Shown one piece after another: positions 1-64,000 of a stretch of 64,000 nucleotides of DNA. The position numbers and the translations under genes are program-made. Positions within the stretch are counted from its first letter, which is position 1, and each line of letters begins with the position of its first letter. This DNA is from Hyaloraphidium curvatum. Its lineage: Eukaryota; Monoblepharomycota; Hyaloraphidiomycetes; Hyaloraphidiales; Hyaloraphidiaceae. The stretch is taken from assembly GCA_025558095.1 (NCBI GenBank), contig JAIVFI010000002.1:186001-250000 (forward strand), in the 5' to 3' direction. Below the pieces are notes generated by a model, which saw only the letters and a program-made list of their open reading frames with translations, was not told the DNA's origin and ran no database searches.

Positions 1-135
1 TCCAGTGGAACTTCAGAATTTCTAGTTGAGAGGTCTAGCCACGCGCAGTCCAAATCCTGCTGATTGCGCGCAGCCGTTGACGCCAGGAAATCATCAGATA
101 GAATAGCTAACGAAGCAGAAGAGACATAGATGTGC

Positions 136-2422
136 TCAGTCCTTGATCGGCGCCGTCCTCGGCCCCCGTTTCCGGTCTCCGTCCTGCGCAACCTCCCTCA
201 ACGGCGCTGTCTGAGGCGCTGCGAACCTATCCTTCTCCGCCTTTTCCATCCCCAGCATAGACAGGCCAACCATGCTCTTGCCCTGCCTGCCGCCACCTGA
301 TCGGCCGGGGATGTGGACTGCCGATGCAGAGCCCGCCGTCGGGCCGCGGCCCGTCTGGAAACGCTGCAGGCGTAAGCGATAGAGGATCTCGTCGATGGCG
401 AGCTCGATTGCGAGCCTGTTGCGGATGAGCGGAATCTCTGAACCGGTGAGGAAACACCGGTTATAAGGTTGCAGGGCGCCGACCGAAACAAACCCACTGT
501 CTCGCGTCGCCTTGGCACCTCGAGCGACATAGTCCAGCGCGTCCTCCGGGCTGGGGTTGACTATGAGCTTGAAGTAGTCCGAGATGCCGGCCTCGGGCAC
601 GATCGTCACGTCCCCGGTGTAGCGTTGCTTCAGGAGCCCAATCGTGCGGGTCATGAGTCTCGGCCACACGCCCAGGTCAGCCAGCTGCCCCAGGCGATGA
701 GACAGCTCGTTCTGCATCAGGTCTGCGATAGGAGAAAGGAGACGAGTCGAGAGCGGGGGGACCAGGTCGCCAGAGACGAAGGGTATCACGTGCGGATTGA
801 CCTGGGACACGAGAAAGTGGTTAACGGAGAAGAGTTCGGATATCCGCGCCATCGGCAGGTCGCTGTATAAGAAGGGAGGGTCAGACACGCCCTGGCAAAG
901 CGACGCAAATGAAGCATACTTTTCGACGGAACCGTCGATCCAGCGATGGCCAGTTGGGTTCCACGGCACGGTCTTGCCGGCCTTGTCCTTGGCCAGCAAA
1001 GGCGCCGAGTTGTACACAAGCGGAAGTGCGCAGGATGCGGCAACAGCCGACCAGATGATAACATTCGGAGCTGGAAACCCAGATGAGGCGACAGGCCAAC
1101 GCAATGCCCCGTGCGCACCAACAAGTAAGGTAGTTCAGCACGCGCGGCATTTCGAATGACGAGCCCGGGCTGACTGTGATGTTGAGAATACGCCGAGTCT
1201 TGTTGAATGCCTCTTGGAACGTCAGCTCGCCGATGTTGTCTCTCAGGCTCTGCAGAAGCACTTCGACATCATACAGCACGCCCTCGGTCGCCATCCTGTG
1301 GAATATTGTGGAAAGCTTCTCGCCGGGTCGCGTGAATGTTTGCAGATTGAGGTTGCGAGGGTCAAAGATCGCCGGAAGCTCAGAATCTGTCCGAGTGCAA
1401 ATGACAGCGGCGATGATGCTCCCCACGCTCGCCCCGCTGATGACGCGCGGCAGCAGCTTCTCCTCAAAAAGCGTCCTGATGACACCGATGTGCATAATGC
1501 CAAGAGTTGCGCCTCCGGAAAGAAGAAGGGCCGTGCGGCCGAAGGACCTCTGAAGCGAAAGGAAGAACGAGTGTTTTGCGGAAACGGGGAGGGCGGAAAG
1601 GGTGGTCGGGGTGGAAGCCGCAGCGTTCGGATTCGACCATTCGGCATCGGCGACATAGTTGAGATTCGTGACGACCTCGGCGATGTAATCCTTGAAGACA
1701 ACGGTGCATTAGCCTCCCATTAGGCCAGTTTGCCAATATCTCACCCCAATGAGCTTCATGGGGCCCGGATTGGGCCTCCCGTATAGCTGCGGCGTCATCA
1801 TGCCGCCCAGATCCCGGTGGAGCCCGGTCCGCATGAGGAAGACGCAGAGGTCGAGGTCGCCTTCCAACCGCGCCGTCTGGAGCTGCTCCAGACGATCCTG
1901 CACGAGCTCCCAGTCATACAAATCGCTTCTCGGATCCAGCCCGTCCGGAAAAGAAGTGGAAGCCGAAGACGCCCAAGCGTTCGAGAGGAGCCTATGGCGC
2001 GACGGAGGTTCCTCCGCGAACTTGATGTGCCTCTCTGCCGGCGCAGACTCTTCCGCATCCCGCAGCGGCACCTCCTGGTCCACATGTGTCGTATCCAAGG
2101 TGGGCAGTTTTCCCCTCCGACGGGTGCCTCCCCGCTTGAGGGCCCCTCCGTTCAACAGAGCGGCCTCGTCCGACTGAGTCCGTGTCCGAGCCCGTCGCGA
2201 CGACGATCCTCCCCCGCCCGACCCATCTAGCGGCACATAGTCGCTCTGCTCCGTCCCTTGTTCCCCAGAGCTCCGCGCCTCCGTGTTTGACGGAGCTGCT
2301 GTCTCCGAGTCAGACGCGTCGCCGCCATCCTCGTCCTCGTGAGCGGCCGAAACGGAGCCAGACCCGTCGCTCCCGGCGGGCTCATGATGCAGGGGCTCCC
2401 GAAGCAATTGAGATGCGGACAT
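136..2422 (-). CDS. Patatin-type triacylglycerol lipase (TGL3/4/5, SDP1 family)
   Basis: Serine lipase expected to release fatty acids from stored triacylglycerol at lipid droplets. Four exons give about 707 residues: introns at 1691-1744, 1071-1122 and 863-919 (54, 52 and 57 bases, all GT-AG on the minus strand). The joins restore family motifs: KLIG-DYIAEV, LNYLT-SPNV and DGSVEN-DLPMARI. The tail of a DUF3336 domain (YDWELVQDRL, then MRTGLHRDLGG) precedes the patatin domain. The oxyanion loop SGGATLG, nucleophile motif GASVGS and catalytic Asp in WIDGS are all present. The first ATG of the frame (2422) was chosen because the open frame further upstream has no earlier ATG. The first 160 or so residues are acidic and low in complexity, and the start of the usual DUF3336 region is not visible, so an upstream exon may be missing. 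The family call is firm; substrate preference is inferred. Confidence 0.9.
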
Positions 2423-2539
2423 TTCCGGCTCCAGTGGCCATGCGCGGTAAGCACGACCGTGGTTGGGAAGCTCCGCCGGCGGACCAAGCCGCAACCCGCC
2501 AAAACGGAAAGCTCATTGAAGCATCATTCCATTACATCA

Positions 2540-3618
2540 TCAAGTAAGCATTGCGAAGTATTCGCCCAGGCCTACAGACTGAACCCCAAGGAAGTCCCGT
2601 ATCAGCTCGCACACCTCGCGCTCCTTGTCCAGCATCATGTTGTGCGAGGCGTCCGGCAGCACGTAGGGCCCTTCCACGCCACGGCACTTGCCGGCCTCCA
2701 ACTTCTCCACCACCCTCGCCGCGTTCGCAGGCGTCGTGACGCCGTCTTCCCCGCCGGCGACAACCAGGACCGGCGGCTGAATGCAGGACAGCGCCTCCCC
2801 CGCGCCGCTGAGGTCCACGCCGGCCATCATCCGCTTGACGACCGGCGTCCGGCTCATCTCGTTGAAGGCCCACTGTTTCCGCTTCACGGCCTCGCTGGCC
2901 TTCGAGGAAACGTAGCGCTTCACCGAGGCCGATTCCGCGCCGCCCGGTCGCTCCAAAGTGTTCCGCCAAGCCTCGATGAGCCACTCGGGTGCAAGCTTCA
3001 CCATCCGGTTCAGCTTCTCGTAGGTAGATTTGGGCACGTCCGGGTTCCCGGCGCCCAGCAGAACAACCGCGCGGGGCTGGTGATCCAGCAGCGTGCAGGC
3101 AACCGGCACCAGAGCTGAACCGTAACTGTGACCAACAAGGACAAAGGGAGGGGAAGGAGGGAGTGTGGAAATCACCGTCAGGAGGTCCTGCAGGAGTGAA
3201 GAGGTCGTGTAGGCGTGGAAGCTGCCTCAACGCGTCAATGCAGGTGCCAGCGACGATTGCAGAGGCCGTCTCACTCTTCAACCATCTCAGACTGCCCGTG
3301 CCCCACCCAATCATAAGCGAGGATGTTTGCTGCGCGGCTGAAGAAGTCGATTTGGCCCTGGAACTGTGCAGCGCAACCGCCGAGGCCGTGGACGAAGACG
3401 ACCCATGGGACGCGATCCCCCTTTGGATGCCGGATCCTGATCACGCGCAGCCTTTTGCCGCGGATTTCCTCCAGCTGGGAGTTCTTCTTGAGCAGGTCGG
3501 CCTCCTCGAACGCGGGGACCGAGGACGCGGCGGGGGGCGCGCTGATCCAGCGGAGGGCAAAGAATCCCGTCGCCGACAGCGCGACGAACGCGATCGCCAG
3601 CCCAGTCAACCAATGCAT
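2540..3618 (-). CDS. Alpha/beta hydrolase with N-terminal membrane anchor
   Basis: Predicted serine hydrolase of about 341 residues in two exons; intron 3222-3274 (53 bases) joins GHGQSEMVE to DFHAYTTSSL. The N terminus MHWLTGLAIAFVALSATGFF is a hydrophobic signal-anchor. The hydrolase core follows: oxyanion region VHGLGG, strand LAYDWVGHG, nucleophile elbow GHSYG, acid region GGEDGVT and catalytic His in DASHNMM. The order and spacing match ABHD-type lipases and esterases. The start at 3618 places the anchor at the extreme N terminus; an ATG at 3681 would add 21 residues. The stop lies about 120 bases from the lipase start on its left (2422). The substrate cannot be told from sequence; a lipid ester or thioester at a membrane is the natural guess. 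Confidence 0.85.
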
Positions 3619-3758
3619 GGCTGAATACGCGCAGGAACCCCGTCCGCGGTTGTTTACCGCGGGCGTCTGTATCTTGATCACGATGCTGCCACGAGCTCAG
3701 CAATCTAGATGACCGAAAACACGGATCGCGGCCTCTGGGGGAATCATTCTCGGGCGCG

Positions 3759-5050
3759 ATGATCCTCTCCTTCCTCCTCTCCGCCCTCGTGCTGTGCGCG
3801 GCGGGATGCGGCGCCTCGCGGCCCCCGTTCCGCTCTTCCTGGACCGGAGGCACTTCCTCCCGGAACGCCTCTTCCGCCGGCGCCGTCCGCCTCGGTTTCC
3901 ACATATCCTACGAATCCACAACGCCCGCGACCTTTGCCAGGCACTTTCTGCCCCCCGGAATGGCTCCAGCGGTGTTTGGCGATTTCATGCCTATCGGGAG
4001 CAGCTTCGACGCACAGTACTTTGTCAAGAAGGCCAAAATGGTGGCCGAGGTGGCTCCCTTCGTGTGGAACGGAACGGCACACGAGAGGATGGTATACTCG
4101 GTGGCGATTGAGCCGACAGAGGGGCTGGAAGCCGTCACCGACGCGTCATTGCGCGCCCTCACCGGTGCCGTCGTCGACGCCGAGGAAGCAGGCGTGCAGG
4201 TCGTCATCCGCTACGGCCACGAGATGAGCGGGGGCTGGGTACGTCGCTTGCCTGCGAGATCCATTGGAAAGAACGCGCCCTGACTTTGCATCCGCAGTAC
4301 GTGTGGGGCAAGAAACCAAAGGAGTACGTGGCCTCGTACCGCCGCGTCGCCTCCGCGATCCGCGCCGCCTCCCCCCGCACGCTGCTCCTGTGGTCCCCCG
4401 GGTCGGATAACTGCACCTGGTACGGCCCCAACAAGACCACGGCGGATCCGTGGGGGGAGTACTGGCCCGGCGAGGACGTGGTGGACCTGGTCGGGCTCTC
4501 GCTCTACTTTTTCGGGAAGAACTGGCCCAAACCTGGCAACGAGATGCCGGACGGCGACGATTTCCAGCGCTGGGTTTCCGGGGAACCTTCCTGCGGCAAC
4601 CCGAACTTTGACTTTTACTCGCGCTTCGCGGCGCGGTACGGCAAGCCGTTCGTGGTGTCCGAGACGGCCGCCGCCTTCAGGCTTCCCTTGAGCCAGAGCA
4701 GCAGGACGACGCGGGCGTCGACGACCACCTCTGCTGCGCCGACGCCGGCCTGGACGCCCGTGCCGGCCGAGTCGGAGCTGGCGATGAAGTCGGCGTGGTG
4801 GCGGCAGGTCTACTCCCCCGCCACGCTGCTCCGCTATCCGCTGCTGTGGGGTATCGTCTGGTTCGAGCACCTGAAGTACGAACTGGAGGAGTGGCGCGAC
4901 TTCAGGAGCGTCACGCACGGGGCGCTGGTTCGCGAGACGGTCGGAGAGTGGGACGAGGCGACGCTGGCGACGCTGGGGACCAGCGAGGTCGCCAAGCGGT
5001 TCCGCGAGGAAGTGTTGGGCTGGAATGCCCTGGTTTTCGGGGCTCCTTGA
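3759..5050 (+). CDS. Secreted GH26-like glycoside hydrolase
   Basis: Two exons joined across a 59-base intron (4239-4297) give 410 residues. A hydrophobic leader (MILSFLLSALVLCAAGCG) indicates secretion. The join produces RYGHEMSGGW-YVWGKKPKEY, the acid/base region of clan GH-A family 26 (His-Glu, then Trp and a W-G-x-x-P-x-x-Y stretch). A second glutamate in VVSETAA, near residue 283, fits the nucleophile. Family 26 enzymes cleave beta-mannans or mixed beta-glucans, so plant- or algal-wall breakdown is likely but not proved. A Ser/Thr/Pro/Ala-rich insert of about 35 residues directly follows the nucleophile loop; this is unusual within the barrel and might be a surface loop or an unrecognised intron. 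Without the spliced join neither exon would show the full active site. Confidence 0.85.
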
Positions 5051-5125
5051 ACGGCCGGACCAGGAGACGGTATATCGAATGTCATTCTGTATCTTTCCGT
5101 TGCTCTAGACCATGGTAGACAGGAT

Positions 5126-6049
5126 CTAAGGCGCCCCGTTCGCCGTTCCAGCTCCCGATGAGCACTCGCGGTCGATGATCTCGAGGAACCTCTCCGCCAT
5201 TTTCCTCCCCCCATCCTCGCTCGGCTCCACCCGCGCTATGTAGTCCCCGCTCTCCGGTTTCGGGTCCAGCACCTCGAACAGCGGGCACGGGGCCACCTTG
5301 CTGCCTTCCACGCGGACTGAGCAAGTGCCGAGCTCGTACACCTTGCGGATCAGCTTCTGCAGCTTGGACGGGTTGGAGTTGTACTGCAGGAGGGAGAGGG
5401 TGGTGTCGGCCCACGATCCCCCTGGCTTTTCGTGCGGGAAGTAGATCATGCAGGGTATCACAAGTCTCGGCTTGGTCTTTTCGCAGATGGCACCGACGTA
5501 CCGCGCAACCTGCGGACCGAACATGTCCACGAAATGGCCCAGCCCCACCGCGCTCCCGCTGTCGATGGCTTTGTCGGACGCGAGCGCCATGAGCGCGCCC
5601 ATGGACGCCATTGTCGTTAGGGACGGCCGCAGCGCAATGTCGTTGCCGCCCACGCTGACCACCAGCACGTCCTCGGGCCCCATGTGGTCGCGCACGAAAG
5701 CGTCCTGCTCGCGCAGCCCGCCGGAGCGGCTGGCGAGGGTGCTCTCCTCCACCGCGCAGTTGACGGCGACAAAGTCCAGCTTTCGCTGCGCGCAGAGGTC
5801 GTTGAGCTGGTGCGCAACGTCCGGGCGCGAGCGGGGAGGATCGAGCGCGGCCTCGTAGCCGTTGGCGGCAGGGCGCCAGGCGGACGCGGGGAACCAGAAT
5901 TTGGAGTCCAGGCTCGAGTCGCCGGCCAGCCAGATCCGAGGCTTGGGCGGGAGCAGGGGGAGCAGCGCGGCCAGGTGCTTGATCGTGTGGCCATGGTACT
6001 CGGAGAAGAACGCCTTCGAGTCGACTACTTTCGCCTCCTTGCCGGCCAT
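5126..6049 (-). CDS. SGNH/GDSL-type hydrolase
   Basis: Intronless frame of 307 residues starting at MAGKEAK. The block I nucleophile motif appears as LAGDSSLDSK and block III as VSVGGND (Gly-Asn-Asp). A conserved C-terminal stretch, PSEDGGRKMAERF, sits where the D-x-x-H pair is normally found, but a clear catalytic His is not seen there, so the triad is not fully assigned. No signal peptide is present, suggesting a soluble intracellular esterase or lipase. The open frame continues upstream past 7000 with low-complexity sequence that overlaps the next gene on the other strand; I regard that part as non-coding and used the ATG directly before the conserved domain. It converges with the GH26-like gene, with only 75 bases between their stops. 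Confidence 0.8.
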   Translation of the reverse strand: MAGKEAKVVDSKAFFSEYHGHTIKHLAALLPLLPPKPRIWLAGDSSLDSKFWFPASAWRPAANGYEAALDPPRSRPDVAHQLNDLCAQRKLDFVAVNCAVEESTLASRSGGLREQDAFVRDHMGPEDVLVVSVGGNDIALRPSLTTMASMGALMALASDKAIDSGSAVGLGHFVDMFGPQVARYVGAICEKTKPRLVIPCMIYFPHEKPGGSWADTTLSLLQYNSNPSKLQKLIRKVYELGTCSVRVEGSKVAPCPLFEVLDPKPESGDYIARVEPSEDGGRKMAERFLEIIDRECSSGAGTANGAP

Positions 6050-6342
6050 TTCGGGTCCTCTGGTGGTTGCTGCGGGGAGCAGCGCGTCGCGGAGCGAGTT
6101 TCGGGCGGCAAGCGCGGCGGGGCGAAGCGGCATGCAGCGCGTGCGAGGCCGCAATGTGCTGCCCGGTCGGTCGAGAGTCTGCCGTCCGAACGGACCAGCA
6201 GTCCACGTCAGCCCGAGCACAGCAGCCGGCTCAGCGCAACCGCGTGAGCTGGCGGCCCTGAGAGGTTCCAGAAGGGCCGGGCGCGCTCGCGTGAGCTTCC
6301 GTTCCGCAGATACGGCCGTCTCTCGTCCCGGCGACCCTTGAG

Positions 6343-7977
6343 ATGGCGCCTCTACCGGCTGCGGTGCCGACGGGTGCCGCGGCACGTACCGCCCCGCCGT
6401 TTCCCGCCCCGTCGCCGCTGCCGTCCTTCTGGCTCGCGTCACTGTCTCCCGCGGACCTCGCGCCGGTCTCGCCGTCGCTGCCGCCGCGGGCCGACTTTGT
6501 CGTGATCGGCGGTGGCCTGACCGGCGCATCGGCCGCGTACCATCTGGCAAAGGCGCTGCGCGAGGCCGGGGACGCGCGGACGGTGGCGCTGGTCGAGGCG
6601 CGCGAGCTGTCCGGGGGCGCGACGGGCAGGAACGGGGGCATCTGCGTCGCCGGCAAGGTGATTCGAGCATTGGCAATGGCGGCTTTGACGCGCCGGGCTC
6701 ATTAGTTGGCCAGGAATACTCGTGGAAGATCGCTGGCGACCTCGCGCAGGGCAAGAAGCTCGACACGGAGCACCTGCGCGTCAAGACGTCGTGGGAGCTC
6801 GCCAACGCGCGCGTGCTGGCCGAGTTCCACGACGGTTTCCGGAAGAGGAACCCGGGCTGCCCCGTGTTCTTCGAGCGGTGGCCCGAGGGCTGCATCGAGC
6901 TTTGGACCACGGACGAGGAGGCCAAGAGCGGGAAGGAGGTGCACGAGCTCATGGAAAAGGCCGGCCTGCGAACTGGGGACGACGGGGAACCTCGGTGGGA
7001 GGTATGGAGCGCCGAGCACGCGGAGAACAAGACGGGGGTCAAGGGCGTGAAGGGCGCCGTAGTTTACAAGACGGCCTTCCGGGCCTGGGGAGCAAAGGTG
7101 ATCCTCGTAGACTCACGTGAGCCGTGAAGCGGAACTCACACAGCGTCTTCTGTGGATCATAGTATGTCAACGCCGTCGCCAGCGGGGCCGCCGCCCTCGG
7201 TGCCTCCATCCACACGCACACCTTGGTCCGCAGCGTGGCCCGTTCTCCGGCCGGACCGGACCTTTGGACCATAGAGACCGACAAGGGCAATCTGACGACG
7301 AACCACGGTACGTTGAGCTTTCAATTCTCCCCCTGACTCGCCTTGCTCACCACCGCCCAATCCAGTCATATTCGCGACCAACGGCTACACCCGCTCGCTC
7401 CTCCCCTGGATCCCCGTCACCCCTCTGCGCGGCCAGATCCTGCTCACCAAGCCCCTCGCCGCTCCCCTGCCCTTCGACGCCGAGATTTCGATCAACTACG
7501 GCTGGCTGTACGGCGGCACCCGCGCCGACGGCCGCTTCTGCGTCGGCGGGCGGCGCGACGTGCTCGAGGGCAACGGCCACCTGCTGCACGAGGACTCGGT
7601 GCTCGACGGGGTGGTGTCCGAGGCGCTGGCAAAGGACGTGGACGCGTTCGGGGTGAAGTGGGAGAAGGAGGCCGAGTGGACGGGGATTCAGGGGTGGACG
7701 CCGGAGAGGTACCCCGTCATCGGGCCGGTGCCTGGCGAGGATTGGGGTTTCGGCGGGGAAGGAGGTGGGAGGTGGATCGCTGCGGGTTTCTGTGGCCACG
7801 GGATGGTGGGTTCGATCCCCCGTGCCTTTAGCGCTAGCTAACAGCCCGCATCAGCCCCAAGTGTTCCTCGCGGGACGGTGCGTCGCCAACCTGGCCTTGG
7901 GAAAGGGCTACGACGATATCGTGCCCGAGTACATGAGGAGCGAGGGCAGGGTCGAGGCTTGGAAGCAGCTGGGTTAA
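6343..7977 (+). CDS. FAD-dependent amino acid/amine oxidoreductase (DAO family)
   Basis: Five exons (introns 6658-6713, 7107-7162, 7308-7365, 7806-7854; 49-58 bases each) encode 471 residues. The N-terminal dinucleotide-binding motif is VVIGGGLTGASAAYHLA, followed by the second FAD contact region SGGATGRNGG. Later exons carry VIFATNGYT, TPLRGQ and GGTRADGRFCVGG, then a C-terminal FAD-closing segment (WTGIQGWTPERYPVIGPV and AAGFCGHGM). This is the layout of DAO-type flavoenzymes such as gamma-glutamylputrescine or sarcosine oxidases, which oxidise a C-N bond and pass electrons to oxygen. There is no signal peptide and no peroxisomal C-terminal tripeptide (it ends WKQLG). The second intron could use either of two nearby donors; GTAGAC at 7107 is the one that keeps frame. 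The substrate is unknown. Confidence 0.88.
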
Positions 7978-8052
7978 AATTCCGTGTCTATAGGGTATCT
8001 AGTCTCTCGTGTGTTCTTTCTTGTCTTGTGTCTATCCGGCATCCGTCTTCCG

Positions 8053-9422
8053 TCACGCGTCCTTGCCCAGAAGCCACAGAATCACCCCCACGCAGACCGT
8101 CATCGTCACGGCCGAAACCAGGTACTGCACCGCAGCCAGCGCCGCCGCGGCACCCGCCTCTCCCGTTGGCGAAACCAGCTGGCTCATAGCCACCACCAGG
8201 TTCGCCATGGCACGCACGAGTCGAAGAGCAGGATGAACCGCAGCATCGTGTTCCCCGCGGGTATCCACGGCCCCGTGAGGGCCTGCACGATCGGTATCGC
8301 GACGGCGGGCATAATGACGAGCTTGGCGATGGTGGTGGGCAGGATGCCGCGGAGGAAGGGGAAGCCGCCGCGGATCTTGACGGTGCCGAGGGCCGCGCCG
8401 AGGTTGAGCAGGGAAATGGGGACGCTGGCGGAGCCAACAAAGGCGAGGATGTCCCAGAACCAGCCGAGGGGAGTGCAGTCGGTCGGGTTGGTGCCGCAGG
8501 CGGGATTGATGAACAAGATTTTCAAGGCGGGAACGGCGCCGGCCAGCAAGCCCGCCCCGCAGGCGAGAAGATTGAGGAAAGGGAAGGCAGGAGGGAAGAT
8601 CTGCCGATAAAGACGGCGTGTCCGCAACACGAAGCGTCGCCAGGCAGACATTTGAGATTCGTGAACTGGCTCGTCGATCATCGGCACCGTCGATGAGAAG
8701 GTGTTTGCGGTCGCCATGGTTTTGCCCATGTCCGCATCCTTGGACTCCGATACCGCAGGAACAATGGCGCGCGAACTACGCCGCCGGGTCAGCGGCAACG
8801 CAACGGGCACGACCATGGCCGTTCCGTTCCCTGTACGCTGATCCACGTCCGCGAGCTCCGTCTCGTTCGACGCCTCGGATCCACTCGACGCTTCCGTGTC
8901 CACAGCCTGCACGATGTCGGCAATCTCCGTGGCCCGCCGCGCTTCCTCGTCGGCAGCAAGCTTCTTCATGGTCTCCGTCAGCTCGTAATCCCGCACCACC
9001 AGGTTCATCCCGATGACAAATATGAGCACCGAGTAGACAGTCAAGTAGCCCGAGACGTAGCCCACGGCCGCGGCCGAATCGCCCGGGTGGAAGGGCGGCC
9101 GGTCCCCTAGGCTCGTTCCCAGGGCAATCGGAAAGTCCCCCGTGTTGGTGAAGGCCATCGACGCCACCAGAGTGTACCGGAAGCCCTTCGGCGAGTTGAA
9201 TATCTTGACCACGGCCACTCCGAACAGGGCCCCGAGTATGACGTAGAAGAAGGCCCCGAAGACCAAGTACGGCAGCGCGGAAATGTTCTCCGAGTTGATC
9301 CCCAGAACTGTTCTACTGAATATTAGGCTCGGGAAGAGGACATTGATGTAGACGTAGGCAATCGCCTTGCTCTCGCGAGGTCCAATGATTCCGCGCCTCG
9401 CCACGAGGTAACCAAGTCCCAT
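8053..9422 (-). CDS. Auxin efflux carrier-like (PIN/Mem_trans) membrane transporter, frame broken near C terminus
   Basis: A multi-pass membrane protein with N- and C-terminal hydrophobic bundles separated by a long charged loop, as in fungal members of the auxin efflux carrier (Mem_trans) family. Seen in order: VLFPSLIFSRTV, YTLVASMAFTNTGDFPIALG, the loop, then INLGAAL-like LLNLGAALG and LPTTIAKLVIMPAVAIP. The expected C-terminal helices (MANLVVAMSQLVSPTGEAG and AVTMTVCVGVILWLL) are in another frame, starting at 8208. No GT-AG intron joins the two without deleting conserved residues, so one base appears to be missing around 8209-8220, next to a short C run. Sequence in frame upstream of the ATG (SVKPIIRIFWT) also looks like family sequence, so a short 5' exon may be missing. 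Substrate unknown; fungal relatives are in ER or plasma membrane. Confidence 0.8.
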
Positions 9423-9720
9423 GGTCCAGAAGATCCGGATGATCGGCTTGACCGAGCTCCAGATTATGGCGCGGAATCCGTCGTCGTTGCCACCACTCGG
9501 GCCTTAGGATTTTCGGAGGGCGGTCCGGGTTCTAGAGTGCGACTACGAAATTCCCTCCGCAGTCGACATCCTTGAAACACTCCCCGAGCCCTTGCCGTTC
9601 CAGGAGGGGTCCAGATTGCCTTTACGGAGGCCCATCGGACGTTTGCGGTTCGACTGAGCGCGGGACAGCCCTCCATTTGGCGCCGCGGCACCGGCGCGGT
9701 CGCGTCCCCGTCGAGTCACG

Positions 9721-10830
9721 ATGCGCGGGCGGCTGCGCGTCCCCATCGCCGCCACGCTCGCTTTGCTGGCGCTAGTACTTTTCTCGCGGCCGGCGCGCGC
9801 CGATGACCCGCCGAAGCAGGCCGCCCCCCCCGCTGCCAAGCGGCAGCAGGCCCACGCCCACGCGCACCGGCACATCCCCTTCGAGTTCGGCGACGAGCTC
9901 CGAATCGAGTGTGTGACCCCGGACGCGAACGGCACCGTGTACGTCGACCAGTTCGGCGAGCTCATCTACGGGCCGGGGCCGATTTGCGCCGAGACGGGCG
10001 AGACCTGGACGTTCCAATACGGCTACGACACCAACTTGGTGTGCCGATGGCTCATCGACTCGACCCTGTATCAGTTCCTGAAGATGATCATTCAGGGACA
10101 GGCGGTATACCGGTGTCGGCTGAAGATGAGCAAGGTGGGCCCGTCTGCAACTCGCAATGGCTTCGGTGGCTGATCGCGCGCTGCCGACCTCAGGAGGGCA
10201 GCATTTACATGCCGTACCCGTTGTCCATCTGGGGGGGCGTGGAACCGTCCCACATTCACGTGATGAACCATTTTTCCTTCAACTTCCACGCGGCGGAGGG
10301 TTTCCTGGTCGGGGCCGCGGCGTATCCCCTGCGAGATCACTTCCAGCTGCTGGAGCCGGGTTCCATGCTGACAATTCATGGGCCTGTGAGGTACGTTGCA
10401 GCTGGTTTTCTTGTTGGCCGCCCGAAATCACACTAACGACCATACCAGGTGGTTCGCGGGACACTCATACGAGCCTCTCCAGCCCCCGCCCAAACCCGCG
10501 GTGATGAAGCCCGCAGCCCCTGCTCCGGCCGCGGCGCAGAACGCACCGCCCGCCCAGCAACCCGTGGCAGGCCAACCCGCGGCGACTACGACCACCGCGT
10601 CGGTCACGGAGGCCAAGGCCAGCTTCACCCCCGCCATCCCCCTCAGCCCCATTCCGAACAAGAACGAACTTTCTGCGCGGGCCTGCGTCAAAGGCTACGG
10701 ATACTACGAGCCCTACATTGTGACCCTTTACTGCTTCATGTCCTCCGTGGCGACCGCGGGGATCTGCTACCTCGTCTACGTGTCCTTCATCAAGGCGGAG
10801 GCGATCGGAGGAGGGAGGAAGAACAAGTAA
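9721..10830 (+). CDS. Type I membrane protein of unknown function
   Basis: Three exons (introns 10135-10193 and 10391-10448, 59 and 58 bases) give 330 residues. A signal peptide (RVPIAATLALLALVLFSRPARA) is followed by a His/Ala/Pro linker and a compact globular region of about 170 residues. That region is rich in aromatics and has Cys in ELRIECVTP, GPICAETG, NLVCRWL and YRCRLK. A Pro/Ala/Gln-rich stalk follows, then one membrane segment (IVTLYCFMSSVATAGICYLVYVSF) and a short basic tail ending GGGRKNK, which could serve as an ER-retention lysine signal. Clean splicing and a conserved-looking domain argue for a real gene. I do not recognise the family; an ER or secretory-pathway glycoprotein or cargo factor is only a guess from the topology. 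Confidence 0.75.
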
Positions 10831-11105
10831 TGGGCTTTCTTGCCTGCGGGAGTGATCGGATCCGGGCTGCAAGGCACGGCTCGGGCGGCGTCTGCTGGGG
10901 AGGCGAGCCATGGGCGAGGTCTCGCTCGATATGTAATTCTCTTGGAGAAAAGAGATTCCTACAACTGTTCTCGTTGCTCCACCACCATGGACTTGACTCG
11001 GTTGACGACATTCAGCCCTCCGTTGCCGCCACCTACGTTTCAAGCTCGCTCTCTCGGCGCGACTCAACAACAAGCCCACCTCCCACGAGAACGAGGACGA
11101 ACAGC

Positions 11106-12243
11106 ATGGAGAACAAACTGAAAGCAAAGCTGAAGGCTGGACAGGTTGTTGAAGGCTGCTGGATCAACATCCGTAGGTGTTCCGGGAACGCGTCAAACTG
11201 TCTCCCCCACCCTCACGTCGCGAATCTCATCCAAACGCTCTCGCCCGCTCGTTCTGGATCGCGTGTTTGGCCAATAACTGCCATGGACCTCAGCCTCTCC
11301 CGCTGTGGCACGCCTCGCTGCCTCCACGTACGTGGGATCGCTCCCACTTGCTTCAACGCCTCCTCACGCGTCTCGCCAGCGGCCTCTACGACTGGTGCCT
11401 GGTCGACGGCGAGCACATGCCCCTAGACCCCGTGACGATGATGGAGATGATCCACGCGATCGCCTCGGCGGGCAGCACACCGCTCGTCCGGATCCCGAAC
11501 CACGGCGTCGAATGGGTCAAGTGGGCTCTCGACGCCGGGGCGCAGGGGATCATGATTCCCATGGTACGGACGGCTGCCCGGGTTCGCGTGCCTATGGGAC
11601 CTTCCTGACGGATCTGAGCAGGTAAACACCAAGGAGCAGATGGAGACGATCATCAAGTACTCGAAGTACCCGCCCATGGGGCAGCGTTCCTACGGACCGA
11701 CGTGGAGGTGAAATCGGCAATGATGCGGAAGCTGCGGGTCTTGCCTCTGACCCCTTTCCTTTTCGTTTCAGCAAGTTTGGATGGAACTCGTCCGGACCGG
11801 CCGGCTACTCGGGCACCGCGGGCTACAAGGACACGGCAAACAAGGAGGTGCTGATCATGCCTCAGATTGTGGGTCGTCATGCTGCGTACTCAACTCCGCC
11901 AATTGCTGACGGCGCGGTTCAGGAATCAAAAGAAGCTGTCGACAACGTCGACGCCATCCTGTCCGTCCCCGGCGTCGACCTCGCCTTCGTCGGCCCCTTC
12001 GACCTCCACCTTTCCCTGGGCCACTTTCCCGGACCCGAGGACCCGCCGGCCGTCACCGAAGCCCTGAACAAGGTCCTCGCTTCGTGCAAGAAGCATGGCG
12101 TCGCGCCGGGGATTTTCACGGGGGGCGGCGCGCAGGCCAAGAAGAGGGCGGAGCAGGGCTTCCTGTTTGTGAACCCCGGGGATACCGTTGCTGCCCTGTC
12201 GGCGGGCATGGCGGCGTCGTCCGCGGCGTACAAGGGCAAGTAG
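11106..12243 (+). CDS. HpcH/HpaI family class II aldolase
   Basis: Six exons (introns 11173-11293, 11328-11379, 11564-11621, 11708-11771, 11869-11922) encode about 262 residues. Class II pyruvate aldolases of this family cleave or form 4-hydroxy-2-oxo acids using a divalent metal. Visible motifs are CLVDGEHMPLD with the His of the active site, TPLVRIPNH with the substrate-binding Arg, GAQGIMIPMV and PMGQRSYGP. The metal ligands are the Glu in MPQIE and the Asp in AFVGPFDL. The last intron is 54 bases with no stop, so unspliced mRNA would still be translated; only splicing creates the PQIE metal site, which supports the join. Exon 2 is just 34 bases (SPAVARLAA), and the first intron of 121 bases is longer than its neighbours. 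No targeting signal. Specific substrate not determinable. Confidence 0.87.
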
Positions 12244-12259
12244 TCACCGGAATTGCTGT

Positions 12260-13189
12260 TCAGACCAAGTCACGAACAATCCACTGCTGTCTCCGCCTCC
12301 TCTTGCTCCGCGGTTTGACGGGCCTTTCTTCGCCGTCCAAAAGTGCCTCGTCCGCATGTTCCTCATTGCGACCTGCCTTGACAGCCCCTTCTCCATTACC
12401 GCCGCCCAACTCGAGCTCGTAGCTTTTGCCCTCCGTCAAGGCCCAACCGAAGAGCGAATACCTCGTCCTCCCCTCCTTCACCTCCTCCACGACGTGCCAC
12501 CGTGGCACCCGGAACGCCACCAGGCTGTTGAACTCGGGCACGTAGCGCCTCCCTCCTTCCGCTTCCGGGTCCTCGAGGTCCACCAGCCCCCCGCCGAACG
12601 AGGCGTCCCAGTTCCTCGTGAGGTGCAGGATCATCGCCACGCTCCGCGAGTGCTGTACCGGCGCCCCGTCGATCAGCACGTCGTGGAAGGCGCGGTCGTC
12701 GTGCGGGACTATGTGGTCGCCGCCAATGTACCGCGCCGCCGAGAGCGTGCACGGCATCCTCTCCTCGCCGTCTCCGGCCGGGTCCGGCGGCGCGAGGAAT
12801 TCGAGGACCTTGAAGGCGGGAGAGAGGGCCGAAATGGTGCCGTCGTGCTTGACGGACGAGAAGCGGTGCGAGACGTTGTTCCGGCTCGGGTCGTCCGGCG
12901 CGGCGGTAGGCCGCCACCGCTCCTCCGGGAGGGCCTCCAGGATGTCCAAAAGAGCAAGCGCTACATCCTCCGGCAGCAGATTCCGGATTTTGAGGAGGCC
13001 TCGGTCCCGCGAGAAGGTGATTTCGGGGCCGCCGGGCACGAAGCGTGGAGGTTCAAAGGCGCTGTCCGGTTCAAGGAGAGAAGCGATGGCCTCCTGGCAG
13101 GGCCCGAGGCGCGACGAGACGCGTCGAAAGGAGGATAGGAAGGTATCATAGGGCGAATCCGCGGCCCCAGACGGGCGTTTCCGCTTCAT
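12260..13189 (-). CDS. 2-oxoglutarate/Fe(II)-dependent oxygenase, Ofd1-like
   Basis: Intronless 309-residue protein starting MKRKRPSG. The double-stranded beta-helix core carries the iron-binding H-x-D in DHIVPHDDRAF, a distal His in RVPRWHVVEEV and the 2-oxoglutarate-binding Arg in RTRYSLFGW, in correct order. The region before the core (ITFSRDRGLLKIRNLLPEDVAL) resembles prolyl hydroxylase and Ofd1/TPA1 N-terminal domains. The C terminus is basic (KPRSKRRRRQQW), consistent with nuclear or ribosomal work. Ofd1/TPA1 proteins hydroxylate a ribosomal protein proline or regulate sterol-response factor turnover; at 309 residues this has only one catalytic domain, shorter than the two-domain Ofd1 proteins. 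An in-frame ATG at 13294 would add 35 residues. The exact substrate is open. Confidence 0.82.
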   Translation of the reverse strand: MKRKRPSGAADSPYDTFLSSFRRVSSRLGPCQEAIASLLEPDSAFEPPRFVPGGPEITFSRDRGLLKIRNLLPEDVALALLDILEALPEERWRPTAAPDDPSRNNVSHRFSSVKHDGTISALSPAFKVLEFLAPPDPAGDGEERMPCTLSAARYIGGDHIVPHDDRAFHDVLIDGAPVQHSRSVAMILHLTRNWDASFGGGLVDLEDPEAEGGRRYVPEFNSLVAFRVPRWHVVEEVKEGRTRYSLFGWALTEGKSYELELGGGNGEGAVKAGRNEEHADEALLDGEERPVKPRSKRRRRQQWIVRDLV

Positions 13190-13402
13190 GTTTGCGCACT
13201 GTTTGCTTGTTCGGACGACGGTTGCCGACCACGACGAAGTAAGGCCACTCTCTGACCCATCGCAAGGCGAATCTGCGACCGATCGGACACTCAAACGAAG
13301 CCGACATTGACGACATATGAAGTATAGTGGATTGTCTTCTCACAGTCCACGTCACATCGCACCCGACGCCCCTGGAATGTGATAAGCCTGGTCCCGGTCT
13401 CC

Positions 13403-13864
13403 TCAAGCTTCCTCGTCGACTTCGGTCTCCTCCACGCCACCCTCTTCTGCGCCCTCATCCGAATCCAAGCCCTCGTCGTCCCCCTGAAGGTCCTCGTCCC
13501 ACACGGCGGGCTCCTCGTCGACGCTGCGCTTGCGGCGGTTCAGAGTCCTCGTCGAGCAGGCGCCGGCGAGCCACTCCATCTTGGGGAGGTGAGTGCAGGA
13601 AGCGGAGCAGGAGGCAAGGTCGGTCTGGTATGAGGGGGTGCAGAGGCATTCGAGCTGCGGGGAGGTCGGTCGGTGAGCGGGCGGGATACTTCCGGAAGCC
13701 GTCGGCCGCACCATGTTGGCCGCACCGGTGCAGGAAGTCTGCACGCTTTTGCAGGCGTCCGTCAGGCAACCTCCGGGGAGCGACGGGCTGCGCTGCTGGG
13801 CAGAGGCCGCCGGGGCAGCGAGCAGGGCCGCGAGCAGCACAGCGAGAGCCGCGAAGCGGGCCAT
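13403..13864 (-). CDS. Small secreted cysteine-containing protein with acidic tail
   Basis: Begins with a clear signal peptide (MARFAALAVLLAALLAAPAASA). The mature part has about eight cysteines (CLTDACKSV, SCTGAAN, ECLCTPSYQ, LASCSASC, AGACS), spaced somewhat like fungal CFEM-type or other small secreted cysteine proteins, but the pattern does not match CFEM exactly. The C-terminal 45 residues are strongly acidic (EEPAVWDEDL, then many Asp and Glu). A stretch of 57 bases (13655-13711) begins GT, ends CGCAG, contains no stop and encodes a Pro/Ser-rich insert between two Cys motifs. It is probably an intron; spliced length would be 134 residues. The family is not recognised. Extracellular or cell-wall location is inferred from the leader. 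Confidence 0.6.
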   Translation of the reverse strand: MARFAALAVLLAALLAAPAASAQQRSPSLPGGCLTDACKSVQTSCTGAANMVRPTASGSIPPAHRPTSPQLECLCTPSYQTDLASCSASCTHLPKMEWLAGACSTRTLNRRKRSVDEEPAVWDEDLQGDDEGLDSDEGAEEGGVEETEVDEEA

Positions 13865-14070
13865 GTTTGACGGCGTGCGACGGCGAAAGCCGGGCAGCAG
13901 GGGCCCAGGCGCGGCCGGGTACAACTGTAGAGTGTTCTTCAGGCCCACGATGGCCTACCGGCGGGCCTGGAATCGAGTGTTTGAGGAAAGATTTGAGTCA
14001 CTCCGTTGGGGGTCCGGCGGCGCCGCGGGGGGCTGCGCACATAACATTCGCCGCCCGGTCGCCGGGAGCC

Positions 14071-15306
14071 ATGAGCGATGGCGGCTGCGTCGAAATTGCC
14101 GCGGGAGACGCAGGGCCGTCCGATGAAGAGGCAGCGCGCCCGCCCGCGTCGCTGGAGACGCTCCCGCCGGAGGTGCTCGCCCCGATTGTCGAGCGCGTGG
14201 CGGGCGGCCGCGCCTCGCGCCTCCTGCCGTTGCTGCTCTCGTGCCGGTTTCTCTCCGACGCCGCCGCCACCCACGCGTACGCGGACCTGCAGGTGGCGCT
14301 GGGCCACGCACGGGACGCGTCGCGCGGCAACAGGTGCCTCCGGGCACACGCTGCACTGGCTGCCGACCCGGCTGCAAAGAGACACTATGCGGAGAGGATC
14401 AGAGACCTGGACATCAGAGTGCACCTGGGCCCGGCCGAAACGCCCGTGGCCGGCGAGCTCTGCTCCTTCCTGGAGCGCTGCACAAAGCTGCGCAAGCTGA
14501 CGCTCAGCCTCCAACGATCTCCTCATTCACCCATCGTTGCGGGCCGCGAGGGGTCTGCGCCGGATCTCGTGAGATTGGCACTGGCAACCGTCGGCGCCAA
14601 CGCGCCGGACTTTCGTCACCTTGTCCTGAACGGCGTCGGACCCGTTCACCTCTTGTCTCACGGCGTTCCCGGAGCTTCTGTCCTAGGACGCACCGAAGTC
14701 CTTGAGATACTGGATTCGGAGATGCCCGCGGAACCTTCTCCAATCCCCTCCCCGGTTTTATTCCTGGCCGTGCGCCAGCTCGTCCTGGGCGCAGCCGCTC
14801 TCGACACGCCAGACTTTGGCCCCACAAGCACCCCCGTGCTGCTTCCGGATCTCTTCCCGAATCTCGTTTCCCTCTCCCTGGTCATACCCAGCGGCGAACA
14901 TCCCCCTCCTTTGGAATCGATCCTGCCGCGCTTCCGCAGCCTGCGGCATCTCGAGATCCGCGACGGGTGGAACGTACACCCGCGATTCCTGTCGCATCTG
15001 CCGCCGGAACTGGATGAAATCACGCTGCACTCCATCCCCCTCGGCGGCCCTTGGCTGGGCGAGCTCAAACGGGTGCGGAGCGCCAATCTCGACAACTGCC
15101 TCTTCGACGTCCGCGAGCTGTCGACCCTCGCGCGCCCCGCACCGTCACAAAACGTCGACGTGGCGCCGGAGCGGGAGCACAGGCTCGAAAAGCTTCGGAT
15201 TGTGCTCCACGACGCGCCGCTGCGGACGCGAACGAGGAGGCTGTTCGAGGCCTTCGCAGGCGGGGGTAGCATGGGCATCGAAGTGGAGGTCGTGTTCCAC
15301 TCCTGA
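14071..15306 (+). CDS. F-box protein with leucine-rich-like repeats
   Basis: Intronless frame of 411 residues. An F-box-like segment near residues 27-60 (LETLPPEVLAPIVERV, then LLLSCRFLSD) is followed by about 330 residues with recurring leucine-spaced strands (LRKLTLSL, FRHLVLNGV, RQLVLGA, LVSLSLVI, LRHLEIRDG, LDEITLHSI) typical of degenerate leucine-rich repeats. F-box proteins bring substrates to SCF ubiquitin ligases through Skp1; the repeats are the probable substrate-binding part. The start is the ATG just before the acidic MSDGGCVEI leader; the open frame extends upstream but is arginine/proline-rich nonsense. Large families of such F-box/LRR proteins are common in fungi and many are lineage-specific, so no orthologue is named. 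Confidence 0.75.
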   Translation: MSDGGCVEIAAGDAGPSDEEAARPPASLETLPPEVLAPIVERVAGGRASRLLPLLLSCRFLSDAAATHAYADLQVALGHARDASRGNRCLRAHAALAADPAAKRHYAERIRDLDIRVHLGPAETPVAGELCSFLERCTKLRKLTLSLQRSPHSPIVAGREGSAPDLVRLALATVGANAPDFRHLVLNGVGPVHLLSHGVPGASVLGRTEVLEILDSEMPAEPSPIPSPVLFLAVRQLVLGAAALDTPDFGPTSTPVLLPDLFPNLVSLSLVIPSGEHPPPLESILPRFRSLRHLEIRDGWNVHPRFLSHLPPELDEITLHSIPLGGPWLGELKRVRSANLDNCLFDVRELSTLARPAPSQNVDVAPEREHRLEKLRIVLHDAPLRTRTRRLFEAFAGGGSMGIEVEVVFHS

Positions 15307-15431
15307 GCGCGCGAAAGATAGCGTAGCCAAGCAGATCCGTTCCAATTGCGTGGTTTCCACGTCCTCGACCGTGCAGCAGCCCCTCCATGTGCCCAGCGCG
15401 ACCCAGTCCAGCAGCATCGACTCGCGACAAG

Positions 15432-15857
15432 TCATCCTACCCCGGCCCCGATACGGCTCCCCCGCAGATCCCGGTCCACGCCCGCCTCGATATCACTGTC
15501 CTCGTCTGCGCCCGCCGGGCCGCCCAGTTCCTCCCCCTCGTCGTCCTCTCCGAGCGCGTGAAGCTCCTCCCCGCCCGGCCCCTCGCTCCGGCCCGCCCCC
15601 TCGGGCGGCAGCACCTTGTACCGCCCCTCGACGCGCATCCTCCAGCGCTCGTAAAAGTCCCTCTGCGCGGGCGGGGGAGTCAGCCGGGATTCCGCGGGTT
15701 GGGGAATCGGAGGACCGACCATCTCGTCGAGGCCGATACCGAACAGGAAACGCGCGGAGAGGATGGCGAGGAGGAGGAGGAGGCCGAGGGCCAAGGGTAA
15801 ATAGAATAAGACGGAGACGGAGGTCTTTGCCCGTCGGAGGAGGGCGCCGGGGGGCAT
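15432..15857 (-). CDS. Small single-pass membrane protein, unknown
   Basis: A 141-residue frame starting MPPGALLRRAKTSV. One strongly hydrophobic segment (VLFYLPLALGLLLLLAILSARFLFG, about residues 14-38) is followed by a soluble tail that contains RDFYERWRMRVEGRYKVLPP and then turns acidic and Gly/Glu-rich. Arg before and acidic residues after the segment suggest an N-in, single-pass anchor. No recognisable domain. The frame converges with the F-box gene, with 125 bases between stops. The hydrophobic helix followed by a charged amphipathic region is hard to get by chance in this GC-rich sequence, but no intron or homology supports it. Moderate confidence that it is a gene; function unknown. 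Confidence 0.5.
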   Translation of the reverse strand: MPPGALLRRAKTSVSVLFYLPLALGLLLLLAILSARFLFGIGLDEMVGPPIPQPAESRLTPPPAQRDFYERWRMRVEGRYKVLPPEGAGRSEGPGGEELHALGEDDEGEELGGPAGADEDSDIEAGVDRDLRGSRIGAGVG

Positions 15858-16060
15858 CGTTGGGTGAATAAGGTTGCAGCGGCGGACTCGCCCAACAGCA
15901 GAGCTTTCTCCGACTCTTGAGCAAAGGCCAGGCATCGTGCTTTCCTGTCGCTTCTAGCATTTTATGTCGTGGATGGATTGGCATCTGATCTGCCGTGATC
16001 GTCACAGCACCACGGAGGAGACGATGGTGGCCACCACTGCGCTCTCCTCGCTTAGTCGCT

Positions 16061-17609
16061 TCACACGTCTCGTACGCTACTAGTCAGCCTCTCCATCCCT
16101 GGCCGCCCAGTCTCCACCTCAGCAGCTGGATCGGAGTCACCCACCAGCTCCTCGACCACCTCGGGCACCAGTCCCAGCCCTCCCTCGCTCATCACCACGC
16201 TGAAACCGCTCCCCTCCCTCTCGTGCGGCCCGGGTGAGCTCGATATGATCCAAGGGTCCAGCAGCGCCGCATCAGCCGAGGGCCGTGTGTGCGGATCCGG
16301 GTCCAAAAGCCGCGCCAGGAAGGCACGGGCCGCCGGCGAGACCTCCTGCGAGTCCGGGAAGGAGAAGTTGCCGTCGCAGATGCGAGAATAGAGGTCCAGA
16401 TAGGAAGTCGAGCTCTGGAACGGCGTGGATCCGTAAAGTAGCTCGTAGAGCAGGCATCCGAGCGACCATAGGTCGACTTTGGAATCGTACGGACGGCCTC
16501 TGACGATTTCGGGCGCTAGATACTGCACGAATACGAAGCGGAACGTCAGAGAAGGCAGACTGAGTGTCGGTGAAGGCACTCACGAAGGGGGTTCCCGCCA
16601 GAGTCTTCATGCTCGCTTCTCCCAAAGCCGGCGCTTGCGAGGAAGCGACCGAGGATTGCCCGTCATCAGCCAGATTGGCTCGGCGGAAGAGCCGTGTGAG
16701 GAGGTCGTGCTGCGCGTCCGGGACTGGGCACAATCCGGCGGCAGCGGAGCCAAAGTCCGCCAGGCAGATCGAGGAGATGTCCTCCGTCCGGCGGAGGAGC
16801 ACGTTGGTGGGTTTCAGGTCCCTGTGGACGATCCCCTTGGCGCGCAGGAAGGAGAGCGTCGAAAGCATGATCGTGGCCACCTGCAGAGCCTCGGCCTCGG
16901 ATATGCAGCCTCCGCGGCGGACCGCGTACGAGCGGAGGTCGCCGCCTCGGGCAAGGTCGCACACCACGTAAAGCTTGTCCCGCGTCTGGAAGGTCTCGAC
17001 GTGACCGACCACGTGAGGGTGCGCAATGGCCTGCATGGTGGTCGCGAGCCGCAGCTGGTCCGCCCTTGCTGCCGACCGGCGCAAGGACTTCAGGGCAAAG
17101 TGCTCCCCAGTCGACATGTCCAGCACTTCCTTGACGTGGCCCTCGGCGCCGGCGCCGAGCAATCGGATGTCCTTGAAATTTTTCCGCCGCATCCTTCCTT
17201 CGCGGAAGCGCTCGGCATCGCGGAAATCGGGTCGGCCGGCGGGCGCGGAAACCGGGCTGGCCGGCCCGTCCTTCGCCGCCGGCGGGGGCTCTAACGGGTC
17301 CGTCTGTCCGAGCTGCAGGCCCAGCAGCCTCAGCTGGCCTTCAGAGCCGCGGCGGACCGGGTCGCCGCGCCAAGGGGTCCAGCGAAACTCGACGGAGGCA
17401 GCCGAGTGACGGCGAGGCAGCTCGGCCCGCGGAGCGAGCGGGTCCGACACGGAGAGAGACGGCATGCTCGGCGGCGTCGGGGCCCGCATGAAGGCGGCCG
17501 CGGAGGGGAAGGGCTTCGGCGTCGACGGTGGCCGCAGAAGGTGCGCTGTCCCGGGCGCGAAGGCGGCGGCGGCGGCGCGGGCGAGTTCGTGGGAGTTCGG
17601 CGGCCTCAT
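16061..17609 (-). CDS. Serine/threonine protein kinase, CAMK-like
   Basis: Two exons joined over a 61-base intron (16523-16583) give 495 residues. An N-terminal region of about 145 residues is Pro/Ala/Ser-rich. The kinase domain then shows the glycine loop LGAGAEGHVKEV, ATP-binding Lys in HFALKSL, catalytic loop HRDLKPTN, metal-binding DFGSAA and the APE motif in TPF-YLAPEIV, created exactly by the splice. Lobe C motifs follow: DLWSLGCLLYELLYG and HTRPSADAALLDPWI. All catalytic residues are intact, so it should be active. An insert of roughly 40 residues lies in the activation segment between DFG and TPF. The best fit is a CAMK-like cytosolic kinase, but no regulatory domain allows a subfamily name. 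It is divergently transcribed from the wecC-like gene across an 860-base gap. Confidence 0.88.
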
Positions 17610-18470
17610 TGCGCTGCGCAGTACATCGGCCTGGCGGGCCGAAGTGGAGCGCGCATCGTTGGCTTCGGTAGTGTGCCGGTGTTCTGTTCTGAAGAGGTTC
17701 TTTTCGGTGGTCCGGGCGGGTCCCAGAGCCTTGACGCGGTGACCTAATGGGACCAGCCTCCCTCTCCGGATGCATGTCAGGAATCCTAGTGCGGGCTCCG
17801 GAACCGGGAAACCTTTTCCACCATTGTATCACGGTTTTGGGCATCGCGCGGCCTGCAGAAAGTCCGGCATGCCGTCAAGTTTTGGCTGCCCTCACTCGCC
17901 GAGTCAGCATCCATCCGTCGGGGCTGACGCCATCCCTTCGAACTCCGCATCCAATTCTGACCCCAGACATCACATCGACGCACACATCGTCCTCCAAATG
18001 TGTGGTCGACGCAATGGCAGCATCGCCTCCGTCTCGAGCGCTTGTCGGTTGAGCAGCATTTAGAGATTCGGCGAGGCGGGCTTTTGCCACACATGGATTC
18101 CGACTGCTTTCAAGCGGGCGGTGCCAGAGTCGCCAAAAGCCACGATTCTGTGGAGTTGTGCCGTTGTACCCGGAAAGACTTGGCCTCATGGGCATGACAG
18201 CACCCTGCACGGGAGCCGGAAGCGTGGAACGCGTTGGTTACCGCTTGCGGCCGAAGCGGGCCGCCTGCCAGACTCCCTGCCCAGCACTCGGAGAAAGATG
18301 GAATCCAATTCGAACCGTGCTCGAAAAGTGGGGTTTGTACTCGATACGCCGCTAGTAGAATGATTCAAGCCTCGAGCAATCGGCTCCTTTGACGTGGGGC
18401 GTCGACGCGTGCCTGCCTCCGAACAACTGCAACAGCATAACTGCGCCGTGCGGTCCCGCCCGGCAATACC
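17610..18470. promoter_or_regulatory. Divergent intergenic region between kinase and wecC-like gene
   Basis: This 861-base gap separates the start of the minus-strand kinase from the start of the plus-strand wecC-like gene, so it should hold both promoters. Short frames inside have no domain-like content. No clear TATA box or repeated motif was identified. Promoter function is inferred from gene orientation alone. Confidence 0.4.
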
Positions 18471-19733
18471 ATGATCCGAACGGTCTGCGTCGTCGGCCTG
18501 GGCTACGTCGGCCTCCCCACCGCGGCGCTGCTCGCCCGCGCCGGACTGCGCGTGCGCGGCGCGGACGTCTCGGCACGCGCCGTGGACGCCGTCAACGCGG
18601 GCACGTCGCACCTCGTCGAGCCGGGGCTGGCCGACGCGGTTTCTGCGGCCGTGGCGTCGGGCATGCTCGCTGCGACGCTCGAGCCGGCGGCGGCGGACGC
18701 GTTCGTCATCGCGGTGCCGACGCCACTCGACGCGGAAAAGAGGTCGGACATGCGGTACGTCAGGGCCGCCGCAGAATCGGTCGCCCGCGTGCTGGCAAAG
18801 GGGAACCTCGTCGTGCTCGAGTCGACGTCGCCGGTGGGGTCCACGGAGGCCCTGGCGGGCTGGGTGGCCGCGGCAAGGCCGGACCTCGCGCCCGGGGACG
18901 TGCTTTTCGCGTACTGCCCCGAGCGAATCCTCCCCGGACGGGCCCTGGAGGAGCTGGTATCGAACGCAAGGATCATCGGAGGCCTCACCCCGGAGGCCGG
19001 CGAGGCCGCTTTGGTGCTTTATCGGACCTTTGTGGAGGGCGAGTGCGCCCTCGCGACCGCGCGGACCGCGGAGCTCGTCAAGCTCGCGGAAAACAGCTAC
19101 CGGGACGTCAACATTGCGTTTGCCAACGAGCTGTCGCTCGTGGCGGACAAGCTCGGCGTGGATCCGTGGGAGGCGATCCGGCTGGCCAACCTACACCCGC
19201 GGGTCGACATCCTCAGCCCCGGCCCTGGCGTGGGGGGCCATTGCCTGCCGGTGGACCCGTGGTTCCTGGTGGAGAGCTGCCCGGATGAGGCCAGGCTCAT
19301 CCGAACCGCGAGGGAGGTCAACGACGCCAAGACGGAATGGGTGTTCGAGCAGGTCCGCGAGGCGGTTTTGCAGGTGCTCTCCTCGGACCCTTCCAGGAGC
19401 ATGTCCGGTGTCTCTGTCGCCGTGTTGGGCCTCGCGTACAAGGCGGATACGGACGACCTGCGCGTCAGCCCCGCCGTCGAGGTTGCGCTGAAAACTGCTG
19501 GCCTGGGCTGCCTGGTTTTGGCCGTCGAGCCCAACCTCACCGAGCTGCCTGGCAAGCTGGCGGGCTCCATGCGGCTCTGCTCCCTGCCGGATGCCGCCGC
19601 CGCCGACGTGCTTTGCGTGCTCACCAAGCACAGCAGCTTTGCCGGCGCCGACGGCCGGGAGCTCGTCGCGAAACATCCGCGGGTGATTGATCCCGTCGGC
19701 CTTCTTCGCTATAGCAAGACTGTTCGAAATTGA
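18471..19733 (+). CDS. wecC: UDP-N-acetyl-D-mannosaminuronate dehydrogenase (WecC type)
   Basis: Intronless 420-residue enzyme of the UDP-glucose/GDP-mannose dehydrogenase family. It would oxidise UDP-ManNAc twice with NAD+ to UDP-ManNAcA. The N-terminal Rossmann motif is VVGLGYVGLPTAA. Further signatures are IAVPTPL, LESTSPVGSTEAL, AYCPERILPG, AELVKLAENSYRDVNIAFAN and the active-site Cys near residue 258 in GPGVGGHCLPVDPW. The C-terminal domain has VAVLGLAYKADTDDLRVSPA. The ESTSPVGST, RDVNIAFANELS and GGHC-x-x-VDPWF patterns are those of WecC rather than UDP-glucose dehydrogenase, which has FLNASVGFGGSCF-like sequence. There is no signal peptide and no intron, unlike most neighbours. With the wecB-like gene 3.75 kb downstream on the same strand it completes the UDP-GlcNAc to UDP-ManNAcA route. 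This is a bacterial pathway, so horizontal acquisition is the likely origin. Confidence 0.92.
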   Translation: MIRTVCVVGLGYVGLPTAALLARAGLRVRGADVSARAVDAVNAGTSHLVEPGLADAVSAAVASGMLAATLEPAAADAFVIAVPTPLDAEKRSDMRYVRAAAESVARVLAKGNLVVLESTSPVGSTEALAGWVAAARPDLAPGDVLFAYCPERILPGRALEELVSNARIIGGLTPEAGEAALVLYRTFVEGECALATARTAELVKLAENSYRDVNIAFANELSLVADKLGVDPWEAIRLANLHPRVDILSPGPGVGGHCLPVDPWFLVESCPDEARLIRTAREVNDAKTEWVFEQVREAVLQVLSSDPSRSMSGVSVAVLGLAYKADTDDLRVSPAVEVALKTAGLGCLVLAVEPNLTELPGKLAGSMRLCSLPDAAAADVLCVLTKHSSFAGADGRELVAKHPRVIDPVGLLRYSKTVRN

Positions 19734-19783
19734 CAGTAGAAATCTGCGCGAGTCATTTACGTTGCGAACCGCCTCGTTATACA

Positions 19784-22783
19784 TTAGTTGCCCCGAATAG
19801 TAACGTTGGGCACAGAAAAGCCCGGTGCTTGAACTGTCCGGCCCGAGGACGTCGAGGTCGCATTCTGGGTCTTGGCAGGTGTGATAGTTCCGGACGGTGT
19901 GTTTTGCGAAAGGTGCTGCGTGCGGGGCCATGTTGCCGGCTCGCCGCTCGTCGCCTCGCATAGCTGGACGAGCTCGTCCGTTATCTCGGAAAATGGCGGA
20001 CGATCCAGCGGATCCTGAGCCCAGCACCGCTGGATGAGGTTCCACAAGGCTTCGAGCTCATCAGGGAGGTCCGTGGGTCGCGGAGGCCGCTGGCCAAGCC
20101 GCAGGCTCGCTTGAACGACTTCTCGATCGATTCCGGCAAACGCCTTCTGGCCGCCGCTGGCGATTTGGTAGCACACCATGGCAAAGGAAAACACATCCGC
20201 GGGTTTGTCGGCCCCACGGCGCGAGAGGACCTCGGGGGCAATGTATCCGGGCGTACCCGCAGTGCTTCCCCTTGAGTGGTCGGAGAACTTTTCCAACAGC
20301 CTCGCGAGGCCAAAGTCTGCGATCATGGCCCGGTCATCCACGAGTATGTTTGCCGGCTTGAGGTCGCGGTGAACAATGCCTTTGCCGTGGACCTCCTCCA
20401 TGCCCTCGGCGACCTCTCTGAGCCTCTTGAGACCCAGATCGATCCGCCACTCGACCGACCCCATGTACTTTTCGAGATCCCCGTGGCGGGCAATGTCCGA
20501 GACGAGCATCGGCGGGTCCACGCACACCCCAATGAGCTGCAATACACACCGGTGGCGGATGCCGTCCCACTGCCGCGCCTCGCGGAAGCACTCGGCCATG
20601 GCCTCCGCGGAAACCGGACCCAGGTTCAGCACCTTGACTGCCACGGGGCGCCGTCCACGCAGCATCCCCCGGTAGACGGAACCAAAACCGCCGCCCCCGA
20701 GGCGTTGGGAATAGTCGACAACGACCTCGGAGGCTTCCAGCAAAACGAGCTGGTTGATTTCCGCACCGGCGGGCGGATTCAGGTCGGGAGCCGGCGGTGT
20801 TCCTTTCGCGACAGCTCCGGTCGGCCACTCGGGTATCGCAACCAGCTCTCCTTGCTCGATCTTCTCGGGCTCCAGGTCCGTTGAACGAGCATTGTGCCTC
20901 CGGCACCGCCTCCAAGCCCAGAGAGCGCCCCCCGCTGCGAGCAGGCCGGCTGCAATGCAGCCAAGAATCAGGAAAGTCAGCGAGACTGGTCCGATTGCGT
21001 CCAACAAAGAGCTGCCGGATTGAGGTGTCGGCACCGCGAAGATTGTCGAGGTTGACGAAGCAGCCGCAAAGGAAGTACTATCCGGCCGGGAAAGTGCAGT
21101 CGAAGCAGTCAGTGTCAATGAGAGCGATCGTGCAAGCGTTGATGTCGCCGCCAGCAATGCGGAAGACGATAGCGTTCGCGAGCTCGTAGCTACGGACGAG
21201 CTCGCAGAGATGCTCGTAGATGATTGGAGGTTTGCCGGCAGAGGCTGCACCGGTTCGCCAAGCACATCGGCAGAGCCCGATGGAACAGGAAGCGACTCGG
21301 CCAAGGCTCGAGCGGGGATGTTCGGAGCCAGCAGGTCCTCGGGAATGTTCAATGCTCCCGTCTCGTTAGATCCGAATCCCCAGATCAGGCCGTCGGATGT
21401 GAGGGCCAGCACGTGGTTGGTTCCCGCCGCCACCTGCACGATGCCCGTCACCTGCGCATCGTCTGCCTTGAAGGGATGAGCACCCCAGAAGCGCAAGGTC
21501 CCGTTGGCAAGGTGGGCGATGGAGTAAGTGTCCCCACATACCACGTCATGCGTGACTCCGTCCAAGCCTCGAGGAATGTCCGTCTGTCCCACAGCATTGC
21601 TTCCCCAGGCCCTGACGCTCCCGTTGCGCAGCAAGGCAAGTGCGTGTCCGTTGCCGGCGCAGATCCGGCTGGCTGCGGCCCCGAAAAGGCGGCGGATGCC
21701 AGACACGACGACCGAGTCATTGCTGCTAGACCAAGCCACCACCTCTCCCGTGTCGAGGAGGGAGACGACAAAGTCTCTGCCCGAAGCGGTCTGGCGAACC
21801 CACTGTCGTGCGTATGCTGGTACGATTGGGAATGAGCCGGAAACGGGTAGCATCTTGGCATCCTCCTGCACGACAAAGACCGTGCCGGCCCCGACGTCGA
21901 TATGGCGGGACTTGGTCACGTTGAACCACGAAAGCCCTCCGGCACCCCACATGGCTACGTAGCCGCCCCAAAGCATCGCCGCGGCCACGTTGCCTCCCGC
22001 GGCAACCTGTGTCCCGTAAAATCCAGCCACACCGTCGGGCACCGTGCTCTGGCCGACGTTGTTCCGGCCCCACGCCTCGATGAGCCCGGTGGAACGGACC
22101 ACGAGCGAGAATCCGCGTCCGGCAGCAACCTGCCGCACGGGAAAGCTGCCCAAAACGATCCTCTCGACCTTGCAGACCCCTGCAGAAACGCCATGGTGAG
22201 GCCCATCTGTTCAACTGCGGTCCAAGCACCGGAACCTACCGCCCTCGCAGTAAGCCAGCGAACCCGTGCCCGTCTCGGGACACTTTCGGCCACAGGAGCC
22301 GCAGTTGTTGTAGTCCGTCTCGAGATCGAAGCAGCACCCCTCCGGGCTTTCCTTGGTGCCATCGCAGGTCTTCCCGCGGCAAACGACGTCCGTGCAGCCC
22401 GAGCATCGTGCGCGGCAGCACCAACCCCCCTCGCAGCAGTTCCATCCCTCCGGGTGAGCTTCTCCCGCCTCGCGGCAGTAGCTGTAGCCGGGCGGATAGC
22501 AGCGGCCATCCTCCATCATCGTCCCGCGGGCGCCGCACGAGTCCCCGACGGGCTCCTGCGCGAAAGCATGCCCGGGCACGTAGTATGCCACGGCGGGGGC
22601 AACCGAGCAGAGGAGCAGCGCCGCGACGAGTGCGGCCGTCGATGCACCGGCCCACCCTCGCCCCGGGCGCCCGACGGCCCCGGGTCCGTCCCGCCGTTCC
22701 GCTTTCGGTCGTCCGGAACGAGATTCGGCACAAGTTAGGCCTTTCTCGCCGCCTGGTTGGTTCACTATGTTCATGTTCGTCAT
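19784..22783 (-). CDS. Receptor-like kinase: Cys-rich and RCC1-like ectodomain, TM, TKL-type kinase
   Basis: Two exons (intron 22180-22239, 60 bases) encode 979 residues. Order: a hydrophobic leader (residues about 46-67, ending SVAPAVAYY); a Cys-rich module with about 20 Cys (CYPPGYSYC, CCEGGWCC, NNCGSCGRKC); and RCC1-like repeats of the pattern VAAG-x-x-F-x-L-V and AWG-x-N-x-x-GQ. A Ser/Thr-rich stalk, a membrane helix (LTFLILGCIAAGLLAAGGALWAW) followed by basic residues, and a cytosolic kinase complete it. The kinase has LGGGGFGSVYRG, VAVKVL, HRDLKPANIL, DFGLARLL and GTPGYIAPEV, so it should be active; its style is tyrosine-kinase-like, as in plant and amoebal receptor kinases. The splice restores CEGGVCKVERIVLGSF. 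ATG 22783 was chosen; ATG 22861 is possible. Ligand unknown; RCC1-like repeats form propellers that often bind proteins or glycans. Confidence 0.88.
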
Positions 22784-23117
22784 GGGCCGGGGCTGGTGCG
22801 CAGGGACACTTCGGCTTCGACGCGCACTGCCACTCGGTCGTGAGCAATGCCTCCGCCTCAAAGCCGTGCCGCCAATATGGTTTGGCTTTCGCAGTCATGG
22901 TCAGATGCGCCGATCAGACGAGAAATGAAAGAGTTACTCATGCTAGTGCCGGGGGATCGGCCCGTCTTGCTCCCGAACGCGCGGACCCTGGCCGGAAACT
23001 GATCAGAGCGACGTACATAAGCCATCAGGCTTTGTTGTCAAGCAGTGCCTTTCGCGCCGGATTACCGCCCTGCGTTGGCCTCCAGTTCAGCTTCGACCCA
23101 CTCCCTTGCCTTCCTTT

Positions 23118-23301
23118 CCATCCACCGCCTCACTCGGGATAGCGACAACGTCCAGGGCGGTTAGGAAGTCGGGCATCTCGTCAAAGGCTATGCGGCCCGA
23201 GAGGCGGCACCCATCCGCGATGAGCAGCTTCGCGGCGCGTAACGAGTAAGGCTCTCCAGCGCAGCGCCATCGCCGACGATCAGGAAGGCAAACTTGGACT
23301 C
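23118..23301 (-). pseudogene. Remnant of a GT4-type glycosyltransferase
   Basis: About 60 residues of recognisable family 4 glycosyltransferase sequence survive, split over two frames. The first part, read from about 23295, gives KFAFLIVGDGAALESL, the strand and loop before the donor site. The second, from about 23235, gives LSGRIAFDEMPDFLTALDVVAIPSEA, the typical G-x-hydrophobic, P-x-x-x-x-x-x-D-hydrophobic, PS pattern. A one-base shift near 23228-23243 separates them. Nothing recognisable lies before or after; the expected E-x-F-G/E-x-x-x-x-x-x-E motif after PSEA is gone. It sits in the promoter side of the wecB-like gene, on the other strand. It cannot be functional as a transferase and is best read as a relic. 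Confidence 0.6.
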
Positions 23302-23484
23302 GCATCTTTGCCAGCTTGCCGGACACCTAGATCAGCAGCTCCAGCCCTCGTATGCCTGCGAAACCGGAGCGTTGGGCTGCGGCTTGCGGGCAGGCAGATG
23401 CGCGGTCCCTCCTTTATCCCTTCGATTGGCGCCCTACATAAGGACAAGGACACCCTCCCCAGCAGCCAGCGCCGCCCTTGCGAC

Positions 23485-24675
23485 ATGTGCGGGGGCGCCG
23501 TCCACTCTGCTGCAGACGCCCCGCGTGTCGCCGGGCAGGCGGACGCGGCGCCGGGCGCGCCCCGCGTGCTCGTCGTCATCGGCACGCGGCCCGAGGCAAT
23601 CAAGCTCGCGCCCGTTGTCGACGCCCTCCGCGCCTCGCCGCTCGCGGTCGACGTGGTCGCCAGCGGGCAGCACACGGACCTGCTCGACGCCGCGCTGGCG
23701 CCGTTCGGCATTTGCCCCGACCACCGCCTGGCGCTGCCCGCCGCGCGCGACCTCTCGGACCTCACCGCAGGCATCCTGCTCGGCATGCGGTCCATCCTCG
23801 CCGCGAGACCCTACGCCTTTGTCGTCGTACAGGGCGACACGACCACCGCGCTGGCCGCGGGCCTTGCCGCGTTCTATGCCCGGATCCCGCTCGCGCACGT
23901 CGAGGGTGGCCTGCGCACCTCCACGCCGCACTCCCCCTTCCCCGAGGAAGCAAACCGCCGCATGGTGTCGCGCATGGCGGCCCTGCACTTCGTCCCCACC
24001 GAGAGCGGCCGCGCAAACCTCCTGGCCGAGGGCACCGATCCCTCGACCGTGCACATCACGGGCAACACCGCCGTGGATGCCTTCTCGCGGACACTTCCCC
24101 TCGTGCGCTCCCTCTCCAGCCAGTACTCTTCCCGCTTTCCCTTCCTGGACCCGGCAAAGCGGCTCGTCCTCGTCACCGGCCACCGCCGCGAGAACCACGG
24201 CGCCGGCCTGGAGGGCATCTGCACCGCTGCGCTCGCCCTGGCTTCCCGGGGCGACGTGCAGGTCGCCTTCACCCTGCACCCGAACCCGCACGTCCGCGGG
24301 CCCGCCGCGGCGATGCTCGCCGGCGCCCCCGACGTCCACACCTTGGAACCGCAGGACTACCGCTCCTTCGTCTACCTGATGTCGCGCTCCTCGCTCATCC
24401 TCACGGACTCGGGCGGGATCCAGGAGGAAGCGCCGCTGCTCGGCATCCCCGTGCTGGTGCTCCGCGAGGAGACGGAGCGGCACGAGGCAGTCGAGGGCGG
24501 CACCGCGAGGGTGGTGGGCACGGACGCTGGGCGGATCGCGGCCGAGGCGGGGAGGCTGCTGGACGATGCGGAGGCGTACGCGGTGGCGGCGAGGGTGCAC
24601 AGCCCGTTCGGAGACGGCAGGGCGGCGGGGAGGATCGCCGAGGTGCTCTGCGGGTACCTTGCAAAGGCCGCCTGA
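23485..24675 (+). CDS. wecB: UDP-N-acetylglucosamine 2-epimerase, non-hydrolysing (WecB type)
   Basis: Intronless 396-residue enzyme that interconverts UDP-GlcNAc and UDP-ManNAc. Signatures in order: VIGTRPEAIKLAPVVDAL, ASGQHTDLLD, VVQGDTTTALAAGLAAFY, HVEGGLRTS, FPEEANRRMVS, ITGNTAVDA, LVTGHRRENHG, FTLHPNPHV, LTDSGGIQEEAPLLG and REETERHEAV. The Asp of QGDT, the Glu of HVEGG, the Glu pair of PEEANR and the His of TGHRREN are the residues known to matter in bacterial WecB/MnaA. The start MCGGAVHS gives a 27-residue leader before the conserved fold; ATG 23308 would add a long low-complexity stretch. Eukaryotic GNE enzymes are hydrolysing and fused to a kinase; this is not that type. It lies on the same strand as the wecC-like gene but has its own upstream gap, so it is not an operon partner in the bacterial sense. 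Confidence 0.93.
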   Translation: MCGGAVHSAADAPRVAGQADAAPGAPRVLVVIGTRPEAIKLAPVVDALRASPLAVDVVASGQHTDLLDAALAPFGICPDHRLALPAARDLSDLTAGILLGMRSILAARPYAFVVVQGDTTTALAAGLAAFYARIPLAHVEGGLRTSTPHSPFPEEANRRMVSRMAALHFVPTESGRANLLAEGTDPSTVHITGNTAVDAFSRTLPLVRSLSSQYSSRFPFLDPAKRLVLVTGHRRENHGAGLEGICTAALALASRGDVQVAFTLHPNPHVRGPAAAMLAGAPDVHTLEPQDYRSFVYLMSRSSLILTDSGGIQEEAPLLGIPVLVLREETERHEAVEGGTARVVGTDAGRIAAEAGRLLDDAEAYAVAARVHSPFGDGRAAGRIAEVLCGYLAKAA

Positions 24676-24746
24676 TCGAGCTGGATGACAGTGGCTAGCA
24701 TAGAGAATGGTGTATCAACGGCATACCCATTTGCATTCCACTTGGC

Positions 24747-26018
24747 CTAGGTCACAATCAGCTCGATGGAAACGTTGTCGGGCAAGCTGTTCTCGGCCAG
24801 CAGAGCCCTCCAGATGGCGAGCTCGGCCACTTCCTGGTCGAAGTAAACATCAGGGCTCTCGACCGTATTCCGCTTTGGGGCATCGATCTCTATCCTGAGG
24901 CGCAGCTTTCCTGGGAACGTCTCCAAATCCTCGCGTAGGTCGAGGAATTCGTTTTCGTCCAGCCCCACGAGGGTAGCGCAGTGCACCTCGAGGTCCGCGA
25001 TCCCCTTAAGAAGTCCGTGAATCAGATCCCCGGTGCACAGAAGCCCAAGCCTTACCCGGCGCAGCGAATCTAGCTTGCCGAACGCGTCCCACTCTACCGG
25101 GCCTGCCGACGAATCGAAGTCGGCCCAAGCGGCCGCGGTGTCCAGCGTCATTTCCTTTGGTGCGAACGCGGGTGCCGCGCTGCGCAAAGCGAGGAGCAAC
25201 GGCCAGTCGACAAGGTGCGCCTCGGTGACTTTGGCCAGCAAGGCGGAGGGGAGCGACGCTGCGAACTCCTCGAGGTCAATGTCATCATCGTCGGAGTCCC
25301 AGGAGCTCAAAGAGACAGCTCCCAAGCCGGCGCATCGAGAGGAAAATGCAACCATCAAATCCTTCACCGGCTGGCTCCCAAATAGCACAGTCGTAACCTG
25401 CGTCGGGACTAGAGTCTCAAAGTGCCAGACACGATGGTGTTCGACATTTCTCCGAGCCATCTCGATCCACAGCTTTAGGACCCGAACCGTCTCGGCTTTC
25501 TGTGCAAATTGCAGCCAATCGGCAAGCTCACTCATGTGACGGGGCAGGCTGACCAGGTTTGAGCATCGCGAAAGCATGGTCTTTTCGAAGCGCCATATGC
25601 CCCAGCGCTCGCGGAAGCCCCGAGAAAAGACGTCCCACCGCGCGTCAAATTCCTTGACGTGCCGCAGCCTGAGATCGCACGCGTCGGCCGCGAAAGCGTC
25701 CGCCTGTTTTGAGAGCCAGGCGTGGTTGACGTGCTCGAACAGCGAGCCAGAAGCTCCCAGTACGCGCGGCACGCCGACGCCAGCCGCATCCGCGCCTTCT
25801 TTTTAAGGTAATGGGCGATGACGCAGATGATCTCGGGGGGGGAACACGGGGCCTTCTTCCTCCTCCGCTTCAATCACGTCCGCAACGCGTTCTCGGGCCA
25901 CGGAACGCGCGGATCCGGAGCGCAACTCGGCCACTTCCGCCTCGAGAAGAGAAAGCCGGGCGCGAAGCTGTGCATTCTCTTCCCGCAGCGCAACGAGCTC
26001 CTCGGATTCGTCCGACAT
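24747..26018 (-). CDS. Coiled-coil F-box-like protein, reading frame interrupted twice
   Basis: The start (MSDESEELVALREEN) opens a coiled coil of about 45 residues with leucine heptads. It runs into an F-box-like segment (PPEIICVIAHYLKKKARM, then LASACRAYWELL) that lies in a different frame. The rest, a leucine-rich region of about 330 residues ending IELIVT, returns to the first frame. Two compensating single-base shifts are needed: one at a run of eight C on the coding strand (25835-25842), the other near 25738-25750. No GT-AG intron explains either. Homopolymer miscalls or real inactivation are both possible. If intact it would be a Skp1-binding adaptor for an SCF ubiquitin ligase, similar in style to the F-box gene at 14-15 kb. 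Confidence 0.62.
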
Positions 26019-26223
26019 CGTGTCTGTAAAAGATGCGCGCTACCCACGTCCCACATCCGGCCGAAAGGTCGCGCGGCATTGCTCTTCAGTAGCATTAGAT
26101 GGACGCCTCTACGATGACCAAGATGAATTCATTTAGGCAGACTCGATGGAGCTTCCCGTCCCGTCCAAATAGTTCGGCCTTTGCACAGGCTCAGCCTTGC
26201 AAGGAACATTCAATGCAGCAGCA

Positions 26224-28364
26224 TCACCCGTGCTCCAAGCGCCTCATGTCCACCCTCACGTACCCAAACTCCCACTTCCGTGGCAGCCCCCTGAACTCGT
26301 CCTTGTACATAGCGCACCCGGCGCTGGTGTCCAGATCTAGGGCAGGGAGCACCCCGTTGCCGGTACTTGGCCCCGAAATAATCCAGGGAAAGTCTTCTTC
26401 TGCTTGCGCAGCGGCGTCGACGTGCGAGGGGTGGGAGGAGAGGACAGCGGCAAGGTTGATGATCTTGTTGTCGAACGCGGCGTCTGCGAAGCAGGCGGCA
26501 TAGTTCAGGTGACGCAGCAGCACCTCCCAGCGACGAAAAACCCACAGCACCGCGGTCCCAGGATATCATTGAAAGGCCCGAAATCCTTCCCAGGCGGAAT
26601 CAGGTCGTTCCGGGGGGACGGTGCAAGCCACGGCGACCTTCCTCCCGCGCAGTAATCGCATTCGCTCTCCTGGTCTCTTGTGTAGTTGTTCCTTCTCATC
26701 GCCCTCGCCACGTCGCCGTGCCCGCGGATGCCGGCCTGCGCGGACGCGAGCAGCTTGGCGCGCGCGGTGGCGTCGGCGGAGTACTGCTGGTCCGCCGTCC
26801 TCTTGCCGAGGGTGTCGCGGGTCCACTCCCAGTTGCGCTCGATCCCGCACGCGGCGCGCATTGAAGGGTGGTGCGCCGTGTTCCAGCCACCCCACCAGCG
26901 GCGTGCGCGGATGGCCTCGGTGAGGTCCATCTGCATGCTCGGCGCAGGAGATGAGCTGGTTCCAAAGGCAGAACCCAAAGAGACGCTCGACCCACCCATA
27001 CGGTCCCGTTCGGCATCTCGTCCACGAGCGTCACCGTGCCTTTTGGGACCAGACCCTCCTTGGACCCCTTGTCCTGCCTCTGCACAACCCTCCTCTTCGC
27101 GAACCTGCCGTAGTCAACGACCAAGTACTCGTTCAGCCCCGTCCCGCTCCCCAAGCCCGCAGCATCGAACCACCGGACCCACTCCTCCCCGTTCCGTGCT
27201 ACCCTCGACGCGGCGGCGATTCGCAGGAAGGTCCACAGCCTTTCGGGGGTCGCCGTGCGGGCGCGGAAGGGCGCGTCAGAGAGACACAAAAGGGTGGTGC
27301 TGGTGACGGCAAGGAGTGACGGGTGAGAGACGGAAAAGTCGTCCGAGGAGAACACCAGGCCGGGGTAGCCCGAGAAGGTGATGGTAGCCGGAACGCCCCC
27401 GCGGCGGGCGAGGAAAGGGAAATGGTAGCGGGCAAACTTGCGGGTCATTTGGGTAAGCACGTCGTTGGCCTGCTCGGACGACCGCGACGCGGTGAGAGGA
27501 CAGCAAGCCGGGCCACTCGCGTCGCGAACCCACATTGTGGGAGACGAACAAGTCACTCCCGTCCTCGAGCGGCTTGACCATCATCGTGCAGTGGTCTCGA
27601 GGCGCTGTTCCTCTGGGGCGGCCCGATGAGCCCGAAAGCAATCCGATTGTCTTGTTGCACTGGATGGGATCCAGGATACAGTTGAGATGGTCACCGTCCG
27701 CGGCGAGGAGGTTGAGTCTGAGCACGTCATGCGCCGACAGCGGCCCTTCGCCCGCGGCTTCGTCGCGGCGGGCATTGTATCCGTCGCTCATCCCGTCGAT
27801 CTGCAGCAGCAGATATCGGACCTGCTCGAAAATCTTGTCCCGGAACGACCCTTTCCCCGAAGCGAGCCGATCCCGGGCGTCGGGGTCGCGCATCTCGCGC
27901 CGCATCCAGTCAAGGTTGGACGCGACGAAGGCCGCCTGTTCCGCGGGCAGCTCGTCCCCGGCGGCCGAATTGAGGTAGTGCATCCACAGGCGGGCGTGCG
28001 TTGCGGCGCCCTCGGCGTAGCCGGCGGCGTAGGCCTGCTCGTCGGGCTCTGCCTTTGGCGAAGTTTCGACGTTGAGGAACGACCATCCCACGAGGTCGAT
28101 CTCGTCCGCGTAGCCCGCGTAGGCGAGGGGCCTGAACCCCCGACTGTCCTTCCAAAGCGGCTCATCATGCCAGCGCACGTCCGCTCGCTTCGGCGGCGCC
28201 TCAAAGACCGCGAGTCGTTCGCGAGTTGCACCGCCGGCCGGCTTTGCGACAATAATCGCAACCGCACGGGACCGCGGGTCGCCGCGAGGCAGCGGGTGGA
28301 TAGGTGGCAATGCAGTCGCTGCGATTGGCAGCAGTAGCACGACGAGCCCAGCTAGCGCCCTCAT
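26224..28364 (-). CDS. Phospholipase B-like (PLBD/lamina ancestor) amidohydrolase
   Basis: Four exons (introns 27470-27533, 26931-26995, 26484-26545; 62-65 bases) encode 649 residues. A signal peptide (MRALAGLVVLLLPIAATALPP) starts the protein. Family landmarks are GYADEIDLVGWSFL, the processing and nucleophile region ending RDHCTMMVK (Cys expected as the N-terminal nucleophile after self-cleavage), VPATITFSGYPGLVFSSDDF, WNTAHHPSMRAACG and NYTRDQESECDYC. The C-terminal IISGPS and the LPRKWEFGYV-like ending follow. PLBD proteins are secreted or lysosomal Ntn hydrolases that deacylate phospholipids or related amides. A vacuolar or secreted role is inferred. It is divergent from the mL53 gene, with 103 bases between the two ATGs. 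The third splice donor is the least certain. Confidence 0.87.
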
Positions 28365-28467
28365 CCCGCCGAGATGGAGCCAGCGTGCGGAGCGCGGCAA
28401 GGGATCGCGATCGCGCAAACCGTAAACAGTATCGACGCGCGGCGCGGCCGGCGCCTTAGGGCACGCA

Positions 28468-28970
28468 ATGGACCTCCGCCACTTCACGAAGATTGCAGCG
28501 GAGTTTGCGCCGCGCGACGTGACGGCCAAGTCGCTGCGGTCGGTGGTGGCGTGTGCCCCCGGCGGCGCTGCCTGACCCAACCTCGTCCGCCCACCACACC
28601 AGCAACTTCCTGCTGCAGGTCAACACCGACAAGAAAAAGGCGGCGAGTCCACAGCTCAAGTTCGACGTCAAGGTGTCGGATTCCGTGCCGAAGCCGATGT
28701 TGGCGGTCACCTATCGTGGGTCCCCGAACGCGTCGTGACCGCGCGGCTTGTCTCACGATCCGCGCCGCCCTCGCCCCTCCAATCACCTCTCTTGCTTGCG
28801 CAATCTGCGTGCCGTTTTGCGCCGTCATTCCGGTCTATGTAACGTCCTCAGGCGACGGCAAGTCCCTGAGCTGGAGCACGGCCTACATGACCACGCCGGA
28901 AATCTCCAAGGACTTTTGGCGGCACGCGAAGAAGCTTCTGGACGAGGAGGAAGCGAAAGCGGCGCAGTGA
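28468..28970 (+). CDS. Mitochondrial large-subunit ribosomal protein mL53
   Basis: Three exons (introns 28539-28602, 64 bases; 28716-28851, 136 bases) give a 100-residue basic protein. The opening MDLRHFTKIAAEFAP, the join SLR-NFLLQVNT, and FDVKVSDSVPKPMLAVTY followed by DGKSL match the thioredoxin-like fold of mL53 (yeast MRPL44). In that family a short N-terminal helix carries KI-x-x-x-F-x-P and the core ends K-x-x-x-Y-x-DGK. Length is normal for fungi. It should act in the mitochondrial large ribosomal subunit. No single exon would be recognisable alone. The second intron is longer than most here; its acceptor (CCTCAG) was selected because it keeps frame and gives TYRDGK. A short promoter region is shared with the phospholipase B-like gene. 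Confidence 0.8.
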
Positions 28971-29250
28971 GGCAGGCGTCGCTCGGCGTCGCCCGGCATG
29001 GAGACCGGGGCACAGAGACTCTATACCCAAGAACGCTAGTACCATTTCGTCATCCGTCCGGGGAGTTCTCGATCGGATCTGGTTCGGTTCGGTCTGTCTT
29101 GGGCCAGCATTCTTCGACACGACAGAAAAGGGTGCTACGGGTTCCGATCCCAAAACGAACAACTCCACTCCCCGTCAACTCCTGCACTATCTTCGAAAGC
29201 GGTACGATACCTCCGAGGGCCCAGAACTCGCGCTGGCTCCCAATTGCGGC

Positions 29251-31008
29251 CTACGTGTTCACCACCACGTGGCCAGATGCCGCCCTCATCCAGTCCTCCA
29301 GCGTGGGCAGCCATTCGGCGATGCCACGGTCCAGCTGTCCGAGAGCTTTGGAGAGGGACCACAGGGGCGAGGTCGGATCCAAGCTTTCGGGGCCTGCAAA
29401 AGGGGCGTGAGGCTCGCCTTGTCCATTTTCGGACACCGGTGTTTCCGGAAAGTCGTTGGGAAGGGCGCCGACCGCGCGCGCCGCGCGCAGGAAGTCCGCG
29501 GCGATCTTGGCCATGTTTGGCGCCTTGCCGCCCATGCTCGCGAGCACTCTCGCGATGACCTGCACATTCCGCCTCAGCCGCTCCGCCGCAAATGCCGCGG
29601 CAGGGTCGGAGCGGATGGCGTCAAAGAGCGCGAGGCTGATAACCCCGACCCGGACGCCATGAACGCCGATGCTGGGGTGTAGCCAAGGAATGTCCTCCTC
29701 CCTCAAGTTCTCCAGCAGCTCGCTTATCGTTTGAGCGCGATCCATAACGCGCAGGAACGTCGGCGACTCAAAGAAACCCAGCACGGCCGAAGCGGGTGGC
29801 GGTCCCTGCTGAGCATCGGCAGCGGCCTCGAGCCAAGTCGAAAAGACAACAAGCGACATCGCGAAGACGACGTGGGCATGACCCGGGTGTACGAAGCAGG
29901 GTGCCGATAGGAAAGGCACGGGATTCCCCGCGAGCATGGCACCGCTCACTGCCTCGGGCATGGCTTCCACGAAACAGCGCACGACCGCGTCGGCGAGGTC
30001 CAATCCGCCGCAGTATGTGACTTCGTCGGCCGTCAGCTGGTCGCGGGGTTTGCAGATGATGGTTAACGGGTTCACTTCGCGCTCGCGCGCGAATACTCGG
30101 AGCTTGCTGCGCAGGCTCCTCGAGAAACCTTGCGGCCCAAAGATGGCCACGCAGCTTGCCTGGCCAGAGAATATGGCTCTGACAATGCGCCGGATGGGTC
30201 CGCTCGCGACCTCGGCCGTCGGTATCGCAGCAAAAGCAGAAATGTCGGCAAAGCGGCCCGGTCCGAAGGCCCCGGCAGCCCGGAGGGAATCGAACGCCGC
30301 CTGGGGGTCCGGATGGTCGAAAAACCTCTCGTGCGCCGGCAGCGGCACAGGGCACGCCGTGGCGTCGAATAGCGCCTTTTCCCCGAACCAGGAAGAAATG
30401 CCGTTGTCGAGGCCGCTGAACACGCACCAGCAGCGGAGCGCCGAGTCCGCCCGAATCCATTCCTCCGCCGTCCTGGGCTCCCTCACTGCGGCAGAGAAAC
30501 GTCCCGAATCGTCCAGGCACAGGGAAGCGAGTGCGGCACGGCCAGCAACCAGGAGTTGGGGCACCGACTCTGGTATGGTCCGGAAGAGTGCCACGAAGAG
30601 AAGCAGAACCACGGTCTGCGCCGCCTCCAAAGGGTCGTCCAAGCCTGCCAATACCATGTCCTTGGAAGCTGTGGCACAAGCACGCGCCAGGGCGATTTCT
30701 GAAGTGCCGCTGGCTGCCATCGCCAGCACAAGCGCCTTCGGAGGCGAAGCCAGAGTTGTCCGGTGAACAATGGGGGGAGTAGCGCCCGCCGCGACGAAAG
30801 CAGCCACCGCCTCCACCACGCCGGCGAAAACAGCACCCTCACCGAGCGCCGGCGGCTCCGAAGCGGGCGACTCGGGAGCAAAGTCGCAACTCCGGCCCGT
30901 CTTCGCGCAGCGGAGGCACGGGCCCGGCTCGGGACCAGGTTCGCACCGCTTTTTGTCTGAGTAGCAACTCGCACATGACTTCCTCGTGACGTGGCTGCGC
31001 TTCTCCAT
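29251..31008 (-). CDS. Zn(II)2Cys6 transcription factor
   Basis: Intronless 585-residue regulator starting MEKRSHVTRKSC. The binuclear zinc cluster is complete: Cys at residues 12, 15, 22, 31, 34 and 41 (spacing C-x2-C-x6-C-x8-C-x2-C-x6-C), with the usual basic stretch DKKRC. The rest is helical and hydrophobic, as in the fungal-specific middle homology region, without a clear match to a named subfamily. Such proteins bind CGG-type half sites in the nucleus; this domain is almost confined to fungi and is one of the best taxonomic markers in the window. Codons upstream of the ATG stay open but have no earlier ATG. Target genes cannot be predicted. Confidence 0.88.
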   Translation of the reverse strand: MEKRSHVTRKSCASCYSDKKRCEPGPEPGPCLRCAKTGRSCDFAPESPASEPPALGEGAVFAGVVEAVAAFVAAGATPPIVHRTTLASPPKALVLAMAASGTSEIALARACATASKDMVLAGLDDPLEAAQTVVLLLFVALFRTIPESVPQLLVAGRAALASLCLDDSGRFSAAVREPRTAEEWIRADSALRCWCVFSGLDNGISSWFGEKALFDATACPVPLPAHERFFDHPDPQAAFDSLRAAGAFGPGRFADISAFAAIPTAEVASGPIRRIVRAIFSGQASCVAIFGPQGFSRSLRSKLRVFAREREVNPLTIICKPRDQLTADEVTYCGGLDLADAVVRCFVEAMPEAVSGAMLAGNPVPFLSAPCFVHPGHAHVVFAMSLVVFSTWLEAAADAQQGPPPASAVLGFFESPTFLRVMDRAQTISELLENLREEDIPWLHPSIGVHGVRVGVISLALFDAIRSDPAAAFAAERLRRNVQVIARVLASMGGKAPNMAKIAADFLRAARAVGALPNDFPETPVSENGQGEPHAPFAGPESLDPTSPLWSLSKALGQLDRGIAEWLPTLEDWMRAASGHVVVNT

Positions 31009-31276
31009 GGCAGCGGCGGCGGCTCGAGGGGTCGAGCGGGGGGTAGCGCCCGGGGCATCGGCCAACGATCAGAGTTCCAGGCCCCCCGCCCCCCGGCCAC
31101 TCGGCATCGCGCTCGCAAGGTCAGCCACCAACGATCGCTAGGATCAGAAGAATGGATCGCAGATTCTATAGCACTCTTGAGAAACAGCAATACACGAGGC
31201 AACACGCAAGTCCCAGTTCAACTTCCATCAGAATCCGGCCCAGCGGGATCCACGCCGCATGGCCTCACAGTCCCAA

Positions 31277-34200
31277 TCATCCCGGCAACGCCGAAGCCGA
31301 CGCCCCCTCGCTCCCAGCATCCACCGCGGTCCGCATGTCCACGCTCGAAGGGACCTCCAAGAGCTGGAACTCCTCCTCCGCGGCAGACCCCGACGACACC
31401 GCCGTCCCGCTCCCCAAGTCGTCGCTGAGCAGCCTGCGGTGTCCCATTCCAGCCATCCGCGCCGACGAGAATCTGGGGTCCACGCGAGCCAGCGGCGGCA
31501 GCCCGTCCTCGACAGCACCCGATGGAGCAGCCACCCCGACGGGGGCATCCAGTGTCCGCAGGGGCACCCCGCCCTCGGGATCCCACGCATAAGTACTCGC
31601 CGCGTCGCCGGCCGAACCCGCGGGCTCCTGCGATGGTGGCGCCGGCCCAGTGGCGACCACCACGAGTCTCTCTCCGGTGTTGCCCGCACGACGGCCCATG
31701 AACCGCAAGCTGGTCACAACCCTCGCGGCTGCAAGCGCCGCCGCGAGCCGGGCGTCGATCCCATCCTCCCCCTCGGCGGGGCGCGGCGCGTGCGGGACGC
31801 CGTCGGGAACCTCCGATGCCGAGGCCCCGCCGCCCTCGCCGGCTTCCTCCTTGACGGCCGGGTGCGTCTTCTTCCCAAACCTGTTGCCGCGCAGGTACCA
31901 CACGCCGAGCCCGATCGCGGTCCCCACCACGAGCGCCATGACCACGATGATCAATCCAAAAGTGAAGTTGCTCACGCCGGCGATGATCTGTCCCGAGATC
32001 GGGTCAGGCGGCGGCGGCGTATATGGGGAGCCGTAGGCGGCTGCGCCAAGGAGAATCTGGTTGGGAGGCCACACCAGCGACGGTAGTGCCGCCGGCCCGC
32101 CCGCCGGCTCGGGTGCCGCGATCGAGGATAGAACCGACCACGCCCTCAGACCCGGGAGCATCGTCCCGTTTGCACCGCACGGAGCCGACGCAACAGTCCA
32201 ACTCCCGCCCGGCGCGGCCAGTACCATCGTGACATTCCCCGGAGCCCGCGTGGAGTTGAGCACCAGGAGCGACCCTGGTTCGGGGCGGCACGGCAGGAAT
32301 GGACGGTACCCCAGCTGCGTCCCAGACGAGGCGTCAGCGACCACCAGGCCGCCGCCGATGCAGAGCCCGAGCGCGTAATCCGAGGCAAAAAGCACCGCGG
32401 GGATGCCGGGAGGCGAGTTGGGGCGGATGTCGGCTAGTGAACGTTCCCATAAGAGCCGCCACGGGCCAGGAGTCGCGGAGGCGTTGAGCCAGAGGAGGCG
32501 GAGAACGCCGTCGTCCAGCGAGTACAGCAGCGTTTGCTCGCTGGCCGCAGCGTCGGCTGTGATGTTGCCTAGGGCTTCAACGGTGATATTCCGTGCTGCC
32601 GGCACCAGCTCCGCATCGGAAGAATAGCCTGGCGGCGAGGAAGTGGACCCAACAGGCAGGCCGCTGCTGTTAAAGGCACCGGGCGCGAGGTCCGCCCAGT
32701 GAAGCGCCGTGATGCCGGCGGACGAATAGAAGGCAAACAACTGTCCTGCCGGCGGGGTGTCATTCCGCGCCTCGGGAACGGGATCCAAGACCTGCCAACG
32801 CTCCAGGGTGGCAGGTAGAGGCAATGGGCGGCACTCGGCGACGATCCGTGCCGGTGGCGAGTTGGAGTCCGCCAGGGCGCGGAAATGCGCTGCTGCGGCA
32901 GCAGAAAGATCGAAACTTGCCAAGCATGGTGCGCCGGTACTGCGATTGCGGGACGGGGCAAACAAGAAGGCGCCGTCGGGGGAGAGCTGCGGCCGGAGCG
33001 TCGAGCCGCGGAAGTAGGGCCGAGACTGGTCGGGAGAAGGGAAGTAGGCGTCGGGATATTCGACAAGCGACACGGTCGTCGAGTTTGTCCCGTTAGAAGT
33101 GTTGGTGGTCACCGGGATCCAGGCCTGCTGGAGCACCGGCACGAAGAACGAGCCCCCCGCAGCGGGGCTAGGAAACCCTTCCGCAGATGGCACGAACCAC
33201 GTCGAAAAACTGCCCGTGCCCCGCTCATGGAGAGAAACGGCCAAGGTTTCCCTCGCCCGGCCGCCTAGAAGGAGGCTGCTCCCGTTGGAGTCGAGGGGGC
33301 CGAACTGCCGCGGCAGGTCCAGCTGCCACGACAGTTGGCCGCGGTTATTCACCGCGACGAGCTTCACAAATGTCCGCGTCTCGTTGACGAAGACGCCGGG
33401 TACTGCCGGAGCCCGCAGCGACCCAGTCGAGTTCGTAGCGTTGGCGTCCGCAGGGAAAGCAAATGAGGCGAGGTCCGACTTTGCCAGCGAGGATGGGATT
33501 TCGAGAGTCCAGGAGCCGTTGGCGTAGTCCGCTCGCAGGTTGACGCCGCGGTAGGGTACCGTCAGGTCCGAGGCCTCGAGGTCCACGACCACGGCGTTTC
33601 GCCCCTTCGGCACCTCCAGACCTTCCGGATTCGGCACCCGCGTGAAATTCAAGGTGATCCTGGCCACCGAGAGCGTCCCCCCTGGTAGCACGAAGGTCGT
33701 CCCGTTGGACGCGGTGAGGAGCAGCCCGACGTCCAGAGAGGTCCCTTCCACCATGAGCCCCTCGCCGTCCCGCAGACCACCATTGCCGTCCAAAGACAGG
33801 CCCCAGGACCATCTTGTATCGTTGAGCACCGCCCCGATGGCGCGCACCGCAGTACCGACCCGGTCGACGACGGCGGGGGTCAAAACCGACCAGACAAAGT
33901 CCGCGGCCGTCGCGTTTGCCTTCGGCGGGGCGGCCGCAGGCACCGAGTAGTTCGCAGTGATGTTGGGAGAAGTGAGGTTGTATAAAAGGGGTAGGAGGCC
34001 GGCTAGAAGGCAGATTCGCGAGCGGGAAAGCCGGTCGGGGAAACGGGTTCCCGCGCAGATCAGAGGGGGTTCAGAGGCGCCCGAGGGCAGGACGGCCCGG
34101 CAAATCACCCACGTGAAGATGTCGGCACAGAGAGATGGGCGGCAAACGAGCCGAGCGCGTCGAAACCCGGCTGCGCGAAAGTCCAATCGGCGTCGGTCGG

Positions 34201-34284
34201 GGCAGCCGCGCACGGCGCGAGCAGCGCGAGAACCGCCGCGACCGCGGCCGCAGCGGCCCACCACCGCGCTCCACTCGCGGTCAT
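31277..34284 (-). CDS. Large type I membrane glycoprotein, unknown
   Basis: Two exons over a 110-base intron (34003-34112) give 965 residues. Exon 1 encodes a signal peptide (AAAAAVAAVLALLAPCAAA). The ectodomain of about 720 residues is beta-rich and carries many N-glycosylation sequons (for example YNLTSPNIT, LNDTRW, SNGTNST, LNASA). A single membrane helix (FGLIIVVMALVVGTAIGLGVWYL) is followed by a basic stop (RGNRFGKKT) and a disordered cytosolic tail of about 200 residues. Blocks such as GRLLYSLDDGVLRLLWL-like strands suggest a propeller or concanavalin-like fold, but no family was recognised. Unspliced, the frame stays open upstream, which hides the intron; the signal peptide only appears with the splice. 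Cell-surface or secretory-pathway receptor is a fair inference. Confidence 0.75.
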
Positions 34285-34705
34285 CGGCCGCGGGTGGCCG
34301 ACGGGCCGGCGGCCTGGGCGGCCACTCGGTCGGAGGGCGGCCGGGCAGAGTCACTCGGGGCAAAGGCGGACCCGTTTCGCCCTGTCGTGGCGGCGGAGGG
34401 CCAACCATGCCAATCAACCGACGCCGTCTGCGCTAAATTGCCGAACGAGGCGAGAAACATGATCTTATTCATCATCGGTTTTTGCCGCTGTCCTCCTCTT
34501 CGACTCCCCTTCGCCGTGAGTTAGGACTGGCAAGGGGCACCTCGGAACGCAGCATCTGTACAATCGTACATTCGAAGAAACGAATTGAATAATGCATCAT
34601 TGCTGAGCTGCTATGGTGACCGGAGTCGGCGTGCGTGGAGCGCATTGCGTCTGGCCGTTCACTGGCGGTGAGTGAGAACTGCACAGATACGAGCTGTCCG
34701 GGCCT
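34285..34705. other. Intergenic, no gene seen
   Basis: About 420 bases upstream of the minus-strand membrane glycoprotein and downstream of the next unknown gene. It is locally AT-richer around 34440-34620. No conserved frame, RNA gene or repeat was recognised; it presumably holds the glycoprotein promoter. Confidence 0.4.
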
Positions 34706-35359
34706 TCAATCATCCCCGTCGTCAGAAATCCCAGCACCTCTGTCGTATTCCGACGGGCTGAAGGTGCGGTAGACCAACGCACGGGGGTAGAACCGCACGC
34801 GCTTCGCAACGGCCGTCGGTTCCAGCACTTGCACGGTTCCGGCACGTCGGGGCAGCATGTGGAGGTCTTGCGTCATGCAATATGTCAAGGAGTCGCTACC
34901 GCTCTTCGACACCGGGATCGCCGGCCGCAGTTGCGGCGGGTTCTGCAATCCGGGTTGTCGTGCCAGAGCGGCATGGTAGGCGAATAGGGGCGAGTAGTTC
35001 CCCTCGTCGGTCCCTTTGAGCGGGGGAGAGAGCGTCGAAACCGCCGGAGTTTCTGGGCTGGGCGGCCAGTGTTCGGTGAGGTCGGGGAGGGGGATCGCCG
35101 CGGGCGCTTCTGGCCGCCCCGCGCCGGTCGCCACACAGCGCAGGTCCTTCCGGCGTCCGTGCTGCAGAGCGGTGATTCGTTCTCCGCCGTCGTAGTGTCG
35201 CTCCAAGTGCTCCCCGACGAGCCGCCGTTCCGCAGGCGGCGAGGGGGGCGACGGCAGAGGCACGAGCGCTCGCACAAAGGATTCGTCCCGCTTCCAGGGA
35301 CGTGTTGCGGCCCCCAAGGGAGGCGGAAGGAGGTCGTTCATGGTGTCCGTTGTTCTCAT
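34706..35359 (-). CDS. Unknown protein A, WxRDExFVR motif family
   Basis: Intronless 217-residue frame beginning MRTTDTMNDLLPPP. It has no signal peptide or membrane segment and is Pro-rich. Two short blocks recur in the protein at 39663-40445: PWKRDESFVRALV near residue 21, and LFAYHAALA near residue 129. The same order in both suggests a shared family. The C-terminal third contains KRVRFYPRALVYRTF and an acidic end (ISDDGDD). Location between fungal-type regulators may be chance. No known domain was recognised; the motif sharing is the main reason to think the frame is real. Confidence 0.5.
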   Translation of the reverse strand: MRTTDTMNDLLPPPLGAATRPWKRDESFVRALVPLPSPPSPPAERRLVGEHLERHYDGGERITALQHGRRKDLRCVATGAGRPEAPAAIPLPDLTEHWPPSPETPAVSTLSPPLKGTDEGNYSPLFAYHAALARQPGLQNPPQLRPAIPVSKSGSDSLTYCMTQDLHMLPRRAGTVQVLEPTAVAKRVRFYPRALVYRTFSPSEYDRGAGISDDGDD

Positions 35360-35936
35360 TTCGTTGGCGTGGGTGAACGGGCGCTAGGCCTCGGCATTTC
35401 GGGTCCACCGGCGCGCGAGATCTGGCGGCCCTTCAGAAATGGATCGCGCAGCTGCGCATGGAAAATGTGCCGCCCGGAGAACGAGTGCTCTAGAATGATC
35501 GGGCTGTTTCCTAAGTTTTCCTCCGGACCGGAATCTGCGAAAGACATGCTCCCCGCGCCGGTCGGGATAGGTCGGGATAGAGGATTCATCGCACCCATCG
35601 CAGCCACATTGGCCGATGCCCAATCTCGTGGGATAAATCGTCCCGCTCAGCATCGACCTGCCATTAGAAACGTGGGTTCCCGACTTCTTAGCTTCACATC
35701 TCAGCTCGCTCACGGCACGGCAGAGGTTGCGCCGCGACCCGCTCCTCATTGTGCACGTGACAGCCCTTTTCGTCCTCTCTCGACTGCCTCATCCTCCAAC
35801 TTTCCAGAGTAACTTCAGGCCACCAAATCATCGGCACGTGCTTTAACGGAAGACCGCTCAGCATTTAAGTAGCTTTGTTGCGGCATGACCTTCCCAATCC
35901 CAACCTGCTACTTCCCTCACTGCTCGGCAAGCCAGC
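35360..35936. other. Intergenic, no gene seen
   Basis: About 580 bases between the start of unknown protein A and the stop of the next minus-strand regulator. Frames here are short and lack domain-like sequence. An 8-base direct repeat (gggatagg, twice around 35564-35580) is the only local pattern noticed. It probably holds the promoter of unknown protein A. Confidence 0.4.
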
Positions 35937-38031
35937 TCACAAGCTCCGGGAGTCCCCGTTCAACAGCGACCCCACCGACGGCGTCGGGCTCCCGACCAAG
36001 CTCCCTGCCTGCGCCTTGGGGCTCACCGCGTTCCCCCAGAGGTCTTTGGGGATCCCCCCCAGCAGCACCGACTCGAGCCCGTCGCGGAAGAGCCGGTCCC
36101 AGAAAAAGGGCGCCCAGCCCTCGGCGTTCTCGACCTCCCGGAAGGGCGGGTCGACGGCGTCCAGCGGAGCCGCCACGCGGCGCTCGATGCGCACGCCGTA
36201 CCCTTCGGCGTGCTCGTGGAACAGATCCGCAAACCTGCGGACTGGCGACCCGGAATCAGAGATCGAGGCGAGGCCACAGGCAAGACGACAACCCACTCTC
36301 CATCCCGTACTTCCTCGCCAGAGCATCCAGGCACGAACCGACCGTCTGCACGCCCGCCTCGTACTCGCACGCCCTCTGCTCCCGCGCGGCCCTCTGCTCC
36401 GGCGTCTCTCCGATCTGCTCCCCCCGCTCCGCGACAACGGCCGCAACGAGCTCCACGCCGACCTTGAACGCCGGCGGCGCGAGCATAAAGTGGGACCACC
36501 TGAAGGCCCTGTCGGCGCGCACGAGGCCGCGGACGACGCCGCAGAAGGTGAGGCAGCGCATGCGTGCGGCGGAGCGGAAGCCGCCGACGAGGAGGCGGTC
36601 GATCGAGTACGAGTCCTGGGCAAGGAGCATCTGCACGGCCGTGTGCGCGATGGCCTGCTGGGGGAAAAACTCCTCCCAGTTGGCCAGGATCGGGCCGGGA
36701 TCGCCGGCGGCGAGGGCGTCGGCTACCTTGCGCGGGAGGACCTTGAGCGTGGATTCGCCGAGCACGGAGAGCATGGCGACGGCCTGCTTGCGGAGGATTC
36801 CAGACGGTCCCGGGTCCGAGCGCACCGTCGTCATGAGAATGTGCCGGGAAAAATTGCTCATCAGGAAGAGCGCGAGCACTGAGCCGCCGCCGCCAAAGGG
36901 CACGGCCGCAAAATCCTGGAAAGCCTTGACGATGCTCTCGATGGTCGGCTCGCCCAGGTGCACGACCGGCACGCTGTGCGTGGGGGAGGCTGCCCAGCGC
37001 ACCTGGAGGGCCGAGAATGCGCGCACGGGGTCCGGATCGTCAAAGTAGGCCTCCGAGCACGGGAGGGCGAGGGCATGGTTGTGGAAATAGCAGCCGAAGG
37101 TGGGCTTGCCCGTTTGCACGGACACGGCGAGGTCGTACGACACGAGAAAGATGCGGAGCCGCGTGACGAGCTCGCGAAAGAGCCACTCCGTGACGGTGCG
37201 CGGGGAAGTCACGGCGATGAGGGCGCGCAGCTGCTCCGCCGCCGTCGCGGCGCGCTTGACCAGGGCGTAGCAGAGTCCGGGGACGCCGGCGGGCGAGTAG
37301 ACGTCGAGGAGGATGGTGAAGGCCTGCGCCGATTCGAGGTCGTCCTCGGCCCTGGCCAGCAGCTCCCTGCGGGCGGATTCCGCCCACTCGTAGGAGGCCT
37401 GGGCACGGTAGGCGCTCGAGGCGTGCGGGAGCACCCTCGCGCCGCACGCGGCCAGGGCGAGGGCCAGCATCAGCGGCGGGCGGCGGTATATCGGAGACGA
37501 TCCGCGCAGGGCGGTCTCAAAGGTGGGCCGGTGGATGATGGGCCACATCGGATAGACCTCGGAAAAATAAGCGTCCACGGCCAGGAAGAGCTCCGGCGAG
37601 AGGCCGAGCTCGGAGCCGAAGCCCGGAGGGAGGGACGGCGCGAAGAGGGTGCGGCTCGTGGGGTCCGGCGACCCGGCGGCGGAGGACGCCGGGCGGCCCG
37701 GGGAGAACAGTGACGCGGGCGCAGAGGCCGGCGAGCCGTGCGCGGCGCCGAGCGCCGACGCCGCCGAGGCGCCCGAGGCGGAGGAAGCGGCGGACACCGC
37801 GGTCGCCGACGCCTGGCGGGCAAAGTCGCCGGAGCCCTCGGCGGCGGCGGCGGCCGCTTTCCACGATTCGGGGATCCGCGACCACGACGGCACGCGGTGC
37901 AAGCCCGGCCGCCCGTCGCCCGCCTTCGGCCCGGCGGACCGCGACCGCCCGAGCGGCACCTTGCCCGCGCCGCCCGCCTCCGCCGCGCCGTCCGAGCCGG
38001 TCCGGGGGACCGCCTCGGCGCCCGACGCCAT
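35937..38031 (-). CDS. Fungal-specific transcription factor domain protein without zinc cluster
   Basis: Two exons over a 58-base intron (36235-36292) encode 678 residues. After an Ala/Ser/Pro-rich N-terminal 145 residues comes FLAVDAYFSEVYPMWPIIHRPTFE, the hallmark opening of the fungal-specific transcription factor domain. Then follow PLMLALALAACGARV, the helical body and a C-terminal region joined as GMESG-FADLFHEH. No Cys pairs exist in the N terminus, so the Zn(II)2Cys6 DNA-binding cluster normally found there is absent. Either an upstream exon was missed or this is a cluster-less regulator, of which fungi have many. The second exon ends shortly after FWDRLFRDGLESVL, and a similar segment persists as a fragment at 38770-39000. 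Nuclear regulator inferred. Confidence 0.8.
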
Positions 38032-38769
38032 GTTTCGGTCCGGTCGGCGATGCTTTGGTTCGGTGTGTCAAGGTGGATTTGGAATCGTTCCGGGCGGCGG
38101 TGGTGGTTCCAGATTCTGTTCAGGGGAAGGGGGAGGGTCCCACGACGTCATAAACTCGTGACCGGTACCTTCTCTCCTTCGCATCGGGGAGCCTTTTCGA
38201 GCATCGGGTAATCGTACCGCGTAGCTCCGATCCATGTGGCCGCTTCGGGCACACGCGGCGGACGACCCCCGTTGAGGACCCCTGCGGATCCCCATTCCCG
38301 CCGGGCTTCTCACAGGGGTTCCTCCGACACTCGATCGCGAAGCTGAATTCATGTCCGAAGAGACGATTAGTCAAGGCACTTTCCATAGCTCAAATTCTCT
38401 GAACCGGGACGCGTCGTGGTTGAGGGGCTTAAGTTGGCGGAAGAACGGAGAAGGCAGGTGAAAGCCTGCGACCGACTTGCCGCCGGAGGAGGATCACTCG
38501 TGCAAAAACGAGCTAGGGAGGACATCGTCGGTCATCTGACGAAAGAGCCGTAACCTTTGCAAACCCATTCTGTCTCACAGGAGCATCCCGCGCGCAACCG
38601 TTCTTTCCTCGGCAAGATCCATCGGAAGATGGAGGACGGGACTCTAGTTTGAGGAAAGCGAAGCGATCAGACTCCGATGCACTCCGCACCCCGCCCAACA
38701 CGCAAACTGGTCCGTGCATCAACACACGCTAACCGCAGGCCCGCACCGCTCCAACCGTCTCGCTCAGAG
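38032..38769. other. Intergenic, no gene seen
   Basis: About 740 bases upstream of the cluster-less regulator. No frame here shows domain-like composition and no Cys-rich zinc-cluster exon was found on the minus strand, although that was looked for. The likely content is the regulator promoter. Confidence 0.4.
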
Positions 38770-39000
38770 TCAGTCCTTCAGGGGCGGCAGCCAAAACACA
38801 TTCGGGTCCTTCGCGCTCCATGACGCCCTCAAATCAGGCAGCGCGGAGGGCACTTCGGCGACCGCGCACCCGGGTATGCTCCCGGAGCCCCGCCTGACCG
38901 CGACCCTCGCGGCGGGCTGGTCCGCGAACAGCCCCTCGAGCCCCTCGCGGAAGACGCGGTCGGCCTCGGCGGGATCGAGCCCGCGGGAGTAGTCGTGCTT
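38770..39000 (-). pseudogene. C-terminal fragment of a fungal-type transcription factor
   Basis: An 76-residue open stretch reads KHDYSRGLDPAEADRVFREGLEGLF and ends NVFWLPPLKD before a stop. The segment resembles the C-terminal end of the adjacent regulator (FWDRLFRDGLESVL). No fungal transcription factor domain body precedes it: upstream on the minus strand the frame changes into arginine-rich sequence with no YF-x-x-x-P-x-x-P-type motif. I read it as a remnant of a tandem duplicate, though a terminal exon of an unrecognised gene is possible. Confidence 0.4.
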
Positions 39001-39662
39001 GAGGCTTGCGTTTTCACGACGGGATTTTGGGTTTGGTGCCCTGCGGCGACGCGCGGAGGCGGATCCGCATCCCCTTTCCTGGACCCCCAACGAGTCGGCC
39101 TCTGCCCCACGGATGCCTGTTGCACGGGCACGTGGGCCCGTGGTCTTTTAGTTGCGCAGAACAGCATCGTACCTATGGGAGCTGGTGCTGCAAGATTTGT
39201 AGGGGAAGTGCGGCGTTATGTCCCCGGACGACCTGCCCGACTTGCCCGCACCAATCCGACTTGATTGCCATCCCCTCGACCTTATGGGGTTCCACCACTG
39301 GCGGGCATTCCAAAGGAGCTTCCGGCGCGTTGCGTCCCGGCAGAGGGAGCACGGAAGGACATTGTCCGCACGTCAGCACCGTCCCTGAAGGTCTTATCGC
39401 GGGAACGGTGCTGCGCCCCAAGCGTTCTGTCGTTGGTGACAAGCCGGTATCAGGTCAGCCGTTTCGATGACATCCGCCGACATGGTAGATGGGGTTGTTA
39501 ACTTCCTCTCCCACCTCCGGACTGGGGCCACTCGGCCCGGCCTGATTGCTCATGCGGCGCCGCTAATCGCCGTGCCAGAATCATCATCTACTTCCGGGCT
39601 TATGGAGCCCTCCACAGTCGATCGCCGCACAACCTGCGTTTGCATCACCGTGAAAAATCTGT
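39001..39662. other. Intergenic, no gene seen
   Basis: About 660 bases between the regulator fragment and unknown protein B. Overlapping frames exist on both strands, but none shows a start with a recognisable leader or domain. The composition is less GC-rich than the flanking genes. Nothing specific identified. Confidence 0.4.
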
Positions 39663-40445
39663 TTATGCCGGGGGGCGCCATTCGTCCCTCTGCAGCGCAA
39701 CCGCGATCTCCTCGCCCTCCTCGCAAGCGCGCCTTCCCCTACAATGGCAGTCCAGAGCGCCGTGTATGGGATGCAACGCGCCCCGGGCCGGGAACCGCGC
39801 GTTCCCCCTTCCCTCCAGGGGCCCCTCCGACCGCGCGCGGGCGACGGTGGCCAGGAACTTCGGCAGGTCCAGTGTCCGCAGCGGGGGCAGCGACGTGTCA
39901 TCAGGGCGCTGCTTGCCGTCCGCGTCCGGGCCGCGGGGTTCGTCGCGGGGTTGCTGTTGCCGACCCCGGTCCGCCCGCGACGCGTGGTAGGCCAGCAGCC
40001 GGGCCATGAGCACGCTGGGCGGGCCGTCGGCGCACTCCATGGCCGTCAAGAGGGTTTCCGTGCCCCGAGTGGGCATTTCGCTGGGGTTGGTGGCCGCGGT
40101 CGGCGGCTGCCGGGGTGGTGGGGAGCAAGAGCGGAGCCTCCCGTCCGAGGCGCAGCGGCGCGGGGCCCTGCAAAGTCCCTGCCAGGCCCCCTCCCCGGGG
40201 CTGCTTTCGACCAGCGTGGCGTCGCTGGTCATGCTGCCGTCGGACCCGTGGCGGTCCGTTGCGTCAGGCAAGGAGTTGACCAGCGAGCGCACGAACATCT
40301 CGTCGCGGACCCAGCCGCACGCCTCCGGCCTGGGCTCCGGCAAGGAGGGCGGCCGCGACGATGGGCGCGGCAACGAGCTGCTTCCTTCGCGCATCTTGCT
40401 TCTTGTCTGCTTTCTTTCTGAGTTTGGGTGCGGGACTTGACTCAT
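39663..40445 (-). CDS. Unknown protein B, WxRDExFVR motif family
   Basis: Intronless 260-residue frame beginning MSQVPHPNSERK. It is polar, Arg/Pro/Ser-rich and has no signal peptide or membrane segment. It shares GWVRDEMFVRSLV (near residue 44) and LLAYHASRA (near residue 149) with unknown protein A, in the same order and with similar spacing. Between the blocks, low-complexity Pro/Ser sequence dominates. A frame on the other strand (39744-40421) overlaps it but lacks such motifs. The last 60 residues, Cys/Arg-rich, may not be genuine if an intron was missed. Function unknown; the motif pair is the only evidence of conservation that can be seen inside the window. Confidence 0.45.
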   Translation of the reverse strand: MSQVPHPNSERKQTRSKMREGSSSLPRPSSRPPSLPEPRPEACGWVRDEMFVRSLVNSLPDATDRHGSDGSMTSDATLVESSPGEGAWQGLCRAPRRCASDGRLRSCSPPPRQPPTAATNPSEMPTRGTETLLTAMECADGPPSVLMARLLAYHASRADRGRQQQPRDEPRGPDADGKQRPDDTSLPPLRTLDLPKFLATVARARSEGPLEGRGNARFPARGALHPIHGALDCHCRGRRACEEGEEIAVALQRDEWRPPA

Positions 40446-40947
40446 CGAGCCGGCCAGCGTCCTGAAACCGCACTTGCCACCGGCCGGTCATCTTGGCGAG
40501 CCAGACTGCCGCGGCGCACCGGCTCTCGGGCCGAAGGTCGGAATCCGTTCCACCGGACCCGAAAAAGAAGGTCGCTAGCACCGCTTGGCGGGAGACGCCG
40601 GAAGGCGGGGATGGTGCACTTCGAAGTTCCCGCCGGGCCGGCCGCGATGACCGCTTTTTCGCATCCGGCCGGCCGAGGGAACGCGAAAAGGACGCTGACC
40701 CGGCCCCAGCGGGCGGATGCCGACACGATTCCGCGCGCTCGGCAGATGCGAGCCGGCCGCTGGTTAGGATGCGTTCGCTGCTGTTTGAAGGATTGGAGCC
40801 TAGGGACCGATGCTCAAGTTGACGCACTGGATGACCGGCCACGGTGGGGACTGCCACCGCCGCAAAGAGGTCGGCCGAACATCTGAATTGCCCGGGGACC
40901 ATTCCGTCCATCCGTTTCCGCGGGATGTCCGCGGGCCGCCCGTGCCC
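40446..40947. other. Intergenic, no gene seen
   Basis: About 500 bases between unknown protein B and the stop of the next regulator. Frames on both strands are short and of shuffled composition. Probable promoter of unknown protein B; no motif identified. Confidence 0.4.
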
Positions 40948-43002
40948 TCACTCCCCGTCCGAATCCCCCCCCACCTCGGCCGCCTCCTCCAGATCGTACC
41001 CCAGCCTGACCACCTGCTCCTCCGCCTCCCTCACGGCCTCGGCCGCGGCCGTCGGCACCAGCAGCCCTCCCCCCCCCCGCGGCGCCTCCCTCCCGACCCC
41101 CGCGGCGTCCATCGCCTGCCCCAGCTGGCGCGCCAGGTTCCCCGCGACGTGGGCGTACCGCCCCGAAATGGCGGCAAAGAACCCCGCCACGGCGCGGGCG
41201 CCGGCGTCGCACGCGGGGCGGAGCGCCGCGGGCGCGCCGCTGCGCGCCGAGAGGAGGAACATGGCGGCGCGCATGGCGGCGGCAAAGGTGGTGGTGTGCA
41301 TGTGCTGCAGGGAGGGGTCGCGCGCGAGGACGGAGGAGAAGACGGAGGCGATGGCGAGGGCGGCGCCGAGGGCGCGGCGGAGGTGGGGCTGCGAGGAGAA
41401 GGGCACCGAGGGGTCGGCGGGCGCGGCGGCGGCGAGCTCCAGGGTGTACTGGAGGACCATGACGACGCCCATTAGGAAGTTGTAGTGCAGGCCTTCCGAG
41501 GTGAAGACCTCGGGGGCCCGGGTCCAGAAGGGGCCGAGCTGGCCGACCAGCAGGGCCGGGCCAAAGTCGGCGGGGAAGGAGGAGGTGATGTCGTCCACGA
41601 TCGAGGCGACGTGTGCGGCAACCTGCGCTACCGTGTACGGCGGGGCCGGTGCCCTGCGCCGGACCGAGGCCAGGGTTGGCGGCGTGGAGCGCTGCAGCGG
41701 TCCGCTGGTGCCGCTCCCCTGCGTCGAACCGGCAGGAGTGGATGCCGCCGGCGAGGGGTTCGGAGGCGACGGGTCGGGAGGAGACAGCCCGGCCTTTTCG
41801 GCAGCCGCCAGGTCGCGGATGCGCAGCATAAGGGTCCGCAGCACCAACGTCAGAAGGTGGATCGCGACGAGGCTCGTCCGTCCCGCAAGCCCGTCCTCGA
41901 CCAGGCTCTGCACCAGGGCGCGCCGCATCATGGGCACCGTCCCCGGCTCCAGCACGGGCCGGAGGTCGACGATGCGCTCGGGCAGGCCCGGCAGGCCGTT
42001 CGCCCCGCTGACGGCGGCAAAGGCGGCCTCGGGAGGGTCAAAGTCGAAGAGGAACTCGGGGCAGGCGATCGGCATCGGGTAGCGGAGCCAGGGCACGTAT
42101 GTCTGCTTGCCGAGGTAGAAGCTCATGACCGTGTCGAGGATGGCGACGGCGCAGTAGAGGCGGATCTTCATCTGCTCGACGGCCCACTCGTCCGCGTTCG
42201 CCGGCCTGGCAGCGAGCGAGGCCCAGCCGTCGCGTTCGGGGCCCAGGCACAGCAGCGAGGTGAGGGCGACCAGGGCCTCGATCAGCGGCAGCACGCGCTG
42301 CAGCTGGCCGACCGGGTGGTAGTAGCTGGCCAGGAGCAGCATGGTCATGGCCGCCTCGAGGTCCGAGATTGTGCGTGCGCCGGGGCGGCGCGCCACCCAG
42401 CCGGCGACGAGCTGGTCGCGGGCGCGGGCGGCGTAGTGGCGGCCCGCACGGACGCGCTCCGCCTGTGTGGCGCCCTCGATTGCCGGGTCCCACAGCGAGC
42501 CCGCGGCGGCCATGGCGAAGGAGAGCGCCCACGGCGGGCCGGCGAAGGGCGGCGGAGGCGCGGGCCCGAACGCCCGCAGCCACGCGGACTTGTGCACGAG
42601 CGGCAGCATCGGCGGCGCGCACCGCCAGAACCCGGCGACGCACGCGTGGAACAGCGCAGACGGCGGCGCGGACGCGGGCGGCAGCGGCACGCCGCGCCGG
42701 CGGGGGGCGCCGCGCCCGGGCGACGCCGCTTCGGCATCGCCCGGTCCGCGCCACGCGGCCCCCGCGGCGCCCGCCGCCCGCCCCGCCCGCAGCGCGTCGA
42801 GCGCGGCACTCTGCGCGTCGCGGTCGAAGAGCGGCACGCTGTCGGGGAGCAGCGGCGCGATGCGGGCGAGGTCGAGCAGCCGGAGCCCCGCCGCCACCCC
42901 CGCGGCCCCGGCCGCCGCCCACGGCGCCGCGGACACCAGGCAGTCCGGCCCGCCGCACGCCCCGCCGGCCGCCGCGCACGCCGCGCACCCGGGCGTCTCC
43001 AT
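40948..43002 (-). CDS. Fungal-type transcription regulator with partial zinc cluster
   Basis: Intronless 684-residue protein. The N terminus METPGCAACAAAGGAC, then GGPDC, supplies Cys at 6, 9, 16 and 21: the first four positions of a Zn(II)2Cys6 cluster (C-x2-C-x6-C-x4-C). The second C-x2-C-x6-C half is missing and there are no basic residues between. The body matches the fungal-specific middle region in style: FHACVAGFWRCAPPMLPLVHK (the YF-x-x-x-P-x-P-like start), AMTMLLLASYYHP, EWAVEQMKIRLYCAVAILDTV and PMPIACPEFLFDF. The C-terminal end is acidic (EEAAEVGGDSDGE). It is probably a nuclear regulator that no longer binds DNA by itself, or one that does so as a partner. Very GC-rich; the opposite strand is open over long stretches for that reason. 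Confidence 0.72.
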   Translation of the reverse strand: METPGCAACAAAGGACGGPDCLVSAAPWAAAGAAGVAAGLRLLDLARIAPLLPDSVPLFDRDAQSAALDALRAGRAAGAAGAAWRGPGDAEAASPGRGAPRRRGVPLPPASAPPSALFHACVAGFWRCAPPMLPLVHKSAWLRAFGPAPPPPFAGPPWALSFAMAAAGSLWDPAIEGATQAERVRAGRHYAARARDQLVAGWVARRPGARTISDLEAAMTMLLLASYYHPVGQLQRVLPLIEALVALTSLLCLGPERDGWASLAARPANADEWAVEQMKIRLYCAVAILDTVMSFYLGKQTYVPWLRYPMPIACPEFLFDFDPPEAAFAAVSGANGLPGLPERIVDLRPVLEPGTVPMMRRALVQSLVEDGLAGRTSLVAIHLLTLVLRTLMLRIRDLAAAEKAGLSPPDPSPPNPSPAASTPAGSTQGSGTSGPLQRSTPPTLASVRRRAPAPPYTVAQVAAHVASIVDDITSSFPADFGPALLVGQLGPFWTRAPEVFTSEGLHYNFLMGVVMVLQYTLELAAAAPADPSVPFSSQPHLRRALGAALAIASVFSSVLARDPSLQHMHTTTFAAAMRAAMFLLSARSGAPAALRPACDAGARAVAGFFAAISGRYAHVAGNLARQLGQAMDAAGVGREAPRGGGGLLVPTAAAEAVREAEEQVVRLGYDLEEAAEVGGDSDGE

Positions 43003-43317
43003 TTCCCCGGCGGAGACCGGCGCCTGGCGTCGGGGTGGCTGAAGTCAAACACCACAGAACGCGCCTTCGGCCGGCCGTGGCAAATCCCTAACCGTGGCTC
43101 GCCCTGCTCCTCGAGAAACGCGACAGTTATGGAAGTGGGAGCATTCATCCGGTGACCAGGGACCCAAGCTCAGAACGACCATAGGTACTCTAGTCGTAGC
43201 TGCGTGCCATCCCGTGCCCCGTGTCGACGTAGTCTCCCGTGCCGGCGCTCGCCGTGGAGCTCGCCTTGGTTTCGATCCGCCACACCCTGGCCAGGGAACA
43301 GAGTTACGGCTCCTCCC
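43003..43317. other. Intergenic, no gene seen
   Basis: About 315 bases between the start of the partial-cluster regulator and the end of the truncated gene that follows. It should contain the regulator promoter. No repeat or RNA signal noticed. Confidence 0.35.
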
Positions 43318-43843
43318 TCAGCTACTGGCGCACGAGGCTGGCCCCCGGTCCTGCCTGAACCCCCCCGGTCCGTACATCTCCTTCACCTTCTCCACCAGCC
43401 TGCGCCTGTACGTCGGCAGCCAGGGATCCACGCCGTGCGTCTCGTTGTCCAGGCGCAAACCGCTCGGCGTGCCATCTGTGCCGGAAGCACAGGCCCCTCC
43501 TGACGACTCGTTCCAGTAGTGGGTCCGACATTCACGGGAGCACGACTGTGCGCGGCGGCAGCGCGGTCCGCGCCGGCAGCGCGGAGGCGGAGGCGGCGTC
43601 GACGAGGAGGTGCAGCACGTTCCAGCACGGCAGGAAGTTGACCAGCGACGCCAGCATCCTTGCCGCCAGGGGGAACGAGCGGCGGTCGACGACGGCGACG
43701 ACGGCGACGACGTCCATGTTGTGGAACGGGCAGGCCGGGGGCGGGCCGCGGCCCGGCGAGGGCAGCGCCAGCAGCAGCAGCGCGCCCGCGAGCAGCGCCA
43801 GCTGGGGCAACGGCCGCTCCGCCGCGGGGCACGCGCGCTTCAT
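43318..43843 (-). pseudogene. Truncated, frameshifted type II membrane protein, glycosyltransferase-like start
   Basis: It starts MKRACPAAERPLPQLALLAG, a cytosolic tip and membrane anchor typical of Golgi enzymes. The next block, VVAVVAVVDRRSFPLAARML then LPCWNVLHLLVD, looks like the first strand-helix of a GT-A fold. The frame stops at 43532. In another frame the text continues as RTHYWNESSGG and then LRLDNETHGVDPWLPTYRRR up to 43318, so a single-base change near 43535, in a CCC run, would reconnect them. A 60-base GT-AG intron (about 43475-43534) is an alternative but gives less protein-like sequence. Even rejoined, only about 170 residues remain, too short for a full transferase. It is divergent from the next gene, with 102 bases between ATGs. 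Confidence 0.45.
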
Positions 43844-43945
43844 GGTGCCGCGGGGGCAGGGCGGGCAGGGCTCAAGGCGGTTAGGGATTAGGGATCGTTG
43901 GGGATAGTACCGCAAACACACCTGCCTGGAAAGGGTTAGGTGAAA

Positions 43946-45160
43946 ATGGTGGGCGTCCGTCACCTCGCCGCGGGCGCCGTCGGCGCCGCCCTCGTCCTCG
44001 GCGCGGCGCTGCGGAGCGGCGCCCCGGGCCGCGGCGCCCGGCTGCCGGCGGCGGCGGGCCCCCGCGCGGACTTTGTGCCCGGGGCCGGCCGCCGCGCCCA
44101 CGCCGCGCTGTGCCTCGCGGTGAAGGACCAGCCGGCAGACGTCCTGGAGTGGGTGGCGTGGCACCACCATCTGGCGCGCGTGGACCGCTTGTACGTGGTC
44201 GAGAACGTGAACGACTGGCCGCCGGAGCGGCACGCTGCCCCCCCAACGCGCACGGAGCGCCTCCTCGCCGGCTACATCGGCGCCGGCGTCGTCGAGCACC
44301 TCCCGTTCGTGTTCTCCGAGGCCACGCGCGGCCGCTACCCGCACCACCAGGCCTTTGCCTACTCGGCGTGCTTCGACCTCTTCGGCCTGCGGCACGAGTG
44401 GATCGTCGCCATCGACGCCGACGAGTTCGTCGAGTACCCCGGGATCGGCAACGGCACCTCGCTCTCCGACATCCTCCGGGCGCACGAGCGGCCCGGGGTC
44501 GGCGAGCTCCTCCTCAACTGGCGCATGTTCGGCAACCCCAACGGCACCGTGCGGACCCGGCCCCTCGCGGGCACCGTGGCCACCTACACGGGGTGCATGC
44601 CCGCGTCCTACGGCGACAACCGCCACCACAAGACCGCCGCGCGCCCGCGCGCGCTGCGGGCTCTGAACATACACGCGGGAGAGCTCCGCGAGGGCTGGCG
44701 GGCCGTGGACGAGCGCGGGGTCGCGCTGCCCGTGACCGACCTGCGCAACGGGACGGCCACCGTCGCGAGGGTGTGGGTGAACCACTACGTCAGCAGGAGC
44801 GCGGAGGAGAACGCGGAGAAGACCGCCAGGGGCTCGGGGGATCTGAACACAAAGACGGCCAAGTTCTTCAAGCTCATGGACCGCGATGCGACCGAAACGT
44901 GCGCATCGGCACGGGATGCTTGGTTGGCCAGCGGGGTGTGGGACGGGGCGGCCGAGTGGGCCGAGGGGATCGGGAACGGAGGTGTGGCCCCGAGAAGCGG
45001 CCCCGGACCAGCGATGCGCGGGCTTCAAAAGATGAGCGGAGAGGCTCGCAACGACGATCCGCCAGGGGCAGTCTCTCTCCTCGGTCTCGATGGCAGCTGC
45101 AGGCGTGGCGAGGCCGCAGTTCTCGCTGCCGCGGACAGTTCATCGAGCTCTTCCGCATGA
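43946..45160 (+). CDS. Golgi-type glycosyltransferase, DUF23/GT92-like (GT2 superfamily)
   Basis: Intronless 404-residue type II enzyme. A short basic tip and membrane anchor (VRHLAAGAVGAALVLGAAL) precede the catalytic domain. ALCLAVKDQPADVLEWVAWHHHLARVDRLYVVENVND is the classic opening of the DUF23/GT92 and Glyco_tranf_2_4 families, in which strand 1 is followed by K-x-E/Q and EW-x-x-WH. The DXD motif is WIVAIDADEFVEYP. Later blocks are LLLNWRMFGNPNGTVRTRP, HHKTAARPRAL and VWVNHYVSRSAEENAEKTARG. These enzymes add hexose (often galactose) to glycoproteins or glycolipids in the Golgi. Donor and acceptor are unknown. The C-terminal 90 residues are low in complexity and the true end may be earlier. 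The ATG at 43946 was used; the frame opens with a GTG two codons before. Confidence 0.85.
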   Translation: MVGVRHLAAGAVGAALVLGAALRSGAPGRGARLPAAAGPRADFVPGAGRRAHAALCLAVKDQPADVLEWVAWHHHLARVDRLYVVENVNDWPPERHAAPPTRTERLLAGYIGAGVVEHLPFVFSEATRGRYPHHQAFAYSACFDLFGLRHEWIVAIDADEFVEYPGIGNGTSLSDILRAHERPGVGELLLNWRMFGNPNGTVRTRPLAGTVATYTGCMPASYGDNRHHKTAARPRALRALNIHAGELREGWRAVDERGVALPVTDLRNGTATVARVWVNHYVSRSAEENAEKTARGSGDLNTKTAKFFKLMDRDATETCASARDAWLASGVWDGAAEWAEGIGNGGVAPRSGPGPAMRGLQKMSGEARNDDPPGAVSLLGLDGSCRRGEAAVLAAADSSSSSSA

Positions 45161-45838
45161 GTCCAGGCGCACGCATGGATGCAAGCTGGTGCCGCCAATC
45201 GATCAACGATAGCCGCAACAGGTTCCGGTGCGGGCTTCGTTCTTTCAGAGCCCACAGAGGCGCCGCATGATACCGGGATCACCCGCCTGCCCTGCGGGAG
45301 GGCCAGATGCTCCGAAGCCGCCTCAGGGAGCCAGCGTGGCTCCGTGCCCGGTACCGGCTTCCTCAGCACTGGTGAACAGGCCGGCGGGCAGTTCCGAATG
45401 CGAGAGGGATGCAGGGAAAGGCGAAGGGTGGTGTCGTCATTTTCCGGGTCCGTCACCGCCCCGACGCACAGCTACTGCCGCCGCCGCAGAGAAGCCCCGC
45501 CAGACGCACGCAACGGGACCTTGACTGTGCCTGGAAGCCCTCGAGATCCACGCGGGTGGGGCCCGGTCGGGTGCGGGCGGTGGTGGTTCCGATCTCCTTT
45601 GCGGTGGCTTCCGGGGGTGGCGGCTCGCTCCGAGCCCGTTGCACGGAAAGCCCTCGAATCCCTCCCCGAAGGCATCCGGCGATACTAATGAAACCATATT
45701 CGATTCCGAGGTGCCCTGCCATGCGAGAAGTCGGGGGCCGGGACGACCGGGGGGTTCAGCCTCCGCCTCGTCTTGGGATCCAAAAAGCGGAGACCGATTC
45801 CCACTCCTTTCCCCTCCCGCCCCACCCGCTCATCACCA
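45161..45838. other. Intergenic, no gene seen
   Basis: About 680 bases between the GT92-like gene and the C2H2 gene, both on the plus strand. Several overlapping frames lack any domain or leader. The likely content is the GT92-like terminator region and the C2H2 promoter. Confidence 0.4.
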
Positions 45839-46694
45839 ATGGCGGCCCCGTCCTTCCTGTCCGCCGCGGCGCGGCCGCAGCCCGACGCGTGGCACGGCGG
45901 GCCCGCGTCCGCCGGCGCCGGTGCGGAGGCCGCAGGCGCTTCGCCGCACCGCGGCTTCCCCGCCCGCGCAGCACTCCCCGTCGCCTTCCCCTCCCCTCCC
46001 CGCGCACCGATGCCGGCCGCCGACTGCGCGCCCGCGCTGCCGCTGTCGTTCTTCCTTCCTTCCGCGGGCGGCCCGCCGCCGGTGCCGGGCCACTGCTACT
46101 GGACGTCGCCCGCCTTCCTGGAAACCGTCGCGCCGCACCTCGCCCGCGCCCCGCTGCCCTTCCCCCTGCCCGGCTTCCCGGCGCAGGTGCGCCGCAACTC
46201 CTCCTCGTCGGGCTCCGAAACCCTCGTCGCCGGCGTCCCCGAGCACCCTTCGGAGCGCTTCGACTCGGACGCCGACGGCGACTTTGAGCTGGACGACCCC
46301 GCGGACTTTGCCGGGCTCGCCGGGGCGACGCAATCTCCGGACCCCGAGGGAAGCACCGCCATCGGCGACGAACCCAGCGGCTCCTCTTCGTCCGACGAGG
46401 CGGAGGGAAAGACCGACGCCTGCCGCGAATGCGGCCGCGCCTTCAAATCCACCGGGCACCTCAACAGGTCGGCCCGGCATCGCCCCCCCATATCCAACGC
46501 AGCTGACGTCCGTCCCGCCCCCCCGTCGCAGGCACAAGCGCTCGCACCTCCCCGAGTCCCTGCGCCCGCACGCGTGCTCCTTCGGGTGCGGGCGGCGGTT
46601 CGCGCGGACCGACAACCTCCGCATGCACGAGGCGACGCACCGCCAGGGCGGACATAGGAGGAAGAGGACGCGGCGGGCGAGGGTGGACGACTGA
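45839..46694 (+). CDS. C2H2 zinc-finger transcription factor
   Basis: Two exons over a 64-base intron (46468-46531) give 263 residues. A long Ala/Pro/Ser-rich N terminus with an acidic patch (SDADGDFELDDPADF), a plausible activation region, precedes two C-terminal fingers. Finger 1, CRECGRAFKSTGHLNR-H-x4-H, is split by the intron inside its helix, so neither exon shows it whole. Finger 2 is CSFGCGRRFARTDNL-x-x-H-x3-H. A basic tail (RRKRTRRARVDD) would help nuclear import. The two-finger C-terminal arrangement resembles fungal regulators of the Msn2/4 or related class (finger 2 has the longer C-x4-C loop), but no orthologue is named. Confidence 0.85.
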
Positions 46695-47012
46695 GCCCGG
46701 TTTGCGGGCGCGACGCGGGCTTATCCGGTGTGTCGGCTCGAGGATGGAGGTCCCGCCCCCAGTCTTTATCGAACACACGCCACGTATTTCTTGGTCATCT
46801 CACTATGCTGCCTACGCACCCTCTTCTCCTACGCCATTGTCGTTGCCGTTATGTCCGTGGCGCTGTGCAGCGAAGGCGCGGAAGCCCACATCCCGTCCTC
46901 GTCCCCGGTCGTCCCCTGGTAGTCCAGCTGGGCCTTTCCATGTGTCCCTTTTGCGAATTGGCATCCGAAGTTGCGGCCTTTCGACGGCGGCAACGGCCCG
47001 TCGCCCCCAGGA
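46695..47012. other. Intergenic, no gene seen
   Basis: About 320 bases between convergent genes, the C2H2 factor on the left and the small Cys protein on the right. Only 3' untranslated sequence and terminators are expected. Nothing specific seen. Confidence 0.35.
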
Positions 47013-47324
47013 TCAGAGCTTCGGCGCCCCCGCCATCCCCTCCCACGCCTCCCCCCCCTCCGACTCCCAGCCATCCTCCCCCTCCAGCCCTTCCGCGTAC
47101 GCCGCATGGCACGTCCCGCAGACCTCGGAGCCCCTCTTCCCGTGCGCGCACTCGGGCGCCTCCCCGCCGCGGTACGCCTCGGGGAACACGGCGGCGAACA
47201 GCGTCCTGCGCACGTCGGCGCCGTTGACCACGGGCGGGGGGACGTGCCGCGCCGCGAGGGCGGCAAAGTCCGGCGGGGCGGGGAACGGCGGGGACGGAGC
47301 GGCGGCGGGGGGCCGCGGGGCCAT
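47013..47324 (-). CDS. Small protein with Cys/His cluster, unknown
   Basis: A 103-residue frame starting MAPRPPAAAPSPP. The central part FAALAARHVPPPVVNGADVRRTLFAAVFPEAYRGG is protein-like. A cluster follows, ECAHGKRGSEVCGTCHAAY, with Cys-x8-Cys-x2-Cys-His that could bind one zinc together with the preceding His. The C-terminal 30 residues are acidic and Gly-rich. No signal peptide or anchor. The short length and GC-rich background limit certainty, but the Cys/His grouping and a start codon in a good position support a real gene. Function not known. Confidence 0.45.
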   Translation of the reverse strand: MAPRPPAAAPSPPFPAPPDFAALAARHVPPPVVNGADVRRTLFAAVFPEAYRGGEAPECAHGKRGSEVCGTCHAAYAEGLEGEDGWESEGGEAWEGMAGAPKL

Positions 47325-47931
47325 GCCGGGGAAAAGGAGTGTGGGGGAAGCGGGAAGGTGTGCTGCAGGCAGGAGGCGGGGGCGTGCGTGTGTGGTCCCA
47401 AGGCGCGCGAAAGAAACGGGGAAACGGGGGGCGGGGTTCGGTGGCGGACGATGGCGGAATCCCGCCGTGGTGTCGTGCACAGCGATCGGGGCGGAGGGAT
47501 CGGCGAATCGGCCGGCGGCGGTGGTTTCCGGGACGCGCGCCGCGGCGCCGGCCGGCAGGGCCCGCGGAGTCTAGCGAAAAATGTGCTGGAGGGCGAGGGA
47601 GCGAAGGAGCAGGTTTCCGGCGGCCGGGAGCAGGTGTCGGCGCGGCGCGCCGCACCGAGCGGTTCCCGTCGTACTTTCGGACAGCCCGATTGGTTGGGGA
47701 CCCCACTCGCGGGTCAAGTCGGGCTCTCCCGCGCATCCTGCGATGCCGCTATGTGGCCGGAGGACATTCGCGGACGTGGATGCGCGTCGCGGCGGGTGCC
47801 GGGTCCGATGAAAGTCCAGGATGGGCACAGGCGGCGGAAAGGGTGGTTCGGGGATCGGGCGAGGTTCAAGCGCACCGACCCGGCGTGCACGCGCGGCCAC
47901 CTATATGCACCCGCAAGGTCGCCATTTGACA
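47325..47931. other. Intergenic, no gene seen
   Basis: About 600 bases between the small Cys protein and the decayed gene. Long overlapping frames on both strands reflect GC content. No leader, domain or repeat was recognised. It probably includes the small gene's promoter. Confidence 0.4.
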
Positions 47932-48751
47932 TCATTGCTCCGTCCCTTTCCGGGGGCCCGAGGCCGGTGGGGCGGTGCGGTGCGGGGGGGCGGAAGTGTT
48001 CCGCAAAAGGACGACGCGGACCGATCGGTCCATGCTGCCATTCGGATCCATGATGCCGATCCGCGCCAGATTGGGATGCGGGCGACGCGGAAAGAGGGGA
48101 GGGAGATTTCGGTGAGGGCGATGCGGCCCATGTCGCGCTTGGTGCGTGCGGCGGGGGGCATGAATTCCTGCTGCGTCGCGAGGAGGCGGAGGGTGCGGTC
48201 CGGCGGCGGGGACAGCGCGATGGGCCGGGGGTCCTCGAGGCCCTGAATGTCGCGTTGCCCGGATCGGGGCGCAGCGACTTCGGCACGCGGAGTTCGACGA
48301 CGGGCACGGCGGGGTCGATGCCCAGGTCTGCGTCCAGCCGCGCGAGGGTGGTCCGCGAGACGAAGCGGTCCTTGTAGATGTAGCGCGACGAGGCCACGTC
48401 GATGCGGTAGCTGACGTGCCGCGTGAGCACCCACAGCGCGCCGTCGGAGCCGCGGAGCAGGGTCGGCGTCGACGGGGCGAAGGTCACCTCGCCGCCGGCA
48501 AAGGCCGCGTGGCCGTCGGGGAACAGCCGCCGCGCGCGGACCATCAGCGGGCGCAGAGCGGGGGCGTGGCGCCAGTCCGAGGGCAGCGCCAGCACGCCGG
48601 CGGCGAAGGAGGCGTTGTCCGCCGCGACAAAGGGCGGCGGCCTGCGCGCGCACGCGGGGGACGGCGCCGCCACCCGGCCGAGCGCAAGCAGCGCGACGAG
48701 GAGCGGCAGGAGCACAAGTGCGACGGGGCGCCGGAGTCCCGCAAAGCCCAT
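47932..48751 (-). pseudogene. Decayed type II secretory-pathway protein with EDPR motif
   Basis: A membrane anchor (LRRPVALVLLPLLVALLALG) begins a protein that reads well to VVELRVPKSLRPDPGNATF. The text then continues in a second frame as QGLEDPRPIALS, EFMPPAARTKRDMGR and IALTEISLPSFRVARI, and in a third as RIGIMDPNGSMDRSVR to a stop at 47932. Two single-base shifts (near 48260 and near 48070) are needed, and no intron explains them. The GLEDPR block resembles the E-D-P-R signature of five-bladed glycoside hydrolases and phosphorylases, but the remaining sequence is too short to classify. Its position between Golgi-type transferases suggests it once belonged to the same glycan set. Starts divergently from the GT64-type gene, 105 bases away. 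Confidence 0.5.
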
Positions 48752-48856
48752 TCGGCGCCGTCTGGGACCGTCCCCGATTGGGGGGGCCCGGCGGGGCAAT
48801 CCCTTGCTTGGCGGCGGATACTCCTAGGGGCCCGCAGCACAATTCGGACCCGCGGG

Positions 48857-50893
48857 ATGCGCGGCCTGCGGTGGCTCTGCTCGCGCGGCCTGCCGCTCGG
48901 CGGACTCGTGGTGATCGCGGCCGGCCTCGCTCGGCGGGGCGGCGGGCCGGCGGGGGCGGCGTCGGCCGCGGGGCGGGCATTCGTCACCGCCGCGTGCGGG
49001 GATGCCCCGCCGGACGCCGTCGCCGCGCTGGTCGAGTCCCTCCGACCGTGCGGACTGCTGGTGGTCGTCATCGCCGACCGTGCGGACGCCGCCAACGTGT
49101 CGCGTGCGTGTCCGGACTGCAGCGTCGCGGCGGGGGACGGCGTGGACGAGAGGCGGGGCTGCGTCGATGCGTTCGCCCGAGCGTGGGCGCTACCCTTTTC
49201 CGAAGTCGCATACTTTGCACCGAATGCGCTGGCGGTGAAGGTGACGGGGCCCGACGGAGCCTGCGGCCTGCTGGGCGACGCAGCCCTCGCCCGCCTGCCC
49301 GTCAATGCTGTGCTCGCCGCGGGCGGGCCGCTGGACGGCGATGCGCCGGACCCGTCGGTCGTGGTGCTGCGGCCACACGTCCGGACTGCTGCGGCCATCA
49401 AGGAATGGGCGGACGCAACCCCGCACGCGTCCCCCGCCGAGCTGCTCGCCGCCTTCTTCTCCCCCGGCGACCAATCGCCTAACAGCCAGTCGCCGAAGCC
49501 TGGCAAATGGTTCCGCCTGCCCCGAACGTCCAACGTGCAGACATCGATGGCCCGCCTGCCCGGCTATCCCGCGCTGGCGGACCGCGCGGCAGTGCTCGTC
49601 TTCGACGGCCCCGCACGGCCATGGGACTTCTTCCGGACCGCCTCCCCGCGCTGGCGCGACTCGTTCGACCCCGCAGCCTGGTGGGCGTGGCAGCGGGCCG
49701 CCAACGCCGCCCGCGCGAGGGCCGGGCTCCTCGGGGACGGCCAGGCGGCGCGCTGGGCTGGCAGGCAGGCGAGCTGCAACGCGCTATTCGGGCAGACCGG
49801 CGGCGCCGACCCCGGCAACGGTGCAGCAGCCACAATGGGGCTCCTTCCGTGGCCGGTCTCCCGTACCCTGCTCCCCCCGCCTCCCGGCTCACGCGGCGGC
49901 AAGCTCGCCGTGCTCCTCGCCACCTTTGATCGCGCCCTGGACACGGTCGCCCTCCTCCTGCGGCACTACGCTGCCAGCCCCGCCGTCTCGGCCGTCTACC
50001 TCCTCTGGCTGAACCCATCCACCGCCGGCCGCATCGCCGCCCTCCCCCCCGGCTGGCCGCATCGCACCCCCACACCTCCCCCCGGCATGGCCCCCATTAC
50101 CGTCGTCCCCGCCCCCCGGGACTCCCTCAACGCGCGCTTCCACCCCCTCCCCTCCCTCCCCTCCTCCTCCATCCTCGTCGCCGACGACGACATGCTCCCC
50201 TCCCACGCGGCCCTGGACCTCCTCCGCCGCGTGCACCTCCTCGACCCGGACCGCCCGGCGTCGTTCCACGCGCGGGGCCACGCGAGGGGCCACGACGGGT
50301 ACCCGAAGTACCTTGCCGGGGCGCACGAGATGCGCGGGTACTCGCTCGCCCTGACCAAGCTCATGGCCGCCCCCGCGGACCTGCTCTTTGCCTACTCGTG
50401 CATGCTCCCCGACGCCGTGCACGCCTTGGTGGACCGCGAGGCGAACTGCGAGGACGTCGCGGCGGGGTTCCTCGCATCGGGCACCTCGGGCAAGCCGCCC
50501 CTCCTGGCGTGGCCGAGGGACGTGGCGGTGCGGTGCGCGCCGCTCGCGCCCGGGGAGGACCCGGGCACGCCGGAGGGGAAGAAGGCCTACTTCGACGCCG
50601 GCTACCTGGACGGGGGCTACTTCTTCCGCGGCGCCGACGGGCCCGCGACGAGGCTGGGGTGCAGGGCCGAGGCGGCGGTGCACGATTTCGGGAGCAGGGG
50701 AGGAGGGCTGTCGTCCAAGCCGGGTCACTTTGCCGCGCGGGCGAGGTGCCTGGCGGAGCTGGAGGGGGTGTTTGGCGACGCGCTGGTCACCGCACGGGAG
50801 ACAGTGGGAGAGTTCAGGGGGCTGCCACCCGTCGGAGGCGGGGGAATGGAGGACCTGGCCGAGGCGAGGGAGCTCGTGCGCGGGCCCGGCTGA
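48857..50893 (+). CDS. Golgi glycosyltransferase with GT64 (exostosin-like) C-terminal domain, copy 1
   Basis: Intronless 678-residue type II protein with an N-terminal anchor (LPLGGLVVIAAGLA). The first half, from FVTAACGDAPPDAVAALV to FDGPARPWDFF, looks like a degenerate GT8-type domain (strand 1 and the H/FxGP-x-x-PW end are visible, but a clear DXD is not). The second half is GT64-type: LAVLLATFDRALDTVALLLRHY, VVPAPRDSLNARFHPLP, the DXD site SILVADDDMLPSHAALDLL, ALTKLMAAPADLLFAYSCML and NCEDVAAGFLAS. GT64 enzymes transfer N-acetylhexosamine or mannose to glycans. Copy 2 lies tail to tail, 69 bases away; the two agree throughout but differ in length in the C-terminal third. Donor unknown. 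Confidence 0.85.
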   Translation: MRGLRWLCSRGLPLGGLVVIAAGLARRGGGPAGAASAAGRAFVTAACGDAPPDAVAALVESLRPCGLLVVVIADRADAANVSRACPDCSVAAGDGVDERRGCVDAFARAWALPFSEVAYFAPNALAVKVTGPDGACGLLGDAALARLPVNAVLAAGGPLDGDAPDPSVVVLRPHVRTAAAIKEWADATPHASPAELLAAFFSPGDQSPNSQSPKPGKWFRLPRTSNVQTSMARLPGYPALADRAAVLVFDGPARPWDFFRTASPRWRDSFDPAAWWAWQRAANAARARAGLLGDGQAARWAGRQASCNALFGQTGGADPGNGAAATMGLLPWPVSRTLLPPPPGSRGGKLAVLLATFDRALDTVALLLRHYAASPAVSAVYLLWLNPSTAGRIAALPPGWPHRTPTPPPGMAPITVVPAPRDSLNARFHPLPSLPSSSILVADDDMLPSHAALDLLRRVHLLDPDRPASFHARGHARGHDGYPKYLAGAHEMRGYSLALTKLMAAPADLLFAYSCMLPDAVHALVDREANCEDVAAGFLASGTSGKPPLLAWPRDVAVRCAPLAPGEDPGTPEGKKAYFDAGYLDGGYFFRGADGPATRLGCRAEAAVHDFGSRGGGLSSKPGHFAARARCLAELEGVFGDALVTARETVGEFRGLPPVGGGGMEDLAEARELVRGPG

Positions 50894-50962
50894 TCGGAGC
50901 ACATTCACCGGAGCAGCGTACCCGATCGGCGGGAAGCCTCCATTGTACCACACGCCACGACG

Positions 50963-52858
50963 CTACTGCACCAGCAGCCCGCTCGCCCCCATCTTGCCCA
51001 CACCCCCCGCCAGCATCGGCCCCCCCGCCCAGTCCCCCGCGACCCCCTTGCCCGTCCGCAGCACGTTCCCAAACACCCCCTCCAGCTCCGCCAGGCATCC
51101 CTCCCTGACCTCCATGTGGCTCTTCTTCCCTGACACCCCTTTCGGCCCGCCGTGGTCCTCGATCGCGGGGCGCGGGCCGCACCGCAATTCGGTGCCGTCC
51201 GGGGCGCGCATGAGCACGGGGAGGTAGCTGTCCCCCTCGTCGCGGGTCATCGGCCCCGCATGCGCGGGCGCGCACCGCCACGCACCGGGCGGATCGGGCG
51301 GCCACACGGCGAGCGGGGCGCGGCCCGCCGCGCCCGAGAGCAGGAAGTTGGCGGCCAGGTCCTCGCAGTTCTTTGCCCGCTCCGCCACGGCGCGCGCGGG
51401 AAAGGGGAGCGCGCACGAGTGGAGGAAGAGGAGGTCCGAGGGCGCCGCCATGGCCTTTGTGAGCACCATCGAGTAGCCCTCCCCGAGATCGGCCCGCGTC
51501 CACTTGTACGACCACCCGCCCTCCTTCCCGCGCACGGCATGGCGGGGGTAGTACCCCGCCAGCCTGTCTCCATCCGCGCGCCAAGCGCGGAGCAGCGCGC
51601 TCACTGCCCCGTGGGAGAGGAGCATGTCGTCGTCGAGCACGAGGATGCCGCGGGGAAGTGAGGGCAGGGGGAGGAAGCGGTCGTTGAACGAGTCCCTCGA
51701 CGGGGGGACCACGTGCACGGATGCCTGCTTTCGGCCGTTGCGGGGGTGGAGGTGGAACGGCCAATGGGGGGGTAGCGACCGTGCGGCGTCCTGCGTGCGG
51801 TTGTCCAGCCACAGGAGGTAAACGGATTCGGCGTCGGGGTGCAGGGCGTAATGCCGCACGAGGAGCGCGACTTCCTCCAGGGGGCGGGAGAAGGTGCTGA
51901 TGAGGAAGGCGGCGCGGGCTTCGGCGTCGTCCGAGTCGGGGGAGGGGGGCACGAAGGAGGCGGGAAACGGCCAGCTCGGCGGGTCGGTGCCCGCCGAGGG
52001 GGTTGGGAGGCCGAAGAGCGCGTCGCACCGCGGCCGCACGGCGTCCCAATCCGCCGCTTCCTCGCGAGAGACCAGGCCCGCGGCCAGCCGCGAGGCGTGC
52101 AGGGTGCGCCGCCAGAGCCACCACGCAGCGGGGTCGAACGACTCCCGCCAGCGCAGCTTTTCCCGGCGCGGCCCGGCGCGGAAGAAGTCCCAGGGCCGGG
52201 AGGGCCCGTCAAAGTGCAGCACCGCCGCGCGGGGGGCGAGAGATTTGTAGGCGGGCAGGCGGGCCAGGGACGCGCGCACGTGGAAGCGCTGCGGCAGGCG
52301 GAGCCAGGTGCCCGGCGCCGACGCGTTGCCCGCGGCAAAGTACCCGGCCAGGAGGTCCGCGAAAGGGGCCGAGGGGGTTTCCGCTGCCCGCCGCACCAGC
52401 GCGTCGCGGACTGCCGGATCGGGGCGCAAAACAAGCACGCCGGGGTCGATCGCATCGCCGTCGCCCGGCAGCGAGGTCGCGAAAAGCGCGTTCCGCGGGG
52501 CATTATTGCCAAAATCCAACAGCTCGCAGGCGGCGGGCCGTGCCAACGCGCCGGCGGGAAGCAGCGCGACGGAGCGGTGTGCGAGCCCCCACGCGTCCAG
52601 CGCCGCGCGCCCGCAGTCCGCGCCCCCTTCCGGCCGCAGCATGACGAGCGGGGCATTACACGAGCGCAGGGAGTGTTGCAGCGCCGCCAGCGGGTCGTCG
52701 TCGCCCGGCCCGCAACGCACCGCCGCGAACGCGGAACGGCCTGCTGGAGCGCCCCGCGGCGACCCGGACGCGTCGGGACTCGCCAGCCGCAGCGCCCAGA
52801 ACGCGCAGAAAAAAAGGACCAGTGCGGACGCGGCCAAGCGCGACCGCGTGCCCGCCAT
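50963..52858 (-). CDS. Golgi glycosyltransferase with GT64 (exostosin-like) C-terminal domain, copy 2
   Basis: Intronless 631-residue paralogue of copy 1, in inverted orientation. Anchor: LAASALVLFFCAFWALRLA. The shared first half includes ASLARLPAYKSLAPRAAVLHF and GPSRPWDFFRAGP, followed by RWRESFDPAAWWLW, nearly the same words as copy 1. GT64 motifs: AFLISTFSRPLEEVALLVRHY, VVPPSRDSFNDRFLPLP, DXD in ILVLDDDMLLSHGAVSALL, MVLTKAMAAPSDLLFLHSCAL and NCEDLAANFLLSG. The copy is clearly functional by motif content. Start ATG 52858 sits directly before the anchor; an ATG 48 bases upstream is possible. Its start is 93 bases from the stop of the GT25-like gene in the same direction. The pair arose by inverted duplication and has since diverged considerably. 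Confidence 0.85.
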   Translation of the reverse strand: MAGTRSRLAASALVLFFCAFWALRLASPDASGSPRGAPAGRSAFAAVRCGPGDDDPLAALQHSLRSCNAPLVMLRPEGGADCGRAALDAWGLAHRSVALLPAGALARPAACELLDFGNNAPRNALFATSLPGDGDAIDPGVLVLRPDPAVRDALVRRAAETPSAPFADLLAGYFAAGNASAPGTWLRLPQRFHVRASLARLPAYKSLAPRAAVLHFDGPSRPWDFFRAGPRREKLRWRESFDPAAWWLWRRTLHASRLAAGLVSREEAADWDAVRPRCDALFGLPTPSAGTDPPSWPFPASFVPPSPDSDDAEARAAFLISTFSRPLEEVALLVRHYALHPDAESVYLLWLDNRTQDAARSLPPHWPFHLHPRNGRKQASVHVVPPSRDSFNDRFLPLPSLPRGILVLDDDMLLSHGAVSALLRAWRADGDRLAGYYPRHAVRGKEGGWSYKWTRADLGEGYSMVLTKAMAAPSDLLFLHSCALPFPARAVAERAKNCEDLAANFLLSGAAGRAPLAVWPPDPPGAWRCAPAHAGPMTRDEGDSYLPVLMRAPDGTELRCGPRPAIEDHGGPKGVSGKKSHMEVREGCLAELEGVFGNVLRTGKGVAGDWAGGPMLAGGVGKMGASGLLVQ

Positions 52859-52951
52859 CCGCGCAGGAGCGGGACTACGGTTCGCCCAGCCCGCCCAGAG
52901 TGCCAAGGGATCAAGATTCGTCGCCGATCAGCAGCCTCGCGTACAGCGAAT

Positions 52952-54247
52952 CTACGCGATGCCGGCGCCCGCTGCCTTCTTCCCGCGACCATCAGCCCGG
53001 GACCGGGCGCGATCGGTCCACACGCGCGACCCGGGCTGCCGATCCCGCTCGACCACGGTCCCGGACACCGCTGCCGGCGCAGGAACGAGCTCTCCGCCGC
53101 CGAGCCGGGGGACAAAGCTGCACGCGGGGAGCGCGTCCGCTCCCGAAGCGCGCCGAGACCAGGTCCATGCCTTGCATCGGGGCCAGTCCGACGCGCACGC
53201 TGCGGCGCACGCGTCCGGCGAGGCCTCGGGGCCCAGGTAGTCCGGCACAGAGGCCGCGCGCCTGACGGCGGCTTCGTATGCCACTCCGTCCGTCCTCCCT
53301 CCCTGCACGACCTCCGTCCCCGCCTCGGCACCGCGCCGGTATCCGCCGAGCGAGAAGGCGAACCAGTCCCTCTCGACGCCGTTCAGCGTCGTCCTCACCG
53401 CGGCCGACATCGCGACCGTGTGGTTCAGGGTCGACCCCGGGTATGGATCCGTGGCCACCAGCGCCGGCCAGAGCGCATGGCACCGTCCCGGGAACGCCTT
53501 GAGCACGGCCTCGAACCCGCCGACGTCCAGGGGCTCCCTGCCCGCCGCCATCCCCGCGGAGGCGGCTGCCGCGGCGCCGCGGCGGAAGCCGACGGCGTGG
53601 GCGCCGAACACGCGGGCGGGCTGCACGAGGCCGCGCTCGGCGGCGAGGGTGGCGTTGATTCCCGGGTCGTGCATCAGCGTCGCGCCGAGCCAGATGGCCT
53701 GCCAGTCCGCGGGCACGCGGCGCACGGAGGCGTCGAAGGCGCGGGGAAAGTCGGCGTGGAGCACCGCGTCGTCCTCCAATATGAGCACGCTCGGCCCGTC
53801 CGGGGTCGAGACAGTGGCGTTCCCCACGGCGCCGAGCAGCCATCTCATGGAAGCCCACAGCGCCCACACGCCCGGCGTCCGTTCCTTTTCCGCGGCCATC
53901 TCGCCGCAGCGTTCCCGCGCCTCCGGATCGGTGAGGCCGTCGCGGGCGGCGATCACCGCGTGCGGGGCCCCCAAGGCGGAAAGCTGCGCCGAGACGGCGA
54001 GCGCCCGCCGGGACAGCCGATCAAGTCCGATCACGAGGACCAGATCGAAGACGTGCCCCAAAGTGCAGACTTCTGGCGGCCGAGGGCATCCTGCCGCGGC
54101 GGGATGGGGGACGGCGCGGAGAAGGGACGGCACGCGGTCCAGAGGCACGAATCCCGGCTGCATGGTGCCGCCCCGCGACGACAGCAGGTCCGCAACAAAC
54201 AGGACGGCCGCGACGAGGACCGCGGCGCGCCGGAAGCCGCGGCGCAT
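52952..54247 (-). CDS. GT25-like glycosyltransferase with PAN-like C-terminal module
   Basis: Intronless 431-residue type II protein. Anchor: RRAAVLVAAVLFVADLLSS. The GT25 domain shows VIGLDRLSRRALAVSAQLSAL (the I-x-L-x-R-R opening), GVWALWASMRWLL, the DXD site SVLILEDDAVLHADF, WQAIWLGATLMH and AHAVGFRRGAAAA. GT25 members add galactose to hydroxylysine collagen or sugars to bacterial lipopolysaccharide. The last 90 residues differ: SPDACAAACASDWPRCKAWTW, then ACSFVPRLGG with four Cys, resemble a PAN/apple module, a carbohydrate- or protein-binding fold. The C-terminal tail is Arg-rich. It is divergent from the GT34-like gene, with only 55 bases between ATGs, so both may share control elements. 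Confidence 0.82.
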   Translation of the reverse strand: MRRGFRRAAVLVAAVLFVADLLSSRGGTMQPGFVPLDRVPSLLRAVPHPAAAGCPRPPEVCTLGHVFDLVLVIGLDRLSRRALAVSAQLSALGAPHAVIAARDGLTDPEARERCGEMAAEKERTPGVWALWASMRWLLGAVGNATVSTPDGPSVLILEDDAVLHADFPRAFDASVRRVPADWQAIWLGATLMHDPGINATLAAERGLVQPARVFGAHAVGFRRGAAAAASAGMAAGREPLDVGGFEAVLKAFPGRCHALWPALVATDPYPGSTLNHTVAMSAAVRTTLNGVERDWFAFSLGGYRRGAEAGTEVVQGGRTDGVAYEAAVRRAASVPDYLGPEASPDACAAACASDWPRCKAWTWSRRASGADALPACSFVPRLGGGELVPAPAAVSGTVVERDRQPGSRVWTDRARSRADGRGKKAAGAGIA

Positions 54248-54302
54248 GCCGGCATCCAGGGGATTTCAAGGGATTGCGGGACGGCCGACGCGTCGAATTA
54301 GG

Positions 54303-55352
54303 ATGGGCGTCCCATTGCCGCGGCCCGGGGTGCGCCTCGTGGCGCCGGTTGTGCTGGTGGCGCTGCTCGCGTACCGGCGGTGGGACGATTGGGAGCCGCC
54401 CGCCGCGCCGCCGCGGAACCCACGCGTCGCAATCGTCACGGCCTTTGTCGGAACGGCGTTGGCGCCGCTGGCCGCAGTCTCGCGCCCGTTCAAGGAGCGC
54501 CACGCGGCCCGCAACGACTACTCGCTGTTTGACGCGGCGTCGCCGTCCTTCGCCTCCGAGTTCGGCCCCGACGCGTCCGCCTTCGAGCCGCCCCCTCCCT
54601 CGGCCGCCTCGACGATGGAAGGGCTGGACGCCATCTACGCAGCCCGCCGGCGCATTAAATTGCGTTCCCTGCGCGCCGTCCTGGCCTCGGGCCGGTTCGA
54701 CTGGGTCGCCTGGACCGACGCCGACCACGCCTTCCTCAAACCCTCCTTCTCCTTTTCCGCCGCCGGGCTGCTCGACCCCCGCTGGGACCTCGTCCTCCCC
54801 TCCGCCTCGCACCATTCCGCAAAATGGCACGGCATCCCCAACCTCGGCTTCACCCTCCTCCGCCGCGACCCTTGGACCCTCTCCCTCCTCGACGCCCTCC
54901 TCGACATGTCCTCCCGCCCGTGCAACCGCACCGCGCTCGCCGGCACCCGCGCCAACGGCTGGCTCGAACTGTGCACGCAAGAGGGGAGGTACTGGCTCGG
55001 CGACCAGGGCCTGCTAATGGCGTACCTCGCGCTGCACCCCGGGGAAGCGTGCCGCGCGAGGAGGATACCCATCCGCGCGGCGGGGGGGCTGTGGCCCTGC
55101 GTGAAGCCCGGGGATCCGGCCGTGCATTTCGCGGGGGCAAAGGATCCGGGGAAGGCGGTGCGGATGCTGCACGCGCTCGATGCGCACGCGCGGAGGGATC
55201 CGGAGGGGGGTGTGCCGGGTGGGGGGGCGGGGGAGATGGGGGAGGCCAAGGCAGCGTGGGAAAAGGGGGAGTGCGAGGGGGCGGAGGACACTTCCGAGGT
55301 GCGGGCGAGGATGGAGGCGGATTGGCCGCCGTGCGACGGACGGAGACGATAG
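54303..55352 (+). CDS. GT34-like (GMA12/MNN10 type) glycosyltransferase
   Basis: Intronless 349-residue type II protein with a short anchor (RLVAPVVLVALLAYRRW). Blocks: VAIVTAFVGTALAPL, FKERHAARNDYSLF, AARRRIKLRSLRAVLASG, the DXD site FDWVAWTDADHAFLKP, WDLVLPSASHHSAKWHGIPNLG and YWLGDQGLLMAYLA. A final HFAG motif completes it. This order (K-x-x-Y-A-x-x-H-like start, W-x-D-x-D, N-x-G-x-F-x-L, DQ, H-F-x-G) is that of family GT34 alpha-galactosyl- and alpha-mannosyltransferases acting on N- and O-glycans in the fungal Golgi. The C-terminal 60 residues are Gly/Glu-rich and probably not part of the fold. The convergent next gene ends 87 bases away. Confidence 0.82.
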   Translation: MGVPLPRPGVRLVAPVVLVALLAYRRWDDWEPPAAPPRNPRVAIVTAFVGTALAPLAAVSRPFKERHAARNDYSLFDAASPSFASEFGPDASAFEPPPPSAASTMEGLDAIYAARRRIKLRSLRAVLASGRFDWVAWTDADHAFLKPSFSFSAAGLLDPRWDLVLPSASHHSAKWHGIPNLGFTLLRRDPWTLSLLDALLDMSSRPCNRTALAGTRANGWLELCTQEGRYWLGDQGLLMAYLALHPGEACRARRIPIRAAGGLWPCVKPGDPAVHFAGAKDPGKAVRMLHALDAHARRDPEGGVPGGGAGEMGEAKAAWEKGECEGAEDTSEVRARMEADWPPCDGRRR

Positions 55353-55439
55353 TGTGTCACAATAAGCGGGCCGGGCAACCCGCTTCTTTTGGCCGGCCCG
55401 ATCTTCCACGGCCGAGCAATCGCCGTCATGCCCGCTTGC

Positions 55440-56099
55440 CTAGAGGCTGGCGGTTCCGGTGTCCCCCGCCTGCTGCGGCGCGAACGGATCGCCCTCCCCC
55501 CCCGTATGGCACACGCACAGGAAGTACTTGCACACCAGGCAGTTTGCGCACCAGGTCGGGTACCTCCTCGCCACATCCAGCGCCGCCTCGATGTCCGGAT
55601 GCAAATAGAGCACCGCGACGCCGGCAACGGAAACCCCGGCACCCTCCAGCGCCCCCAGCACCGCGTGCACCTGCGCGCCCCCTCCGATCCACTCGTCGAC
55701 CACGAGCGCGCGGGTGCCGCGGGGCAGCAGGTCCGCGCGCATCTCGAAGGACTTGCGCGCGCCGTCGTAGTCGTCGAACTCGGCCGAGCGCAACAATCGG
55801 GACGCGTCGAGGGGGAGCTTGCCGGCCTTGCGGGCGACCACCAGGCCGCGTCCAGCACGGGCTGCGACGGCGCCCCCCAGCACGAATCCCAGAGCGTCGA
55901 GGGCGACGACGGCGTCGAACTCCTCCTGCGGGAACCGCGCCAATATCGCGCCGCACAGGTCCGCGAGCGCCGACGCGTCGGCAAAGACTGGCGAAACGTC
56001 GTACCGCGGCCGCGCGGATTGGTCGACCAGGCGCAGAGGGCCGGAGCGCGATTCAGGCCGCGGCGTGGCGAGGATGTCGAGGACGGCGGGCGGGGCCAT
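55440..56099 (-). CDS. Adenine/xanthine phosphoribosyltransferase-like protein
   Basis: Intronless 219-residue protein. The PRPP-binding loop is TRALVVDEWIGGGAQVHAV (hydrophobic strand, two acidic residues, then G-rich loop), as in type I phosphoribosyltransferases of the adenine/xanthine group. The upstream hood and core regions read DVSPVFADASALADLCGAIL, FDAVVALDALGFVLGGAVAA and LVVARKAGKLP, the last being the V-x-x-RK-x-G-K-L-P block of APRT. A C-terminal Cys group (CANCLVCKYFLCVC) after the catalytic domain is unusual and could bind metal or be mostly disordered. Purine salvage is likely, but APRT normally reads F-x-x-RK-x-x-K-L-P, so the base accepted is uncertain. The ATG at 56099 places the conserved start close to the N terminus. 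Confidence 0.8.
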   Translation of the reverse strand: MAPPAVLDILATPRPESRSGPLRLVDQSARPRYDVSPVFADASALADLCGAILARFPQEEFDAVVALDALGFVLGGAVAARAGRGLVVARKAGKLPLDASRLLRSAEFDDYDGARKSFEMRADLLPRGTRALVVDEWIGGGAQVHAVLGALEGAGVSVAGVAVLYLHPDIEAALDVARRYPTWCANCLVCKYFLCVCHTGGEGDPFAPQQAGDTGTASL

Positions 56100-56366
56100 C
56101 GCCGGCGTGCGGGATGGCACCAAGAGAGCTCGAGCGCGCGAACGAACCCCATGCTGTGCCCCTCCGGCGAATCGCGGACGGGCACCAGGATCATCCATAG
56201 AGGCTCGGAAGCTTGCTCAGACGCCGCTTAGTCGTGTCCAGGGGTCGCCAAGTCTGCGCGAGGGACGAGGCGGCGGCAAAACCACAGCTCGTCCCCACCG
56301 AGTTTCTTGCGAGTGCCCGCCCGCAACGCCCACTTCTGCATCGCCCCGGCGGCGCCTCCCCTCGCC

Positions 56367-57785
56367 ATGGTCAGCGCGGCAACAGCATTCGATCTTATCG
56401 ACACGGACAATGACGGTGAGCGCGCGCGCCGCGCCGCCGCCACCCGGGGCGCCAAGATGCCCCGCCGCAGGGACACTTTCTGTCGACGAGTTTGTCTCGG
56501 CTGGCCTGCTGGCCTTCAAGGGGCTCAACGAGGACGGGCTGCGCGAGATGTTCCGCGCCGCAGACGGGGACGGCTCGGGCTCGCTTAGCCGCGACGAGTT
56601 CGTCCGGCTCGCCGCGGACTACGAGGCGGCGCAAGGCGGCGGCGCGGGGTTCGCGAACGGGTTCACGGCGCTCGCGGACCTGCCCAACGTGTTTGCCTCG
56701 CTGGACCGCGACCGCAACGGAACGCTGGACCTGGAGGAATTCTGCACGGCCCTGCGGCTCTTCAACTGCTCCGAGACCGACGCCGAGATGGAGGCCATGT
56801 TCCGCGCCGCGGACGAGGACGGTTCCGGAACGGTGACCTACGCCGAGTTTGCCAAGCTCGTCCGCGGGTCATCGGTGGTCAAGAAGCTGTCGCAGAAGGT
56901 GGTCGCGAGCAACGTGGAGCTGGAGGCGGTGCACCGCAGCATGGCGGCCTGCGAGAGCGTGATCGATCCCCTCGCTATGGACGTGCTCCGGTTCTGGTTT
57001 CCGCCCACGCTGTCGGAGTGCCTGAATCTGTGGTGCGTGGTTCCGTCGCGATTCTGATCGATCCCGTGATCCTAACGCAGCGTGGGCTCAACGTCACCAG
57101 GTTCGGGAAGGACCCCGAGACGGACAAAACCATCGAGCAGCGGTTCGGCAGCGCCGTCCGCGACGCGCGCGTCGGCAAGCTGGACTCGTGGATCAACTCG
57201 CCCCTGGAGACCGTCGCCCTCCTCATCCTCCTCGACCAGTTCTCCCGCAACATCTTCCGCCACTCCGCCGAGACCTTCAGCTGCGACCCGATGGCGCTCA
57301 GCGTCGTCACCCGCTCCCTGTACTACGGCTATCCCAGCAAGATGTCCAAGCTCGAGGCCGTCTTCTTCGCCCTCGTACTGACTCATTCGGAGAACCTTCA
57401 TCATCAGCAGCTCTGCATCGAGATGTGGGAGGGCATCGTGGCCGCGCTGCCGAAGGACGACCCGCTCCGGAAGTTCGACACGATCTTTCTGAAGCACCTC
57501 CAGGTGATCGAGCGGTTCGGGAGGTTCCCGCACCGCAACGAGGTGCTCGGCCGGGACAGCACCGCGGAAGAGGTCGAGTTCCTCGGGGATCCTTCTTACC
57601 GGTGCGTTACCGGCCGCTCGGCGCGAGAACGACGTGGCTGAGCCCGCACAAGGTTTGACCTCCCGATGAAAGCGGACGGGCGAGGATTCCAGGAGACGCA
57701 AACGTTCAACGACACGGCCAAGAAGCGCAAGTTGAAGGAAATGGTCGATGCCGCGCAACTGGATGGCCCGGATGGAGCTGATTGA
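56367..57785 (+). CDS. EF-hand (calmodulin-like) domain fused to DUF924
   Basis: Four exons (introns 56416-56470, 57033-57100, 57602-57652; 51-68 bases) encode 414 residues. The N-terminal 170 residues hold four EF-hands with calcium loops DTDNDGTLSVDE (first loop split by an intron), DGDGSGSLSRDE, DRDRNGTLDLEE and DEDGSGTVTYAE, all with acceptable ligands. Then follows DUF924: MDVLRFWFPPTLSE, the splice NLW-FGKDPETD, LILLDQFSRNIFRHSAE, FALVLTHSENLHHQQLC and ERFGRFPHRNEVLGRDSTAEEVEFLGD. DUF924 is a bacterial and eukaryotic family of unknown activity. The fusion suggests calcium control of that activity. No targeting signal. The first exon is only 49 bases; its donor GTGAGC and the acceptor CCGCAG reconstruct the first EF-hand exactly. 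Confidence 0.88.
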
Positions 57786-58318
57786 TGTGCTGGACGTGTG
57801 CGGGGCTTTCCCGAGGTCGAATCGGATCTACTTCGGTTCAATGCAAAACAGACTAATCAACGAGGCTTCGTTTCGACGAGCCCTCCTCTTTGAGGGCACG
57901 AAGCTGATTGGGACGATGCGTTTGAGGCACCCCTTCGAGTTCAATTCATTCGCCTTCGAGGCCATGGTCTGGCTGGTCAGGTCTGGTCTGGTATTTCCGT
58001 CGGCGGATCGCGCCAAAGTGATGTGTCCGCCGTCAGTTGCTCTCCGTCAACCCACTCCGCCATCGCCGCTTGGCGACTCAGAGCTTTGATACTGTATAAG
58101 AGCTCTTGATCGGGCTTTTTCTTGCGCATCTTCGACCCATTTCCGATTCCAACAAGGGAGGCGTTCATCCTCCAGCCTTTTTCGAAAGATCCTGCCACGT
58201 CGTATTGTTAAGGCGGGCGACCATGTGCGCCCAACTGTCGTTATAGGTGGTCGATGAGCACCGGTGCTCCTTCGGTCGGCACCGTTGGGCGCGCTCCGTG
58301 CCTCCCGGCACAGCGCAG
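57786..58318. other. Intergenic between convergent genes, no gene seen
   Basis: About 530 bases of lower GC content separate the stop of the EF-hand/DUF924 gene from the stop of the RING gene. Two short frames here lack domains. Convergent orientation means no promoter is expected. Nothing specific was identified. Confidence 0.4.
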
Positions 58319-59158
58319 CTAGACCCCCGCCCTGTAGACCGCCCTGCAGATCGGGCAGGTACCCGACGGCCCCTTCGGCATGGCTTCCATCGCGACGGCG
58401 TCGCCAGCCATGCAGCAGCATTTGTCGTCGGTCGGCGCGCCGAGTGCGGTGCCCGCGGCCGACGAGGCTGCGTCTTCGGCAGCGTGGCACACCTCGAGCG
58501 TCCCCGATGCTGGAGCGGAACTGGTCAGATCCACTTTACCGTCCGTCGGAATGTCGACGACCGTGTGCGCGCCGGAATCCGGCGCGTCTTCCGTAGGTGC
58601 CTCCCCTCCGGGCGCCTGGGCGGCGGGCGCGGAATCACCGCTCCCCGCCCCCGGCGCGCCGCACATCCACGCCTCGAGGCACGCGGCATGAAACGCGTGT
58701 CCGCACGCCGCAAGGGTCCGCAGCTCCCGCTGCTGGTTGCCTTCCGCCGACGGGACGGCCACCAGGGGCTGCAGGCAGCACGCGCAGTCCCCATCGGTCC
58801 CGCGCCCAAACGGCGGTTCCGTACCGGGCATCCAGCGCGGTGCCACGGTGTCCAGCTGCGCAGCAGATAGGCGGGCACTCGCCGCATGCGCCGCCGGGGT
58901 GCGCCAAGCCGCAAGGCTGAGCCCTATCGAGGAGTCCGCCGCGGCGCCGGGATCAGCCCCGCCGCGCCACGCGCCCGACGGCCATTCGGCAAAGTACGTG
59001 CAGAAGCAGATAACGAGCAGCGGCGCTGCGAAGGCGAGCAGGAAGATTGCGGGGGTGTCGATGCCTCCGGATGCCGCCGCGCCCGGCGTGGGGGTCGCCG
59101 TCGCGCGCCCCGCCGCCGTCGCCGTCGCGGCAAAAAGCGCTGCGGTGCTCGTCGTCAT
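58319..59158 (-). CDS. Membrane-anchored RING-H2-like protein with split finger
   Basis: Intronless 279-residue protein. A Thr/Ala-rich lumenal N terminus precedes one membrane helix (PAIFLLAFAAPLLVICFCTYF). The RING parts are DCACCLQPL (first Cys pair), LAACGHAFHAACLEAWM (Cys-x-His-x2-His-x2-Cys) and, at the very end, GTCPICRAVYRAGV. In standard RING-H2 fingers the last pair follows within about 10-15 residues; here roughly 110 residues of acidic, Ala/Gly/Ser-rich sequence intervene, so the finger is split by an insert. If folded, it would act as an E3 ubiquitin ligase on an internal membrane. An intron removing the insert was looked for and no convincing GT-AG pair in frame was settled on. 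Confidence 0.78.
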   Translation of the reverse strand: MTTSTAALFAATATAAGRATATPTPGAAASGGIDTPAIFLLAFAAPLLVICFCTYFAEWPSGAWRGGADPGAAADSSIGLSLAAWRTPAAHAASARLSAAQLDTVAPRWMPGTEPPFGRGTDGDCACCLQPLVAVPSAEGNQQRELRTLAACGHAFHAACLEAWMCGAPGAGSGDSAPAAQAPGGEAPTEDAPDSGAHTVVDIPTDGKVDLTSSAPASGTLEVCHAAEDAASSAAGTALGAPTDDKCCCMAGDAVAMEAMPKGPSGTCPICRAVYRAGV

Positions 59159-59855
59159 TGGTGCCGTGGTGCGGCGGGAGGTCAACGATTGGCTGGTTGT
59201 GCCAATGGCCGGCCGAGGTGTGACCGTTTGTAGGCTCGGAAGTCTTGCGGCGATGCGCCAATCGACGTCTGCTTTGCGCCAATGGCCGGACCGCCGTCGC
59301 TCTTGTATGCAACCCCCCGTACAGCCAGGCGTTCGCCAGAAAATGGCCCGCACTTGCACCATGACGAGTTTTGGTCTGACTCTGCCGAAGATTGGGCGAC
59401 CGGCAAGGAGCGGCCACCGCAGCTTGCAACACCACCGCGCCTCGCCGCAAGTCGGCAAGGACATCACATCGGTCTCCCAGCAGGAGGCGAGTGTGACTAC
59501 GAACATCCGCTGGATATCCCCTCGTGCCAGGGCACAAGCTTGTGTGTGCCGATCCGCCTTGCCTCTGCCGATACCAACTCTGCTGCTTGCAGAGCTTGGG
59601 TCGCCCAGCGAGCCTATATGGTGGTTCTCTCTGCACCAAGGGGTATGAGCCCCTACTCGCAGTCACGGCGCGCGCGTTCTGCGCACCCGAACAGATACCA
59701 GCTGGACAGGATTCCGACGGACGCCACCCTTTCCGGCCTTCATTCCGGCGGCGAAAAGAATGGGACATGCAAACGCGTGCTGCTTTTGTGAGTGTGATTG
59801 CGTCCATTGTCGGCAACATTGATTTCGCATGCGCGACACGAGCCTCCCCCCCCCC
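59159..59855. other. Intergenic, no gene seen
   Basis: About 700 bases between the RING gene start and the stop of the bHLH gene, both on the minus strand. The frames here are short or shuffled. The RING promoter is expected near 59160-59400. No motif identified. Confidence 0.4.
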
Positions 59856-60938
59856 CTACGGCCCCGTCCGTAGCTCCCTCTCCAGCTCCGCCAGCAACCC
59901 CGCCATCTTCTCCCCGTCCGCCAGATCCAGCCCCATCCCCTCCGCCCTGCCCTCCAGCACCAGCCTCCTGAGCAGCCTCTCCCTCGCCGCCAGCCGCACG
60001 ATGTAGTCCCGCGCGCGCAGGACGACGGAGGAGCGCGTGGCGGAGGAGGCGCCGGGGACGGCGGCGGCGAGCAGGCGGAGCTCGGCCGCGAAGGCATCGC
60101 GGCGGCGCTTCTCGATCGTCTGGATGGATGAGGGGAGGGAAAGCGAAGCAGTGGTTAGATTCGGTTTGAGAGCGGGGCGGGACGGCACGGTACGCACGCT
60201 CTTCTTTATGGTCCTTCCGCGCGGTGCGAGCGGCGCCGGGTCTGGGGGGGGCGTCCGCATCGTGTACGGCGGAATCAGAGCGTCCAGCGGGGATGCGCAG
60301 CGGGATGGATCCGCCGGGTTCGGGCCTGTCGAGGGCGACAGGGGAGGGGAGGGGGGTGCCGAAGCGGACTCGGAGGCCGACTCGGTGCCCTGGGCAGGTT
60401 CGAGAGCTTCGGCCTCCGCGGTGCGCTGTTCCATGGCGGCAAGGAGGGGTGCAAAGTCGGAGGATGCGCTGGAGAGGGGTGCCGGCGGGGTTTGGATGGG
60501 TGTTTGGGGGACGGGGTGGCCCGCGGCCGGCCGGTCGGCCTCGGGGTTCGGAGGGCCGGTCTGGCGCAATGATGGCTCCCATGCGGGCGGTGCGTTGAGG
60601 GTGACGGGTGCTCCGCCCTTGGCCAGGTAGTCGGCGTACCACTCGCGCCAGGGCCTGCGCGGGTTCGGGGCCGGCCGGTTTGCGCCCCACGCGGTCGCGG
60701 CGGGCGCGGGCGGCGGCGGCGCAGAGAAAGCCGCGTGGCCATAGTATGGCGCGTGCCAGCCGGCCCCCGCGGCTGCCGATCCGCTGTTTCCCCACGGCGT
60801 GCCGGGCGCGGGTGGCGTTGCGCCCACGTGGTGCCCCGCGGGCCCCGCGGCGGGCGGCGGCCACCCCGGAGGCGGCCGATATTGCTCGTACGGCGACGTG
60901 CAGCGCGGCGGGAGACCGGCGCGCTGCGGGGCGCTCAT
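59856..60938 (-). CDS. Basic helix-loop-helix transcription factor
   Basis: Two exons; intron 60120-60197 (78 bases, no stop, hence easily overlooked) gives 334 residues. A Pro/Ala/Tyr-rich N terminus, low in complexity, covers about 245 residues. The C-terminal domain starts just before the splice: RGRTIKKS joins TIEKRRRDAFAAELRLL, giving the E-x-RRR basic helix. The loop AAVPGASSATR and helix 2, SSVVLRARDYIVRLAARERLL, follow, with the usual K/R-x-x-VL-x-x-A-x-x-YI spacing. A leucine-rich tail (MAGLLAELERELR) could extend the zipper. Without splicing the basic region is separated from its upstream basic residues. The usual His at the start of the basic helix is not visible, so E-box binding is likely rather than certain. 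ATG at 61211 is an alternative start. Confidence 0.8.
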   Translation of the reverse strand: MSAPQRAGLPPRCTSPYEQYRPPPGWPPPAAGPAGHHVGATPPAPGTPWGNSGSAAAGAGWHAPYYGHAAFSAPPPPAPAATAWGANRPAPNPRRPWREWYADYLAKGGAPVTLNAPPAWEPSLRQTGPPNPEADRPAAGHPVPQTPIQTPPAPLSSASSDFAPLLAAMEQRTAEAEALEPAQGTESASESASAPPSPPLSPSTGPNPADPSRCASPLDALIPPYTMRTPPPDPAPLAPRGRTIKKSVRTVPSRPALKPNLTTASLSLPSSIQTIEKRRRDAFAAELRLLAAAVPGASSATRSSVVLRARDYIVRLAARERLLRRLVLEGRAEGMGLDLADGEKMAGLLAELERELRTGP

Positions 60939-62165
60939 CGCGCGGGCGGTGTCAGCAAAACGCGGCGAGGCCGGTCCCGGGCCGGTCGTCCGGCCACCTT
61001 TCCGACGGTTTTGGAGCCCGGGCCCGAAAACGCCGAAGACCTGCGGCGGACGTCGCGCCGGGATTATCGCGCACGGGCCACTGTCTGCCGCTGCTGTCCG
61101 GGGCGCGAGGGGGCCGGACGGGCCGCGCGCCTTGGGCGCCGAGCTGGCTGATCGAAGTCGGCAGGGCATCGCCTTCGCTGCTGCCTCTGAAAAGGGGGCG
61201 ATAGACGACATGCCCGCCGGATCTCTTGCGTTGATATCATTTCGTCAGGAGTGGGTCAGACGAAGGCGATAGGCTGTCGCGGGACGGAGGCAGACGGTCC
61301 ATATTTAGGAATGCAGCACTCCTCTCGCTTGATCACCCGCCGTGTCCAGCGCCGAGACAAGACAACTTAAAGAGATCATTCCACAACGCTGAAGGATGAA
61401 CGCGTGGCTCCCCGGATTCGGAAGTGTTTGGCGTCTTTCGTGGCATGGGGTTTGAAGGTGTGCGAGAAGAACCCGATCCTGAGCTGAGAAGCGCCAAACT
61501 GCGATGACGGGGTGGATTTGACGGAAAGAAATGCCGCCGGGCGCGAGCACTTTGGCGCGATAACTTAGTGGCATCGATTCACTGCCTCACGTAGTAGACG
61601 CTGGCGGATAGGCCTGGCCAGACCAGACTTGCCGCAGACCACGCGTCGGTCGCGTCGGTTCGGCAAGCGACGGTGGCGGCCGCGGACACATCACTCCTCC
61701 AGGGTCACGGGAAAACGTCAGTGAATGTTCCGCGGCGGGAAGTAGGCCCCTCGTGAGCAACAGAATGTGCGGCCTGGTCAGGGCCAGCAATTCCCGCCAT
61801 GCAGCGTTTCGCACGGCCCCCGCGGGCATCGGGCAACGTTTTCGGGCTGGAACCTTTCTTCAGAAACGATGCGGGGCCCGGCAAAGCAACCGGTGCGTGT
61901 TTCCACGACGGCGAAACGCGGGTGGAGGCGGCACAGGCCACATGCACCGCACGCGGATTCTCGCATCCCGGCGCCTGGAGCGCCTGCGGGACCGCTAGCG
62001 GCGATATAGTTGAGCAGGCGGCCGTTACGCCGAGGACTGCTCGCCCGGTCGAGCCGGGGTGGATGCCCCGCGGGCGCCCAGGGCCCAATCGATTCAGCGG
62101 GAACCGCATTTCCCGCCGATGACCAAACCGCGCAATCGGCCGCTCCCAACCCAATCTCCGCGGCA
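60939..62165. promoter_or_regulatory. Long divergent intergenic region
   Basis: About 1.2 kb lies between the start of the minus-strand bHLH gene and the start of the plus-strand regulator at the right edge, so both promoters should be here. It is GC-rich near the ends and less so around 61260-61600. Overlapping frames (for example 61778-62455 on the minus strand) have shuffled composition. No TATA box or repeat family was identified. Confidence 0.4.
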
Positions 62166-64000
62166 ATGCTGTCCCCGCGCCTTTCCTGCGCGGCGTGCGG
62201 GGCGGGCGTCGCGGCGGCGTGGGCGGCGTGCGGGCGGTGCGGCGCGGCGGCCGTCGGGGCGGCGCGGGCGCCGGAGGGGACTCCCCGCGACCCGTTGGCC
62301 TTTTTCCGGGCGCTGGAGGAGTCGGCGGCGCGGTGGGCGGGCGGCGCACCCTTCCCGGCTGCGACCGGGCGCCGGGCCGCCGGGGACGCGCTGTCCCTCG
62401 CCGGGTTCGCGCTGCCCTCGCCGGTCGCCGGCCCGCCCGACGCCCCGCACCTCACGGCCGAGGCCCGCTTCCTTTTCTTGAAGGCTTTCTCTGACAGAGT
62501 CCCGCGGGGTGCCGCCGCACCGGTTCACCCGCGGGCGTTCCGCGCCTGCTTCGTTCGCGGCCCCGACTCGCCAGACCCGGACGGCTGGTACTTTCGCGCA
62601 GCAACAGACCCGCTGTATGTCGACACAATGTGCTGGATCGGGGCTAGGATGGTGCGCTCGGGGGCACACCCCGGCCTTTTCCTGGGCCGCTATTCGCACG
62701 CTCACGACCTGAACGGTACCGTTCGCGCCCTCCAGGCCGTCGTGCAGCGAGGCCTGCGCGACAGGCTCGCGGACTTTTGGGCAGACGTCGCGGATGGCAT
62801 CCGCTCCAGCGCTGCAGTGACCGGGGAGCGCCTGCGGACGCCGGCCAACTACGCCCTGATGCGGTCGCTCATCGTCTGTGCCGCCTTCTGCTTCCTGCCC
62901 ATGGGCCAGGTGGTGACCGCACGGGCGACCTTCGCGCTGGTAGCCAGCATGTGGGTCCACACAGGCATCGAGGGGACGGGCCCCGCGCGGGCGGCCAGCA
63001 TGACGGTCGACGACTGGCTCTGCCGCGAGCACTGGGTCCGCACCTTCTGGGTCACGGCCACCTTCGAGCTCACCCTGGCGGCGGGCTCCCAGACGCGGCC
63101 CGCCTTCGACGTGGTCGAGTACCCGAACGTGCCGCTGCCGGCCTCGGACGAGGCCTTTCACTCGGTGATGCCGTCGGGCGCCGGCGGCCCCGACCCGACG
63201 CCGGTCGCCCGGCTCCTAGCCCAGGCACCCTCTTTCCGCGTGCGCGAGGTCTTTGCGTGGATGGACCCCTCCCTGGCCCCTCCTTTCCCGGCGGGCGCGC
63301 GCTCCATGGTGCTCTTGCGCCTCATCGGGGATGTCGAGCGCAGCATGACTACCTTCACCGCCGCCATCGACAGCTACCTCCTGGTGCAGGTGCACGCCTT
63401 CTGGAAGTGGGCGTCCGAAGACGCGGCACTGCTCCCCCTGGAGGTGCTCGTCGGGGAGCACCTCCTCTCCGCGGGCGCCGGCTCCTCCTCGCCGTCCCTG
63501 CGGCTCCGCGCCGCCGGCATCAGCGAGACCGAAGCCGCCTACATCCTGTCGCACCCGCACCTCCGCGCCGCCGTCTCCCGCCTCGCCTTCCTCCGCTCGG
63601 CCCTGGACGCGCTCGAATCCGCGCTCCCTCCGCGCATCCGCAACTCGGAAGACCCCCTCTCCGCCCCGCAGCTCGCATCGTTCGACGCCGTGCAGAGGCA
63701 CAAGCTCCTCGCACACATCGCTTCGGTCCGCCTCGCGGGCATGCTCCTGTCTTCCCCCGGGCCCCCAGACCAGCTCGCGCAGGACGCGCCCCCGGGCACC
63801 CTGGCAGCCTGGTCCGCGCTCCCCGCCTTTGTCGACGCCTCGCAGCGCGCGGTGCTCGTGGCCCGGACCATGCGCGTGCTGCTGGCCCGCTTCGGCCCGC
63901 GGGACCACGCCTCCAACCTGCAGCTCCCCGTCATCTGCTCCGCCGCCTCGCACGCGGGCGCGTTCCACGCCCTGCTGCTGCGCCGGGGCGGGGACCGGAC
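62166..64000 (+). CDS. Fungal-type transcription regulator, runs off the window (3' end missing)
   Basis: An open frame from ATG 62166 continues without a stop to the last base, about 611 codons. The N terminus has LSCAACGAGVAAAW and ACGRCGAA: Cys at residues 8, 11, 22 and 25, a C-x2-C-x10-C-x2-C arrangement that could bind one zinc but is not the Zn(II)2Cys6 pattern. The body reads like the fungal-specific middle region: HLTAEARFLFLKAF, GWYFRAATDPLYVDTMCWIGARMV, CREHWVRTFWVTATFELTLAAG and PAFDVVEYPNVPLPASDEAF. The last two match the usual R-R-x-W-W and V-x-LP-x-x-D segments. Codon use is strongly GC-biased at third positions, as in neighbours. It is a likely nuclear regulator and a relative of the other two cluster-poor regulators in the window. 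Confidence 0.78.
   Translation, partial: MLSPRLSCAACGAGVAAAWAACGRCGAAAVGAARAPEGTPRDPLAFFRALEESAARWAGGAPFPAATGRRAAGDALSLAGFALPSPVAGPPDAPHLTAEARFLFLKAFSDRVPRGAAAPVHPRAFRACFVRGPDSPDPDGWYFRAATDPLYVDTMCWIGARMVRSGAHPGLFLGRYSHAHDLNGTVRALQAVVQRGLRDRLADFWADVADGIRSSAAVTGERLRTPANYALMRSLIVCAAFCFLPMGQVVTARATFALVASMWVHTGIEGTGPARAASMTVDDWLCREHWVRTFWVTATFELTLAAGSQTRPAFDVVEYPNVPLPASDEAFHSVMPSGAGGPDPTPVARLLAQAPSFRVREVFAWMDPSLAPPFPAGARSMVLLRLIGDVERSMTTFTAAIDSYLLVQVHAFWKWASEDAALLPLEVLVGEHLLSAGAGSSSPSLRLRAAGISETEAAYILSHPHLRAAVSRLAFLRSALDALESALPPRIRNSEDPLSAPQLASFDAVQRHKLLAHIASVRLAGMLLSSPGPPDQLAQDAPPGTLAAWSALPAFVDASQRAVLVARTMRVLLARFGPRDHASNLQLPVICSAASHAGAFHALLLRRGGDR

Follow-up and report, generated by a model that had tools for sequence, protein, structure and literature searches.

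The wecC and wecB genes

The window, that is, the whole 64,000-nucleotide stretch of Hyaloraphidium curvatum DNA that was analysed (C2:186001-250000), is part of a 1.3-Mb contig in an assembly of 31.9 Mb in 55 contigs. At 204-211 kb of this contig lie two intronless genes of the same orientation, which encode homologues of WecC, the UDP-N-acetyl-D-mannosamine 6-dehydrogenase, and WecB, the non-hydrolysing UDP-GlcNAc 2-epimerase (Table 1). The wecC gene is uninterrupted and occurs in a single copy in the genome. The reading frame of wecB is open from 23224 to 24675, and its likely START is the ATG at 23485, which gives the 396-aa protein, or the ATG at 23398.

Table 1. Features of the wecC-wecB locus and related genes of the same contig. 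Positions are those of the window unless prefixed with C2.
Feature	Position	Strand	Basis or remark
Host protein kinase gene, upstream of wecC	16061..17609	(-)	intron 16583-16523
wecC homologue, UDP-N-acetyl-D-mannosamine 6-dehydrogenase, 420 aa, intronless	18471..19733	(+)	Pfam domains, equivalog HMM, residues
Host gene between wecC and wecB	19784..22861	(-)	Cys-rich N-terminus, RCC1 repeats, transmembrane segment, protein kinase
wecB homologue, non-hydrolysing UDP-GlcNAc 2-epimerase, 396 aa, intronless	23485..24675	(+)	PF02350, TIGR00236, residues
Neighbouring host ORF, 341 aa	24747..25772	(-)	without Pfam family match
Fungal-specific transcription factor domain (PF04082, Fungal_trans)	36259..38067	(-)	domain match
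GT2/GT92-like glycosyltransferase ORF	43940..45157	(+)	weak, below both Pfam cut-offs; possible nucleotide-sugar user
GT64 (exostosin-like) glycosyltransferase ORF	48164..50890	(+)	family match
GT64 ORF with glycogenin-like (GT8) N-terminal part	50966..52927	(-)	family match
NeuB with SAF domain	C2:343564-344637		single copy in genome
CMP-sugar synthetase	C2:345762-346469		single copy, about 1.1 kb from NeuB
Fused WecB, copy 1	C2:523064-525400 (L002:499-2835)	(-) in L002	WecB domain and DUF6492-like part
Nucleotide-sugar transporter near fused WecB	C2:528973-530133
Fused WecB, copy 2	C2:554854-557232 (L003:1201-3579)	(+) in L003	WecB domain and DUF6492-like part

The WecC protein contains all three UDPG/GDP-mannose dehydrogenase domains (PF03721/PF00984/PF03720) and passes the cut-off of the NCBIfam equivalog model NF008286 (523 bits, cut-off 459). 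An analysis of 229 sequences defined nine residues that distinguish the UDP-ManNAc dehydrogenases (PMC4794789). Positions were assigned by alignment to Cap5O (3ojl) and to bacterial sequences, and all nine group-specific residues were found in the window protein (E117, R152, P155, R211, H242, V254, H257, V261, and F265), along with R244 and the catalytic C258. The two arginines R152 and R211, the double mutation of which (R152F/R211L) abolished UDP-ManNAc oxidation by Cap5O (PMC4794789), are thus both present. The eukaryotic UDP-glucose dehydrogenase shares the superfamily and the three-domain layout with the window WecC but differs from it in the UDP-ManNAc-specific residues. The identification of the protein as a UDP-ManNAc dehydrogenase is well supported by its sequence, and NAD+-dependent oxidation is the predicted activity.

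WecB is a member of the Epimerase_2 family without a kinase domain (331 bits to PF02350), and it reached 383 bits with the equivalog model TIGR00236, the cut-off of which is 210. Residues D95, E117, E131, and H213, which we take to be the catalytic residues of E. coli WecB, were all found conserved by alignment to 1f6d. Its assignment as a non-hydrolysing epimerase is likewise well supported, and the corresponding activity is predicted. The original prediction had described both genes as intact and intronless, with the active-site Cys of WecC and the Asp, the Glu pair, and the His of WecB retained, and this description proved to be accurate.

Genomic setting and arrangement of the pair

The host gene located between wecC and wecB has a GT-AG intron of 60 nt (22239-22180), and only 51 bp separate its 3′-end from the STOP of wecC. 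This receptor-like gene combines Cys-rich, RCC1, transmembrane, and kinase parts, a combination that is, to our knowledge, rare in fungi. The kinase gene upstream of wecC carries a 61-nt GT-AG intron, the splicing of which joins TLAGTPF to YLAPEIV. The contig can be regarded as fungal because it encodes a PF04082 transcription factor domain, and several split, multi-exon matches to chitin synthase also indicate the fungal nature of the genome. The earlier statement that the surrounding genes are spliced and fungal was thereby borne out, and the pair is located inside the host genome, interleaved with spliced host genes. A phospholipase B-like gene (PF04916) was also seen in the window at 27276-28580(-); this family is associated with amoebozoans and animals rather than with Dikarya.

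The gap between wecC and wecB is 3.75 kb in a 31.9-Mb genome, and the probability that a second gene placed at random would fall within 5 kb of the first is ~3e-4, as estimated from the genome size. Here wecC precedes wecB, whereas wecB comes first in the sampled bacterial operons. The reversed order and the intervening host gene imply that the arrival of the pair was accompanied or followed by one or more rearrangements and by the insertion of a host gene between the two. Thus, of the claim that the two genes have been kept as a pair within 6.2 kb, the short distance stands, but the contiguity does not. The genes do not form an operon block, and each could be regulated separately.

Origin and constraint

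The best matches of both proteins were found in wecB-wecC operons of Burkholderiales: plasmid p2 of Caballeronia insecticola showed 57% identity for WecC and 55% for WecB, and both Alcaligenes and Rhodoferax showed 58% and 52%, respectively, 58% being the highest identity among the bacteria found. In single-gene and concatenated trees, which included bacterial and viral sequences only, the fungal pair stood apart from the sampled Pseudomonadota on a long branch, and the donor was not fixed. All Pseudomonadota of the alignment share a stretch of 7 residues that is absent from the window WecC and also from an Actinomycetota WecC, therefore a donor outside Pseudomonadota is possible. As the sampling covered bacterial and viral sequences, the transfer may also have occurred via another eukaryote. 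A viral origin was rejected: the scan of IMG/VR revealed no WecB, and the WecC relatives in viral contigs were mostly 25-42% identical, with one at 51%.

The two enzyme families and their catalytic and specificity residues are common to the fungal pair and the bacterial WecB-WecC (RffE-RffD)/MnaA-Cap5O module. In contrast to the latter, the fungal genes are nuclear, stand in reversed order with a spliced host gene between them, and have no adjoining bacterial polymer assembly genes. The best reading of these sequence data is that both genes derive from an old bacterial transfer and are resident in the fungal nuclear genome.

WecC retains 106 of the 112 columns that are invariant in 80 bacterial sequences and WecB 88 of the 107 that are invariant in 69, while about 30% of the variable columns are identical in the window proteins. 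The codon usage of wecC correlates with that of host genes at 0.96 and that of wecB at 0.875, compared with 0.54-0.72 for three proteobacterial wecC genes; however, the codon fit alone is no proof of long residence because a high-GC actinobacterial wecC (L034) also reaches 0.95. Column retention and codon usage together fit long residence under purifying selection, which does not in itself prove expression.

Further sugar-activating and glycan-related genes

The wecB gene of the window is not the only one in the genome. A different WecB, which is part of a fusion protein, is encoded by two nearly identical copies that are inverted relative to each other and share 98.8% DNA identity over 2.6 kb. 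The WecB domain of the fused protein (349 bits to TIGR00236) is 38% identical to the window WecB, and its codon usage is unusual (GC3 0.55). The C-terminal part of 326 residues gave a sub-threshold match to DUF6492, and a hydrophobic N-terminal segment looks like a membrane anchor. The structure predicted without alignment had a mean pLDDT of 33. If the protein were indeed a Golgi epimerase-transferase fusion, it would be unusual.

The NeuB and CMP-sugar synthetase genes are located in the 293-354 kb region of the contig, 83-143 kb beyond wecB, which is densely packed with intronless ORFs having glycan-related matches, including GT14, GT61-like, and GT92-like glycosyltransferases, polysaccharide pyruvyl transferase-like proteins, and a nucleotide-sugar transporter. 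The region resembles an extensive cluster for glycan assembly. Many of its ORFs begin with an N-terminal hydrophobic segment. Among the PDB chains, NeuA and animal CMP-Neu5Ac synthetase are the nearest to the CMP-sugar synthetase, while its nearest NCBIfam model is PseF, with a score below the cut-off. Together with NeuB it represents a predicted nonulosonic (sialic-type) acid pathway in a fungal contig.

GT64 has four matches in the whole genome. The two GT64 ORFs of the window lie close to each other in opposite orientation, and with the GT8-like N-terminal part in one of them they are reminiscent of exostosins. Elsewhere, a UDP-sugar dehydrogenase-like domain is fused to an SDR epimerase/dehydratase (L006:1306-3444 and L096:4546-5253, at C12:403 kb), apparently in two exons, and is possibly a bifunctional nucleotide-sugar enzyme.

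Proposed pathway and possible fate of UDP-ManNAcA

A UDP-ManNAcA pathway is predicted because both window proteins keep the substrate-specific and catalytic residues. In the cytosol, WecB would convert UDP-GlcNAc, the precursor of chitin, to UDP-ManNAc, which WecC would oxidise at C6 with two NAD+ to UDP-ManNAcA. A nucleotide-sugar transporter might then carry UDP-ManNAcA into the Golgi, where type II membrane glycosyltransferases could build ManNAcA into secreted acidic glycans. The GT64, GT14, GT61-like, GT92-like, transporter, and pyruvyl-transferase-like genes of the same contig provide a supporting context for these steps. We consider it probable that wecC and wecB are functional, long-resident bacterial acquisitions serving this purpose. 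Some observations do not favour it: no ManNAcA transferase was identifiable in the genome, the two genes are not adjacent and their regulation could be separate, the codon usage of wecB fits the host less well, and the NeuB/CMP-sugar synthetase locus is another possible sink for ManNAc. The proposal of an acquired bacterial UDP-ManNAcA pathway in a fungal genome was thus upheld as regards the location of the genes in a fungal nuclear contig and the catalytic and specificity residues, but it was incomplete, as the genome also contains the NeuB/CMP-sugar synthetase locus and the second WecB.

The enterobacterial common antigen pathway has WecB and WecC in common with the fungal locus but differs in its ManNAcA transferase: GT26/WecG (PF03808) was not found in the H. 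curvatum genome by a search that gave matches in 7 control genomes, although an intron-split copy could escape it. The enterobacterial common antigen pathway was rejected on this basis; its transferase is apparently not used, therefore any use of the sugar would require a transferase of eukaryotic type or an unrelated one. PF00953 (WecA/ALG7) had one match in the genome, interrupted by stops as expected of an intron-bearing gene, and was read as a eukaryotic ALG7-type enzyme.

Alternative explanations

The bacterial similarity of both proteins and the lack of introns in their genes could also be explained by bacterial contamination or an assembly join. This is hardly credible, since spliced host genes are found both upstream of wecC and between the two genes, the intervening one ending within a few dozen bp of the wecC STOP, and since the PF04082 domain and the split chitin synthases mark the sequence as fungal; we rejected contamination primarily because of the interposed gene. 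Moreover, the contig is large, the order and spacing of the genes are unlike those of bacterial operons, further intronless genes exist on this contig, and no bacterium found exceeded the 58% identity given above. The genes could also be relicts, unexpressed and intact merely by chance, a suggestion in line with their long branches. The strong retention of invariant columns despite large divergence and the absence of stops make this very improbable. Nearly as improbable is that WecC oxidises another sugar, converting UDP-GlcNAc to UDP-GlcNAcA, or acting on UDP-Glc. Substrate labels in the dehydrogenase superfamily can be wrong (PMC4794789); nevertheless, every group-specific residue matches the UDP-ManNAc dehydrogenases, the score with the TviB model is 122 bits against a cut-off of 592, wecB lies close to wecC, and the genome already has a separate, spliced UDP-Glc dehydrogenase of its own (L004).

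The main rival of the UDP-ManNAcA reading is nonulosonic acid supply, in which the epimerase would mainly feed the NeuB route: UDP-ManNAc would be hydrolysed to ManNAc, condensed by NeuB with PEP, and the product activated with CMP, leaving WecC on a side branch. The presence of NeuB with its SAF domain and the CMP-sugar synthetase, both single-copy and on the same contig, and the similarity of the latter to NeuA and the animal CMP-Neu5Ac synthetase, are in its favour. However, wecB matches the non-hydrolysing model and not that of the hydrolysing NeuC (72 bits, cut-off 236), and it is located 3.75 kb from wecC versus about 133 kb from neuB. The substrate of NeuB is itself uncertain, as it scores below the cut-off of the Neu5Ac synthase model (327 vs. 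400) and also below that of the pseudaminate synthase model, and the fused WecB could fill this role instead. We therefore regard nonulosonic acid supply as unlikely and retain synthesis of UDP-ManNAcA for secreted acidic glycans as the preferred explanation.

Significance

UDP-ManNAc dehydrogenases have been described as bacterial and archaeal enzymes (PMC4794789), and a 2019 review on the charged glycans of non-vertebrates lists no eukaryotic anionic monosaccharides other than hexuronic and sialic acids (PMC6994554). According to PMC11014887, it is largely unknown where the mannosamine of microbial extracellular polymers comes from. The open-access literature contained nothing relevant on UDP-ManNAcA in fungi or other eukaryotes, although automatic annotations may exist in other fungi. 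The enzyme families are already known; what appears to be new, as far as this literature goes, is the intact bacterial wecB/wecC pair within a fungal nuclear chromosome.

The bacterial-type genes on one contig, the nucleotide-sugar transporters, and the type II membrane glycosyltransferases suggest a broader picture, which we put forward only tentatively and hold to be rather doubtful, of a bacterial-capsule-like acidic coat assembled in the Golgi from UDP-ManNAcA, CMP-nonulosonic acid, and possibly pyruvylated sugars. If the predicted pathway operates, a two-step bacterial nucleotide-sugar pathway has been kept together in a fungus, in which an acidic polymer would be made from the precursor of chitin, and ManNAcA would extend the charged monosaccharides of eukaryotes by a new class. 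The fungus may thus build acidic surface glycans that have so far not been reported in fungi.
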